64,000 bases of DNA from Zychaea mexicana (taxonomy: Eukaryota; Mucoromycota; Mucoromycetes; Mucorales; Lichtheimiaceae): assembly GCF_025766255.1 (NCBI RefSeq), contig NW_026516726.1, forward strand, positions 62,001 to 126,000. Direction: 5' to 3'. The position numbers and the translations under genes are program-made. Below, piece by piece: positions 1 through 64,000 of the stretch. Position 1 is the stretch's first letter. Every line of letters starts with the position of its first letter. The notes under the pieces are model-generated. The model was given only the letters and a program-made list of their open reading frames with translations. It ran no database searches and had not been told where the DNA came from.

Positions 1-1
1 C

Positions 2-589
2 TCTGGCGCTATTGCCGGTTTGGTGGCTATCACTCCCGCTGCCGGTTTCGTGGGCCCAGGACCTGCTGTCGCTATTGGTTTCTTTGGTGGTTTCTTCTGT
101 AACTTGTCCATGTACACTAAGCGTTGGCTCGGATTTGATGACGCTTTGGATGTGTTTTCCTTGCACGGTGTTGGTGGTTATGTTGGCTGTATCTTCACTG
201 GTGTTTTCGCAGAAAGCTATGTCGCTGCTATTGATGGTACCGAGATTGACGGTGGTTGGTTAAACCAGAACTGGGTTCAGGTCGGCTATCAATTTGCTGA
301 TGCCACAGCCGGTGCTGCCTGGGCGTTCTGTATGACCTATATAATTTTGTTTGTCATGAACAAGATCCCCGGTCTCGCTTTGCGTGTCTCAGAAGAGGAA
401 GAAATCCAAGGTCTCGATGTCACCGAAATCGGTGAGAGCGCCTACGTCTATGTCAACAAGTTGATCTCTGTCGACTCCAAGACTGGTGTCCAAACCACTG
501 TCCGTGAAGAAATCAAGCAGGTCAACGTTGGAGAGCACGGTTCCGTGCATACCACCGATAAGGTTGAAGTTACTCTCAACGGCGCGTAA
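2..589 (+). CDS. Ammonium transporter (Amt/Mep family), C-terminal part
   Basis: The open frame runs in from the left window edge and ends at TAA 587-589; the start lies outside. About 195 residues are seen. They include a glycine-rich membrane segment, the Amt signature FSLHGVGGYVG with the second pore histidine, another membrane helix (AWAFCMTYIILFVM), and the cytosolic tail motif GLDVTEIGESAY, which is typical of Amt/Mep C-termini and needed for allosteric coupling between subunits. Family role: plasma-membrane uptake of ammonium as a homotrimer. The tail beyond this motif (about 60 residues, charged) is a fungal extension. I cannot tell which Mep paralogue this is. No intron is visible in the part shown. 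Confidence 0.93.
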   Translation, partial: SGAIAGLVAITPAAGFVGPGPAVAIGFFGGFFCNLSMYTKRWLGFDDALDVFSLHGVGGYVGCIFTGVFAESYVAAIDGTEIDGGWLNQNWVQVGYQFADATAGAAWAFCMTYIILFVMNKIPGLALRVSEEEEIQGLDVTEIGESAYVYVNKLISVDSKTGVQTTVREEIKQVNVGEHGSVHTTDKVEVTLNGA

Positions 590-1908
590 TTTTCTTCCTT
601 CAGTCCTCATTATTACATGCATTCTCTCCTTATCTCCATTTGCAACCATCAACTTATATCCGCTTATATCATGTACAACGTTAATATCATATACAACTGC
701 CCTCACATATATTATTAAATGATTACGCTTACTATTCAAAAAAGCCTGTTATAACTTCAGTGTTTGTGGTTGTCTTTAGGTTTTACCTTGGGTACACGTT
801 TTATTAAATGAATCCGAACAATCGGCTATGTCATTTATATGTAGCTGTTGAGAGCCATGACTACTAAGTTTAATATGCGTAGTGATGATAATCAATAAAA
901 ATGAGAATGACCCAAATGCAAATATGGAAAGTCAAGTGCGTGGTGTTGTTGATGATAACAAACTTTGTTTGGTGTTGCGCTACTTTTCTTTAAATTCTAT
1001 GCATATCATGCATATTTTACGACCGTGAACGAGGTCACACAATGGTTGTTATCTCATAGAATGCTTTTAGAGGCACTTTACGGTAATCACTTCAGCTCAA
1101 AAGGAGCTTGCAGCCAGGATTTCAGCTTTGGGTTTGTGCATGTTCGTCTTTTATATTGCCGGCTGATAAAGTGTTTTTTTGATGTAATGATGGAATGCAA
1201 GTTTGTGTTTTCTTTCGACAGAGTTATATAATACTTAACATAAGCGTTTATTATCTTATCAAAATTTCCCAAAGATCACGAGCAGAGTAGCACATTACAT
1301 GCCGCTGGCTATTGTTTTTTTGTTTCTTAGAATTATGCTACACACCATATTTGTAATATTTAAGCCGTACTGGCCCTAGCACCACTGTTCAAAAGCGTAC
1401 ATCAGCAATAACGCAAGCTATTTCTGCCGATATCGACAACATGCGAGCGTGCACTCTAAGCACATGTCGAACTTGATGGAGAAAGGCTTCCATAATAGGC
1501 TCAATCAAATCATTCTTCCATTTGTCGTCAGGATATGTATCTTACAGCAAGGAACGTGCAGAGAATTAAAAACAGAAAACAATAAGGCAAGGTGCTTAGA
1601 TCGCCATCCTTGTATGTTGAAAAATTTTAGTGTGCTATCTTTGCTCATCTTTATTATGTTCATAATAATTAGTCTCTGAAACAGATATGATATGTACAAT
1701 GAATATAGCACAACAATTTCACAAATAAGACTGGCATGTAAATATTTTAGTGTTTGTAGCTGGAACTTGAATGCTTTACATTGGCTCTGATCCGGACCTT
1801 ACCGCTATACACGAAATTTTCAGGTCAGGAAGCCGACTACATTTCTTTTTTTACCGCTCCCCTCTCCCTTTCTTTTGCAAGCATTCCCAGCGTAATTCAA
1901 TTTCCATA
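590..1908. other. Intergenic, no gene seen
   Basis: About 1.3 kb of AT-rich DNA between the transporter stop and the golgin start. The open frames here are short, overlap on both strands and show no recognisable protein. It should contain the transporter 3' UTR and the golgin promoter. Confidence 0.6.
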
Positions 1909-3486
1909 ATGCCCAATAACAGAAAGCAAAACCAAGGCAAACAAAAACTGCAAGATCAGGTCCAACGACTCAACAATGAATTAGAAGAGCTTCGCCTCGA
2001 ACGAGAAGAATCGAAAAAGAACGTCTTGCACTTTATGCAAGAAGCCGATCTGGCGCGACAAGAATTGCAAAAGGCATATACCATGATTGCTCAACTGTCA
2101 CAACAAGCAACAGCAGCAGCACTACCCGTTTCTATGGAAGCAACTGAAGAAGCAGCAAAAGTAGGGAAGACCGGAGGCTTGGTGGCGTCGTCGTCAGAGG
2201 ACGACGAGCTTATTGCAATGAAAACGACACAACTATTAGTAATGTTACAGCAAGTGGACAACCCGAAAGGCGTTCTTGACCAATTTTGGGATCAAATCAA
2301 CAGTGGCAACAATGCGAAGGACGATGGCGCTGAACAACAAAAACAGAAGGAAGAGAAGGAAGAAGAGGAACGACGACGCGAATTGGAGCAGCAACAGCAA
2401 AAGCTAAAGGAAGATCAGGAACGACGACGACAAGAGGTGGAACAGCAACAGCAACAACAGCAGGAAGAAAAGATACAGTCATTAGCTGCCCAACTGAAGG
2501 AGGCACATGATCGAATTTACGGTCTGGAAGCGGATAAGCAGAAGCTCATGGAAGAATTGACGATCGCCAAGACGGATCAGGACACTGCGCGTCAAGCTCG
2601 CGACATTGAGCATGAGCGTGCAGAGACGCTTGAGAAACGATGGCAGACGTCTGAGAGCGATTTAGAGCAGGCAGAGACGCGTATACAGATGTTGGAACGC
2701 GATCTAGAATCGTTGCGACAAAAGGAGTGGGTATCCAAGGCGCCCGCGTCACATCTCGTGGAAAAGACAGAGTTGGAAGCCAAGTGTAAAGAGTTGGAGC
2801 AAGTTCAGGCACAATTATCGACGATGGAAAAGGACCGTGTTGGTTTGCAGGATCGGTTGGAACATCAATCGGGCCAGCTCAAGGATTATCGGGAAAAACA
2901 ATGCGCTTTAGAGGAGAAACTGGTAAGACAACAATATTAGCGAATAGAAAAATGTTCCGCTATTTCTGACACTTGTGATGTTTTAAACAAACAATGTAAC
3001 AGTCTGCGTATAAACAATTGGAGAATCAGCAGCAAGCGCTAGAGCAAGCAAAGATAAGAGAGAACCATCTAAAGACGATCAACAAGGTAATTTTTCCAAG
3101 AAGTATTTTCTTACGTCAATAAGTGTATATTACGTAATAATGACGCGGGATATCATTATTAATTCTAGACTCTTCGTGACGAGATGCGTAAGGTGTCCCA
3201 GAGGAACAATATGGAAATCAATAACGAGTACTTGAAGAACGTTATCATCAAGTTTTTAGAGAAAAAGCAAACACGGGTAAGTAAGGCAACTAATGATAAC
3301 TTTTTCCTGATAAGTTAAACATAAACAATAACCATTCTCCCCTCTGTTTGTTTGTTCCAATGTCTCGGAATATTGCGTACGGCAAATTAGGCACAACTTA
3401 TCCCAGTGTTATCCACGCTACTACAGTGTTCTCGTGAAGAGCAGTCTCGACTCAACAAACTTGTCCGAAACAAAGTATCGTCATAA
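1909..3486 (+). CDS. GRIP-domain golgin (trans-Golgi coiled-coil tether)
   Basis: Four exons: 1909-2922, 3003-3086, 3169-3276, 3391-3486, all phase-0 junctions with GTAAG/GTAAT...AG introns of 80-114 bp; 433 residues. The ATG at 1909 opens a hydrophilic protein; an upstream in-frame extension does not look like coding sequence. Residues 10-360 are almost wholly heptad-type coiled coil with E/Q/R-rich stretches and a poly-Q patch. The last 60 residues form a GRIP domain: INNEYLKNVIIKFLEKK, with the invariant Tyr near residue 387, then AQLIPVLSTLLQCS. Known role: the GRIP domain binds Arl1-GTP and places golgins (Golgin-97/245, yeast Imh1) on the trans-Golgi to capture endosome-derived vesicles. 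The assignment to the GRIP family is firm; which golgin orthologue is not. Confidence 0.88.
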
Positions 3487-3514
3487 TTATGCACCCGACG
3501 ATCGAAAAAATAGA

Positions 3515-3522
3515 TATAAAAA
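3515..3522 (+). promoter_or_regulatory. TATA box of the CsbD-like gene
   Basis: TATAAAAA lies 70 bp upstream of the ATG at 3592 and only about 30 bp after the golgin stop codon, so the promoter of the small gene sits right against the upstream gene. A clear TATA box fits a strongly induced or stress-responsive gene. Confidence 0.6.
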
Positions 3523-3591
3523 GGCCATCCAAAGACATCCACTTTCTCCCACTTTCCATCTTATTCTTAAAGCTCAAACCAAACAACCACA

Positions 3592-3912
3592 ATGAACAAC
3601 AACAACCAACCCTCTCGCATGAACGCCAATGCCAACCAGGGCATCGGTAACGTCAAGGAAACTGCTGGCAATATGATGGGCAACGATCGCATGAAGGCTG
3701 AAGGCCAAGGCCAGAACACTGGTGGCAAGATGGAAGAGATGGGTGCCAAGGCCAACGAAATGTGGCAGGTTAGTGTTTGCCTTTGGACCCTTGTAAATAG
3801 AGAGCAATCGTCGAAACTTACTCGCACTTTCTTTAATTTTTTAAAGAATGCCAAGAACAAGGCCGAGGGTGCCTTCAACGGTGCTAGCAAGGGTACTGGC
3901 CAGAACAACTAA
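3592..3912 (+). CDS. CsbD-like small stress-response protein
   Basis: Two exons, 3592-3768 and 3847-3912, giving 80 residues. The 78-bp intron (GTTAGT...AAAG) is a multiple of three with no stop, so an unspliced message would stay open; splicing restores the family pattern. The protein is hydrophilic and rich in Asn, Gly, Lys and Met. It shows the CsbD-like repeat style GNVKETAGNMMGNDRMKAEG, then KNKAEGAFNGASKGTGQ. CsbD-family proteins are small, abundant and stress-induced in bacteria and fungi; their molecular job is unknown. The start is fixed by the first ATG after the TATA box. Confidence 0.75.
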   Translation: MNNNNQPSRMNANANQGIGNVKETAGNMMGNDRMKAEGQGQNTGGKMEEMGAKANEMWQVSVCLWTLVNREQSSKLTRTFFNFLKNAKNKAEGAFNGASKGTGQNN

Positions 3913-6277
3913 TTATTCTTTCTGGATATATTGTATATACTTCTCAGTATTATATAATAAAGAAAACAATCTAAATGATGTTTTGTCTAATATAAACATC
4001 TTAATCATGCCATCAAGAAAAGTATGAAAGATAAATAGTATGTAGTAGACTGTTTTACGAAAGATACTACTGTAGTCAATGCGGGAAAACTTAGCAGTTC
4101 TAACTATCGTCAATACGCGAAGATTTAGTAGTGTGGCTATTTACTGTATATATGCCATATTACATATTCAGTATCTTTTTATCGCGCTCATTCACGCATA
4201 TTTGTTTTCTGACACATTTAACGATTATCAAAGCTGGAGATGGGGAGCGCCAATTAAGAGCCTTTGAGTTTTCAGACTGTTTTCAGTGTTTCAGACAGAC
4301 AACAATACCGCAAAAACATAAAAGTTTTGATTCCTGACAACATCAAGCGAGCAGCCTTTGATGAACACGCAGTGTCGTCCACAAAAACTCAACTTTTGCC
4401 TTTCTCATTGTTTCGCCCCGGAGCACCGGTCTCGTACCAGACCCTCTAGCATTTATTACAAACCAGAACTTGTTAGCAATTTTAAGCAGTGTTGGCACTT
4501 TCCGCTGATTCCTTTTTTCGGGGTAAAAAAGCCTCCGAATGATTTACAACGTCGAATACATCGGAAACTCGTATGATATGATTGATATCCTCAATCAAAT
4601 GATGGATAAATTGTAGTTTGTACCATATTTTGACAGGTCGAGTTATTTATCACAGCCATAGTCAATCATCATCCGCTCGATCACACTCTTTGCCAAGCAC
4701 CGATTTAGGCACTACACTTGCATGCATCATACGCATCACCCGCATGTGGAACAGCATTGGATATGATTGATTTTTAATCACCAAACGTCGTGTATACTCG
4801 AACAAACGGGGAACTGCATCTCAGCTGCGCGGATGGAGAAAACCAGTGTATAGCACAAGAGTACTGTTGTCAATGCAAAAGTATAAGGAGAATGTTTTTA
4901 TTAATTTCTTATGATATGCTCCACGTCTCGCTGTATGAGTCAACTATCATTGTCGACGCATTTATTATATCACACAAGCAAAAGACGCCCTTTTTGATTT
5001 TTTGCAACAGGTCTCTCTCGCACTGCATAAACTTGCCGTGAGCTTGTAAATTACCCGCTTGCATACTCTTGCTTCTTTTCTTCCGCTTCCACACATTCCC
5101 GATACCAGAGTCTCAACACACCACCATCGCTCAACGACGTCTCTATACCTCACAGACTTTGTAATGTATCTGGACCGTTGCAAGAAAGGATTGCCACCGT
5201 TTATATTCGGGCACGGCTCTTTTCTGTAACTAGCCTGGCCTTCCAGAACGATGGACATCATTGCATCAAATGAGTCAGTTTGACATCCTTAAGTCACCAC
5301 CCCATTTTTTTGGGAAACAGAGCATGAGATTATTCTGACTAGCAATTGTATGCTTTTACGCTATGATATGCAGGTAAAACAGACACAACAGGACGGTGTG
5401 CCACCAAACGACGTCCTAGCAAAGCAGCTGTTGGATGTTATGTAGGCTCTTCTTCTCTCTAGTCGTACCCCCCACTGTTTCGCAGCCGAACTTCGTTGTC
5501 AACATCTTGACATATTGTAGGATCGCTGTACACTCCGGTTAGGTAGCAGTCATCAAGATTCAACTGATTATGTTAGCAAAAGTACAAGTGCATACAATAA
5601 CCAACGTCCCTGGTGGTGGCTTTGTTTTTGGACAGACAGTAAGCCCCGTGCCCCAGTGTGATCCTCTTTCGTCAAATACGTCGTTCGCTTTCGCCACTAA
5701 CCCGTATGCTGGCGCTACTAAGTGATCGGTAAGGAGCGACACTCGGAAGACATGGGTAGTGTTGTCAATTAAGCTAAACCTCCTTGGGCTCTGTTCTCAG
5801 GGAATCATCCCCTGCCATACCTTTACTATGAGCCGTTGGCTACGCTGTGCTTGAGTCTGGTTCACCCGACATTCCAAGAGAACTCGCCTGGTTGCGTCAG
5901 GGTCAGTTCAGGTGGAGAGGCGTCTATAATGACGATAATATGGTGCATCCGGTTTTAATCGCCAATGTTCAACTTTTCGATGTTTTAAATATCATCCTTT
6001 ATATTGCTACGTCTATACGCCTATGCGACTTCCGGACCTCTTTATCCGTTTCTTCTCCAGAAATCTTGCGACTATATACAACCTCAGCTAAAAACCGGCA
6101 AAAGCGGCCAACTTTGATGGCTGACAACTTTTTATTACATACAAAATAGGTAAACCCGAGTTCAAAAACTATTCTAAATATGCTAAAGAATGATATTTAA
6201 ATAACAAATAAGCAAATCATTAACTTATGGATCTTTTATTACAGTACACTTTTTGGTGATTTATTATGGGATGCACC
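3913..6277. other. 2.4-kb gap, no confident gene
   Basis: AT-rich sequence with many short overlapping open frames and no recognisable domain. The only stretch that reads like protein is a 51-codon frame at 5570-5725, listed separately. Confidence 0.5.
5570..5725 (+). CDS. Possible 51-residue ORF, unidentified
   Basis: ATG at 5570 to TGA 5723-5725. Codon use and composition look protein-like (Gly/Val/Thr/Ser rich: HTITNVPGGGFVFGQTV, then SSNTSFAFATNPYAGATK). It could be a small gene or the last exon of a gene whose upstream exons I cannot see. No family is recognised. Confidence 0.22.
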   Translation: MLAKVQVHTITNVPGGGFVFGQTVSPVPQCDPLSSNTSFAFATNPYAGATK

Positions 6278-7805
6278 ATAGCGCTCAATCTGTCGGCTTG
6301 ATATTGGTTAGTACTTACTAGTCTTTATATTGATCATAGTACAGTATATGCTTTTGTAGTTGCGAAGTTAATTTTCTCTTCTTTTTCTAAGGTATCCAAT
6401 CCACATGCATGGGAAAAAATAGAGAACAAACTCGCAATCACTTCGACTGATGGAATGAAAATGGACGATGAAGCCAACTCTTTCGACCATATCATCTCAC
6501 TTGCTACCACCACTACTGCTACAACAACAGCATGGAAGGTCAAGATCACGGACCAAGACAAGGAGGCACTGAGTGTGAGTTTCGAAAAGCTAGACAGTAG
6601 CACGTTTTGGATACTGGAGGCAACTAAAATGGAGGCAGAATGCGAAGGCAGCAGGGCTGAATCAGTCGAGGAGAAGGTGATGAGCTTCGCCTTATCATGC
6701 AACTTTTACCAGTAAGGATCAAAATCAGGAACAAAAAGCACCCGCTATGCATAAAATATATGCTAACCTGCTGGCTAAATACTTTAGTTCGTCGATGTCA
6801 TTGATTCTAGACATCACTGATGATAATTGGCTGAGCGTATTCAGCGAAGATGAGTTGGAAGATGTGCCTTTGAAGGGTGGACTTTTGGAAGAGAGTGAAG
6901 TGAAAGAAATGGTAAGCTTGTTACCTCCGTAATAACAATAGAAAACAGAATCCGATATATACTTATCAACAATATTTTGTAGAAGTCATCGTCAGAAGTG
7001 TTCGTGTATGCTCGCCGAATGCCATTGAATCCATGCGATGATTCACTCAAAGTTTGGCTATCAACAGAGCTACAAAAGGTTTCACGGCCGTTTTTTTAAA
7101 AAAAAAGAATACACTCGATATCACAAGCTTTCCAGTCCTCTTGATTCTTTTATCCAGACGAAGCGTGCCCGTGTATTCACACCTGAACAATTCCTGAAGG
7201 CCTTCGTCAGGTTTATCGTGAAAAGCAAACTGCCAATTTACCTTGGCCGAGAACGACGATTTGCAGGAACTTTTGGAGATTACACAATCTGCATCTGCCA
7301 TGGAAACGGTACAGCTTCAGAAGAAGATCAGCTTTATAAGTTCCTTGGCTTTTTCGCCGCCATCTTTGAGGATACGCTGATCACCGCCGAAGGGTAGAGT
7401 AACCAGATGATTAAGGAGGAAGTGAAAGGCGCAAGAAACAATGCTCTGATCTCTCAAAATGTTATGTATAGCTCCGAAAAGTCAAGCGAAAGTGGTGGAA
7501 ATGGCAAAATGCTTTCAGCCATCGATCCGATTGAAAGGCACAAGATGGGACGCCGCGTCGATACTGTTTTTGCTTCTGGACCTATCGAGCTTGGCTGCAC
7601 CGAAATTGGAGCAAAAAATGACCAAACAAAAACATTAACGGATAGATCCCTCAAAATGCCACTTATACTACGGGATATGTTGCTTGATGTTACGTATGCT
7701 CCGGCATTACTCAAGCGTTCCCATGTGGTCGCGTATTGTATAGGATTTTTCCAAATTATTTGCAGCTTTGCGCCCGATGAAAGCGAAAGTTTGCGTGCCA
7801 TTTGA
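6278..7805 (+). pseudogene. Truncated copy of PD-(D/E)XK-like gene family 1
   Basis: This stretch is homologous to the two separated gene pieces inside the giant palindrome (20980-21516 and 16796-17580), but here the pieces are joined in the natural order. Readable exons: about 6391-6711 (NPHAWEKIENKLAITST ... KVKITDQDKEAL), about 6777-6911 (ITDDNWLSVFSEDELEDVPL), 6983-7396 with a segment absent from the palindrome copy (FTPEQFLKAFVRFIVKSKLP), and 7400-7735 (MGRRVDTVFASGPIELGCTEIG). Asp in GRRVD and Glu in CTEIG resemble the core of PD-(D/E)XK nuclease folds; this is inference. The copy lacks exons 1-2 and the last exon: homology begins abruptly near 6278 and stops near 7735. Frame breaks within it make it a pseudogene. 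Confidence 0.6.
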
Positions 7806-8185
7806 ATGATTTTGCATTGCCTGGGAAACAAATTTGCGTTAGTAACTTTGCACTAAGAAATTATAATACATATTACCAAGTTTTGTCCTTGGAATCATTT
7901 TTTTCCCAAACGACTGTGACAGTTTGTGAAACTTATATAGTTGAGTTATAAACACTTTGCTTTTTGCATTTTGTTCACTAACGCGGTATTTGGCACACAC
8001 ACTTGAGGATTTAATCTATCTTATTAAAATAATAAAAGTTACGTATTACACAAAAAAGGAAATATGTGTTCCTCTGCCAGATATTTTATCCTCTCTTCTG
8101 CGGAGGTGTGTATAAATTGCTTGCTACACAACACGTTTTTTCTTTTCTTTTTTTTATTTCAGTAATTTAGCGATCTAAATTGAAC
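7806..8185. other. Short gap, nothing seen
   Basis: 380 bp of AT-rich DNA between the truncated pseudogene and the next ORF. It has T-rich tracts near 8140-8160 but no coding signal. Confidence 0.5.
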
Positions 8186-8418
8186 ATGGCAGCAACAACA
8201 ACAAACAAGTATCCGCCACGCCCTACAGATGAAGAGATCTGGGCAAAAGTACTCACTACGAGTCTATACGTGAGGCCTACCCCACTGGAATCAAGCACCT
8301 CGCATTCAGCTACAAGACTCTGTATATGGAACCAAACGCGTGCATGGGTGAAATCGACGAAGCAATTGCAGAATTTCACCAGAAGAAACAGCACGCTATG
8401 GAGAAAACCAAGAAATAG
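8186..8418 (+). pseudogene. Frameshifted small ORF upstream of the Helitron
   Basis: ATG at 8186 reads MAATTTNKYPPRPTDEEIW and on to about 8270, where the frame closes. The next frame carries on in protein-like sequence (EAYPTGIKHLAFSYKTLYME ... EIDEAIAEFHQKKQ) to TAG 8416-8418. The two halves look like one roughly 77-residue protein broken by a one- or two-base change near 8268-8272. No family is recognised. It could be part of the mobile element or a host gene fragment next to it. Confidence 0.4.
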
Positions 8419-8620
8419 TTTTTTTTTTGTTATAATAAACTTTAGTTTGTCATATTTATGCCTTAAGTAAACGAGCGAAGCGAGTGAGTTCGGGTTTAGA
8501 AGGAAGTGTGGTTGGGGGGTACACCCCAACGGGAGGGCTCGCGGGGGAGAACGTCCCGCAAAAGTTTTTTGATCCCAACGCAGTAATAGTCAAACGTTCT
8601 TTTACTTTTAACTCTCTGAC

Positions 8621-9025
8621 ATGTCAACACCCATTTGTAACTCTTGCGGTTTGCCGGGCCACCAACGCGTAACTCATCGTGATTGCCTAAACAATCCTTC
8701 TAGATTGGCAATGCGCCAAAACAATGAGAATGATGAGCGCGATTTCGACATTGTTCGCGAAGCGCCAGAAGCTGTGCCTGTCTGTTCCAGTTGTGGGCAA
8801 GAGGGTCACTCACGAAGGTCACATCGTGATTGCCCTAATAATCCGTCAAACAACGAGAATCTCACTACACCTACTGCTGCTCCAGTTCATGTATGCTCAA
8901 GCTGTGGACAAGAGGGTCATTTGAGACGCACGCACAGAAGCTGTCCCAATAATCCTGCAAACCAGATCGAGCAAGAAAACGTTAGTTACTATTTGGATCT
9001 TCACAATGACACTGATGATTACTGA
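8621..9025 (+). CDS. Helitron zinc-knuckle protein (three CCHC-type motifs)
   Basis: 134 residues from ATG 8621. Three near-identical motifs, CNSCGLPGHQRVTHRDC, CSSCGQEGHSRRSHRDC and CSSCGQEGHLRRTHRSC, each C-x2-C-x4-H-x7-C with an extra His and each followed by NN. These resemble nucleic-acid-binding zinc knuckles, but with wider spacing than the retroviral C-x2-C-x4-H-x4-C. The frame stops 80 bp before the Rep-helicase ATG. The Rep frame is open and protein-like upstream of its ATG back to about 9045 (RHFIGS just before it), so the two may be one protein joined by an intron or split by a frameshift. Confidence 0.65.
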   Translation: MSTPICNSCGLPGHQRVTHRDCLNNPSRLAMRQNNENDERDFDIVREAPEAVPVCSSCGQEGHSRRSHRDCPNNPSNNENLTTPTAAPVHVCSSCGQEGHLRRTHRSCPNNPANQIEQENVSYYLDLHNDTDDY

Positions 9026-9104
9026 TGACGCCGTTATAATTTAGCTTCATAGTATTGCCCGCGTTTCCACAAACTCCCATCCACTGCGCCATTTCATCGG
9101 TTCC

Positions 9105-12100
9105 ATGGATACTGAATGTAGTAACTGCCATGCTCGCCTTTGGATCCAAGAGCGTGTATCTCATAGCTCTCTCCGCACGCCACGTTTCAATCTTTGCTGC
9201 CAACAAGGGACGGTTGAGCTCCCACCCCTCAATCCAACACCTCCAGAGATTTCACAATTGCTACGTGGTACTGATGCTGCTGCTGAGGATTTTCGTACCA
9301 ACATCCGAGTATACAACAGTGTTCTAAGCTTCACATCTCTTGGTGTCAACGTTGATCAAACTGTTGCTAATTCGCGTGGTGGAGCGTACAATTTCCGAAT
9401 TCATGGAAGTGTCTACCATCGCATAGGTTCATTGCTACCGGCTGAAAATAATAGACCCGCCTTTGCTCAAATTTACGTGCACGATCCATCCACTGAAATT
9501 GCCAATCGACACGCCGTTTCCCCTGTACGCCTTAATGATTCCACTCTACGCCAATTACAGGCCGTAATGCATCGTATCAATCCTTTTGTCGAATCCTTCC
9601 GAGATATGAACGAAATTGCCCGCGACCAAGGGGTTGACAATGTTAGAATGCTCATCAGATCAGAGAATACTCCAGACCGTCGACGTTACAACGCACCAAC
9701 TGCCAATGAAATTGGTATCCTTATCGTGGAAAACAATAACGAGGATGCTGGCCCACGCGATATTGTGTTGAGAACAAGATCCAATGAGTTGCAAAGAATT
9801 AGCGAAATGCATCGCTTCTATGATGCACTTCAATATGTTTTGCTTTTCCCTCAAGGTTCGTCCCTGCAATTATTAGCACTGTCTATTAGTATTTTGTTGT
9901 ATTGAGATTACTTTAGGTGATGAAGGGTGGGCGATTAACGCAAACTCAAATAATCATGACATTACCATAATGGAGTGGTACAAATACCGCCTCATGGTTC
10001 GTGACGGTGCTGATGGTGATGCTGATGCCAACGATTTACATCGATTCGGAAAGTTATTCCAACAATTCATCGTTGATATGTATGCGAAAATGGAATCCAA
10101 CCGCTTGGGATTCATACGCCTGAACCAAGATCGATTGCGCTCCGATCTTTACCGCAATGTTGTAGACGCAATGAACGTGGGTGATAATGACTTGACCAGC
10201 GTTGGAAGACGTGTTATCTTGCCGTCATCATTTATCGGCTCTCCACGCCATATGCAGCAGCTGTACCAAGATGCCATGAGCATTGTGCGTCGCTTTGGCA
10301 AACCTGACCTTTTCGTTACTTTCACCTGCAATCCGAACTGGCCAGAAATTCAAGATTCCCTTTTACCGGGACAGCGTGCCCCTGATCGCCCTGATATCAC
10401 TGCACGTGTTTTTAGACTGAAATTGAAGCAGCTGATGGAAGATCTCACGAAGAACATGGTCTTGGGCGATGTCGTTGCACACGTTCACACTGTCGAGTTT
10501 CAGAAACGTGGCCTCCCACATGCGCACATATTGCTTATCCTTTCGGACGAAGACACGCCACGTACAACTGCTCACTGTGACGATATCGTTTCGGCTGAAC
10601 TCCCCGATGCTGAGCGCTATCCAACTGCACGTGCGACTGTTGAGCGGCATATGATGCACGGTCCATGTGGCATGTTAAATGCTCGATCCCCGTGCATGGA
10701 AGACGGTAGATGTACAAAGCGATATCCTAAAGAGTTTCACGAGGACACGGCAATGAATGACGATGGCTATCCTGTGTACCGCCGACGTAACAATGGAGAC
10801 TATGTTACGAAACCAGGAAATATCAGACTCGACAATCGCTGGGTGGTCCCTCACAACATCTACCTGTGCGCCAAATATGATGCGCATATCAATGTGGAAA
10901 TTTGCACGTCTATTCATTCGATCAAATACGTCTACAAGTATGTCTATAAAGGTCATGATCGTGCATCTGCCGCAGTTGTACAACAACAAGTCAACAACGA
11001 TCCTGCAAATGCAAATGGGAATGACGAACAACCGGTCGATGAAATCCGAACCTTTCTTGACGCACGCTACGTTTCTGCTTCGGAAGGATGTTGGCGACTG
11101 TTTTCGTTTTCCTTACACCATGAATATCCTGCACACCAGCGATTGGCGGTTCATTTGGAAAACGAGCAGACAGTGAATTTCGGAGACGATGAAACTCCTG
11201 CCGAAGTCGTTGGACGGGCACACGAAACCACGCTTACAGCATGGTTTCAATACAACCAAGAGTATGAGCATGCCCGCACGATTTTATACCCTGATTTTCC
11301 AGAACGACATGTCTTTGTTTCTGCTCAACGTCGATGGAAAATTCGTGAACGTGGTTTCAATGGCACCATTGGTCGTATCTACGCTGTCTCTCCTCGCGAA
11401 GTAGAAAAGTACCATCTTCGACTTTTACTTTATCATGTCCCTGGTGCAACATCGTTTGTTGACATGCGCACAATCAACAAAGGTACTCCAGAACAGGAGA
11501 TCCTGCCTACTTTCCAGGCCACTGCTCGACGCCTTGGTCTTCTAACCGGCCAGCAAGAATGGAGTGATTGTATGGACCAAGCAGTCACTTACCAGCAACC
11601 ACATGCATTACGGCGGCTTTTTGCTATCCTTTTGGTGTTTTGCCATCCTGAAGATCCTTATGCTTTGTGGTTAGATCATCGTGATAGTATGGCGGAAGAC
11701 TATCTTCACACTGCACGTCAGGACATGAACGATCAAAGTTTGCAATTCACAGATGCCATATATAACCGCGCTTTACTGCAAATCGAATCCGTCATGGTTC
11801 AGTTATCGAGATCACTGCGAGATTTTGATGGATTCGTTGTTCCAGAGCCTGATGATGAGGATGATGACGTCGGTGCTGGAGAGCCTTTGCTCATCCGCGA
11901 GCACCGTCGATTGACAGCACGTCTGGCTTTACAGCCTCAGCGTCAGCTGCAATTCAATGAGGATCAGCAAACAGTTTTTGATGCTGTGATTCGCTCTCTC
12001 GATGCTCCCCAAAACGAGCCCAAACTGCACTTTGTTGACGGCCCTGGAGGAACTGGAAAGACATATCTTTTCAATGCTATACTTGAAAATGTCCGGCGCG

Positions 12101-13494
12101 CTGATGGTATCGCCCTTGCAGTGGCCACAAGTGGTACGGCAGCTCTTTTGTTGGATGGAGGACGTACGGCTCACTCAACCTTCAAGATTCCATTGGAGGT
12201 GAATCGAACGTCTATGTGCAGTTTTACACCTCGATCTGACACAGCAAGATTAATTAAAATGGCGCGTATCATTATTTGGGATGAAGCGTCCATGATAAGC
12301 CGCGACCTCATCGAAACTGTGAACCGGAGCATACAAGATACCATGCGCACTGAGGATCCTGCCCTTGCTGATGTCCCTTTTGGCGGTAAAGTTGTTGTGT
12401 TTGGCGGTGATTTTCGTCAGGTATGACCTTAATTTAGCACTAAGGTTTGGGGTGGTCAGAGTTAACAATGGGAGCACATCGGCATACGGTTTAATATTGT
12501 CTTATGTTATGAATAGGTCCTTCCTGTAATTCCGAATGCTGAGCGCCCGCAAATTGTCGAGCAATGCTTGAACAGAGCTACTGCGATTTGGCGCCATGTT
12601 ACAGTCCACCACTTACGCAATAATATGCGTGTTCAGCAAGCTGCTCATACAGCTGATGCTACAGAGCTACGCGAATTTGCCGAATACCTACTTCGAATTG
12701 GTGATGGTGCTGAGCCATTAGTTCCAAATACAGAAGATAGAGTCTTAATTCCTCGCCAAATGCTGATGCCGCGTTACAACACTAACGAGCTCATTGACGT
12801 TGTGTTCGGTGATCTGAACTCACCAAATGTGGACCGTGATTTTCTAACCAGTCGTGCAATTTTGACACCTAAAAACAAGGATGTTGCTGTTCTGAACGAG
12901 CGGGTTCTCGATCAGTTTCCAGGCGAATACCTTGAGGAGTTAAAAAGTGCTGACTCGGTCGACGATCCAGAGGACCAAATTGCTTACCCTCCTGAACTCC
13001 TTAATTCCCTTGATCCATCCGACCTTCCACCACATTGCCTCAAGCTTAAAGTTGGCTGCCCAGTGATGTTGCTACGAAACTTGCATACTGGAAATGGTCT
13101 CTGCAATGGTACTCGATTGATTGTTCGCTCTGTCCGCCGATATGTCCTTGAAGCCGAGATTGCCACTGGACCACAAACTGGCACAATTGTTCTAATTCCA
13201 CGCATCACCCTCACACCGTCGCAAGCCCGCTGCCCAATACAATTCAAAAGAACGCAGTTCCCTGTTCGATTGGCATTCTCAATGACAATCAACAAAGCCC
13301 AAGGTCAAACTTTTGACAGCGTTGGTCTCTACCTACCAGAGCCGCCATTTACACATGGCCTCCTATATGTAGCAATGTCTCGGGTCCGTAGACCATCTGC
13401 CATCCACATTATGGTCGATCCAGAAAACTCTACTTCACCTGATCAACCTGGGCTCAATACAAGAAATGTCGTATATAATGAAGTTCTTCTATAA
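9105..13494 (+). CDS. Helitron Rep-helicase (HUH nuclease plus Pif1-like helicase)
   Basis: Three exons, 9105-9855, 9917-12420, 12517-13494 (introns 61 and 96 bp, GT...AG, frames join exactly), 1410 residues with no stop or frameshift. A Cys-rich start (ECSNCHARLW) precedes a Helitron-like N domain. The Rep HUH motif lies near residues 440-455 (VEFQKRGLPHAHILL, with H-A-H), and the two-tyrosine motif YVYKYVYKG near residue 588. The helicase part has Walker A GPGGTGKT (about 958), Walker B WDEAS (about 1038), GGDFRQ at the second exon junction, and late motifs TINKAQGQT (about 1338) and YVAMSRVR (about 1369), as in the Pif1 family. Known chemistry: Rep nicks and joins single strands, and the 5'-3' helicase peels the strand for rolling-circle transfer. 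All catalytic motifs look intact, so the copy could be active or recently so. Confidence 0.92.
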
Positions 13495-13829
13495 CTCATA
13501 TACGAGCATTTATGCTTTTCTCTATCCATTACTATTGATATACTGTCCCTCTTTCCGTTGCTTCATATAGTTCTCTTTTCCATTTTTCCATTGACTTCAC
13601 TCTACTCTACTTTATTTTTTCAATCCCATTTCAATACTTAGATTTCTCTTCTTTTATACTCATACCGAACATATATTATGTACTTATACTTACAATTGAT
13701 AACACATAACACATTAGAGTAATGTAGGGTTTCGGGTGCTTTAGCAGTTAGGGTTTAGTAATATGCAAAGCGAAGTTGTTTAGGCTTGAATACTTCAAGA
13801 TCACTGATTCAGCCATGAATAAGCAACGA

Positions 13830-13964
13830 GAGGGGGGTTTGGGGGGCTTGCCCCCCAACCTGGGGGTCAAGGGGGGAACCCCCTTGCGACGCGTTCCCGT
13901 TGAATGACACGGAGCGAAGCGGAGGGGCTCATTCAGCCGAGCGAAGCGAGGCAGGGACCGCTAG
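13830..13964 (+). repeat. Helitron 3' terminal GC-rich hairpin region
   Basis: G- and C-run inverted sequences (GGGGGGCTTGCCCCCC; AAGGGGGGAACCCCCTT) and the repeated GAGCGAAGCG words lead to the CTAG end. They stand out sharply in base composition from the AT-rich flank. Structure like this is expected at the Helitron terminator end. Confidence 0.6.
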
Positions 13965-14287
13965 TTTTTGATTAAAATTGTAAGAGCCCATTTGTTCATC
14001 AGACTTGATAACTGTTGACTTGTCACCATACATCATGGCAATTCGCCTTGAACTTTTTTTTGTTTAAAAAAGAGAGGAAAGGGATGAATGAGAAGACGAC
14101 AAGCAATTAAACTACAATTATATAAAAACACAGTAATCATTTACTAGCGTTCAAATATGTCGCGTATTGTGTCGATGTTTTAAATTTTTTGCATGAATAT
14201 AAAATTACCTTGCAGAAACAAAGAACGACAACTACTGCGCATACCTATTCTTCTGATTTTTCCCGTTGTCTACCAACAACAATCACT
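13965..14287. other. Gap between the Helitron and the next fragment
   Basis: 323 bp of AT-rich DNA with no coding signal. It should be the pre-insertion flank of the Helitron. Confidence 0.5.
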
Positions 14288-14525
14288 ATGGAAACAAAAT
14301 TCACTGGTAAATTACAGTAAGACATAGACGTGTTGCTTAGTGATACTAATACCTATCAATTCGACTATCACTCTTTTAGCTGAGTTGAAGGCGTATTTTC
14401 ATTCTTGCAAAAAAACGCATCGCTGCGCAAATTTTTCAAATTTCGTCACACGCCATGAGCAAGTGATCATTGACCTTCAACTGAAAATACTTGATCCAGA
14501 GGCTATTACAGTGGACCCCCTTTAA
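14288..14525 (+). pseudogene. Two-exon gene fragment cut by a MITE
   Basis: ATG 14288 opens a 19-bp first exon (METKFT). A 72-bp GT...AG intron (14307-14378) then leads to ELKAYFHSCKKTHRCANFSN, HEQVIIDLQLKILDPEAI. The frame reads straight into the MITE terminal repeat at 14509 and stops at 14523-14525. No family is recognised. The intact codon pattern up to the MITE suggests the gene was interrupted by it. What follows the MITE is unrelated AT-rich repeat, so the rest is gone. Confidence 0.4.
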
Positions 14526-14873
14526 TGTCAACCCCTTTAATGTCAACCCCTGATATGGTCAACCTTTTAACTAAGAACCTCATATTTTTGCAGAGATAAA
14601 TTTCAGCTTCTACATATGGTCAATGTCAACACCTTGGCCAGGGTTGACTTCTTATTAAGGTCAAACATATCTAATCAAAAGAGATTATTTCGTTGTTGGT
14701 TGAAAATATATTGTTAGGAACAACTCTGTTGCATACATACACTGTATCAGGGTGCGCTGGTTTAATATTTTTATTATACAGTTAAACTTTGTGCCACCCC
14801 CTTTAACATCAACCCCCGTTAGCATCAATACTTTCAGCTATACTTGAGAGCTGACATTAAACGGGGTCCACTG
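14509..14873. mobile_element. 365-bp pogo/Tigger-type MITE
   Basis: Starts CAGTGGACCCCCTTTAATGTC and ends ...GACATTAAACGGGGTCCACTG: near-perfect terminal inverted repeats of about 20 bp. It is flanked by TA on both sides (14507-14508 and 14874-14875), the target duplication of Tc1/mariner-pogo elements. The AATGTCAACCCC word occurs twice in the left end. No transposase is encoded, so it is a non-autonomous derivative. Confidence 0.85.
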
Positions 14874-14875
14874 TA

Positions 14876-15731
14876 TTTTATGGATTTGTTTTATTATAAA
14901 GAAAACTTATACAAATAGCAATACCACTAGTGAAAGAATATAGTTACAGATACACAGCAGGTACCAATTAAGCCCAATAGAACATTTAGGTCTGCACAAA
15001 ACATAATTCTAGTATCAAAACAATAAAGCCATCAGCAGGTCAAGCTACTACTAATGTACTCTATCCTATAATCAAATATCTTAATCAAAAAGTAAGACTA
15101 TTATATTTTTACCAGATCTCATTAGGAATCATAAATTGACTAATATTGATTCTAGGGCAACAGTCCACAGTATTCCTTTCCTTCACTTCTGATGCCACCA
15201 TCAATGGTTTTCATAAAGATCTAAATATTCTCTTGTATATATTTCTAAGATAAACTCAATAACTTTAAAGAAGGTTATTTACAGTATGTATCTTTTTTGG
15301 AGAGAAGGATAAGTTATATAATTTAATATCTGACAATCAATACTTCAGGTATATTGAATCCAGATATTTATAAGATTATAAAGATAAAAAACAGATTAAA
15401 AGGTTCTTTTTAAGTGAAATAAAATTATTAATTATGAAAATATAAATGTATATATCAATAATAGAATAAATAGAATGTAAAGAATTAACATTTTCTATCT
15501 ATAACTTATATAAAAATTGATTTAAACATATTAAATGGCTGAAATTAATTTCTATATTTAATATATCTACTGATGCTAGTATTTGAATTATTACTAATGA
15601 TATATGATATTTTTAAGATAAAAGTGACTTAATGAAAAAATTAAAAACTAAAAAATATTGTCCATTATCTTTTTTATATAGATTTTAAGAGAATATAATC
15701 AAAATCATAAAACTTATAAATATTAGACTGG
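14876..15731 (+). repeat. Outer left arm of the giant palindrome (diverged)
   Basis: About 856 bp, inverted and homologous to 32953-33808 with frequent substitutions and small indels, unlike the near-identical inner arms. Homology starts exactly at the TA next to the MITE. Very AT-rich. It contains, on the minus strand, a PBS-like word (TGGTGGCATCAGAAG). Confidence 0.75.
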
Positions 15732-16795
15732 AGAAGATTTCGAAAACATTTATAGCATTACTTTTTATTTTATAATCAAATTTTTAATCTTTTTTTTAAA
15801 TGTTAAATTAATATATTTGATTAAAAAAAAGATTAATTTTGTATTTTATTGATAAATAATTTTTTTTTCAAAAAAAGGAGAGATATCTCCATTTCTATAT
15901 ATAGTATGCAATCTTTCCTCCAGATCAATCCTTTTTCTTATATTAATACATATTTGTGAATCTTAACTACTTATTTTTATATAATAGTGTTGCTGCTTCC
16001 AGTATCATTAATACTTTAACTAATGTCAGCTAGGGAAATGATCATTGCTGACTATGTTGGTAAAGCACTATTCAATATAATGGAAAGGTTGTGTATTAAG
16101 AAGAAGGATATATATATGATAAGAATGTTGGGGACGAATTACTAGGAGGAACAATCAATAGTAAATATATACTAATAAATATATATTTAAAACTTCTCTA
16201 ATAATAATTTTAAAGATATCATTTAGAAATTAATACCTTGAATAAGATTACATTTCTCTGTTAAATAATCTATTGAAAGTTCTTTTTCATTAAATGTAGA
16301 TAAAGATATCTATAAATTATCGTGATCATTATATCCTTTCCATTTTACATAAAATTGATATTCTTTATGTTCAATTGTATGTTTTATTACTGTATCTTCT
16401 CTATTTCATATATATATTATCATCTTTGTTTATATCTCTTATTTAATTTATATCAATAACTTTATTTTTATTCTTATTATGTTTTCGTTTTATTGTTCTA
16501 CCTTTTAATTATAAAAAATCATCATTATAGATATACTATATGTATCTTCTTTACGAAATTACATTATCTTTATTATTAATTATTATATCACTGAGCAATA
16601 ATAGGAATTATAAAGATATTGAATTAACTTTAGAAAGTAGATATAATTAGAGTAAAATTTTTAAACTTTAATATTTATTAATTTTTTGTATTTAACTTTA
16701 ATTTTGTAATTAAGGGGAGTTTAACATTAACTATTAATTTAAGCATAAGTAATAAATCTACCAAAATTAATAAATTAAAAATATAATAGAAAAGA
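14876..16795 (-). mobile_element. AT-rich Ty3/gypsy chromovirus relic, left copy
   Basis: Strongly AT-rich sequence ending abruptly at 16795, where pseudogene sequence resumes. On the minus strand around 16261-16413 a chromodomain can be read (YEIE, then EYQFYVKWKGYNDHDN, a TAG where Trp is expected, STFNEKELSIDYL). This is the mirror of 31838-31990. Chromodomains of this type end the integrases of chromoviruses. The rest of pol is not readable. Confidence 0.5.
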
Positions 16796-17987
16796 TAATT
16801 TTAGACATCACTGATGACAATTGGCAAAGTGTATTTAGCAAAGATGAGTTGGAAGAAGTGTCCTTGAAGGGTAGACCTTTGGAAGAGTGTAAGATGCCAG
16901 AGGAGTTAGCGTCGACATTCAATGAAAGAAATGGTAAGCTTGTTGCCTCCATATCAACAAGAGAAAACAGAATCGCATACATACCATCAATATTTTGTAG
17001 AAGTCACCGTTAGAAGTATTTATGTATGCTTGCAGAATGCCATTAAATCTATGTGATGATTCACTCAAGGTTTGGCTGTCAACAGAGCTGCAAAACGTAT
17101 CAAGGCCGTTTCTCAAAAAAAAAGACACTCGACATCACTAGCATTCCAGAAGCAGATCAGCTCTACAAGTTTCTTGGCTTTTTTACCACCATCTTTGAGG
17201 ATACGCTGATTACTGCTAAAGGGTAGAGTAACCAGATGATCAAGGAGGATGTGAAGACGCAAGAAACAATGTACTGATCTCTCTATTTACTATGTATAGC
17301 TCCGAAAAGTCAAGCGAAAGCAGTGGAAATGGCAAAAATGCAAAGTGAAAGCTATCAGCTATCGATCCAATTGAAAGGCGTAAGATGGGACGAGGTGTCG
17401 ACACTGTCTTTGCTTCTGGACCAATCGAGTTTAGCTGCACTGAAATTGGATCAAAAAACGACCAAACAAAAACATTAACAGATGGATCCCTCAAAATGCC
17501 ACTTGTACTCCAGGATATGTTGCTTGATGTCACTTATGCTCTGTCACTACTCCACCGTTCCCATGTCGTCAGGTACTCTATGAATGGTAAGTCTAAATCA
17601 GGTTTTTAAACAAGGGCTGGTGGTTAGGCTCCATTATCTTTTTTTTGGCATCAAACAGGTGGCAAGGTCTCGTTGGTCGATGCAGACATCCCGGAAGGTT
17701 TGGTTACAAGAATAAGACGCTTTCGCCCGATTGAACACCCAAGCAACGAGCAAAATTTCATAACAAGAGTAATTCCTCTGCTAAAAATCGCACTCACCAG
17801 GAAAAATATCATGGAGCAAATGCTGGCTGCCGTCAAAAGCACACCCCATCCTACCACTACCTCCTTCAAAAGACACTGGTGTCTTCCACCAAATTACGAG
17901 TCTCCACCCACTTCACATTCAACAAAAGCATCTTCTCTATCGTCACCAAAACTCTCATCAGCAAACAAGCGTCAGCGCCTGACCTGA
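16796..17987 (+). pseudogene. PD-(D/E)XK-like gene family 1, 3' half (left arm)
   Basis: Begins in mid-gene at the edge of the AT-rich element (ITDDNWQSVFSKDELEEVSL). It continues through an exon with a frame break near 17130, then MGRGVDTVFASGPIEFSCTEIG, and after a 72-bp intron (17587-17658) the last exon: VSLVDADIPEGLVTRIRR ... PLLKIALTRKNIMEQM, ending TGA 17985-17987. The copy at 6278 lacks this last exon but has a segment (7140-7320) that is missing here. The 5' half of the gene lies downstream, at 20700-21516. D and E of the GRxVD...E core fit a PD-(D/E)XK-like fold (inference). Confidence 0.6.
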
Positions 17988-20699
17988 TCGAATATTGTCA
18001 TTATCATCAATTTCCTTGTTTTCCATCATTTTCTTCACTTTCTTACATTACGAACTTTATTCTATATCGTGTTTTACATATGTCATTTAAGAAAAACCTG
18101 CATCACCTACCAACACCTACACTCAAATTATACCTATCATAAGAGATGCTACATGATCATTCATCTATACTCTTCGCTGTATGTTGTTGGTATCGTCCCT
18201 TTTCTGATCAATTTCTCTTACAAATTCGATGCATAAAAATAGGAGGATTCAACGAACCACTCCTCGGCTTCCATCAAGGTAATGCTACTGCATAATGTCT
18301 ATTTATCTCTAGCTGAGAGCAAACAGATATACTACATTATAGGCTATATTACTCCATCTCATTCTTATTGAGCTTTCCTATTGAACAGTGCTGCTCTTCA
18401 ATTATAGTGGCTTTTGCTCCTTGCTTTCTTTATCCGCACAGAGTTTCAATCCATAACAATTAATTTAGCAATAAATTGCTAATTAATTTTATTTATGTCT
18501 TTCACTGTCAAGCTAGCCTTTGTCCAAGTATTCCTTGGCTAGAGAAGGGACTTACTCACTACTATTGCACTACTACAAGGTTTGAATTAAACATTAAAGG
18601 ATATTACATTTTAAACAGTTTAAAAAGGTTTATACAAAACCTAAACCTTTAAAGAATTAAAAAAAAAGTTAAAAAAAATCTTAAACATTTAAAAAAATTA
18701 TAATCTAATTTTTAATTTTTTTATATATATCTTTAAACAATGATTTACCTTTAATCTATAAAACCTTTTAAGGATTAACTCCCGCAGCATTTTGCCATAG
18801 TTCTGTTTTCTTCGTAGACCCTTTTTATGTATAGAAGCATCAGCAATGGTACGATTTCTTCTGGTATCAGAAGGCCTTTGTCAGTTCCGTCCTCACAAGG
18901 AAGCCCAAATCTGGGATACCACTATTTTATCATGATGCATCAGAGTACTTTGCCAGTAACGTCCTCGCTTGCTGTTTGCTCATGATAGACTACTGTGCAT
19001 CAGTGGGGAGGGCCTTGTCAGTTCCGTCCTCACAAGATAACCTGAATCACTGTTGCTCGGAGTACCGTTTCTCTGTCTCTCTCTTCCTCTCTTTTTTCTT
19101 TATCTATTTCGACACCTTCAATTGTGTGAACAGCATCATCAAATGCCCTTAATTAACTTGACTGCTTCCAGCTAAGTAATATATTGAGCTATCGTACTAA
19201 TAAAGACGCTTCATTATATTTTTTTCTGTCAGGCTGGACCTTATTCGTATTGAGAATGCTCTAGGATATTGTCCTCAAGGTATGTTATTTATCACAGACA
19301 GAAATGGATTCTTTAATTAGTTGTCTAGTCACATATAGTACTCATTTTTTAAACTCTAAACATCCTCATCATCGTCAGTAGGATCGTGCTTGTCCTTTCT
19401 GAATCCACGTAGTCTGGGGTTAGATAATCAAGAACAACAAGGAGCAGAGGAACGAGCAGGAATAGCAGTGCTATGCGCGATGCCACAACAGCACCTAATA
19501 CTCCGCACCCATCATTATCCATGATCAAACATAAACCCGTTACCAGCGAACATGTTGACAGCAAGAGAAGGGAGGAGAGAAGTAGTGGATCTGGAGCTTC
19601 AAGGCGCTTTGTAGTTGCTTCCATATATTGTTTTGCAGTGTTATACTATTTTTCGTCTCATCTATTTTTTTCATTTCTCTCTCTCTCTTTCACATATGTA
19701 ATTTTTTGATTTGATGTGTAATTTATGATAGCATGAAACAGTCTATATCCTCTACTTATCACACTCTGTACGCATGTACATGTGCAGTATCAACCGTTTT
19801 GTAATAATATAGCAACAATACAAGCAAATCAATCTTTTTATTTCTCTTTGTTTAATTCTGGAAGCACAAGTTAAACATACACTACATCGTGACCAATCGA
19901 GATATAGCTTCTAAATATGATGAATATTACATACCCAAGGCGGTCGTCGTCTTTATATGCTAATAAATGCATATCATTTTTCTTTGCATCAATACGTCAT
20001 CCGCCAAAGCTTTCGTTCATATGATAAGGGTTGGAAGCGTTCTATCATGTTATTCGAGCAGTACGGCTCGTGTGGTCACTAGGTCTTCCTCATGATGACT
20101 TATCTTGTTGTCATAGTGAGGGCGGAATGTTCGTATGTCGGCGACAGCAAGTGGGTCAAGCATTAGCGTATGTAATCTAGCCATGTCCGGCTTGTCAGTG
20201 CAAGTGTGTTAGAAAAGACTACTTAAATGTGTTGCAACAAAGCTTTAAGCTGCATAACTGTAAGATGCCTATAGTAACAACAGGTTCGCAACGTGAAACG
20301 CTCTTAGATTGCATATAGCTCAAAAGAAAGTGACATGTCTTATTATGTATCGTAAATGAGTCTTTGCCTGATTAATCAACCCCACACTTTTCTTTCTATC
20401 TTTGTACACACTCTAGCATAAACACTCTTCTACTAAGCTTTATACGCAGCACTCTACCGTGAGTAACAAAGAAGGATAGACCCTGTCTGTCGAAAGGACA
20501 ATTGCCAGTTGTCAAACATGAAACTGCCACGATCTGGACCAAGAGATTCGCGGCAAACGCAAAGCCAGAAACTCAGCCCTGTTGTGAGTGGAGAAGAACA
20601 ATCACTGTCTTGATGATTCAAAAAGCCCCACATGGTTCGGCGCTCGCGTTCCGCAGCACTTTGATTTTCTCTCTTGTAACCACATTCACTTTAGTTGCC
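17988..20699. other. Linker between permuted gene halves (left arm)
   Basis: 2.7 kb with no recognisable gene. A 19-bp word, TCAGTTCCGTCCTCACAAG, occurs at 18881-18899 and 19018-19036. An A/T run of AAACCTTTAAA-type words spans 18600-18780. A 78-codon frame at 19473-19709 is S/R-rich at first and hydrophobic at its end; I cannot support it as a gene. Confidence 0.45.
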
Positions 20700-21516
20700 A
20701 TGTCAACAAAAGCTGAACTCGTTACTTCAATCGACGAAGGTAGCTACTACTACTGCTATCAGTATAAATGTTTCAGTAAATAAGCTTGCACTAGTATAAG
20801 TACAACAAATAACTGATGTCTCTGGTGATAGTATTCAAGCCTTTGTCGCAGTCAGACAGCAACACCACTGTCACCCTTCAAACGGTCTTGGACCGTCTTG
20901 ATAGCGTGATTGTCAACTCCAAGGACAGAAATACTTCATTCTGAGACTTCAAAAGCACTTGGATGAAAAGTTTGACAAATAGCGCTCAATCTACCAGCTT
21001 AATACTAGTTAGTACTTACTATTCTTTATATTGATCATAGTATTTGCTTTTTGTAGTAGCGAAGCTAATTTTTTCTTCTTTTTTCAAGGTATCTGATCCA
21101 CATGCATGGGAAACATTAGAGAGAAAACTTGCAATCACTTCGACTGGTGGCTTAGAATTTAACGGTGAAGCCGACTCTTTCGACACTAATACCTCACCAA
21201 CTACTACCACTACCACTACCTCTACAACAACAGTATTGAAGGTCAAGATCACGGACCAAGACAAGGAGGCGCTGCATGCGAGCTTTGAGAAGTTAGATAG
21301 TAGCAAGTTTTGGATGCTGCAGGCGACAAAAATGGAGGCAGAGCGCCAAGGCAGCAGGGCTGAATCAGTCAAGGAGAAGGCGATGAGCTTCACCTTGTTA
21401 TACAACTACTATGTACCAGTAAGGATCAAAAATCAGGAACATAAATACCCACTATGCATAAACTATATGCTAACTTGCCTGCTAAATTTTTTAGTCCATC
21501 AATGTCTTTAAAATTA
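20700..21516 (+). pseudogene. PD-(D/E)XK-like gene family 1, 5' half (left arm)
   Basis: ATG 20700 starts exon 1 (20700-20739, MSTKAELVTSIDE). Exon 2 starts at 20832 (FKPLSQSDSNTTVTLQTVLD). A one-base loss near 20928 shifts the frame; the other frame continues as KYFILRLQKHLDEKFDK. Exon 3 follows at about 21090-21418 (SDPHAWETLERKLAITST ... LKVKITDQDKEAL). Homology to the joined copy ends at about 21512, exactly at the point where the 3' half begins at 16796. The AT-rich element follows directly. A frameshift and the break make it non-functional. Confidence 0.6.
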
Positions 21517-22569
21517 ATATTTTTTTTATTTTTGAAACAATTAACAATATTTTTTAAAGAAATTTTAATCTATACATTATTTAGGTTTCATATAAATGTG
21601 TTTAAACTATATGTTTAAACATATTATATCTGGGGCCAGCGGACCGGTAGGGAGCATATCCCTCCTTACATGAGGAGCTTGCAACGATATGTACTCATCA
21701 ATGAAATTTAAAGCATGGAGGGTGTTATGAAAAACAAATAAAATAGTAGTTTACCACATAATTTATTATTATTAATTAATGCCTAAGGAAGAATTAATAA
21801 TTTAAGATAATTGTGTATATATATTAAACTTCAAATGTATAATATTATGATAAAGTTTCGAATTTTCTGCAATGCTATAATTAAAATTATGTTTGTCATC
21901 AGATCCGATAATTTTTTTTCTTTCAAAAAATTAAATAAAAAAAGCACGTTGTAAATCCTTGTAATCAACTTACAACATTAGAAATAAGAATATAGGACTA
22001 ATTGAAAATATTATGATAATAAAAGCACGTTGTAAGTCCTTCTAATCAACTTACAACATTAGAAATAAGAATAGGGGACTAATCAGAAATATTATGATAC
22101 TTTATAAAAAATTTTATTATCTCGATTTCTTAAAATTGAACTGATTATCAACTTTCTAATGTTAAGACTGGGGTCTGATAAAAAAATCGAAGATTTCTTT
22201 GAAGAGGGTCTTGACTCTTCTCATTTATGAGAAATCCTTAGATTGATAGTAATCAATCAATAGACTTACATAATCTTGATGATGATAAGTCCCCATAATA
22301 AAAGATTATATTGATAATTTATAGTTTAAATTTAGTTATATTAATAATACTAATATATGATACTTAACGTTTCTCACTATTTATATCTATAACCATAATT
22401 TTTTTTATATCAGTTTTATTTTATTTATTTTTTTCATTTGCTCTATTTGATTTATATATACAATGTCTACTAATTTATGTTCACTAAGGAATTCAAAATT
22501 ATTACTTTCCCATAATTTATGATGAGATTGCAGATTAATATTCTCAATAATAACATCTAACCTTTTTAG
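21517..22569. other. AT-rich stretch, left arm, no gene
   Basis: Over 75 % A+T apart from a GC-rich island at 21630-21690. It contains a two-copy 81-bp tandem repeat (from 21941 and from 22022). Probably the other end of the AT-rich element that splits the pseudogene. Confidence 0.45.
21941..22102 (+). repeat. Two-copy 81-bp tandem repeat with hairpin
   Basis: AAAGCACGTTGTAA starts copies at 21941 and 22022. Each copy contains GTTGTAAGT...ACTTACAAC, an inverted pair that could form a stem of about 9 bp. The mirror copy lies at 26149-26310. Confidence 0.7.
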
Positions 22570-23350
22570 AGGTGAAACGGTTTCAGCAGCAACAAAATCA
22601 GAAATAGATGAAGCACAGATAAACGTTGCCAGCTTTGGCCGACGAATTGATATGCTGGTCATTACTCATACTATAGGAGAAGAAAAAGTCGTGGAGCTAG
22701 CTGCGATTGAACATAAGAAGTATGGCAAGAAAGCAGAAGTGATGTTGGAACAACAAAACAAGAACATCTTGACAAACTCGTGTATACTTACACAATTATA
22801 AAAAACGATTCAAAGTCGACACTAAACCAGACAGCATTACAAACCCACTTGTAATGGATATATCAGGTACATTTGACTAAAAGACGTATCTACTGAGTAA
22901 TAATGAACGTTCTATTATGTATGCTAATAAAGGTGTTCAATATATTTCCATGCATGCTAGGACGTAATGCGTATATTCACCAAGTATACACGTACGAAGA
23001 TGTACTTGTAGCTGCAAAGGCATCAAGGAAATACATCCAATTACCGACAACGTTATGTGAACTGGAAGGTTTTATCAAGCATGGAAACATGTTTACATTA
23101 GTGAATTATTGTGTGAGTAGAAATACAGTGTCTTATCCATGCTATGTGAAACTTAAAGAGTGTATTACAATACTGAATTATTTTTAGTATTTATTATTAG
23201 AATCATTTGGTTAAAGCTGCTCAAGCAATTTTACCATATTATGACAGAGCGAATAAGAGAATCGTTGAACAAAGTTTCAATAGTGATGGCTCTATCTCTA
23301 ACAATCAGGCATCTTCCATTTATTTTTCCAAAAACAAGAAAGCCAAGTAA
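22570..23350 (+). pseudogene. PD-(D/E)XK-like gene family 2 (left arm)
   Basis: Three readable exons: 22570-22866 (GETVSAATKSEIDEAQ, SFGRRIDMLVITHTIG, ELAAIEHKK), 22961-23112 (YIHQVYTYEDVLVAAKASRK ... LVNYC) and 23201-23350 (NHLVKAAQAILPYYDRANKR ... ending KKAK, TAA). Introns of 94 and 88 bp fit GT...AG. Exon 1 needs a one-base shift near 22787 to join CIL with HNYKKRFKVDTKPDSITN, and no start exon is found. GRRID and the downstream E-H-K-K match the D...E-x-K layout of PD-(D/E)XK nucleases. I recognise the family as a common lineage-specific one in Mucoromycota from memory; its role is unknown to me. Confidence 0.6.
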
Positions 23351-23747
23351 TTAGTTTTATGTATTCTTCTTAAACTCCATATCTCAACCCTTTTCATGAA
23401 TCCTTATATCCATCAAATTTACATTATTTTACAAACAGTAAAAACTTACCACTGGGGAATATGTTTTAGTAATCAGAAGCAGTATGAAATAGCAACGTAT
23501 GCTACACTCGCTCATTACTGTAACTTTTGTATGGTGGTTTTTAGATCTATTGAGTGGTATATTTTATTCGTAAGAATACAAAAGGAAATAAATACCTTGC
23601 AGCCATTTCAAAAATATCTACTTAGACCACAGCTTTTTGTATATGATAAATGAAAACAGAAAAAATAGATATTATCATGTTAACATACATTAACTTCGAT
23701 TACTTGTTGCTGCCTAAACAAACAAGTTGCTGGACTTATGCCTTCCT
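23351..23747. other. Inner end of the left arm, no gene
   Basis: About 400 bp of AT-rich DNA up to the spacer. An 85-codon frame (23396-23653) is present in both arms but shows no domain. Confidence 0.4.
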
Positions 23748-24503
23748 TTTTGCATGCCTAGAGGACTAGTATCCTCTGGTTCTCCGTAAGTATGGATGGG
23801 ATAAAGAATAATAAATGTTTATTGTTATAGTTATAGAAGAAGGATAAGAAAGTGGATGGGATAAAATAATGGATGTGCTATCATTGTATATACTTAATGA
23901 AAATAAAAAATAAAGGTAATATGGCGGTTTTGTAAGAAGGAAAAGATCAGATAGGATGATAAGAAGTGATGATTAATTGACTATCGAGGTTGCGTTGCAG
24001 AGCGTCCTATGATTGTGCTGTTGCATAAGATCTTGTGCAGGAGGAGCAATTGTCTGACCTGTTGGGCATATTGTTGAGCCTCTTGTTGTGTTATAGTTCA
24101 GAGCTGCGTTGTTGCTGTTCTGGTAGGTAGCAAAGAAGTTCCCCTCGTACAAAATCATACCTTCTCTTTATTTTGCTCAGCCACATTACTAGAATATCAT
24201 GACCAATTCCCGATGAACCATTTTATAACCCTGTAATCATCAAGCAACGTTGGCATTCTATTTAGAGAACTGGAACATATTTAAAGTCTGACAACCATCA
24301 TTTTTTTAGCCATCCTACAAAACTGAATATTTCTTGTATGCACTATATCGATATACCCAGCCCACTAAACGATAGACTCATCCATCTCCTACAAAAAAAA
24401 ACATTATCCATCCCACTATCTATATCTTTTTAATCCACTGATCCGACTTGGCGTCATATTATAATATCTGAGGGGAAAAACCTTCAGCGCCATCGTCATG
24501 GCT
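23748..24503. other. Unique spacer at the palindrome centre
   Basis: 756 bp not repeated elsewhere in the window; the symmetry point is 24125.5. It is mixed in composition, with a Gln-rich reading on the minus strand (TQQEAQQYAQQVRQLLLL, about 24028-24100) but no complete ORF. The word GGATGGGATAAA occurs twice near 23795 and 23853, and its complement TTATCCATCCCA near 24405, so the spacer has its own weak inverted ends. Confidence 0.7.
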
Positions 24504-24900
24504 AGGAAGGCATACGTCCAGCAACTTGTTTGTTTAGGCAGCAACAAGTAATCGAAGTTAATGTATGTTAACATGATAATATCTATTTTTTCTGTTTTCA
24601 TTTATCATATACAAAAAGCTGTGGTCTAAGTAGATATTTTTGAAATGGCTGCAAGGTATTTATTTCCTTTTGTATTCTTACGAATAAAATATACCACTCA
24701 ATAGATCTAAAAACCACCATACAAAAGTTACAGTAATGAGCGAGTGTAGCATACGTTGCTATTTCATACTGCTTCTGATTACTAAAACATATTCCCCAGT
24801 GGTAAGTTTTTACTGTTTGTAAAATAATGTAAATTTGATGGATATAAGGATTCATGAAAAGGGTTGAGATATGGAGTTTAAGAAGAATACATAAAACTAA

Positions 24901-25681
24901 TTACTTGGCTTTCTTGTTTTTGGAAAAATAAATGGAAGATGCCTGATTGTTAGAGATAGAGCCATCACTATTGAAACTTTGTTCAACGATTCTCTTATTC
25001 GCTCTGTCATAATATGGTAAAATTGCTTGAGCAGCTTTAACCAAATGATTCTAATAATAAATACTAAAAATAATTCAGTATTGTAATACACTCTTTAAGT
25101 TTCACATAGCATGGATAAGACACTGTATTTCTACTCACACAATAATTCACTAATGTAAACATGTTTCCATGCTTGATAAAACCTTCCAGTTCACATAACG
25201 TTGTCGGTAATTGGATGTATTTCCTTGATGCCTTTGCAGCTACAAGTACATCTTCGTACGTGTATACTTGGTGAATATACGCATTACGTCCTAGCATGCA
25301 TGGAAATATATTGAACACCTTTATTAGCATACATAATAGAACGTTCATTATTACTCAGTAGATACGTCTTTTAGTCAAATGTACCTGATATATCCATTAC
25401 AAGTGGGTTTGTAATGCTGTCTGGTTTAGTGTCGACTTTGAATCGTTTTTTATAATTGTGTAAGTATACACGAGTTTGTCAAGATGTTCTTGTTTTGTTG
25501 TTCCAACATCACTTCTGCTTTCTTGCCATACTTCTTATGTTCAATCGCAGCTAGCTCCACGACTTTTTCTTCTCCTATAGTATGAGTAATGACCAGCATA
25601 TCAATTCGTCGGCCAAAGCTGGCAACGTTTATCTGTGCTTCATCTATTTCTGATTTTGTTGCTGCTGAAACCGTTTCACCT
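24901..25681 (-). pseudogene. PD-(D/E)XK-like gene family 2 (right arm)
   Basis: Mirror of 22570-23350 with the same three readable exons and the same frame break in the first exon. I see no coding difference between the two arms here. Confidence 0.6.
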
Positions 25682-26734
25682 CTAAAAAGGTTAGATGTTA
25701 TTATTGAGAATATTAATCTGCAATCTCATCATAAATTATGGGAAAGTAATAATTTTGAATTCCTTAGTGAACATAAATTAGTAGACATTGTATATATAAA
25801 TCAAATAGAGCAAATGAAAAAAATAAATAAAATAAAACTGATATAAAAAAAATTATGGTTATAGATATAAATAGTGAGAAACGTTAAGTATCATATATTA
25901 GTATTATTAATATAACTAAATTTAAACTATAAATTATCAATATAATCTTTTATTATGGGGACTTATCATCATCAAGATTATGTAAGTCTATTGATTGATT
26001 ACTATCAATCTAAGGATTTCTCATAAATGAGAAGAGTCAAGACCCTCTTCAAAGAAATCTTCGATTTTTTTATCAGACCCCAGTCTTAACATTAGAAAGT
26101 TGATAATCAGTTCAATTTTAAGAAATCGAGATAATAAAATTTTTTATAAAGTATCATAATATTTCTGATTAGTCCCCTATTCTTATTTCTAATGTTGTAA
26201 GTTGATTAGAAGGACTTACAACGTGCTTTTATTATCATAATATTTTCAATTAGTCCTATATTCTTATTTCTAATGTTGTAAGTTGATTACAAGGATTTAC
26301 AACGTGCTTTTTTTATTTAATTTTTTGAAAGAAAAAAAATTATCGGATCTGATGACAAACATAATTTTAATTATAGCATTGCAGAAAATTCGAAACTTTA
26401 TCATAATATTATACATTTGAAGTTTAATATATATACACAATTATCTTAAATTATTAATTCTTCCTTAGGCATTAATTAATAATAATAAATTATGTGGTAA
26501 ACTACTATTTTATTTGTTTTTCATAACACCCTCCATGCTTTAAATTTCATTGATGAGTACATATCGTTGCAAGCTCCTCATGTAAGGAGGGATATGCTCC
26601 CTACCGGTCCGCTGGCCCCAGATATAATATGTTTAAACATATAGTTTAAACACATTTATATGAAACCTAAATAATGTATAGATTAAAATTTCTTTAAAAA
26701 ATATTGTTAATTGTTTCAAAAATAAAAAAAATAT
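25682..26734. other. AT-rich stretch, right arm, no gene
   Basis: Mirror of 21517-22569, including the 81-bp tandem repeat (26149-26310) and the GC-rich island near 26560-26620. Confidence 0.45.
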
Positions 26735-27551
26735 TAATTTTAAAGACATTGATGGACTAAAAAATTTAGCAGGCAAGTTAGCATATAGTTTATGCATAGT
26801 GGGTATTTATGTTCCTGATTTTTGATCCTTACTGGTACATAGTAGTTGTATAACAAGGTGAAGCTCATCGCCTTCTCCTTGACTGATTCAGCCCTGCTGC
26901 CTTGGCGCTCTGCCTCCATTTTTGTCGCCTGCAGCATCCAAAACTTGCTACTATCTAACTTCTCAAAGCTCGCATGCAGCGCCTCCTTGTCTTGGTCCGT
27001 GATCTTGACCTTCAATACTGTTGTTGTAGAGGTAGTGGTAGTGGTAGTAGTTGGTGAGGTATTAGTGTCGAAAGAGTCGGCTTCACCGTCAAATTCTAAG
27101 CCACCAGTCGAAGTGATTGCAAGTTTTCTCTCTAATGTTTCCCATGCATGTGGATCAGATACCTTGAAAAAAGAAGAAAAAATTAGCTTCGCTACTACAA
27201 AAAGCAAATACTATGATCAATATAAAGAATAGTAAGTACTAACTAGTATTAAGCTGGTAGATTGAGCGCTATTTGTCAAACTTTTCATCCAAGTGCTTTT
27301 GAAGTCTCAGAATGAAGTATTTCTGTCCTTGGAGTTGACAATCACGCTATCAAGACGGTCCAAGACCGTTTGAAGGGTGACAGTGGTGTTGCTGTCTGAC
27401 TGCGACAAAGGCTTGAATACTATCACCAGAGACATCGGTTATTTGTTGTACTTATACTAGTGCAAGCTTATTTACTGAAACATTTATACTGATAGCAGTA
27501 GTAGTAGCTACCTTCGTCGATTGAAGTAACGAGTTCAGCTTTTGTTGACAT
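26735..27551 (-). pseudogene. PD-(D/E)XK-like gene family 1, 5' half (right arm)
   Basis: Mirror of 20700-21516 with the same exon-2 frameshift. One coding difference is visible: Asp replaces Asn in the LEF-x-GEADSF stretch of exon 3. The shared frameshift shows that the inactivation predates the last copying between arms. Confidence 0.6.
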
Positions 27552-30263
27552 GGCAACTAAAGTGAATGTGGTTACAAGAGAGAAAATCAAAGTGCTGCGG
27601 AACGCAAGCGCCGAACCATGTGGGGCTTTTTGAATCATCAAGACAGTGATTGTTCTTCTCCACTCACAACAGGGCTGAGTTTCTGGCTTTGCGTTTGCCG
27701 CGAATCTCTTGATCCAGATCGTGGCAGTTTCATGTTTGACAACTGGCAATTGTCCTTTCGACAGACAGGGTCTATCCTTCTTTGTTACTCACGGTAGAGT
27801 GCTGCGTATAAAGCTTAGTAGAAGAGTGTTTATGCTAGAGTGTGTACAAAGATAGAAAGAAAAGTGTGGGGTTGATTAATCAGGCAAAGACTCATTTACG
27901 ATACATAATAAGACATGTCACTTTCTTTTGAGCTATATGCAATCTAAGAGCGTTTCACGTTGCGAACCTGTTGTTACTATAGGCATCTTACAGTTATGCA
28001 GCTTAAAGCTTTGTTGCAACACATTTAAGTAGTCTTTTCTAACACACTTGCACTGACAAGCCGGACATGGCTAGATTACATACGCTAATGCTTGACCCAC
28101 TTGCTGTCGCCGACATACGAACATTCCGCCCTCACTATGACAACAAGATAAGTCATCATGAGGAAGACCTAGTGACCACACGAGCCGTACTGCTCGAATA
28201 ACATGATAGAACGCTTCCAACCCTTATCATATGAACGAAAGCTTTGGCGGATGACGTATTGATGCAAAGAAAAATGATATGCATTTATTAGCATATAAAG
28301 ACGACGACCGCCTTGGGTATGTAATATTCATCATATTTAGAAGCTATATCTCGATTGGTCACGATGTAGTGTATGTTTAACTTGTGCTTCCAGAATTAAA
28401 CAAAGAGAAATAAAAAGATTGATTTGCTTGTATTGTTGCTATATTATTACAAAACGGTTGATACTGCACATGTACATGCGTACAGAGTGTGATAAGTAGA
28501 GGATATAGACTGTTTCATGCTATCATAAATTACACATCAAATCAAAAAATTACATATGTGAAAGAGAGAGAGAGAAATGAAAAAAATAGATGAGACGAAA
28601 AATAGTATAACACTGCAAAACAATATATGGAAGCAACTACAAAGCGCCTTGAAGCTCCAGATCCACTACTTCTCTCCTCCCTTCTCTTGCTGTCAACATG
28701 TTCGCTGGTAACGGGTTTATGTTTGATCATGGATAATGATGGGTGCGGAGTATTAGGTGCTGTTGTGGCATCGCGCATAGCACTGCTATTCCTGCTCGTT
28801 CCTCTGCTCCTTGTTGTTCTTGATTATCTAACCCCAGACTACGTGGATTCAGAAAGGACAAGCACGATCCTACTGACGATGATGAGGATGTTTAGAGTTT
28901 AAAAAATGAGTACTATATGTGACTAGACAACTAATTAAAGAATCCATTTCTGTCTGTGATAAATAACATACCTTGAGGACAATATCCTAGAGCATTCTCA
29001 ATACGAATAAGGTCCAGCCTGACAGAAAAAAATATAATGAAGCGTCTTTATTAGTACGATAGCTCAATATATTACTTAGCTGGAAGCAGTCAAGTTAATT
29101 AAGGGCATTTGATGATGCTGTTCACACAATTGAAGGTGTCGAAATAGATAAAGAAAAAAGAGAGGAAGAGAGAGACAGAGAAACGGTACTCCGAGCAACA
29201 GTGATTCAGGTTATCTTGTGAGGACGGAACTGACAAGGCCCTCCCCACTGATGCACAGTAGTCTATCATGAGCAAACAGCAAGCGAGGACGTTACTGGCA
29301 AAGTACTCTGATGCATCATGATAAAATAGTGGTATCCCAGATTTGGGCTTCCTTGTGAGGACGGAACTGACAAAGGCCTTCTGATACCAGAAGAAATCGT
29401 ACCATTGCTGATGCTTCTATACATAAAAAGGGTCTACGAAGAAAACAGAACTATGGCAAAATGCTGCGGGAGTTAATCCTTAAAAGGTTTTATAGATTAA
29501 AGGTAAATCATTGTTTAAAGATATATATAAAAAAATTAAAAATTAGATTATAATTTTTTTAAATGTTTAAGATTTTTTTTAACTTTTTTTTTAATTCTTT
29601 AAAGGTTTAGGTTTTGTATAAACCTTTTTAAACTGTTTAAAATGTAATATCCTTTAATGTTTAATTCAAACCTTGTAGTAGTGCAATAGTAGTGAGTAAG
29701 TCCCTTCTCTAGCCAAGGAATACTTGGACAAAGGCTAGCTTGACAGTGAAAGACATAACTAAAATTAATTAGCAATTTATTGCTAAATTAATTGTTATGG
29801 ATTGAAACTCTGTGCGGATAAAGAAAGCAAGGAGCAAAAGCCACTATAATTGAAGAGCAGCACTGTTCAATAGGAAAGCTTAATAAGAATGAGATGGAGT
29901 AATATAGCCTATAATGTAGTATATCTGTTTGCTCTCAGCTAGAGATAAATAGACATTATGCAGTAGCATTACCTTGATGGAAGCCGAGGAGTGGTTCGTT
30001 GAATCCTCCTATTTTTATGCATCGAATTTGTAAGAGAAATTGATCAGAAAAGGGACGATACCAACAACATACAGCGAAGAGTATAGATGAATGATCATGT
30101 AGCATCTCTTATGATAGGTATAATTTGAGTGTAGGTGTTGGTAGGTGATGCAGGTTTTTCTTAAATGACATATGTAAAACACGATATAGAATAAAGTTCG
30201 TAATGTAAGAAAGTGAAGAAAATGATGGAAAACAAGGAAATTGATGATAATGACAATATTCGA
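27552..30263. other. Linker between permuted gene halves (right arm)
   Basis: Mirror of 17988-20699, including the two 19-bp repeats (29215-29233 and 29352-29370 on the opposite strand). No gene is supported. Confidence 0.45.
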
Positions 30264-31455
30264 TCAGGTCAGGCGCTGACGCTTGTTTGCTGATGAGAGT
30301 TTTGGTGACGATAGAGAAGATGCTTTTGTTGAATGTGAAGTGGGTAGAGACTCGTAATTTGGTAGAAGACACCAGTGTCTTTTGAAGGAGGTAGTGGTAG
30401 GATGGGGTGTGCTTTTGACGGCAGCCAGCATTTGCTCCATGATATTTTTCCTGGTAAGTGCGATTTTTAGCAGAGGAATTACTCTTGTTATGAAATTTTG
30501 CTCGTTGCTTGGGTGTTCAATCGGGCGAAAGCGTCTTATTCTTGTAACCAAACCTTCCGGGATGTCTGCATCGACCAACGAGACCTTGCCACCTGTTTGA
30601 TGCCAAAAAAAAGATAATGGAGCCTAACCACCAGCCCTTGTTTAAAAACCTGATTTAGACTTACCATTCATAGAGTACCTGACGACATGGGAACGGTGGA
30701 GTAGTGACAGAGCATAAGTGACATCAAGCAACATATCCTGGAGTACAAGTGGCATTTTGAGGGATCCATCTGTTAATGTTTTTGTTTGGTCGTTTTTTGA
30801 TCCAATTTCAGTGCAGCTAAACTCGATTGGTCCAGAAGCAAAGACAGTGTCGACACCTCATCCCATCTTACGCCTTTCAATTGGATCGATAGCTGATAGC
30901 TTTCACTTTGCATTTTTGCCATTTCCACTGCTTTCGCTTGACTTTTCGGAGCTATACATAGTAAATAGAGAGATCAGTACATTGTTTCTTGCGTCTTCAC
31001 ATCCTCCTTGATCATCTGGTTACTCTACCCTTTAGCAGTAATCAGCGTATCCTCAAAGATGGTGGTAAAAAAGCCAAGAAACTTGTAGAGCTGATCTGCT
31101 TCTGGAATGCTAGTGATGTCGAGTGTCTTTTTTTTTGAGAAACGGCCTTGATACGTTTTGCAGCTCTGTTGACAGCCAAACCTTGAGTGAATCATCACAT
31201 AGATTTAATGGCATTCTGCAAGCATACATAAATACTTCTAACGGTGACTTCTACAAAATATTGATGGTATGTATGCGATTCTGTTTTCTCTTGTTGATAT
31301 GGAGGCAACAAGCTTACCATTTCTTTCATTGAATGTCGACGCTAACTCCTCTGGCATCTTACACTCTTCCAAAGGTCTACCCTTCAAGGACACTTCTTCC
31401 AACTCATCTTTGCTAAATACACTTTGCCAATTGTCATCAGTGATGTCTAAAATTA
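30264..31455 (-). pseudogene. PD-(D/E)XK-like gene family 1, 3' half (right arm)
   Basis: Mirror of 16796-17987. Differences from the left arm include His for Arg just after the translated core region on the opposite strand and two Leu-for-Pro changes in the last exon (WCLLPNYESLP versus WCLPPNYESPP). Confidence 0.6.
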
Positions 31456-32519
31456 TCTTTTCTATTATATTTTTAATTTATTAATTTTGGTAGATTTATT
31501 ACTTATGCTTAAATTAATAGTTAATGTTAAACTCCCCTTAATTACAAAATTAAAGTTAAATACAAAAAATTAATAAATATTAAAGTTTAAAAATTTTACT
31601 CTAATTATATCTACTTTCTAAAGTTAATTCAATATCTTTATAATTCCTATTATTGCTCAGTGATATAATAATTAATAATAAAGATAATGTAATTTCGTAA
31701 AGAAGATACATATAGTATATCTATAATGATGATTTTTTATAATTAAAAGGTAGAACAATAAAACGAAAACATAATAAGAATAAAAATAAAGTTATTGATA
31801 TAAATTAAATAAGAGATATAAACAAAGATGATAATATATATATGAAATAGAGAAGATACAGTAATAAAACATACAATTGAACATAAAGAATATCAATTTT
31901 ATGTAAAATGGAAAGGATATAATGATCACGATAATTTATAGATATCTTTATCTACATTTAATGAAAAAGAACTTTCAATAGATTATTTAACAGAGAAATG
32001 TAATCTTATTCAAGGTATTAATTTCTAAATGATATCTTTAAAATTATTATTAGAGAAGTTTTAAATATATATTTATTAGTATATATTTACTATTGATTGT
32101 TCCTCCTAGTAATTCGTCCCCAACATTCTTATCATATATATATCCTTCTTCTTAATACACAACCTTTCCATTATATTGAATAGTGCTTTACCAACATAGT
32201 CAGCAATGATCATTTCCCTAGCTGACATTAGTTAAAGTATTAATGATACTGGAAGCAGCAACACTATTATATAAAAATAAGTAGTTAAGATTCACAAATA
32301 TGTATTAATATAAGAAAAAGGATTGATCTGGAGGAAAGATTGCATACTATATATAGAAATGGAGATATCTCTCCTTTTTTTGAAAAAAAAATTATTTATC
32401 AATAAAATACAAAATTAATCTTTTTTTTAATCAAATATATTAATTTAACATTTAAAAAAAAAGATTAAAAATTTGATTATAAAATAAAAAGTAATGCTAT
32501 AAATGTTTTTGAAATCTTC

Positions 32520-32952
32520 TTGTGGTAAACTAAGATCCGGTACAGACAGATGTCTTGATAGAAGGTTTCTCTTTACCACACTGGGATCTAATAAGGGACA
32601 CGGTTGCGCATATGCACCTAGCTGGATCGAAATGTGGATCCTTCATATAACTCAGTAAAGAAACCAAGTATGAAACAACCATTCAAGAACACATCTCAAA
32701 CCATCATAAAAGTTTTTTATTCGTTCTTACAGCAAAGCACCAGTAAGGTCCTTGCTGACAAAGAAGTTGATAAGCTTTCCACCTTTAGATCTGTTTCTCC
32801 GTTAAGACTGAGTTCTCTAATAATGTTTGAAAGTTAGATATAAAAGAAGATAGTTTCTATAGCTGATATTGCACTTTATTCAATCTTTTTGAATATAATC
32901 CATTCTCAAACGACTTATTTGTCTTTGTTTATTTCGATTTACCATACTTCTC
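32520..32952. other. 433-bp segment present only in the right arm
   Basis: It sits exactly where the near-identical inner arm ends and the diverged outer arm begins. It is less AT-rich than its surroundings. It opens with TGTGGTAAA and repeats it inverted as TTTACCACA at 32573-32581, a potential 9-bp stem with a 40-nt loop. A 67-codon frame (32634-32837) is unconvincing. No target duplication was found. Confidence 0.65.
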
Positions 32953-33808
32953 TAGTATCTAATATTTATAACTTTATGATTTTGATTATAATCTCTAAAA
33001 ATCCATATAAAAAAGATAATGGACAATATTTTTTAGTTCTTAATTTTTTCATTAAGTCACTTTTATCTTAAAAATATCATATATTATTAGTAATAATTCA
33101 AATATTAGCATCAGTAAATATATTAAATATAGAAATTAATTTCAGACATTTAATATGTTTAAATCAATTTTTATATAAGTTATAGATACAAAATATTAAT
33201 TTTTACATTCTATTTATTCTATTATTGATATATACATTTATATTTTCATAATTAATAATTTTATTTCCCTTAAAAAGAACCTTTTGATCTGTTTTTTATC
33301 TTTATAATCTTATAAATATCTGTATCTAATATATCTGAAGTATCGATTGTCAGATATTAAATTATATAACTTATCCTTCTCTTTAAAAAAGATACATACT
33401 GTAAATATTCTTCTTTAAAGTTATTGAGTTTATCTTTAGAAATATATGTAAGAGAATATTTAGATCTTTATGAAAACCATTAATGGTGGCATCAGAAGTG
33501 AAGGAAAGGAACGCTGTGGACTGTTGCCCTAGAATCGATATTAGTCAATTTATAATTCCTAACGAGATCTGGTAAAATTAAATAGTCTTACTTTTTGATT
33601 AAGATATTTGATTATAGGATAGAGTACATTGGTAGTAGCTTGACCTGCTGATGGCTTTATTGTTTTGATATTAGAATTATGTTTTGTTCAGACCTAAATG
33701 ACTCTATTGGGTTGATTGTTACCTGCTGTGTATCTGTAACTATTCTTTCACCAGTAGTATTGCTATTTGCAAGATTTTTCTTTAGAATAAAACAAATCAA
33801 TAAAATAT
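32953..33808 (-). repeat. Outer right arm of the giant palindrome (diverged)
   Basis: Inverted partner of 14876-15731; matching coordinates sum to about 48684, which is 433 more than for the inner arms, accounting exactly for the insertion. Substitutions and 1-2 bp indels are frequent. Confidence 0.75.
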
Positions 33809-35871
33809 TTAAGTAAAATATGAATAAGTACTAGTACATTAAAAATGATAGTATACTTTTTTGTTTGCCAAGGCAATCCAATCAACCGCCGCATCGTCTG
33901 TTTTAGTATCAGAACGTGTAGATATTCAGCACTTGAAGAAATAAAGTCCAGCTAAATAATTGAGTGTGTATCGTGCAAAACCAAGGCAAGATCGCCCATT
34001 GCCTCATGGTAGTTGATCAATGTGCCGTCATGTCGATCAGAGGCTTATTATGTTCATCTACGGCTTGCTGCTAATGCTTTGGCGGTGTCGACGTATTCCC
34101 TACGATCAAACGCGCCAGTGTTGCTCTGCTCTGAATAATCGTTTGGCAGTGAACAGTAGCAACGTTTTTGTATTATGGGTTGCTGTTGTTATTGCTGATA
34201 ATGGTGCAACTGACGGTTAGATTGAGATTTTTGTTTGATGCTGTTGAGAAAATCAAGGGGGTGAATAAAGAAATAAACAGCAAAAGTTACTTCTATTTTT
34301 GCAAAAGGAGATTGTTTCGCACAGAGTGATGTCTCCAACAATAGAGTTCGCCCACCAAAAAAAAAATCCTGCGCACAAAAAGTTTCTTCTTTCTAACATA
34401 TTCTCATATGTCATTTCACTTATTTACAGATTCATATCTTATATCAATAAATTACCAATAAAAACAATGGTATTATTGCTCATACTTCAGCAAAAAATAA
34501 AAAATATATATTTCATCCAAACAAGAACATTTTAGTATGAAAATAGTGAGATGAGGAACGCTGTGTCTACTTATTTTGTGCATGAAGTAACTTGTATTTG
34601 ACCAAAATAAAAACCTTTCGATGGTAGATCAACACCCAAGTTATATCTGCTAGGCGCAAACCCACCAGGCAAAAGAATGGCAGACAAATATATTCGTAAA
34701 TCCTGACTTCTTGTTGAGTGAAGTTATCCCATTACACAAATGTTCAATGCGTCCTTTTCAACAAGATTATTATGGTTCACCATGGGTATCCACCTATTCT
34801 CCATTGTCCACTAGAACGTTGGATCATCAATACCTCCTAATGGATGAATAAGAGCAATTATTAGCAGCTTCACCGGTGGAAACCATAATAATCGTACAAA
34901 GTATGCATTACCTAGACAGTAGCATCAGCTACATATATACTTATACAACATCCTAGTGCGCGAATAACAGAGGACGATCTGGAGCCAAAGCAAGCAAATC
35001 GTTGGGCCGCTACTCTTAGAACTTAAGCGAGGGCTGATGGGGGCCAATAAAGGGGTGCCATCAGGGTGTCGCAAAAGCTGCAGCTAGAAAGTGTACTGTT
35101 GTCCATTACCAGAAAAACGGACAAAGTCGATCCACCTATACAAAAAGATGGAAACAATATTAGTTAACCACGGGCCCATAATTTATAATAGTAATACTAA
35201 TAACTGAAAGGTATGCATTACCTGGTACCAATATGCGCTTATGGTTTAAAATGTTATGAAAAAGATAATGATCTTGGTCGGGTAATGATATAATAAGTTA
35301 TTGTTAATTTAATATAAAAATAGACATCAAGTGAGAATTCATGTTGATGGAAAGTTAAAGTCAGTGCATGTTGTGAATCCAAACACCATGATCACAATGT
35401 CATCGTTAAATTACCGTAGTTATAATATCATGGTTTTTACCGTATCATGGTTACAATATCATAATAACTAGCACATTAACTTGCAAAGTCATAATAAGCA
35501 GTGAACTAATTTTGTCGTGTAGAAAGAAAATATGTTACATAATACAAGCATAAATATGAATATACCTTATTGATAAATCGAGTACAAATTATAACAATGT
35601 GTGGACAGTGGTCCATTTTTATAACGAAGGCACAGTTAGCGTGGGTGGGGCCATGGCAGCCAATAGGATAGAAGAATAGTAACAACGAATTAGAACGCTG
35701 GATAGTAAAATAACGCCGAGCTTCCGAAGCCGTGGCCAATGAGAAAAGGAAATAGTAACTGGCCGTGTTGGTGTAATGGTGCTGCATGAAACGCACAAGG
35801 ACCATGCACGACGCGTTTCGTTGATAAAGTCCCTTCTTTTATTTTATTTTTTTTCTTTTGCATTCCAACGA
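33809..35871. other. 2.1-kb gap, no gene
   Basis: AT-rich. The word GTATGCATTACCT occurs at about 34904 and 35213, and ATCATGGTT-type words repeat at 35428-35460, hinting at an old non-autonomous repeat. No protein-like frame stands out. Confidence 0.45.
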
Positions 35872-38053
35872 ATGGGGAATCGTGGCCGCCCAAAAAACCA
35901 GAAAAACAAGTAAGGCCATTAGGCTGGTCGTCCAAGAACAAAAGAATTTGGTACACAGCTGGCACTGCAATTCCAACCAACATCGAGGAACACTTCAACA
36001 GCACCAGCACCACTTATCACACCTGCACCTACATCAACTGATTCTTCCACCAATCAAGTCAATAGCAATGCATAAATTGGGGAACCAGGTGTACCACTTT
36101 CCGATTTGCTTGTAGATATTGAGCCTCGGCCAACCACTACAAACACGGATGATGACTTGTATGATGACAACGATTTGGATCACACATTGGACCAGCAAGA
36201 AAGTGACATTACTGAAGATGATGGTGAAGAACCTGTCAAAGTGCAAGGCCATGTGCAAGCATACCTATTGGATATGCAGAAGCAAGTGGTGGATGATGTG
36301 AGGCAATACGGTGAACCACGTCAATACAAGAACAAGTCTTTTTGGATATATCCGCCTGATGCCTTCTTTCTATTGCGTGAAAAGCTTGACCCAAAGATGC
36401 TGTACTTGCCACGTATCTTCATTTGGATCCCACATATATTGGTGAAGCACTTTCAAGTGACTCTTATGTGTGTCTCATGCAATGGAGAATTGAAATCTGA
36501 AGGATACAACAACATTGGTCGAAGAGTAGTGGATCTTGATAGGTATGTGTTATATGGCATTTGTACCACTACTTGCGATTAACACATGGTATCGTATTTA
36601 GCTCGTTATACATCATTGGCACACGCTATCAATGCAAGAAGTGTCCTCCTGAACTCAACTCGCATGATCCAAGGCTTATTCGTCAGCTGCCTTTCTTTTT
36701 GCAATGTGAATATCCTGGTTACACTACACGGCGTTTGGCGTTATCGAAGACAGTGGGAGACTTGATGAGACCATGCACGCAAAACTCTGTTGGCCCCAAG
36801 CGTTTTCAAAAGATACTACGTAAATTACATATGCTACGCCATGATCGACTTAGAATTGCAGTACCTCAACATTGCCATGTATCGAAAGCAGCAGCAGCCA
36901 TCTATCACCCAGTCCCTTTCCTTATCCCATGATATCTTGCCGTTCTCTCCATATCACGATCAAGATGGCTATGCTGGTCATATTCCTTGTGCATTGTATT
37001 TTCGTTCCTTTTATGCATCATATATCGAGAGTATGCGGCACCTGATGGATTAGCAGATGATGCTACTGGATGGCAAATATCTTAAGGCTGACCACTCATT
37101 CAAGATCGTCAAGCTTTTGGGAAAAGTCAACAGCTCAGTAGTATTCACTGCAATGTACACGCTATGCAACGAGTATGAGGAAGTGAGAATGCGACACCTT
37201 GTTCCGTCCGAAGCCTTGTCCCACCTGAAGCATGCATCGGATACTATGCGATCAGCCTATGACCTTTATGCCCATGACCAACCAGAGATATTCTTTACTG
37301 ACAACGTTGGTGGTGACAAAAGTTTCTTGAAGACGTTTTGCCATCGTTGACAATAGATGTTGTGCCTGTCAATATGCCGGAACCTGTGGATATCTCTCCC
37401 ATTGATCATCTACCACCGCTCCCCATAGCCGACAACACCGTTGTACGATGCTTGAAAGATCCTGAAGCTACTGAAGAAAGTGCTAGTGGATTACTGTCGA
37501 GAGCAAAAACTGTGACTGAGAATGGGAGTCGTGGTATCAGCATCAGTTTCTATTGTGAATGGCCAGTTGATCGATATGAGGATGGCGAGTCTATAGGCAG
37601 CATAAGATCGCTATCATTCAAGTTGCATACACCAGACATATTGATCTTTATTGCGTCTCTCATCTTGCACATTAATCACCATCGTTGGTCACTTTGCTCT
37701 CTAATGAAATTGTATCCAAGATTGGCCGTCAAGTGGGTGGTGATATACGCAAAATCAAGCGTGATTTCGACTTGCATGGATTGGAGCCCGATCGTTCTGG
37801 ATGTCTAGAATTGGGAAGATTTTGCAAAGAATGTGGAATCATCCAAAGTGGGAAAACTGGACTGGCGAATATATGTGCATTGGTTTTGGGCAAGAAGCTA
37901 CCAAAGGAAGAGGATGTACGACTTGGTGACTGGGCTGCTGAAAGCTTGAAAAGTGAACATGTACAATATGCTGCATTGGATGCATTTGCAGAGCTTGAGA
38001 TTTACAAGAGGAAAAGAGAGTATGGCCCTTTTGAAAAAAGGATTTCTGATTAA
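35872..38053 (+). pseudogene. Decayed DUF6729-like / DDE-like / WRN-exonuclease protein
   Basis: ATG 35872 opens MGNRGRPKNQKN, an AT-hook-like start, followed by in-frame TAA, TAG and TAA before an acidic stretch. A DUF6729-like block follows (FWIYPPDAFFLLREKLDP, a CVSCNGELKSEGYNNIGR Cys motif; intron about 36542-36600; YQCKKCPPELNSHDPR). Next comes an RNase-H/DDE-like block (LDGKYLKADHSFKI, then EIFFTDNVGGDKSFL), and last a WRN-type 3'-5' exonuclease (CEWPVDRYE, EIVSKIGRQVGGDIRKIKRD, KLPKEEDVRLGDWAAE, YAALDAFAELEIY). Frame breaks lie near 36855, 37320 and 37680, and a TAG at 37051. The first exonuclease acid appears as Tyr (F-Y-C-E-W where D-C-E-W is usual). Domain names are from memory of the families. 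Clearly a pseudogene, probably of transposon descent. Confidence 0.65.
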
Positions 38054-38416
38054 ACAGAAGGTACGATCGACATATTCTTACATTGTTATACTTTTGAGCT
38101 CATTGATAATATGTACTCTGTTTAAAAGTATGTGATAAGCAAACGAAATGAAATGATCCGGTAAATGCTTCTCATACTAAATGAGACGTAGCGTATCGAA
38201 AACAGTGTTGTTTGTAGGATTACCAACCCTACCTACGAACTTCTAGAAAAGCATATTGTTGCTTTTAGAAGGAAATGTATGAAAGCAGCTACTGTGGTAT
38301 CTTTTGGTATGTGTTGTGAATTGACAGCAATTGAAGGAGATAATTACTGTGTTTATACTTTTAAACGAGCATAGTGCATCTTAGACCGCTAAATGAATTT
38401 TTGATTTTATCTCAAT
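38054..38416. other. Short gap, nothing seen
   Basis: 363 bp of AT-rich DNA between two pseudogenes, without coding signal. Confidence 0.4.
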
Positions 38417-38650
38417 ATGCGCATGAATAGGCCAAGCTGCCTTTTTACATGTTTCCAGCGACGATGCATATTCAAATGTGGGGATAATACATATTGTGGC
38501 GCCTACGGTGACATCTTTACCTTGCTGAAAATTTTAATCCCACGATTTGGTTTTAAAGGGAGTTTTGTCAAGCAAGACAAACCAGAAGAATTCCGGAAAA
38601 AGATCGATTACAGAACAAAAGCAATCCATTTGATGTCACCAAGGATATGA
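38417..38650 (+). pseudogene. Fragment resembling O-acetylhomoserine sulfhydrylase
   Basis: One internal piece of a Cys/Met-metabolism PLP enzyme can be read: GDNTYCGAYGDIFTLLKI, IPRFGFKGSFVKQDKPEEF, then RTKAIHLMS. This corresponds to the segment around the substrate-loop tyrosine, where functional enzymes have LYGGTY. Here it is CGAYGDIF, so key residues are altered. No flanking domains are found before or after, so it is a decayed fragment of a MET17-type gene. Confidence 0.5.
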
Positions 38651-39084
38651 ATTGCGTATCTATCGGTATGGAGTAAGTCTACTTTCTCTAGGTTTCCCGG
38701 GCAAAGAGCTTCGTGGTATCGCCGTTAACAATCCACATATTAACCACACTTCCTGTTCGACTTATAAACATATCAATGGTATCAATGGAACTTTGGCCAG
38801 ACATTGAAGATTGCTGCTGTAGATGATACATAGCACATTGAGAGTGTAAACATATAATCTTTTAAGCAACAAGGAGTACATTACACCTGATTCATTGCTA
38901 TTTGGATGGTCCTATCATACCGTTCGTTTCAATAAATTCTGATAAATTCAAGTTATCATTGACTTTCAATGTCGCATATTGTATCAAAGCATAGTTTATT
39001 GCTTATCAAGTACGGATGTCCAGGGTGGTTCGAAGAAGATGTTAAACAAAGGGTATATAATGGCAAATATCTACACAAAAGATT
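38651..39084. other. Gap after the MET17-like fragment
   Basis: About 430 bp. A short frame at 38990-39100 (KYGCPGWFEEDVKQRVYNGK) looks protein-like but matches nothing I know; it may be a further relic. It ends beside the 3' end of the DNAJC8 gene. Confidence 0.4.
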
Positions 39085-39942
39085 CTATAATCCGGATTTC
39101 TTGACCTTTTTGACCTTTCTTCCACCCTTTTTCTGGAAATCTCGCCAGCTGTTTACCCGCTGGTCTCGCGTTGCTTCCCATTGCTTTTGTTCGTCACGTT
39201 GTCGCTTTCGGCTATTTGCCTCCTCTTCAGCTTTACGTGCCTCCTTACCTGTATACCAATATTATTTGTAAGCACATACACGTACAATCAATCATTCGTG
39301 ATAAAGTGGCTTGACTCTACCTTCTGCCTCCATCTCCTTCTTCAATTGTCGTCGTCGACGTAGTTCCATTTCGATCAGGATTTCCTTCACCTTGGCTCTG
39401 ACTGCCTGCTGTCCATTCTGCGTCTTTAAGAACGGGTATTGTTGTGAATCCACGCTTGTGGCCGATTCAATCACTGTCTTTTTTCTTGTGGATGTTGACC
39501 CTGCTACTGCTGATCCATCTTTATCTGCTCCTTCTTCTTGATCTTCTTCTTTACCGTCATCATTCTGCTGTTGTTGTTGCTTGGGATCGGTTGTCGAAGC
39601 AACGACCTGAGTCTTGACTTTATAACCATTGTCACGCAACGCTTCCACTTTGGCTTCCTCAATTACCGAAAGCAAAAACTTGACTTTGGTGTCATCGTTG
39701 AGCTCTGATTCTGCCTTTTTCAACATTGAGAACGCTTCTTCAGCACGATCGTGCTTGACTTTGTCTGGGTGGATCATTAAACTCTTTTTCCGGTACTGCA
39801 TCTTGATTTGTTTCGCTTCGAGTTTGCCGTATGGTAGTTCGAGAATCGAGAACGGATCCAGTTTGAAGCATTGTAAAACGCGTTCGATCTCGAGTTGTTT
39901 CTCTGATTGTGAAAAGTAGCGTTCAAGGTCTTGATCGGCCAT
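39085..39942 (-). CDS. DNAJC8-like J-domain protein (splicing-associated)
   Basis: Two exons on the minus strand, 39942-39321 and 39248-39085, joined over a 72-bp intron in phase 1; 261 residues (human DNAJC8 has 253). A J domain spans about residues 28-95: DPFSILELP, then MQYRKKSLMIHPDK with the HPD triad at 58-60, and AEEAFSMLKKAESEL. A Q/D/E-rich linker follows. The C-terminus is the family's basic coiled region (TRDQRVNSWRDFQKK, GGRKVKKVKK). Known role: an Hsp70 co-chaperone found in nuclear spliceosomal particles. The start at 39942 is the first ATG and lies 161 bp from the coilin ATG on the other strand. Confidence 0.88.
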
Positions 39943-40103
39943 AGTTTCAACAGGGCGTTGTTTTGGATTGTTTATGAGAGAGAGAGAGAATAGAAAGGCG
40001 TGTGCAGTGTGTGCGAGCAGTTTAAATTAGGAGAGAGTCGGCTTTTCAAGCTTTGATAGTGTTTTTTAATCCCTCTCTCCACCTCCCACCCCACTTTGCA
40101 TTC

Positions 40104-41758
40104 ATGCGCATTGCTTTAGAAACCGTCGATCCGTTGCCACGGTATAAATGCTGGTTTTTGTTTGAGGAAAACGACGACAGTACGGTCGGCGATCTTCAAA
40201 AGGCGCTGAATCGAGAGTTTGAACTTGCAAAAAAAAGCTCTCACATTAAGCTTTTGGCAGGCGGATTTGAGTATTTGCCACGTTTTAAAGTGAAGAACTA
40301 CATTATGGACAACGATCTCGTCATGTAAAACATTGCCACTCTTTTTCTATCGACTCACATTATTCGTTGCACTTTTTTTTGAATGAGAGATGTGCTTACA
40401 ACTGTGCTCTCATATATAGCGTTGCAAGTGCAAAAGAAGAGGCAGCGCCTGTCAAAATCCAGCAAGAAGAGCGCGTCGTTGTTGCTCCGGTGGTGAAAGA
40501 TAAAAAGGATAAGAAAAAGAAAAAGCAAGACAGAAAACGCGCAGAAGAAGAAAAGAAACGGATCGAGGAGGAGAACAAGAAAAAGAAACGTGTCGAAAAG
40601 AAAAATGATGAAGCAGCAACAAAGAAACGGAAGCGAGATGAAACTGTGGATAACCACGCCGGTAATGATCAAGCAGCACCTACCACATCAGAAGGAGAAC
40701 CTGCACGAAAATTGACACCCACACAACGACGAAACTTACGCAAAAAAGCTATTCGTGAACGCAGAAGATTGGAGCAGCAGCAACAACAACAACAACAACA
40801 ACAACAACAGCAATCTAATGAGGATAATGAGCCACCAACACAGCTCTCATCACGCAAAGAAAACCAACAACAACAACAACAATTGGGATCCAGCAATTCT
40901 ACTACTACGCCGTCTACCCGGTTATTAAAGCAAAACAAGAACAAAAAGGCCAACTTTCTAAAGGAGATCGGCAAGAAGAAACAGTCGCATGTTCATTTTG
41001 ACGACGATGACGAAGATATTAAAGAGAACCAGCAGGATCTAGAACAACAATTAACAGAGTATGGAGAAACGGAACCACAGTCCAACCAAGATACCCGGCA
41101 GCAAAATGCACACGGCTCTGCAATTGTCACATGGATAGAAGCCGATGACAGATATGACGGCCCAACGAGAAGCAAGGACAATTATCCTATTCACAATGTG
41201 GGTGATCACTTTTACGCCGATGCGTCGTCGTCATCATCGTCGTCGTCGTCGTCATCGTCGCCTTCTTCTACTTCTCCAGCAACAACTGCTGCGACTACAA
41301 ACCGTCGATCCAATAAAAAAGCACAAAAAGAGCAAGTGGTACCAAAACCTGACTATGATAGTTTGCCAGCAGTAAGCTTTTCAGGTCCTGCTTTCCCAGC
41401 AGTTAATGATATTTTGGGCATCAAGGTAAATACTCTGGCCTTATGTTACTGCCAAATACAATACTCAGAACAGTCTGTTTCCCAATAGCTGCTCGAAATG
41501 TCAGCATCGTACACTCCCGAGATATCTGACTGGAAACAAGTCAAAGTGCTAGAGTTCGATCAAGAACAAGGCATGCTAAATGTTGAATTTCAACCCGGAT
41601 TCCTGCTTAAGGAACAGCAGGGTAAATTTACCTTACGCGAGAATGATTCTGGAAATCAAGAAGACGAGGAGGACGAGGAAGAAGAAGTTGAACAGTATTT
41701 GGAAGACCAGACAATGCAGCTGACGCAAGTGGACGTGGTCGATATGCGTAGGCTGTAG
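40104..41758 (+). CDS. Coilin-like Cajal-body protein
   Basis: Three exons, 40104-40324, 40420-41425, 41489-41758; 498 residues. The N-terminal block (residues 1-75) has the coilin pattern: PRYKCWFLFEENDDSTVGDL ... KLLAGGFEYLP ... IMDNDLVIV. A long basic, lysine- and glutamate-rich middle follows (nuclear-signal-like, residues 95-140), then a CAG/CAA run coding about 16 Gln near residue 190, and a Ser run near 343. The C-terminal exon resembles the coilin atypical Tudor region (SASYTPEISDWKQVKVLEFD) and ends in an acidic tail. Known role: scaffold of Cajal bodies, where snRNPs and snoRNPs mature. Confidence 0.75.
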
Positions 41759-42094
41759 AGAAGTCAACAGCAATTGCTGTTTTTTTTACACAAAATAAAC
41801 GATCATGTTTTGTACGATAAAAACAATAAAATTATAATGGCACTAGTAATGAAATAATAAGAGAGGATTAAGGAGATGGAGTAGCCCCAAAACAGCAATT
41901 AAATTAGTGGAATAATAAACAATAAGGTATAGTCGTGAGTGTGCGGGTTGGAAAGATAATAAAAAAAAAGGGAAAGAAAAGACACTTGGTAGAAATGGAA
42001 GAGGAATGAAGAATGATTGATATACTATCTAAATGATAACTACGCAAACAAATGGAGAGGCAAAAACAAAAGAAAGAGTGGATTCGCTAAGAGT

Positions 42095-43087
42095 TCAAGC
42101 AGTAACCGCCTTGTTGGTCGCATCATATTCGATGCGCTTGTTTGGATTGACAGTGGACGACGACGATGCCGGATTCCACTGCAACCAAGAGGACAACATG
42201 GCGAGCTTGATACGGAAGGACATTGGTAAGAACGACGACGATTGCTTTTCAGCGGGCGGCTGGCGGACAGGCCACGACTGGATCGCAGAGACTTGCTGTT
42301 TGACGCCGACCACACGACTTTCGAGCATGACCTCATACAATGTCAGTTGCCAGGCACCTCCAATTTCAACCTGGATCGTCTCCTTGGCCATATCACGCAT
42401 ACTCTTCAGTGTCTGTTTCGGCATGGGTCGCAATACGTTGTACGCCAGATCAATCCGATCCATGGGCCGGATATCAAACGCGGCACACTGACTCTTCATC
42501 TTGTGTTCGATGCGTTTCGCCAACTGTGCGTAGGCCGGGTCGACACGGAACCGCATCGTCAAGGCCCTCGACGGTCTTTCTGTGATTTCATAGCCGCAAA
42601 AGGACGGCGGCGGTAGCTGTGTTGCTGTCGCGTCGAGTTCTTGGTTGACAACCGATATAAACTCGTCCACGGCATGCCATTTGGCCAAGAACTCTTGGCC
42701 CCGCTCAATATGCACTCGTCCCAAGACTGACACATGGGGTGAGGCATTGTGCGCTTGATTCGGTCCAAATTTTGAAAATGATTGCTCTTGGAATGTCTCC
42801 AGTGAGGTTTGGAATTCCGTGCCCTTGCACGGTTCCAAATATAAAGCGAGCGATCGTCGTGCTTCTCGTAGTCGGTGGGGAGCTGGGGTGCCCGAATCTG
42901 CAGTCAGGTGGAATGGATTGAGCTTAAATTCGGTAAAGTCGGGTACCCCGGATGAGTTGGCCGAGCATGTCGATGTAGCCGTCGTGCTCACACTACTTGC
43001 AAGCCCACTGCTGCCAGTGACAGGTGTGCTAATGGCTGAATTCAAATCTACAGCCTGTTGTTGTTGTTGGTCTTGAGTAGTAGCCAT
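42095..43087 (-). CDS. 2H-phosphoesterase-like protein, function unknown
   Basis: Single exon, 330 residues, ATG at 43087. Residues 1-50 are Q/S/T-rich and probably disordered. The core begins SLALYLEPCKGTEFQ and carries an H-x-S motif in PHVSVLGRVHIERG, as in 2',5' RNA ligase/cyclic-phosphodiesterase folds. The second half (RALTMRFRVDPAYAQLAKRI) is where a second H-x-T/S would be expected, but no histidine is there, so a canonical two-histidine active site is not evident. Similar unnamed proteins exist in moulds as far as I recall. Function is not assigned. Confidence 0.7.
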   Translation of the reverse strand: MATTQDQQQQQAVDLNSAISTPVTGSSGLASSVSTTATSTCSANSSGVPDFTEFKLNPFHLTADSGTPAPHRLREARRSLALYLEPCKGTEFQTSLETFQEQSFSKFGPNQAHNASPHVSVLGRVHIERGQEFLAKWHAVDEFISVVNQELDATATQLPPPSFCGYEITERPSRALTMRFRVDPAYAQLAKRIEHKMKSQCAAFDIRPMDRIDLAYNVLRPMPKQTLKSMRDMAKETIQVEIGGAWQLTLYEVMLESRVVGVKQQVSAIQSWPVRQPPAEKQSSSFLPMSFRIKLAMLSSWLQWNPASSSSTVNPNKRIEYDATNKAVTA

Positions 43088-45657
43088 AGTCGGTCAATAG
43101 TGTGTTTGTAGTATGTTGAAAGAAAAATAAAAGAGCGAAAGATTGAAACCAAAAAAAAGAAGAAGAAGAAAGTAAAGGGAAAAAAGAGGGACTATCCACT
43201 ATATAAAAGGAGAGGAGATCTGGAAGAGGAAGGGAGTTGCGGTGCGTAACAGTGAAGTAGTGGGAAGCAGCAGTGTGTGGATGATGTGCAAAAAAGCAAG
43301 AAAAATGTGTCAAACATCATGATGATTATATTTGTGTGTCACCATGTCCAATCCAAGTGACATTATTGAGCGCTGTATAACCAAACCCAGGACCCATCAC
43401 ACAGACGTTTTTGTACTCTCTTCATAAGACAAAATAAAAAGTAGTACACCCGTTCTCCTTGAAATCAAGGGGAAAACAGCAGCAGCCAGCAGTATAGCAG
43501 TAGTAGGTATGTTGAAGTGGTAGTTACTACTAAGTACACGCCCGCGTTGTTCTTTCTTGAAGTACAACACACACTTCGTCTCATTAACAAAGCCTTGGAT
43601 AGTAGACCTCCTCTGCCCTGTTCTTTCCCTCGTGCATTGCCTTTCTTTTGCTTGCCAGATCCGACAGCGGGGTTGCTTTAACAGGCCGAGAGGGGGGAAG
43701 GTGCAAAATAAGGGAATGTGAGTGAGGATGCGCGTGTATATCATGTATGATAGCACCTAGTACTAACATAGCAGTTTAGTATCAGCAGTGCAAGTTTATC
43801 ATTACTACGCATACCGTATATCACACAACTGCACAAGCCTTCTTATGCAGGCAATTGTTGTCGCTATGATACATATTCAAGTTCCACTTCCGGGCGGTGG
43901 TTGATAATGCACACAACAAGCATCGTTACGCTAGAATTAATAAATAACACTATCACGACGGTTCCGGTGTATCTTTAATCTTGCCTCGGTGTTTGTTATT
44001 CATGCCTATCAAAAATGATAAACAGCAGCATCACCACACGTGCCTTCGCGTGATCTCGTCAACAACGGAAAACGAATAGAGTAGATGGTTCCGTGTGTTG
44101 CTACTTGTAAATTGACGGTATTCACAGTGACAAAAGTCACCCAACATTCAATCAGATGATGGCGGTCTGTGTGGCACCTTCTTTTATGGGGAGGGGGAGC
44201 ATAGGTGCTTCTAAGGAGAGGATGCCATGCGTGCTAATTGAAGCATGAACTGTGAGATTGGCAGATATCAATGTACGTACGTATATTACATCGATAATGT
44301 AGGGTGTTGCCAGTTCCTCTCACATTGCTGTATTGCAGCCTGACATGATATCAGATGGTTGTAGGTTTAATAATCATGATGATGGTGATGCGCCTTTGTT
44401 TGCTTCATTAAATTTCTTTTCGACATAACAACGAACGGGAAACCATATATATGAATACAAGGCTCTATTTATATCTGTTATGATACAATAACTACACTTT
44501 GAGGTAAATATGTATATAACTGCCGACTATTGTTATGCTACTGTAAGCTGCTTTCAAACTGCAAGGTGGCGTCAAAGCCCAAAAATGGGCATACGGTACG
44601 CAGCAAGCAAATAATACGAGGAAAAGAACTTGTTTCCAAACGTTTTCTTAAAAAAAAATCTTTACGAACGCCATTGTGCTACCCCAGAAAATCAGAGAGG
44701 GCGTTGTGCTTCGCGGCATATAGGCATTCATGGAGCAACAGGAAGGGGTCAAGAAAGAAATGCAAGTTGCGCATCGTTCTTTTCCGATTATCACGCTAGC
44801 AAGACTGCTGTCGCTACGGCTACTGATGGCTGTTGTCTTGAGCTCAGGGGTAAGCAGGGAAAATCGGCAATAATTAGCGATATAAGGTGGTAGTAGCGAC
44901 GATGAGCAAGACATGCCAACAATGATAATAAATGCAAATCATCATCGCCAATATGTAGCAAGTCCGGCGCGGGACAACACTGCGTTTTATGGGCTACGTC
45001 TATGTACGAAAAAAGAAACTTCTATTGTTTTGTACAGCACTATGCAATAGAGTCATTGTGTCGATACATTATATAAAAGTCGTGTAGAAACAGATGCTTT
45101 ACCGGCGATAGTGGAGGAATTTAATTTGTTTTCGCAAAAGGTTAAATATCCACTAAAAGTGGTCAAGCCTCTTCTCATTCAAATATGGTAATCACAAGAA
45201 CGCATACAGGCCCCCGCCCCTTAACGCGTCTATCACTTTTGTTGCTAAGCAGCCAAACCCACCTGAGACGACGTTTTTTTTTTTTGACTGATCCGCTAGA
45301 ATGAACATTAGACCAGCAGTGCTTAACACACGCAGCACAAACACCAATTCACAAGCAAATACAGATGTGCAGCGTAAACCTGGTATCACACAGAAGAACA
45401 ATATACACAAATAACGCAACAACAAAAAAAAGAAGGTTTATGCCTTGGATTAGAAAGGGGGCGCGGTGGACGGGGAGAAAGTTTCATACAGGTTTTCCGC
45501 GGTAAAAAGCTCTTTGAACTTGCCCCTTGACAAATCTTTTCGGATATGCACCATGATCAGTGGTCCCTCTCACTCTCTCTCTTTGACTTTGCGTGCTGCT
45601 GCTTCTCTGTCGAAAAGAGAATGAATGAAGAAGGGGATGGATGTATAACAAACCTTG
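43088..45657. other. 2.6-kb gap, no gene
   Basis: Many short frames, none protein-like. A TATAAAA word at about 43201 is on the plus strand and does not point at a known gene. A frame at 44530-44799 is basic and has no domain. Confidence 0.5.
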
Positions 45658-45667
45658 TATAAAAAGG
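45658..45667 (+). promoter_or_regulatory. TATA box before the acidic secreted-protein gene
   Basis: TATAAAAAGG, about 340 bp upstream of the ATG at 45999. It is followed by a long CT-rich leader (CTCTTTTCTCTTTCTACTC), as is common at fungal transcription starts. An unseen 5' UTR intron is possible. Confidence 0.5.
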
Positions 45668-45998
45668 CCGACCGTGTTTGTTTGTCTCTTTTCTCTTTCT
45701 ACTCTACTCTATTCCTGCTGTTAACACAGGCAAAGGCTCCCTTTCTACAGTATTGCTTTCTTCCCAATACATCTCCTACATACAAAACGACAGCCATTAG
45801 CTGGGAAACAGTTATTACAAAAAGCGAAATTCATATCATCCCAGCTTTGAAGGTCGACTGTCTGTTTACAACCATAACAGCCCCACCTTTGTAATACTCT
45901 TTTCTTCACAATTGTTGTATATTAAGCACGCCTGTTTTCTTCCTCCTCCACCTACCTTTTCTCTCCTCATCAATCCTGTTGTGTACTCTAAACCAAAC

Positions 45999-46679
45999 AT
46001 GACTTTCGGCCATCACTACGTTTATCTCTTTATCCTTGCGGTGTCTACTACAATGACAAGTCTTATGACCGATGCCATGCCGTTGATAGGACCCGAACAG
46101 CAGCAAGTGATCCGATCATCACCACCACCATCATCGTCCCAGGCCGCAGCCGCAGCATCCCTCCTAAATCAAGTACTCTCTACCGACAGCGATGAGGACG
46201 CGTACTTTGGTCCCTCATGGATGACCGATGAAGGTGAAGATGAAGAAGGATACGATGATGACCAATCAGACATGAGTGACGACGACGAAGACGCAGACGA
46301 TGGAGTCGACTATGGATTTATCTTTAGTATCTTTGGCAGTGATGAGAGCAGCAGTAAGACCGAGGCAACGTCAACATCATCAGCAGCTTCTGTCGTTGTC
46401 GAGCAACAGCAGCAAACTACTTTCACTGCAAAGAAGGATTACAGCAGCAATAAGAGCGATAATAGTGATGACGATGATGCAGTACACCAAGCACTTCTCA
46501 TGGTATCGTCTTCGGATATTGATGACAATGTCATCGAAATGGCAATTTTGGCCCGCACACGACAGATCTTTAGGTCTCGTCAGCATCGCCGTATTACCAT
46601 GTCTTCTGTCCGTTCGTTCACGGTGGATCGAGAGGATGGTGAGGAGGAAGAAGAACTCGATTACTTGTCAGATACATAA
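45999..46679 (+). CDS. Acidic Ser/Asp-rich protein with signal peptide, unknown
   Basis: 226 residues from ATG 45999; an upstream in-frame extension to 45912 lacks a good start context. The N-terminus (HHYVYLFILAVSTTMTSL, with cleavage likely near DAMP) looks like a signal peptide. The mature part is very acidic (DDDEDADDG; EDEEGYDDD), with Ala/Ser/Gln runs and a short basic patch (RTRQIFRSRQHRR) near residue 195, and ends in a Glu-rich tail. No conserved domain is recognised. It could be a secreted or vacuolar protein. Confidence 0.6.
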   Translation: MTFGHHYVYLFILAVSTTMTSLMTDAMPLIGPEQQQVIRSSPPPSSSQAAAAASLLNQVLSTDSDEDAYFGPSWMTDEGEDEEGYDDDQSDMSDDDEDADDGVDYGFIFSIFGSDESSSKTEATSTSSAASVVVEQQQQTTFTAKKDYSSNKSDNSDDDDAVHQALLMVSSSDIDDNVIEMAILARTRQIFRSRQHRRITMSSVRSFTVDREDGEEEEELDYLSDT

Positions 46680-49600
46680 ATCATGAGGCGGGTATTCCAC
46701 TTGTAAATCCACCTCCACCCCATTACCCCGTAATCATGTCTTCTGTTGTTTACTTCCAATTGTATAGTTTGTATATATTTCCCTTCTTCGCACATACTTT
46801 AATGTGCAGCAGATTTCCTCTGTTAATCTTACTAAGAGAGAATACTTTGTTTTGACAATAAAATATACTCTTTCTTCTTTTCGTGTAATAAATTCAGCGT
46901 CATGTACAATTCGATCGATGATACTGTAACAATTTCTTTAATTGATCACGACGAGCGGATGCTGATGGATAGATGATCCGAGCTTTTTACTATATAAATG
47001 TTAATATGGTTTCAAATCTTTTACGCCCCCTTTATTGTAACAGCCCTCACTAACTCGGATTTGCAGAATTAAGTCAAATAACTGGTTTATCGTTTTATAC
47101 TACCCCGGTTCTGGACCACATAGACTGCTGTCAACAGTAAGAAATTCATATCGTCTTTCTCTTCTTTTGGCGTGTGCCACTATTAGACACAAGTACGCAG
47201 AAAGGTTCGAGTCGCATTGTTACTTCTCCACTAGTGTATACATATAACCAAAAAGTAGGTTCAAGGAGAAATGTTACTCGGCCTGCTGTGCTGCTGTTGC
47301 TGGTGGATCGTATGATGTACTAAGTAAGGAAAGAGAAGGAGGTCAAACATGTACAATAACGCTTATTGATGAGGGTGCTTGCTATGTACTGCATATGAGC
47401 AAATTATGATAGATGTACGATCGTTGCTCGACCACCCCACCTTTCTCCGTTATTCTTGCTCTATATGAATGCATATACGGTGTACAATACATCAGTTTCA
47501 AATATCACAATTTATAATCAGCAGTGTATAGTTTCCCTATTCGGCGAGCCGGTGCCACAATTTCCATATTATACATTAAGCGCAAGCTGTCAAGCCATTA
47601 CAACTAGTCACAATTTTATCCTTCTTCCTACGTATGTCGCCTCACACCACCCCAAATGCACAATGCTGATGACCGGAGTACATATTGAACTACAGTGAAG
47701 TTCCGTGTCATGCACCCATCATTCACTCATACCTCTTACGCAGTATTTCTTTCACCTTACTTTTTTCTACGCAGTTGTTTACTTGATAAGTATATAGTAA
47801 TATTGTAAAGTGTAATAGATTATCTGCTAATGGATATTGGGAACAATAATAAGCAAGTTCTTTTTAGATGTGTATGTAGCCACCGTGATAACATCCGATT
47901 GGCCAAGGATTTGATTTCGTTTGCTCATCTTGCATTATAGCTTCATGCATATGAGATAATTTGACGACATAATACTGCAGCAATAGCAACAAGAGCACAA
48001 TTGACGTTGTGATACGCTCCTGTATTTTATTATTATGATGTGTACTGTACATTGGATGTACACATCACAACGTACTACCCGTATTATGTACATATTCACT
48101 GATTACTATTATTAATGATGTGAGCTAATGAACCATAGTGATCGGTAAAGAGCTTTACTCGTATAAGTAGCTGGTCTTGGAATCTCTAGAGCTCATTAAG
48201 ATGATTGTTTACTACATTCCCCTAACTAGAAATATAGATATATTCTTTAATTCTCCCAAGTGCAGGTATTAAGGATTACATACTCTTTGTCGTTATTTTG
48301 GTGGATAGGTACACAGTACTCGCTTCAGTGATTCAACAGGAAATATGTAGACATCTTCACTTTCAAGTGATCTCTCTCTTTCTTTGCCCGTCATAACCAT
48401 CCGGCGATACGTTAGGAGTATTCCGAGTTCATGTGCTAGCACGCCAGAGGCGAGCTAAAAAAAAGTGTTTCTCCACTTTTTTCTGCTTTTGCCTTCGCTG
48501 AAGGTCATAGCAATGAAGAATCCATAAGAAAAGAAAGAAGTGGTTCTTTTAGCGCTGCCTATTATTTTTTAATCAAGAATTACTTGACTTCAACTTCTGA
48601 TGTTTTTCAGCTTTAACCAGTGGATCGAACTGCATTAGCTCAAGTACATGTAAAACTGTGTATGTAGCTATTAAGCATGTTTTTTTCGGGGATCTTATTC
48701 AGGATGTATATGCTTATAACTTTCGTTTCTTTATTCTTGTCACGCAAACTGGCAATCGAACGATCCTGATGCTTTTTGGTTTTTTGTTGTAAAGTGCTCC
48801 AACCTCTAGTCTAGTGTTTTATACAAAAGTATGTTGTATATAGTCTAGCAGTTACTCTGCGTACTGCCTCGCCTGTCTCTCTTTACACTCTGCCAGGGAA
48901 CTAAAGACGCTTCCATATAGGTCATATGACAGTCGGCCGACTGCGTCACCGCAAATTACTAAATCCAACGTTAAAGCTATGTTGCAGTTACCCAGCATAA
49001 CTTACGCGTTGCAAACTTTTGCTGTCGCACTTTGTAGCTATTGCTGTTGTAAAGACATTTTCACGTGCTTGAGTGCTCACAAGGAAATAGCTACGTTGAG
49101 ACATATGTTGGCTAGGATACCGCACTCATCGAGCATAGAATAAGAAGACTATGCTAGCATGTGGAATAATACGCTCAGACATACAACATTGCAGGGTTGC
49201 AACAATTCAGTCAGTAAGATACTGGAATATATTTACATTATAAAAATCGAAACAGATTATTAGTACAGTAGGAATTATACATGTGCTAGCGATCTTCTAC
49301 ACCTGAGTGGGGAGCAGTAGCAGCAGTACTCCTCTGAAATACAGTATACGGCTTCAAATGAATATCTATGAGCTTATAGTGAGATGGCTATATAATAGAG
49401 AAAAAGATATTCAAGTTATATTGTAATTGTTGTCTCGTTCCAAAACTCATATGGAGGTACGAAGGAATGCAAGAAAATCAGGGGCTAGCAAGGCGAGTGC
49501 CACAATCAAAGCAAGAGCAACAGTGGCATGTAAGCGTTATGATACTTGAGCGTTCGACCTGCGCGAGTACGGGTAATGACAAATGCTTCTATACGAGTAC

Positions 49601-49905
49601 GACATCATCAGCATGTAGTAATGATGGAACGAGGATTCGGTGGGTGTCTGGCCTATATTTCTCCGGACGTCCCTTCTTGCCACCGCTATCGTGTTTGAGC
49701 TGCCGTTTCATATACACCCACAAGAGGTGGAGTGCGAAGCTGAAGTGGGCGATTGTTTTTGATGTACATAGGAGATCCGGAGACGGCGGGGCAGCGTGTT
49801 GATAAAGACAGCGTAAAGAAGTAGACTCAGGATCGAGCTTGTAGAACACCACCGTAAAGTTGCTGGTGACGCGACCCCGACTTGTTTCTTTACTTTCTAA
49901 AAATA
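46680..49905. other. 3.2-kb gap, no gene
   Basis: AT-rich DNA with polyadenylation-type AATAAA near 46857 for the upstream gene. No protein-like frame, RNA gene or repeat was found by eye. Confidence 0.5.
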
Positions 49906-51743
49906 ATGACAACAACCAAGGTCTACACTGTTGCTCAGCTACCGTCATTACCACGTGAGATTCAGTATAAAGTTTTCGAGGGTTTGTCATTTGATGATTG
50001 CTTGAAATGCAGCCAACTGTCCAGAGCATGGCGATCGGCAGTGCTCAATTGGCAAGGAATGTGGAAGTGTCTACGGCTGCACGAAAATTTCAGATACTTT
50101 GAGATCCATTGCGATCGTATTGGAAGGTCAGCATAGTATCGACGTAGACGCTTATTGGGGCAAAACCAGACTCTGGATCAAACTAGTCAGCTTTTTAAAT
50201 AAGCAATCAACTGGGGTATGTCAACGTAAAAATAGAGCTTCTTTGCAGTAGGCCAGCTTTGAAAACAACAGCTTTGATAACAACAGCTTTTTACATGTAT
50301 AATATAGCAACGTTGAAAGTCGATATTTTGACAAAAGACACCGCGTTGATGTTCCTCAACACGTGCGGTAACACGCTTTCATACTTGCACATTTCCTTGG
50401 ATTTATTACGAAGAGGTGAAATTGCGACGAGTGTTGGCCCAGACATGTTCGTCCAGAGATGTCCCAACTTGGCGAAACTGTCGTTCTTTGGACCCATTTT
50501 AAGATGTCTGCTCGCTACCAAGTGTCTGTTATATTATACATTTAGGTCATAATCTCAATTAGTTGCATTTGTAGGTCGACGTAACCGGGTGGAGACCTAG
50601 CACTGCGTTGATGAACACCAAGCACCAGCATCTTACCGATTCGACGCTCGTTATCTCCAATATTCACGGTGATATGGATATCGTATCATTTCTTAAAGCT
50701 GCGCCGAAGCTCAAGTACCTGGCCGTAGCAAATAACATCGCGCACACAGCCTCCAATCCCTCGTTTCCGACGGAACTGCAGCAATATTGTCCAGACCTAG
50801 CTACTATTGTCATCTCAAGTAGTCGTAACAGCGATATATGTTTGTGCGATTTTCTAGAATTTCACGACGAATACAAACCAAAAGTACGCCATGTAACCAA
50901 TCCAGGAGCGGAAGACCTTGTGCTCCATGATTCTGCAAGCGTAGATCGGGAAACAGCCGTTCTGTTTCGACATCTACTTTACAGTGTGCGCAATAAGATC
51001 CAGTTCCTCGACATTGCAGGCTCCGCTCTGTTTGAACCTCGTTTGCAACAACTTGATCTGGCTGTTCCCCGTCTAATCGAGTATACATTTCCATCATTGA
51101 CTCGTCTGGACCTCCGTCGTGTAAACACAACAGGCCCCTCGAATGAATTACGCAACCTGATCACCTTACTTTCACCAAAGCTGACGTCTCTATCATTGGA
51201 CGATTGTTGCTTTGTTGACGACGACTTTCTTTGGCACTTGGCGATCATGTTACGGGCTTACGCGAGTTCATGCTAGTTAACTGCAACTGGTTCAGTAGCA
51301 ATGCTTTGGTGCAATTCTTGGAGATGGCGGCAAAACCTGAACGTAGTTTGCAGAAGGTCGGATTTTGTTCGATCATGGAAGGTCTTGATCGGCACGTTCT
51401 CCACACCATCGCAACATTAAATACATGTGTCATTGACGATTTGACTATAAAACGTTGCGGGAATCTAACGGTTGAGGACTTTGAAGCGTTTGCTCACGCT
51501 ATGCATGCTCAAGACAACAACAGGAGTTGTCGGATGAAAAACATGGATTTGAAAATTAATGTCCTATACCCACCTTTATATTGCAGGAGCAATAGTGGCA
51601 AATTGCTTCTTAAATTGCTGGACTCCAAGGCGGATGCATGGAAAGTGGAATTTTATAATCCGGGCCCGTTTGCTCATGAGTATCCAAATCAGCTGTTTAC
51701 ACATAGCATCTACAGAAAGCGCGAGCAAAGAAAACTGTTATAA
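49906..51743 (+). pseudogene. F-box / leucine-rich-repeat protein, frameshifted
   Basis: Exon 1 (49906-50126) encodes an F-box: AQLPSLPREIQYKVFEGLSF, DDCLKCSQLSRAWRSAV. After an intron (50127-50248), exon 2 has LRR-like sequence (LSYLHISLDLLRRGEI, CPNLAKLSFFGPI). The next junction (about 50505-50600) has no donor/acceptor pair that keeps frame cleanly; 50522-50600 is the least bad. LRR-like sequence resumes (LKYLAVANN, LTSLSLDDC). At about 51244 the frame slips by one base: FLWHLA must join DHVTGLREFMLVNCN. It then runs to TAA 51741-51743. Family role: substrate adaptors of SCF ubiquitin ligases. One deletion near 51244 may be a real mutation or a sequence error. Confidence 0.6.
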
Positions 51744-52520
51744 TAAAGGAACCAGAAAGGGTCCCACAAAAATTTATCCATGTTGGTCTGCGTTTTAGTT
51801 ACGTTATTCAGATATTACTATATAATAGCCAGACACAGGATATTATTTTTCTGTGCTCACGTTGGTCCGTGAAATATCTTGGCCTTAATAGATGCAACAG
51901 CAGCAACAGTTGCTACATCTGCTGCTCATAATGGTATAGCTGAGTGATCCATCATTATGGAAGACTAGTTGACCTACGCAATGAGCATGCGGTCGCTTTC
52001 TTTGGTACTATGTATCAGTAAAGAGTATAAAAGAACAACGGAAATTGGCAACCTGCCCCCAAGAAGAGTTATGTGATTGGTTAATTGATGGTTGTTGTTG
52101 TAATCAAGAAACACCCACAGCGCAGTCACCATCAGGGTATTTTCATCACGCTCACAGACATTGCCCATTGATTAACATGGAGCAGTGGATAGAGTATCAG
52201 ACTGCGTGAAAAGAGACAATGTAGCACCACATAGTAGGCGGTTCTTAGTCTTCCTAATATGTGAGCTAGAAGAAGAAGATTACTTCAGTCAGCCTTCCTA
52301 CAGTAGTGCCTTCTTTTTTAGGCTTTATTCCGTCGCTTTTACAACATGGCGACGAAATGTGGGGTTTACCGCTGCTGGTGCTGCTGTTACTAGAATATCT
52401 CATAGGCGTTGCTGTTTACTTGTTCAAGACATAGCACGCATCCAAGTGCCATGCTGGATCCACACCCCCGTTGTATTCTGTTTGTAATTCGCAGGATCCT
52501 GTGTCATTCGAATGTAGATA
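51744..52520. other. Gap, no gene
   Basis: Nothing coding. The stretch AGCAGTGGATAGAGTATC near 52183 superficially looks like a tRNA D-arm but has no T-arm partner. Confidence 0.45.
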
Positions 52521-52730
52521 TTAGTTTTGTAGCGTGACCATGGTAGGACAATCAATATTGCATCGGCGAAACGCCTTGGATACAGTCATGCACCGAAGGA
52601 TGTCACCAAAAGAGAGCTCGTTTAGGATCACGGTGAGCACATCGGAAGGTTGTACTTTCATCATATTCTTACGCTTTTCAAGCATATGGTGAGCTTCATT
52701 GGAGAGGTAGATTAATGTGTCTGTCAGCAC
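52521..52730 (-). pseudogene. F-box fragment
   Basis: Minus-strand frame with an F-box-like block: PSDVLTVILNELSFGDILRC, MTVSKAFRR, then CPTMVTLQN. It lacks any LRR part and a clear start. It lies 0.8 kb from the larger F-box gene in the opposite direction, so it is probably a degraded paralogue. Confidence 0.4.
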
Positions 52731-53395
52731 CGTTATTCAGAACCCTGCGCATATCGCTATTGCTTTCTTGAATCTCTGTTGTCTGATCAAAAATACGTGC
52801 GGCGATACCATATGTCCTCAAATAGCCGGGGAAGTAGTCGACAAAGAATAAGGCTGTACACCTTTTCGACTTTGCCCTGTTGCGCGTATGGTTCGAGGCG
52901 GACTGTCAGGAACTACACTAAATATCTGTGTAGCTGAGCGAGTGCTGAGGTAGATTCATGAACTTCTGTCGCGAGATTGCGTGCTTGGAGGGTTTCGCTT
53001 TGATTTATGCAAAGTGTCTTCCAGTGAAGCCAGCGTTGACAACTCGGTCGCAGAGTCCATGTAGGGATCATGAGTTGTGACGAATCCACCAGTACGCCGT
53101 TGGCAAGTACATTGTCTTGGGCAACAGCGAGAACAGGCCATACTATTATATCAACGACTTTTAGCTGTCACTTATGCCTCCGTTGCCATCGCAAACGTCT
53201 ATTACATCAAAGCGACAAAAGGTCGCGCGATACACGCTATTAAAAAAATGTAAAGGTTACAGATGGAAGAGTTATTTAATTTTTTTTAAGAGTGTAAGAA
53301 AATTAACAAAGGTGAAAAAAGTGTCTAGCTGAAGAAAAAGAAGAAGGCATTGGCAGTTCTCTCGTCTATTAGTTTGACAATAAACGAGAAAGTAG
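52731..53395. other. Gap, no gene
   Basis: Short frames on both strands only. No domain or repeat was recognised. Confidence 0.4.
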
Positions 53396-53760
53396 GAGGT
53401 TGAGAAAAGGCACAAAGCACCTTTCAACCTCCATGTCCACCACAGCCTCAGTCCCAGCTCGAAGCTGGAACCTACACCGCCAATCCTTCCAGCAAGCCTT
53501 TCGGCAAGCCTTCAGGAATGACACCAATGCCAATGCCTTTTCCGTCAATTCCTTATTCCCTCAGTCCCTCAAGCGTTATTTCAGGACTATCTGACAGACA
53601 CACCATACTCCGGAGAGTACGGCACGTCCAGGCTATAACAGACACGCTTGTATCGTCCAAGGCGGGACCCGATCGTTCAGGATAGCCACTGAAGGTGATC
53701 GAGCTCTTCTTCGCGGGGCCGATGCGACTAATGGTCTCCCAAAATGAACAATAGACCTCG
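53396..53760 (+). pseudogene. Possible relic of an unknown Pro/Ser-rich ORF
   Basis: One frame reads PPQPQSQLEAGTYTANPSSK, FGKPSGMTPMPMPFPSIPYS, then ILRRVRHVQAITDTLVSSK, a stop, and LKVIELFFAGPMRLMVSQNE. The composition is protein-like and the base content is higher in G+C than the neighbours. It has no start, is broken by at least one stop, and matches no family I can name. Perhaps a retroelement gag-like relic. Confidence 0.25.
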
Positions 53761-56700
53761 ACGTAGCGCCCACCTTTGTGTCAAGCCAGGAGTCGAACCT
53801 GCAAACGTGCCCAGAAACACTACCGACACATACAAAAAGTTGGTGGACCTTTGAAAAAGGCCACTACGGTTATTCACAGCTAAAACACAGGTGTGAGCGT
53901 GTGTAAAGCAGCAGAAGCAGTGTTATAAAGGAATTTACCTGTGCTTGGCTTAAGGCCGCGTTTATGACGATTACGACTGCGCGAAATAGAAAAGCATGGA
54001 GATAATAAGGGAAAGAGAAGCGAAAAGGCAACTGAGCTGTGATAGCCGGACTTTATAACCATGGGAATTCTTGTCGATTCTGATTGGCCGCCGCTTGAAC
54101 AGCAAACTTCTCAAAGCTGCCCCTTGTGATTTGGGTTGGTTTGCCCATAGTCGCATCCAAGGATGGGCGATACTGCTTCTGTTGGATATGCAGTTCTGCA
54201 CCACTCCCTCTTTCAATGAAGATGGTGATGAAGTACGCCATGCGCATGTATGGATAAATAACAAATAGTAAATGCACGTTGTTTGCAGCTTCACGCGACA
54301 AACATGATGTGACATTTAAACAGGTCGATAAACAACCTCTCTTTTACTTTTCTCAGCTACACATCCACCAGCTTTTAAGATTACTACTGACAAGTACTGT
54401 ATCATACTCATAAGCTCAAGTTTTAAATGGTAGTACAGACATCGACAGCGCGACGCTTCTTGTCTTGCCTTCTCGACATCCACCTTGCCACGAGTATGCA
54501 GCGACAGTTTAAGCTAATTATAATTCCCCCACATCGTTCTGCATCGAAACTCAAGCAGAAGTGCTCTCGGCTGAAACTACATTCCCACAATCACTGAAGC
54601 ATAAAAGTTAAATGAAGCACAAATGTGCATATGTAAATTGTCACCGTACAGTGAACGCCGGCTGTATACAATTGTTCTGAATTTTAGCTAATGCAAACTC
54701 TTTCAGATAGAAGATCAAACCACTCTATATCATGATAATGGATTGTACTGATGTTTTGCGGCATGATAAGCGCTTTTTGAAAGAAGAGCTAGAGGAGCTT
54801 CTCCTATGATATCACTCCTTACTTTTTTAGAAGTATCATTGGTATCATCAATATGTAGTGTTTATTAGTTATGAGAGCAAGATATCGAAAATACAATAGT
54901 AGAGACTATTCTCTATGTCATGCTCTGTGTGTTTCGGTATGATTTGAGATCACTACTGTAGCTTATAGATACATAGACGTTACATTCTCAAATTCTATCG
55001 TTCTAAGCAGAATCTTGGCTTGCTATGATGTTTTTATTCAACTATAGACGTCCGACGGGCAGTGGTTTTCAATGAATAACAATACCGGCAGTTGTATGTA
55101 TGCATCATAGAAATCGCTCTTGAAAGCCGTTCCTCGGCTCGTATTCAGTCTCCTTGGGAAGCATCTTTGCAGGCAGGTAAAACTGCAGCTAACTCAAGCA
55201 GAACCACTTGGATTCAATGAGATCGTATTAAATTAGCAATAATATGTTTAAAGTGATAAAGTAAACAGCAGGAGAGGCTTAACCAACGACAAACACTGTA
55301 AGAAAGATGTAGGTTGTGAAAGTAGGACTTTTTACTCAGGAATCTCTCCAGTAGTCTCTCCCTGCACGACCTGATCTTCGATTTCAAACTTGGCGTCACG
55401 TTGAAACCAGAGCTTGCAAGTATGTTTCGTGCCCTTTGCTTCGGTCCTTCGTGTACACCGGTCCGCAATAGTTTGGAAGTGAATTTTTGCTACTTTGGCT
55501 TTGTAAGCATCCCGTATCATGCATAATGCAATGACGCCAAACAACCCTGACACAAGCCGCGCATTTGCTTATAACTTACTTGAGAGCTGCAATCAAGGTC
55601 TCAATCGTACAGAGAGGACATCATAGAGCGTTTGTTAGAGACCGGTTTGCTCGACATAAAGTGTAGGTGTGGATAAAGAATAGACTTTGGAACGGACTTG
55701 GGCCACAAGTCATCTTTCCGCCCAGAATTCTCGTCGCATATCGAGCACACTCGTGTTTCGTTTTGCACAATGTTGTGAGTAAAGTCATTTGTTATTACTT
55801 CACATTGGAGAGAGAGGCGCAAAGACGTTAGAGAATGTGAAAGAGAGACTGCGTTACTTGGACGACGAGATCCTTGTGTAACTTAGACCCGTTCAATTGT
55901 TTTGCAGGATGACCTGTCGAAAGATATTGACAGTTTGCTGCATTTCTCCTTTCAACATACCCAGCGTAATATTGCATATGGGGACGAGGAAAAATCAATA
56001 TTTACGGAAATCTAAATTTGAGCTCGATGACATGTAGTGATCTTCCGGCTACATAAAGCATAGTTGTTACAGGGCATCTTTCGCGCGGCAGGACAAAGCA
56101 GGCAGGCAGCTGACGAAGGGCGATTAAAATGTCAAGAATACATGCGTTTCCATTTCAGACGTGTGTTGTAATACTTGGATTACATTGAGATGATTAATAA
56201 GAGACAAAGCAGTCGAGCACTACGCATAATCTGATTGCTTCTTCCACCAATCACAGGGCATCCCTTTCCTTTCATGACTGAGATCACGATACCACACCGT
56301 GTAGCGAGCAGTGCTTTCGACACACAGACACACTAAATTCATATTCCGTTCCAAACAATAAAAAAGGATTATGATTGCTTCTTGGTCGATTCGCCTCTTC
56401 CCTTTACTATTCCTGCCATTATCCATTACGTAGTGGTTCACTGATACAAAAACGCTGTATATGGTTTCAATACTGCTCATTATGCTGTATATCCAAGGAA
56501 TTGTTATTCTTGATTAAATTGCATGTGATTGCTACTAGCACATAAGACCAGGAGACTTGTATCATGATGGTTTTATCAATTAGTACAATGATTTTTGACA
56601 GTGTGATTAATTTTTCTGATGATGCATTATAGTCATATCTATATAATGTGTGTTAAGTCTTTGACCGACTCGTATAGGAAGCAAAATATATGATACTATG

Positions 56701-57150
56701 TGCTTTTATATAATTTCTGTCAAGTGGTGATATCTCTACGATGGTAAGATAGAATTACAGCTCGCGTAGTATTAATAGTTTAATTCCAACCATCTAGACC
56801 GTAATAATTGAACGTCGGTCCGGCAACAGTAGCGCCCGACGACCAAGTGATACTCTAAGAGTGGGATAGCTAAGATGGATGGGAAATTTGCTCTTGCTTT
56901 TTGCCATAAAACGATACCACAGTGTCCTGGCTGTCATTAACGTGCCTCAATAAAATCTATAGCCCAAATGCGGGTGAGTGATATGTGGGGAACCCCGCTA
57001 TACATGCGGGCTTTCTTACACATACCATTTTAGTCAGCATGTGAAAATAAAGGAAATCGCTTGCACCAAGCATTAAACTTGTTTTTATACCCCCCACCCC
57101 CTTTCTTCTTTTTCTCCTCACAACGGCACACACACGTCAGATACAGCACT
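53761..57150. other. 3.4-kb gap, no confident gene
   Basis: Contains a perfect Pol III B-box word on the minus strand near 53786-53796 (GGTTCGACTCC) without a tRNA fold. Two minus-strand frames at 55332-55553 and 55601-55822 could be pieces of something but show no domain. The rest is AT-rich and featureless. Confidence 0.45.
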
Positions 57151-58335
57151 ATGGTCGAAGAACCAAAAAACAACAGCAGTAACCAGCAGACAGCTTTGTC
57201 AAATACATCTCCTCCCAGCAGTAGTAGTTCTAACACCACCACCGCTGCTACTGCTACTGCACCAAACGATAGTAGTAGCGCACCATTAAACGAGCAACTT
57301 ATAAAATCAGCAGTTTCTTTCCTGTCGTCGCCAAACGTCAAGTCTGCTGAAACAGTCAAAAAGGTTGCATTCTTACAAAAGAAGGGATTGAATCCTACTG
57401 AAATACAAGAGGCGTTCAAGCGAGTGGATGAAGCTGTTCCTTCTGTACCTGCGGGACCCACTGTAAGTCTTCCCTCGCTCTTCTTAAAGACGAATATCCA
57501 TACTGATCAGTTTGATAGGCGAGCTCACCAGCAACAGCACCCTCTGCACCATTGATTCCCACACGTCCAGTATATCAGCAGCAGCAACCAAGTATCGTAT
57601 ACCAACCGCTACCACCAGCACCAGCAATGCCAATCCAGCGTCTTGTTGCCATTGCGCTTCTTTTCGGTGTGGGAACAGTTAGTGTGACAGCTGGTGTTGT
57701 AGGCATTGTCAAGGTAATGGCAGAGTTTCATTCATGTACTGGAAGATCGATTCTCACATATAAATCGTATAATTCTTTGGCGGTACTCATATTGTGATAT
57801 GTATATGTAGCGCCTGTTGCTTCCGACATTCAATGCCGTTACTGCGTACCGAACTGGTCGGTATAAGCAACAAACGACAGTATTGGATAAATTAGGCGGT
57901 CAACTCGCTGGCAAAGATTCGGCTGATACTGACGATGCTATTGAGGAGGAGAAGGATTCAGTCAAAGACGTAAAGGCTGTGGTTGCTGATGCAAAGGATG
58001 ACGAGAAGAAGAAAAAGAAAAAAAAGAAGGCGGAAAAGGTGGACGTGAGTGCACAACTTGCAGAAAAGCAGGCTGCATTGGCGGATCGGTTGGCATATAT
58101 GGTCGCTCAAGCACAGGCACGGCACAAGGAAAGCAAGAACAATGTGGAACTATACACGGACTTTGGTACCTCGATTATGAATCTGCGCAATACCATCAAT
58201 AAGCCCGAATATATGCATACCCCTTCCCTTTATTCTACATCAACACCAGCCGTCGGTATGGAAGCAACCAGCGGACTCAAGGGCGAAATCCGTTCTCTCA
58301 AGGGCATTCTCTTGAACCGACGACGATTCGATTAA
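57151..58335 (+). CDS. PEX14: Peroxin-14, docking subunit of peroxisomal import
   Basis: Three exons, 57151-57462, 57519-57713, 57811-58335; all junctions phase 0; 343 residues. After a Ser/Thr/Asn-rich start, residues 48-100 form the Pex14 N domain: NEQLIKSAVSFLSSPNVKSA ... KVAFLQKKGLNPTEIQEAFK, which binds the WxxxF motifs of Pex5. Exon 2 is Pro-rich (possible SH3 ligand for Pex13: LIPTRPVYQQQQP) and ends in the membrane helix LVAIALLFGVGTVSVTAGVV (about 145-168). Exon 3 starts YRTGRYKQQ and has a Lys tract and a coiled coil (QLAEKQAALADRLAYMV). Role: docking of cargo-loaded receptors at the peroxisome membrane. The 3' end converges with the next gene, 57 bp away. Confidence 0.9.
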
Positions 58336-58392
58336 TACACACTTGAATTATGTACACTCTGTAATGACAATAAACTCCCTTTTTTTATTTTT

Positions 58393-59190
58393 TTATGATA
58401 TCTGACCATGGGCTATACTCTTGCATTGGATAGGCTGACCGCCATCGTTCGTGGTTACCAATCTATAGCCCTTGTAGGTTGCAACCTTGTGTGCATCCGT
58501 TGCCAAAGACTGTGCGACGCTTTCAAAGATTTTTTGCTTTGGTTTCAATACTGGATCAGGTTCACCTGTTGGATGCTGCGATTCGACCTGTACGCGTTCG
58601 CCAATTTGACTAGTTGCAGAAGGTTCAAGTAACTCGACGGCTTTGGAATCCTTGTTCGATGCTGCCAATAGCATACCCGAGGATAGCACGCCTCTGAATC
58701 GAGACGGTTTCATGTTGCTCACGACGACAACGCGTTTGTTCTGTTTCCATCGATATGAGATTAGAGAAAAGTATGTATCGAACGCAAACAGTTTGCTATT
58801 ATTACCAAGAGTGACTCTTTGGCCATATAGGGCGCTAGTCCGCTTACAATGGTCCGGGGCTCTTCCTCATTGACATTCACTATTACAAATAGTTAGCCAT
58901 TGGTTACGCTGTCGTTTTCAAAGGATTTTGCTTTTGTATGAATCACCTTGCTCAATGAACAAGTGGTTGGCTTCGGGATGTTGTTCGACGCTGACGATCT
59001 GACCGACGCACAAGTTGACGCGATGGATTGGGTCATTTTCAGTAATGGTATTTGCGGTGCAAATTGTTGAAGAACCTTCTGGTCCAACATCAGTTGCAGC
59101 AGGGGTGTTGTATTGTCTGAAGACTGCAGCAGCACGCGAATAAGAAACAAGTCGTGTCCGAAAGCAAGAGTTGCATGGAAGACGCAGCAT
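58393..59190 (-). CDS. tRNA-binding (EMAPII/Arc1-type) protein with mitochondrial presequence
   Basis: Three exons on the minus strand: 59190-58947, 58879-58806, 58740-58393; 221 residues. The first 30 residues are Arg/Ser/Cys-rich with no acids (MLRLPCNSCFRTRLVSYSRA), a classic mitochondrial presequence. From about residue 55 comes the OB-fold tRNA-binding domain: HRVNLCVGQIVSVEQHPEAN, EEEPRTIVSGLAPYM, VVVVSNMKPSRFRGVLSSGM, then the EMAPII-like tail GEPDPVLKPKQKIFE and KVATYKGYRL. Cytosolic relatives (yeast Arc1, AIMP1/p43, the MetRS C-terminus) bind tRNA for synthetases. This version is stand-alone and predicted mitochondrial. Confidence 0.85.
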
Positions 59191-59311
59191 ATTTTTATGG
59201 TACACAGGGGGAAGGGGGAGGGAAACGAAAGAAAATGTATTTAGAGATTGACAGCTTTTTTTTTGTATGTTCAAATGAGGAAAGATAAATCTAGCAAAAT
59301 TATTATAATTT

Positions 59312-60838
59312 TTAAATATACACAGCTCTACGGATATAACGCTGTGGTTTTGGTGGTTTGCCATACACAGGTTCAGGAACGCCTATAGCAAGTAAATTCC
59401 CCACATGGTAGTTAGTAAAAGCATCACTGCATATCCAATGGAGGAAAGACTCACCCAAGATGTCGTTGTAGATACTGCTGACAGTCTCATCCCACACCTG
59501 GCGGAAGAAGGACACGCCACGGGGTTGGAGACCGTGTGTTTGTGCAAAAGCCTTGACATCAAAACCTTCACGCTTGTCAGCCTTGATGTCGACCTTGTCA
59601 CTGCCTCCATTAGGTTGCTCATATGCAATCAGTGTGTAGCGGTGGTATTTGGTGCCCTTTTGCGGATGGGGAGGAACATAGTCCAGCACAGTGTCACCTC
59701 CAGCAACTGTTGTTTCCGTAGCAGATAATGGCACGTTTGTTATTAACCAATGGCAGTGTTGTTGATACGTTTTGTTGGCGACGTCAGGCGAATCGGGGTC
59801 TACGAGGAGAATTGTGTATAGTCGTTTGTCGGTATGGAAGTTGGTCACGTCGATCTTTGGTGCTTCAATGCTCTACAGAGGATTTTGCGTTTGTCATGTC
59901 AGGTATCTTTCCTCTCGGTTCAATCAATCTCTGACATATGCTCCGACTTGTTGAATGCATTTTGCTCTTACCTGCTCTGGCTTGGTGAATACACCGGGTT
60001 CCACAGCACCATCCTGTCCCTTCAACTGAATAGCGACTTCGACCGTAGGGACCAAGCCCAATGGAAGCAAGTCTGGAATGACGTTCATTTGGGTGACACG
60101 TTGTAACAATTGTTTGCGTGGTGCCTTTTCAAATTGCTTCTGACGCAAGTACCGGTACACAGGTCGTTCCATGTCCACTAAAATAAACGTACACATCCGT
60201 CAGTTTGATAGGATCCGTAAATAGGTGTGTGCGTGCGTATATATGCGTCGTCGTTGCTGTCGTTGTAATATATATATATATATATATATAGCAAGAGGTT
60301 CTTCTTACAGTTGCTGTTTGAGAAGTTGCGTCGAACTTCGGAATCGTTTAATTCAGACTTGACTTGCAAATCAAACTTGAGTGCGTTCAAAGCCGAGAGT
60401 TGTGCTGCTTGCGTTGGTTCACTGCCTATACACATGAATACCCGGGAAGGTTGTCAACATTCGTTTTGTGAAACAATACAAAATAGGGGAAGCGAATGAT
60501 TACCCTTCTTGACACGGGTTATTTCTTTGTCGACTCGTTCGAGCATCTTTAATCGTTCTTTTCTGTCGACTTGAATAAGGTTTAATGCTTCTTCGTAAGC
60601 AGTACCATGACCTTTGTGTTGTTCCGTTGACGCGTGCCGAGTGGCCTAATACATGATATTTCAAAGTGTCAAATCGTGTCCAAGGTAATGAGTTTGTCTG
60701 TTTGGTGAAGGGAAGAGAGGGAGACGTTGTGGTATATGTATGTTTGGTAGATTCCAATTCCCTTACAGAGGCCAGTCTCGAGGACATGGAACGCATGCCC
60801 TGATTTGTAGCTGCTCGCTTTGCCCACGCGCCAAACAT
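59312..60838 (-). CDS. Mitochondrial ribosomal protein mL38 (PEBP fold)
   Basis: Six exons on the minus strand: 60838-60767, 60645-60504, 60425-60309, 60177-59972, 59872-59455, 59382-59312; frames join throughout; 341 residues. It starts MFGAWAKRAATNQGMRSMSS, a basic mitochondrial presequence. The middle helical part (MERPVYRYLRQKQFEKAPRK) precedes a PEBP domain with LLVDPDSPD, HWLITNV and KGTKYHRYTLIAYEQP, ending VPEPVYGKPPKPQRY. This is the mL38 (yeast MRPL35) layout, a large-subunit mitoribosome protein at the central protuberance. The last intron (59383-59454, 72 bp) has no stop and is in frame. The third intron holds a TA microsatellite. Confidence 0.87.
60269..60290 (+). repeat. TA dinucleotide microsatellite in an mL38 intron
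   Basis: About eleven TA units in the intron between mL38 exons 3 and 4; likely length-variable. Confidence 0.8.
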
Positions 60839-61053
60839 TGTTGCAAGTAAAATGGAGGTGTTTTTTTGTTGAGGTGCGGGTTGGAGGGGGGGGGTAAGAA
60901 CCAAAATGTATTCCGAATTCAGCGATTATTTACAAGTCAAAGCCACCGACATTGTCGGGTGCTAACCCAGGCCCTCTTTTCCCGTTTAGCACACACACAC
61001 ACACCATACAAAGCACTCTTTCTATTTTTCTTCACTTCCACACATAAACAATC
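60839..61053. promoter_or_regulatory. Shared divergent promoter of mL38 and mL44
   Basis: Only 215 bp separate the two start codons, which point away from each other. It holds G-runs (60887-60895) and CA repeats near 60990. Both products go to the same mitoribosomal large subunit, so shared regulation is plausible. Confidence 0.65.
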
Positions 61054-62231
61054 ATGATTGGTGCACTGTCTCGAGCTCGCTGCCAAACGGCACCATTACG
61101 ATGCGTACGAGGTATGCAAGAGAGAAAAGAGAAATGGAGGGCTATACCGCATCGCGTAAAAACCTGGGCCTTGTCAATTAACTTTTTTTATGTGTTACCT
61201 TTCCCAGCGACCCGTGTAATGGCATTCCACGCAAAAGCACCTGTCATGAACGAACAACAGGAACTTCCACCTAACGTCGCAACGCCTACCAGCAACAACT
61301 CGACCTTGAGTGCGTTCGGTGCTCGTGTAGGCCTGCAGTCGCTCAGCCCCTCGCTTTTGGAACAAGCCGTGACACATTCTTCAGCAACGAACTTGACTTA
61401 TCTCGGTACATACACCTATACAACTTTAAAACCGAACGCTCTATACACGCACATACGCGTATAACCGCTTTAATGTGTGGAAACACGTATGAAGAAGAAA
61501 ACTAATGTGTTTTCTGATAGGCAAGCGTGTCCTTGGACTATACGCGACTGAGTATCTGCACAGCAAGTACCCATCGATGCACATGTCTGCATTCAACGAA
61601 GTATTGAAGAAATACATTGGATACCGATCGCTATCACATATCGGCCGCGAGGTTGGACTACAGGATGTTGTGCGTCGGGAGCATGACGAGGAGGTGCAAT
61701 CGACCGTCCTGGCCGAATGCTTCAATGCATTGGTTGGTGCTCTTTACCAGGAACAAGGCCCCGAAGCTGCCAAAAAATTCGTACACGCCCATATCTTGTC
61801 GCGCGAACTCGACGTACGACCTCTGATCAAACTGGAGAACCCAAAGCGATACTTGTCGGCATTAATGAAAAAGACGGGTCAGGAAGCACCCGTGTCACGC
61901 CTCCTTTCTGAAACGGGTCGTCTGTCAAGCGCACCTGTGTTTGTCATTGGCGTGTTCTCGGGTGAAAACAAGTTGGGCGAAGGATTTGGCAGTTCGTTAA
62001 AGATGGCAGAATACAGAGTAAGTTTTAGTTGTTGCTCAGAGGAAGAGGAGGGAGTATATTGATTTGGTAGTAAATGTATGCCTAATGAATCGTGACCCAT
62101 TGTAGGCTTGTCAAGATGCACTGGCATCACATTATGGCAAGGAGGAAAAGGACTTTGTGCTGCCTTCGGACGCTGACAAAGTGGACAACTATAAACCCGC
62201 AGCCTTGGGATGCACAGAAGCCATCGTTTAA
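61054..62231 (+). CDS. Mitochondrial ribosomal protein mL44 (RNase III fold)
   Basis: Four exons: 61054-61111, 61208-61405, 61521-62017, 62106-62231; 292 residues. It begins with an Arg-rich presequence (MIGALSRARCQTAPLRCVRG). The RNase III-like domain covers about residues 55-165: LQSLSPSLLEQAVTHSSATN, KRVLGLYATEYLHSKYP, and STVLAECFNALVGALYQEQG. The catalytic acids are not well preserved, as in non-catalytic mL44 (yeast MRPL3). A double-stranded-RNA-binding-like domain follows (NPKRYLSALMKKTGQEAP ... NKLGEGFGSSLKMAEYRAC). Role: large-subunit mitoribosome assembly and structure. The first intron (96 bp) is in frame without a stop. Confidence 0.87.
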
Positions 62232-62364
62232 ATAGAAACTCTCGCATCATTTCCCCTGTTCCCCCGCCCTTCTCCTTCCCAAATAGTATACACGCATCAC
62301 ACACAACTCGTCCACATTCTTCTTTCTTTTGAAAAGTCTATTTTATATTTTTTTTTGCTCCCTT

Positions 62365-63401
62365 CTACTGTGTATTTTCTGCAAAATAGATGCCCTCCTA
62401 CATTTTTAAACCAAAAGTAAAAGCAACTCTTATGTAAGTTTCTACCATGAGGCTTGCGTCCTAGCCCGAAGAATACCCTTCTTACCTGTGCTATCCAATG
62501 TGTTGATTTGGATGAAGTTTTTGCAGCTGCTACTTCCAGTTGGCCCGGAATAGGTTGTCCATATTGATGGCTAGTGCTAGATGTCAGATAGGTCTTGCTA
62601 TCCATATGTGACAGCTGGATAGGCTCCTCACGAGTCCAGTATTTTCCTGATGGACATTCCACCTTCCAATCATCGCCTAAACAAGTAGACACAGATGAAG
62701 TTAACAATAACTCACTTTTTTTTTAAAATAGCATGTATCTAAAAGCCAAGCGATCAATTACCAGTATCTTCACCATCATAGCAGCTGACTTCCTGCTGCC
62801 GTGACAACGGCGAAGAGTGGAGATGGCTGTGAAGATATGCCTTTGTGTTGGCATGGCGTAAGCGTACTATCGATCCACACGGTACCGGCTCACTAATATA
62901 CGTAGATGGTTATTATTGCACTTTCCCCCCGGTTCCCTCCTGGTTTATACATCATCACACATTACCCTCGCTTGCATCTCTTGCCTGCACCGGCCTGTAT
63001 AAGCCAGAAACTGTTGCTATCGTCTGCTTCGGCGAAAGCTGTAATCGATTGCTGCCCCGAACCGCTTCCTATACAAATTATTCCAAAGGAAAAGGACGCT
63101 GTTTAGCCTTTTAAAAGTGTTGAGAAAACCGGAAAGGATGGGATTCGAAAGCAATGCAGAATGGTTTACCGTAAGAAACGCCGTGTGAATGGAGTTTGTA
63201 TCCAGAGGGTTGATGTGTAAGTTTAATTGTGCTGCCGCAAGTAACTTTTTCAAAACCTAAAGTAATGACGAAAAGACTGGTTTAGCGGCAACCATTCGTA
63301 AACTAAGAAAAATTATAAAGTTTACCATCTTCAAGTTCAATGGCACCGGAGACAACAGCAACAAGGCATGTAAGCGCTGATGCTAGAAAGGCCAGTTTCA
63401 T
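62365..63401 (-). CDS. SDF2-like MIR-domain protein of the ER
   Basis: Six exons on the minus strand: 63401-63326, 63256-63170, 63068-62966, 62892-62762, 62676-62486, 62397-62365; 206 residues (human SDF2 has 211). Signal peptide: KLAFLASALTCLVAVVSG. Three MIR repeats: VTCGSTIKLTHQPSGYKLHS with GSGSGQQSITAFAEADDSNS; VPCGSIVRLRHANTKAYLHS; and PIQLSHMDSKTYLTSSTSH. The last tiny exon encodes EGIYFAENTQ, matching the family's C-terminal block, which fixes its acceptor. No KDEL/HDEL signal is present. Known relatives act in ER protein quality control with J-proteins; the MIR fold is shared with protein O-mannosyltransferases. Confidence 0.88.
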
Positions 63402-64000
63402 GATGAAGTGTTAGCGGAGTGTTGTTGTTATGGAGAGAAGGGAGACGCGAGAGAGCTTTTACATGCTTGAGAGTTCGCCGTTTTTATTCGCGACGCGATC
63501 ATAGAAGGACACGTGGCATTAAAAGACAAAGTGTACTGTTTTGTGGGATAGTAATCCTCACACAAAGCTACATAATTCTTGTTGACTGTGCCTGGGCTTG
63601 ATCCTAGTGGCTTTAAACAAAGCCAGCGAGTCCAACAAAGTTGACCATCACAAAGCGCAAGGCAAGCTCGGTCCAATTTGCCCATCCTCAGTACAGCTTT
63701 CTGATCAGGGCATCTTTTTTGTGTCACCTGGACAAAGTACAGAGCTTGGACCGCCACTCTGACTTGCTGGCGACCTGGACTTGCACTCAATTTCGACAGA
63801 GACCTGGAAATTTGGAACTTGGTCCAGCTTTCCTTTGGATCTTCACGACAACCTCTTTGGCTCACACTCGTCCCGTCCACAAACTGCTCAAGCTCAACAA
63901 TCCGATGGATGACAACCTCAAGCACTTGGACAACTTACACACCAGTCAGAAAATCAACAACCTGACTTTTTTCAGCTCGGTATTACATTGCCGCATTGAG
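63402..64000. other. Window end, unidentified
   Basis: The first part is the SDF2-like promoter. From about 63600 the base content rises and a 165-codon minus-strand frame (63925-63428) stays open (REDPKESWTKFQISRSLSKL, VQALYFVQVTQKRCPDQKA). It lacks an ATG at its upstream end and matches no family I know. It may be part of a repeat or a gene that continues beyond the window. Confidence 0.3.

What the first reader, a model, noticed from the sequence alone, without database searches (positions are those of the whole stretch)
15732..32519. Giant near-perfect palindrome: two 8,016-bp arms around a 756-bp spacer
Matching points on the two arms always sum to 48251, from 15732/32519 to 23747/24504, so the arms are collinear without net indels. 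About ten base differences were spotted by eye (about 99.9 % identity), while the pseudogenes inside are old and carry shared mutations. The arms are therefore much younger as a pair than their contents, or are kept alike by arm-to-arm gene conversion. Palindromes of this size are unusual in fungal chromosomes and should be prone to cruciform formation, breakage and amplification.
Basis: partly seen in the sequence, partly recalled or inferred. Interest (0 to 1): 0.88.

Follow-up and report, generated by a model that had tools for sequence, protein, structure and literature searches.

The report
Fungal palindrome homogenised by gene conversion
A mould chromosome carries a 19-kilobase mirror-image repeat whose inner arms are nearly identical although the repeat looks old, most likely because the two arms copy each other; inside it is a broken gene that seems to have arrived via a DNA circle, and similar mirror pairs of the same gene family occur elsewhere in that genome.

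Summary
The palindrome is real in the assembly: arms 15732-23747 and 24504-32520, 99.84 % identical (12 substitutions, one 1-bp indel), spacer 756 bp. It is longer than reported: beyond a 426-bp solo-LTR-like insert found only in the right arm, homology continues to 14874 and 33807 at 93.8 %. The identity step falls exactly at that insert and base composition does not explain it, so I favour an older palindrome whose inner 8 kb is homogenised by arm-to-arm conversion; a hairpin artefact is unlikely, but no reads were available. The host contig matches one of Zychaea mexicana (Mucorales) in length. A third copy of the arms' 4.7-kb core lies 32 kb away in circularly permuted order (ancestral A-B, arms B-A), the published signature of a circular intermediate. 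The core is a broken gene of a family with 129 exon matches in this genome. Four further loci, picked for equal-scoring opposite-strand copies, all gave inverted copies at 99-100 %, so this is one of several such pairs. Centromere and fold-back-transposon readings are poorly supported. Gene-converting palindromes and circle-borne duplications are known kinds; the gene-dead fungal arms and the conversion limit at an LTR make a clean new example.

The parts
14507..14875 (.). Short element with 24-bp inverted ends (TACAGTGGACCCC...), TA at both ends, abutting the left outer end of the palindrome
   Evidence: sequence; inverted ends 24 bp at 95.8 %. Class (Tc1/mariner-like MITE) recalled, not tested
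14874..15736 (+). Left outer arm, AT-rich (23 % GC), 93.8 % identical to 32947-33807
   Evidence: alignment; 53 of 858 differ
15732..23747 (+). Left inner arm, 99.84 % identical to the right inner arm
16142..16590 (-). C-terminal (chromodomain) part of a DDE_Tnp_4 + Chromo transposase gene, first part of a split fragment
   Evidence: 80 % to C261 and C68 copies, in which 16590 and 22374 are adjacent; Pfam on the intact C261 ORF
16796..18340 (+). Core part B: 3' half of a family gene, broken, plus 3' flank; TAA at its start
   Evidence: 95.9 % to C266:41834-43396; 46 of 1544 sites differ from the third copy in both arms
18326..21511 (+). Core part A: 5' flank and 5' half of the same gene, TAA at its end; in the third copy it is joined directly to the start of part B
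   Evidence: 98.6 % to C266:43394-46593; 25 of 3185 sites differ in both arms, none in the last 1125 bp
22374..22530 (-). Second part of the split transposase fragment
   Evidence: TCACT at 16588-16592 and 22374-22378 flanks the 5.8-kb insertion
22531..23747 (+). Inner arm segment with short ORFs, perhaps another gene fragment
   Evidence: ORFs; no Pfam match
23748..24503 (.). Spacer, 37 % GC, no second copy
   Evidence: only other match 75 % over 143 bp on C1 (both candidates scored)
24504..32520 (-). Right inner arm
32521..32946 (+). Solo-LTR-like insertion in the right arm only, CTTCT at 32516-32520 and 32947-32951
   Evidence: 36 matches in the genome (itself and some fragments included), most with common edges, two same-strand pairs 5.4 and 5.7 kb apart
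32947..33807 (-). Right outer arm
6278..7741 (+). Older relative (78-84 %) of the core in the ancestral A-B order

Best explanation
This is a genuine chromosomal palindrome of about 18.9 kb in a Mucorales fungus. An inverted duplication formed long enough ago for its outer 0.86 kb to diverge by 6 %. A solo LTR landed in the right arm. Inside that point the two 8-kb arms are kept nearly identical by arm-to-arm gene conversion, by many small events or a few very long ones; the heterology at the LTR limits the tracts. The 4.7-kb core is a family gene that most likely excised as a circle at short homologies, opened inside its own coding sequence at TAA, and integrated into an AT-rich, transposon-derived stretch. 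It is in both arms either because it arrived before the duplication or because conversion copied it across. Shown: geometry, identity step, permutation, third copy, other inverted pairs. Inferred: conversion, circle, order of events.
For: Identity steps from 99.86 % to 93.8 % exactly at the one-arm LTR insertion (Fisher 1.5e-43); the adjacent inner 1059 bp, of equally low GC, has 1 substitution and 1 gap against 53 of 858 outside (P 4e-18), so composition does not explain it. With the third copy as outgroup, 71 differences are shared by both arms and 10 are private to one arm. Permutation: the third and older copies carry A joined to B, and so do homologous proteins such as P0002-P0006; in the arms B precedes A, both ends carry TAA, and a short imperfect homology at the third copy's ends is fused. 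Third copy and arms have no shared differences over 1125 bp but 3 % in part B (0 of 20000 shuffles reach such a gap), pointing to ectopic exchange. Further inverted pairs: C241 (100 % over 1 kb; one fixed sum at three points over 5.1 kb), C90, C267, C250.
Against: No reads, second strain or related genome was available, so conversion and the circle are both inferred. The 11 inner differences are only weakly clustered: one of three statistics is significant (P 0.004-0.005), two are not (0.05-0.17). The outer 0.86-kb pair could be an older, separate inverted repeat. A tandem duplication with two coincident breakpoints would also give B-A order. The third copy as ancestor is assumed, and the ectopic exchange distorts dating by it.
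Confidence: 0.68

Rival explanations
1. A recent one-off inverted duplication of the inner 8 kb, for example by fold-back or break-induced replication anchored in an older 0.86-kb inverted pair, with no continuing conversion.
For: Only 12 substitutions in 8 kb; clustering of the differences is not significant by two of three statistics. Inverted duplication after breaks is known in yeast (PMC10622511, start of abstract in the listing).
Against: Needs a pre-existing inverted pair exactly abutting the new arms and ending at the LTR site. It also resembles one very long conversion tract, so the two differ mainly in repetition.
Confidence: 0.2
2. Assembly artefact: a hairpin chimeric read or a false inverted copy.
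For: A 16.8-kb inner palindrome is hard to span; no reads to check.
Against: Outer arms diverge by 6 % yet stay collinear, one arm has an extra LTR, both flanks are unrelated, and 9 of the 10 arm differences in the core are transitions, unlike random errors. Other inverted pairs occur on other contigs; being of the same assembly they would share any common fault.
Confidence: 0.06
3. A centromere of the inverted-repeat type (as in Candida tropicalis).
For: Gene-poor, AT-rich arms around a unique core; a core between inverted repeats that are homogenised is the C. tropicalis pattern (PMC4741521, passages).
Against: Spacer and outer arms gave no comparable second copy (2 of 2 candidates scored, 40 of 231 scored), whereas in C. 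tropicalis cores and repeats are shared between chromosomes; the Mucor circinelloides centromere is described as a ~1-kb core with a 41-bp motif in gene-free flanks with transposons (PMC9089191, passages), and that motif could not be searched; the recurrent unit here is a gene family.
Confidence: 0.04
4. A single fold-back or long-TIR transposon whose arms are its termini.
For: Transposase pieces lie in the arms; a related transposase piece lies near the axis of the C241 pair (50 % over 32 aa).
Against: No target duplication seen by eye at 14874/33807; no second locus matched the whole arm or the outer arm among the 40 of 231 candidates scored.
Confidence: 0.03

Closest known systems
Palindromes with arm-to-arm gene conversion (human Y, PMC6790999 passages; 11 palindromes in Folsomia candida and 17 in Adineta vaga as told in PMC5490193 passages; willow sex chromosome, PMC7023750 listing)
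   Same: Long, nearly identical inverted arms around a unique spacer; identity above that expected from age
   Different: Fungal; arms hold only gene and transposon remains; no sex chromosome known to be involved; the conversion boundary coincides with a solo LTR
Circular-DNA-mediated duplications (human cSDPs, PMC7450558 passages; Zygosaccharomyces bailii segment in wine yeast, PMC3053389 passages)
   Same: A-B to B-A order flip with only short homology at the joints
   Different: Small (4.7 kb), one gene, donor on the same contig, product in both arms of a palindrome
Candida tropicalis centromeres (PMC4741521 passages)
   Same: Core flanked by homogenised inverted repeats
   Different: No sharing of core or outer repeats with other contigs found; no kinetochore evidence

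Membership tests
Gene-converting palindrome | Long inverted arms at >99 % identity around a unique spacer | tested here: met
Gene-converting palindrome | Arms more alike than the age of the duplication allows | tested here: inconclusive
   outer 93.8 % against inner 99.86 % across the LTR supports it, but only if outer and inner arms are one duplication
Gene-converting palindrome | Concerted change between strains or species | not testable with these tools
   no second genome held
Gene-converting palindrome | Arms carry functional genes (common, not universal) | tested here: not met
   no complete ATG ORF >=120 aa listed in 13.5-37.4 kb; core gene split. Intron-rich small genes are not excluded
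Circular-DNA-mediated duplication | Order flip A-B to B-A between donor and derivative | tested here: met
Circular-DNA-mediated duplication | Only short homology at closing and opening joints | tested here: met
   TAA at the opening, about 9 bp imperfect at the closing, read by eye
Circular-DNA-mediated duplication | Circle observed | not testable with these tools
   needs eccDNA sequencing
Inverted-repeat centromere | Core or repeats recur on other chromosomes (C. tropicalis) | tested here: not met
   2 of 2 candidates scored; 40 of 231 scored
Inverted-repeat centromere | Kinetochore protein binding | not testable with these tools
   no ChIP data
Fold-back/long-TIR transposon | Target duplication at outer ends and several copies of the unit | tested here: not met
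   by eye; 40 of 231 candidates scored
Solo LTR (right-arm insert) | Common ends in many copies, paired same-strand copies, short target duplication | tested here: met
   36 matches including itself, pairs on C43 and C68, CTTCT repeat
Solo LTR (right-arm insert) | Pairs enclose retrotransposon genes | not tested
   interiors not fetched

The most novel reading that the evidence does not exclude
Zychaea mexicana amplifies a gene family, so far seen only in Mucorales, through a genome-wide set of large palindromes: copies leave as circles, reinsert in AT-rich transposon islands, become inverted pairs and are then held identical by arm-to-arm and third-copy conversion. This would be a palindrome-based gene-family recycling system in a fungus, and possibly a source of hairpin RNA for its RNAi machinery.
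Probability: 0.3. Interest if true: 0.72.

Novelty: new member of a known kind. Interest (0 to 1): 0.48.

Why it matters
Arm-to-arm conversion is mostly discussed as a device that protects genes on non-recombining chromosomes. Here near-identity extends over gene and transposon remains, which would argue that arms are homogenised mechanically, without selection on their content. The solo LTR gives a natural barrier with a sharp identity step, and the permuted third copy gives an outgroup, so tract limits, direction and bias become directly measurable in a fungus.

Tried and rejected
Rfam on the window: no family at gathering score. tRNA scan: none. Pfam on ten short arm ORFs: one sub-threshold bacterial match, dismissed. 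AlphaFold model of the family from 13 sequences: mean pLDDT 52.9, too poor to compare with solved folds, so no fold search was made. Overall strand test of the gene family: 26 of 66 neighbouring pairs within 30 kb are inverted and 40 direct, no excess of inversion (P 0.11); the inverted pairs sit mainly in the query's closest subfamily, a post-hoc remark. I first took the AT-rich element for a Ty3/Gypsy element because of its chromodomain; Pfam on the intact copy shows DDE_Tnp_4 plus Chromo. Transposase next to family genes: 7 of 129 within 1.5 kb of one of the 80 scored transposases against 0.96 expected if uniform, possibly mere co-clustering in transposon-rich DNA. A systematic palindrome survey of the genome could not be made for lack of letters. 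'Zychaea mexicana' as a phrase: 0 papers; 'Mucorales' with 'palindromes': 1 paper, on a mating locus, listing only; a five-term search for fungal arm conversion: 0 papers. Mating-locus papers in Cryptococcus with both 'palindrome' and 'gene conversion' were listed and not read. PMC6925572 on Mucor centromeres is not held, so its 41-bp motif was not searched. One script failed on a file name and was run again.

Full report
OBSERVATION. The window is G000:C266:62001-126000 of a 50.34-Mb assembly in 305 contigs. Mirror comparison confirms the finding: positions sum to 48251 from 15790 to 23747 with 11 substitutions, and beyond a 1-bp indel at 15789 to 48252, with one more substitution at 15742. 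Gapped identity is 99.84 % over 8017 columns. The spacer is 756 bp.

EXTENSION. The right arm carries a 426-bp insert (32521-32946) with CTTCT on both sides; the left arm has the undisturbed site. The insert has 36 matches in the genome, itself and some fragments included, most with common ends; two same-strand pairs lie 5.4 kb (C43) and 5.7 kb (C68) apart, so it is best read as a solo LTR. Beyond it the arms go on to 14874 and 33807, with 53 differences in 858 aligned bases. The left end abuts a small element with 24-bp inverted ends. No similarity continues outside, and I see no target duplication at the outer ends (by eye).

CONVERSION. The contrast between outer (53 of 858) and inner arm (11 of 7947) has Fisher P 1.5e-43. 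The immediately adjacent inner 1059 bp, equally AT-rich (19 % against 23 % GC), has 1 substitution and 1 gap (P 4e-18 on substitutions), so base composition is not the cause. If outer and inner arms are one duplication, the inner part has been rehomogenised, with the LTR heterology as the limit. Of three clustering statistics on the 11 inner differences one is significant (P 0.004-0.005) and two are not (0.05-0.17), so I cannot tell many short tracts from a few long ones.

THIRD COPY AND PERMUTATION. Searching the own genome with the left arm (40 of 231 candidates scored) returned a partial third copy at C266:41834-46593, about 32 kb left of the left arm's core. In it, arm segment 18326-21511 (A) is followed directly by 16796-18340 (B), joined through a shared TAA; in the arms B comes first and A last, and the ends of the third copy, which share an imperfect short homology, are fused. 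The older relative at 6278-7741 also has A-B order, and in homologous proteins such as P0002-P0006 from Rhizomucor, Apophysomyces, Circinella and Zychaea the A-B joint lies inside the coding sequence. So A-B is ancestral and the arms are derived. This is the A-B/C-D to B-A/D-C flip that PMC7450558 (passages) takes as the mark of a circular intermediate, and is like the permuted Z. bailii segments of wine yeast, where microhomology of 2-3 bases was noted for four of six insertions (PMC3053389, passages). A tandem duplication would need two breakpoints at the same TAA.

SURROUNDINGS OF THE CORE. The core lies inside a transposase remnant: 16142-16590 and 22374-22530 are adjacent in the copies at C261 and C68, where the ORF is open throughout (C261) or has one stop (C68) and matches DDE_Tnp_4 and Chromo (C261). 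TCACT stands at both ends of the 5.8-kb insertion. The transposase family is large: 827 first-look candidates, 80 scored.

DIVERGENCE FROM THE THIRD COPY. Both arms differ from it at 71 of 4729 sites (46 of 1544 in B, 25 of 3185 in A; two of these lie in the short end overlap), 45 of them G:C in the third copy and A:T in the arms by transition. Ten sites differ between the arms: seven look derived in the right arm (six C to T or G to A) and three in the left. The last 1125 bp of A have no shared difference, a gap that none of 20000 shuffles reached. This suggests exchange between third copy and arms as well. The third copy's state is assumed ancestral.

HOST AND FAMILY. The best protein match, a Zychaea mexicana record, lies on a contig of 277947 bases, the length of C266, and aligns best to the third copy. 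All 13 proteins found are from Zychaea, Rhizomucor, Apophysomyces and Circinella, which are Mucorales (recalled). No Pfam match in the pieces tested or precomputed for the 13; a structural model was too poor to use. The own genome holds 129 matches to one exon on 53 contigs (150 of 156 candidates scored).

NOT ALONE. I probed four further places, chosen after the fact because one search showed opposite-strand neighbours with equal scores. All four had inverted copies printed as 100 %: C241 (1000 bp, and a third copy at 99 %), C250 (five copies alternating in strand), C90 (and a third copy at 99 %) and C267 (and a third copy at 100 % as printed). Joined 100-base probes (40 of 314 candidates scored) show the C241 pair with one fixed sum at three points over 5.1 kb (99-100 %) and the C90 pair collinear within one base at two points over 3.2 kb. 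For the probe at C241:176801, near the axis, no mirror copy was reported, which suggests a central gap of 2 kb or more but is weak given the capped scoring; that probe encodes a piece related to the same transposase (50 % over 32 aa, E 8e-9). Against a general rule: over the whole family 40 of 66 close neighbours are direct and 26 inverted.

ALTERNATIVES. Artefact: unlikely for the reasons above but not excluded without reads. Centromere: the shape fits C. tropicalis (PMC4741521, passages), but spacer and outer arms were not found again and the described Mucor centromere is different (PMC9089191, passages). Fold-back transposon: no outer target duplication, no second copy found. A recent one-step duplication remains the main rival.

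KNOWN OR NEW. Palindromes kept alike by conversion are known from sex chromosomes (PMC6790999, passages) and from parthenogenetic animals (PMC5490193, passages). Among the titles and abstracts listed in my searches (each listed 15 papers or fewer, of up to 1,649 matching) I saw no report of such palindromes in Mucorales; Cryptococcus mating-locus papers were listed and not read. I file it as a new member of a known kind with unusually clean internal evidence.

Noticed in passing
window 8621-13966: Helitron with Helitron_like_N and PIF1 domains, split over several ORFs, between the older gene copy and the palindrome; its 3' end near 13966 is judged by eye.
   Followed up: partly
window 52013-56417; also C266:129769-134172 and C266:161861-165998: Another repeat of about 4.4 kb present three times on the part of this contig that was fetched, one copy inverted, 93-95 % identical.
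   Followed up: no
window 18441-18769: A repeat of about 330 bp inside the core with dozens of matches at 78-87 % across the genome, a number of them within 20 kb of coordinate 1 of their contigs (40 of 231 candidates scored).
   Followed up: no
C287, C299, C262, C90:452815-456437, C14 (probe from C241:173801): A minisatellite-like sequence of about 66-bp period occurs as inverted pairs about 3.5 kb apart on several contigs, like subterminal repeats of another transposon.
   Followed up: no
C250:237-297 kb: Eleven family copies strictly alternating in strand, part of them with a 6.5-kb period, apparently an array of small palindromes.
   Followed up: partly
genome G000: Family genes lie within 1.5 kb of a scored DDE_Tnp_4/Chromo transposase in 7 of 129 cases, 5 of these divergent.
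   Followed up: partly
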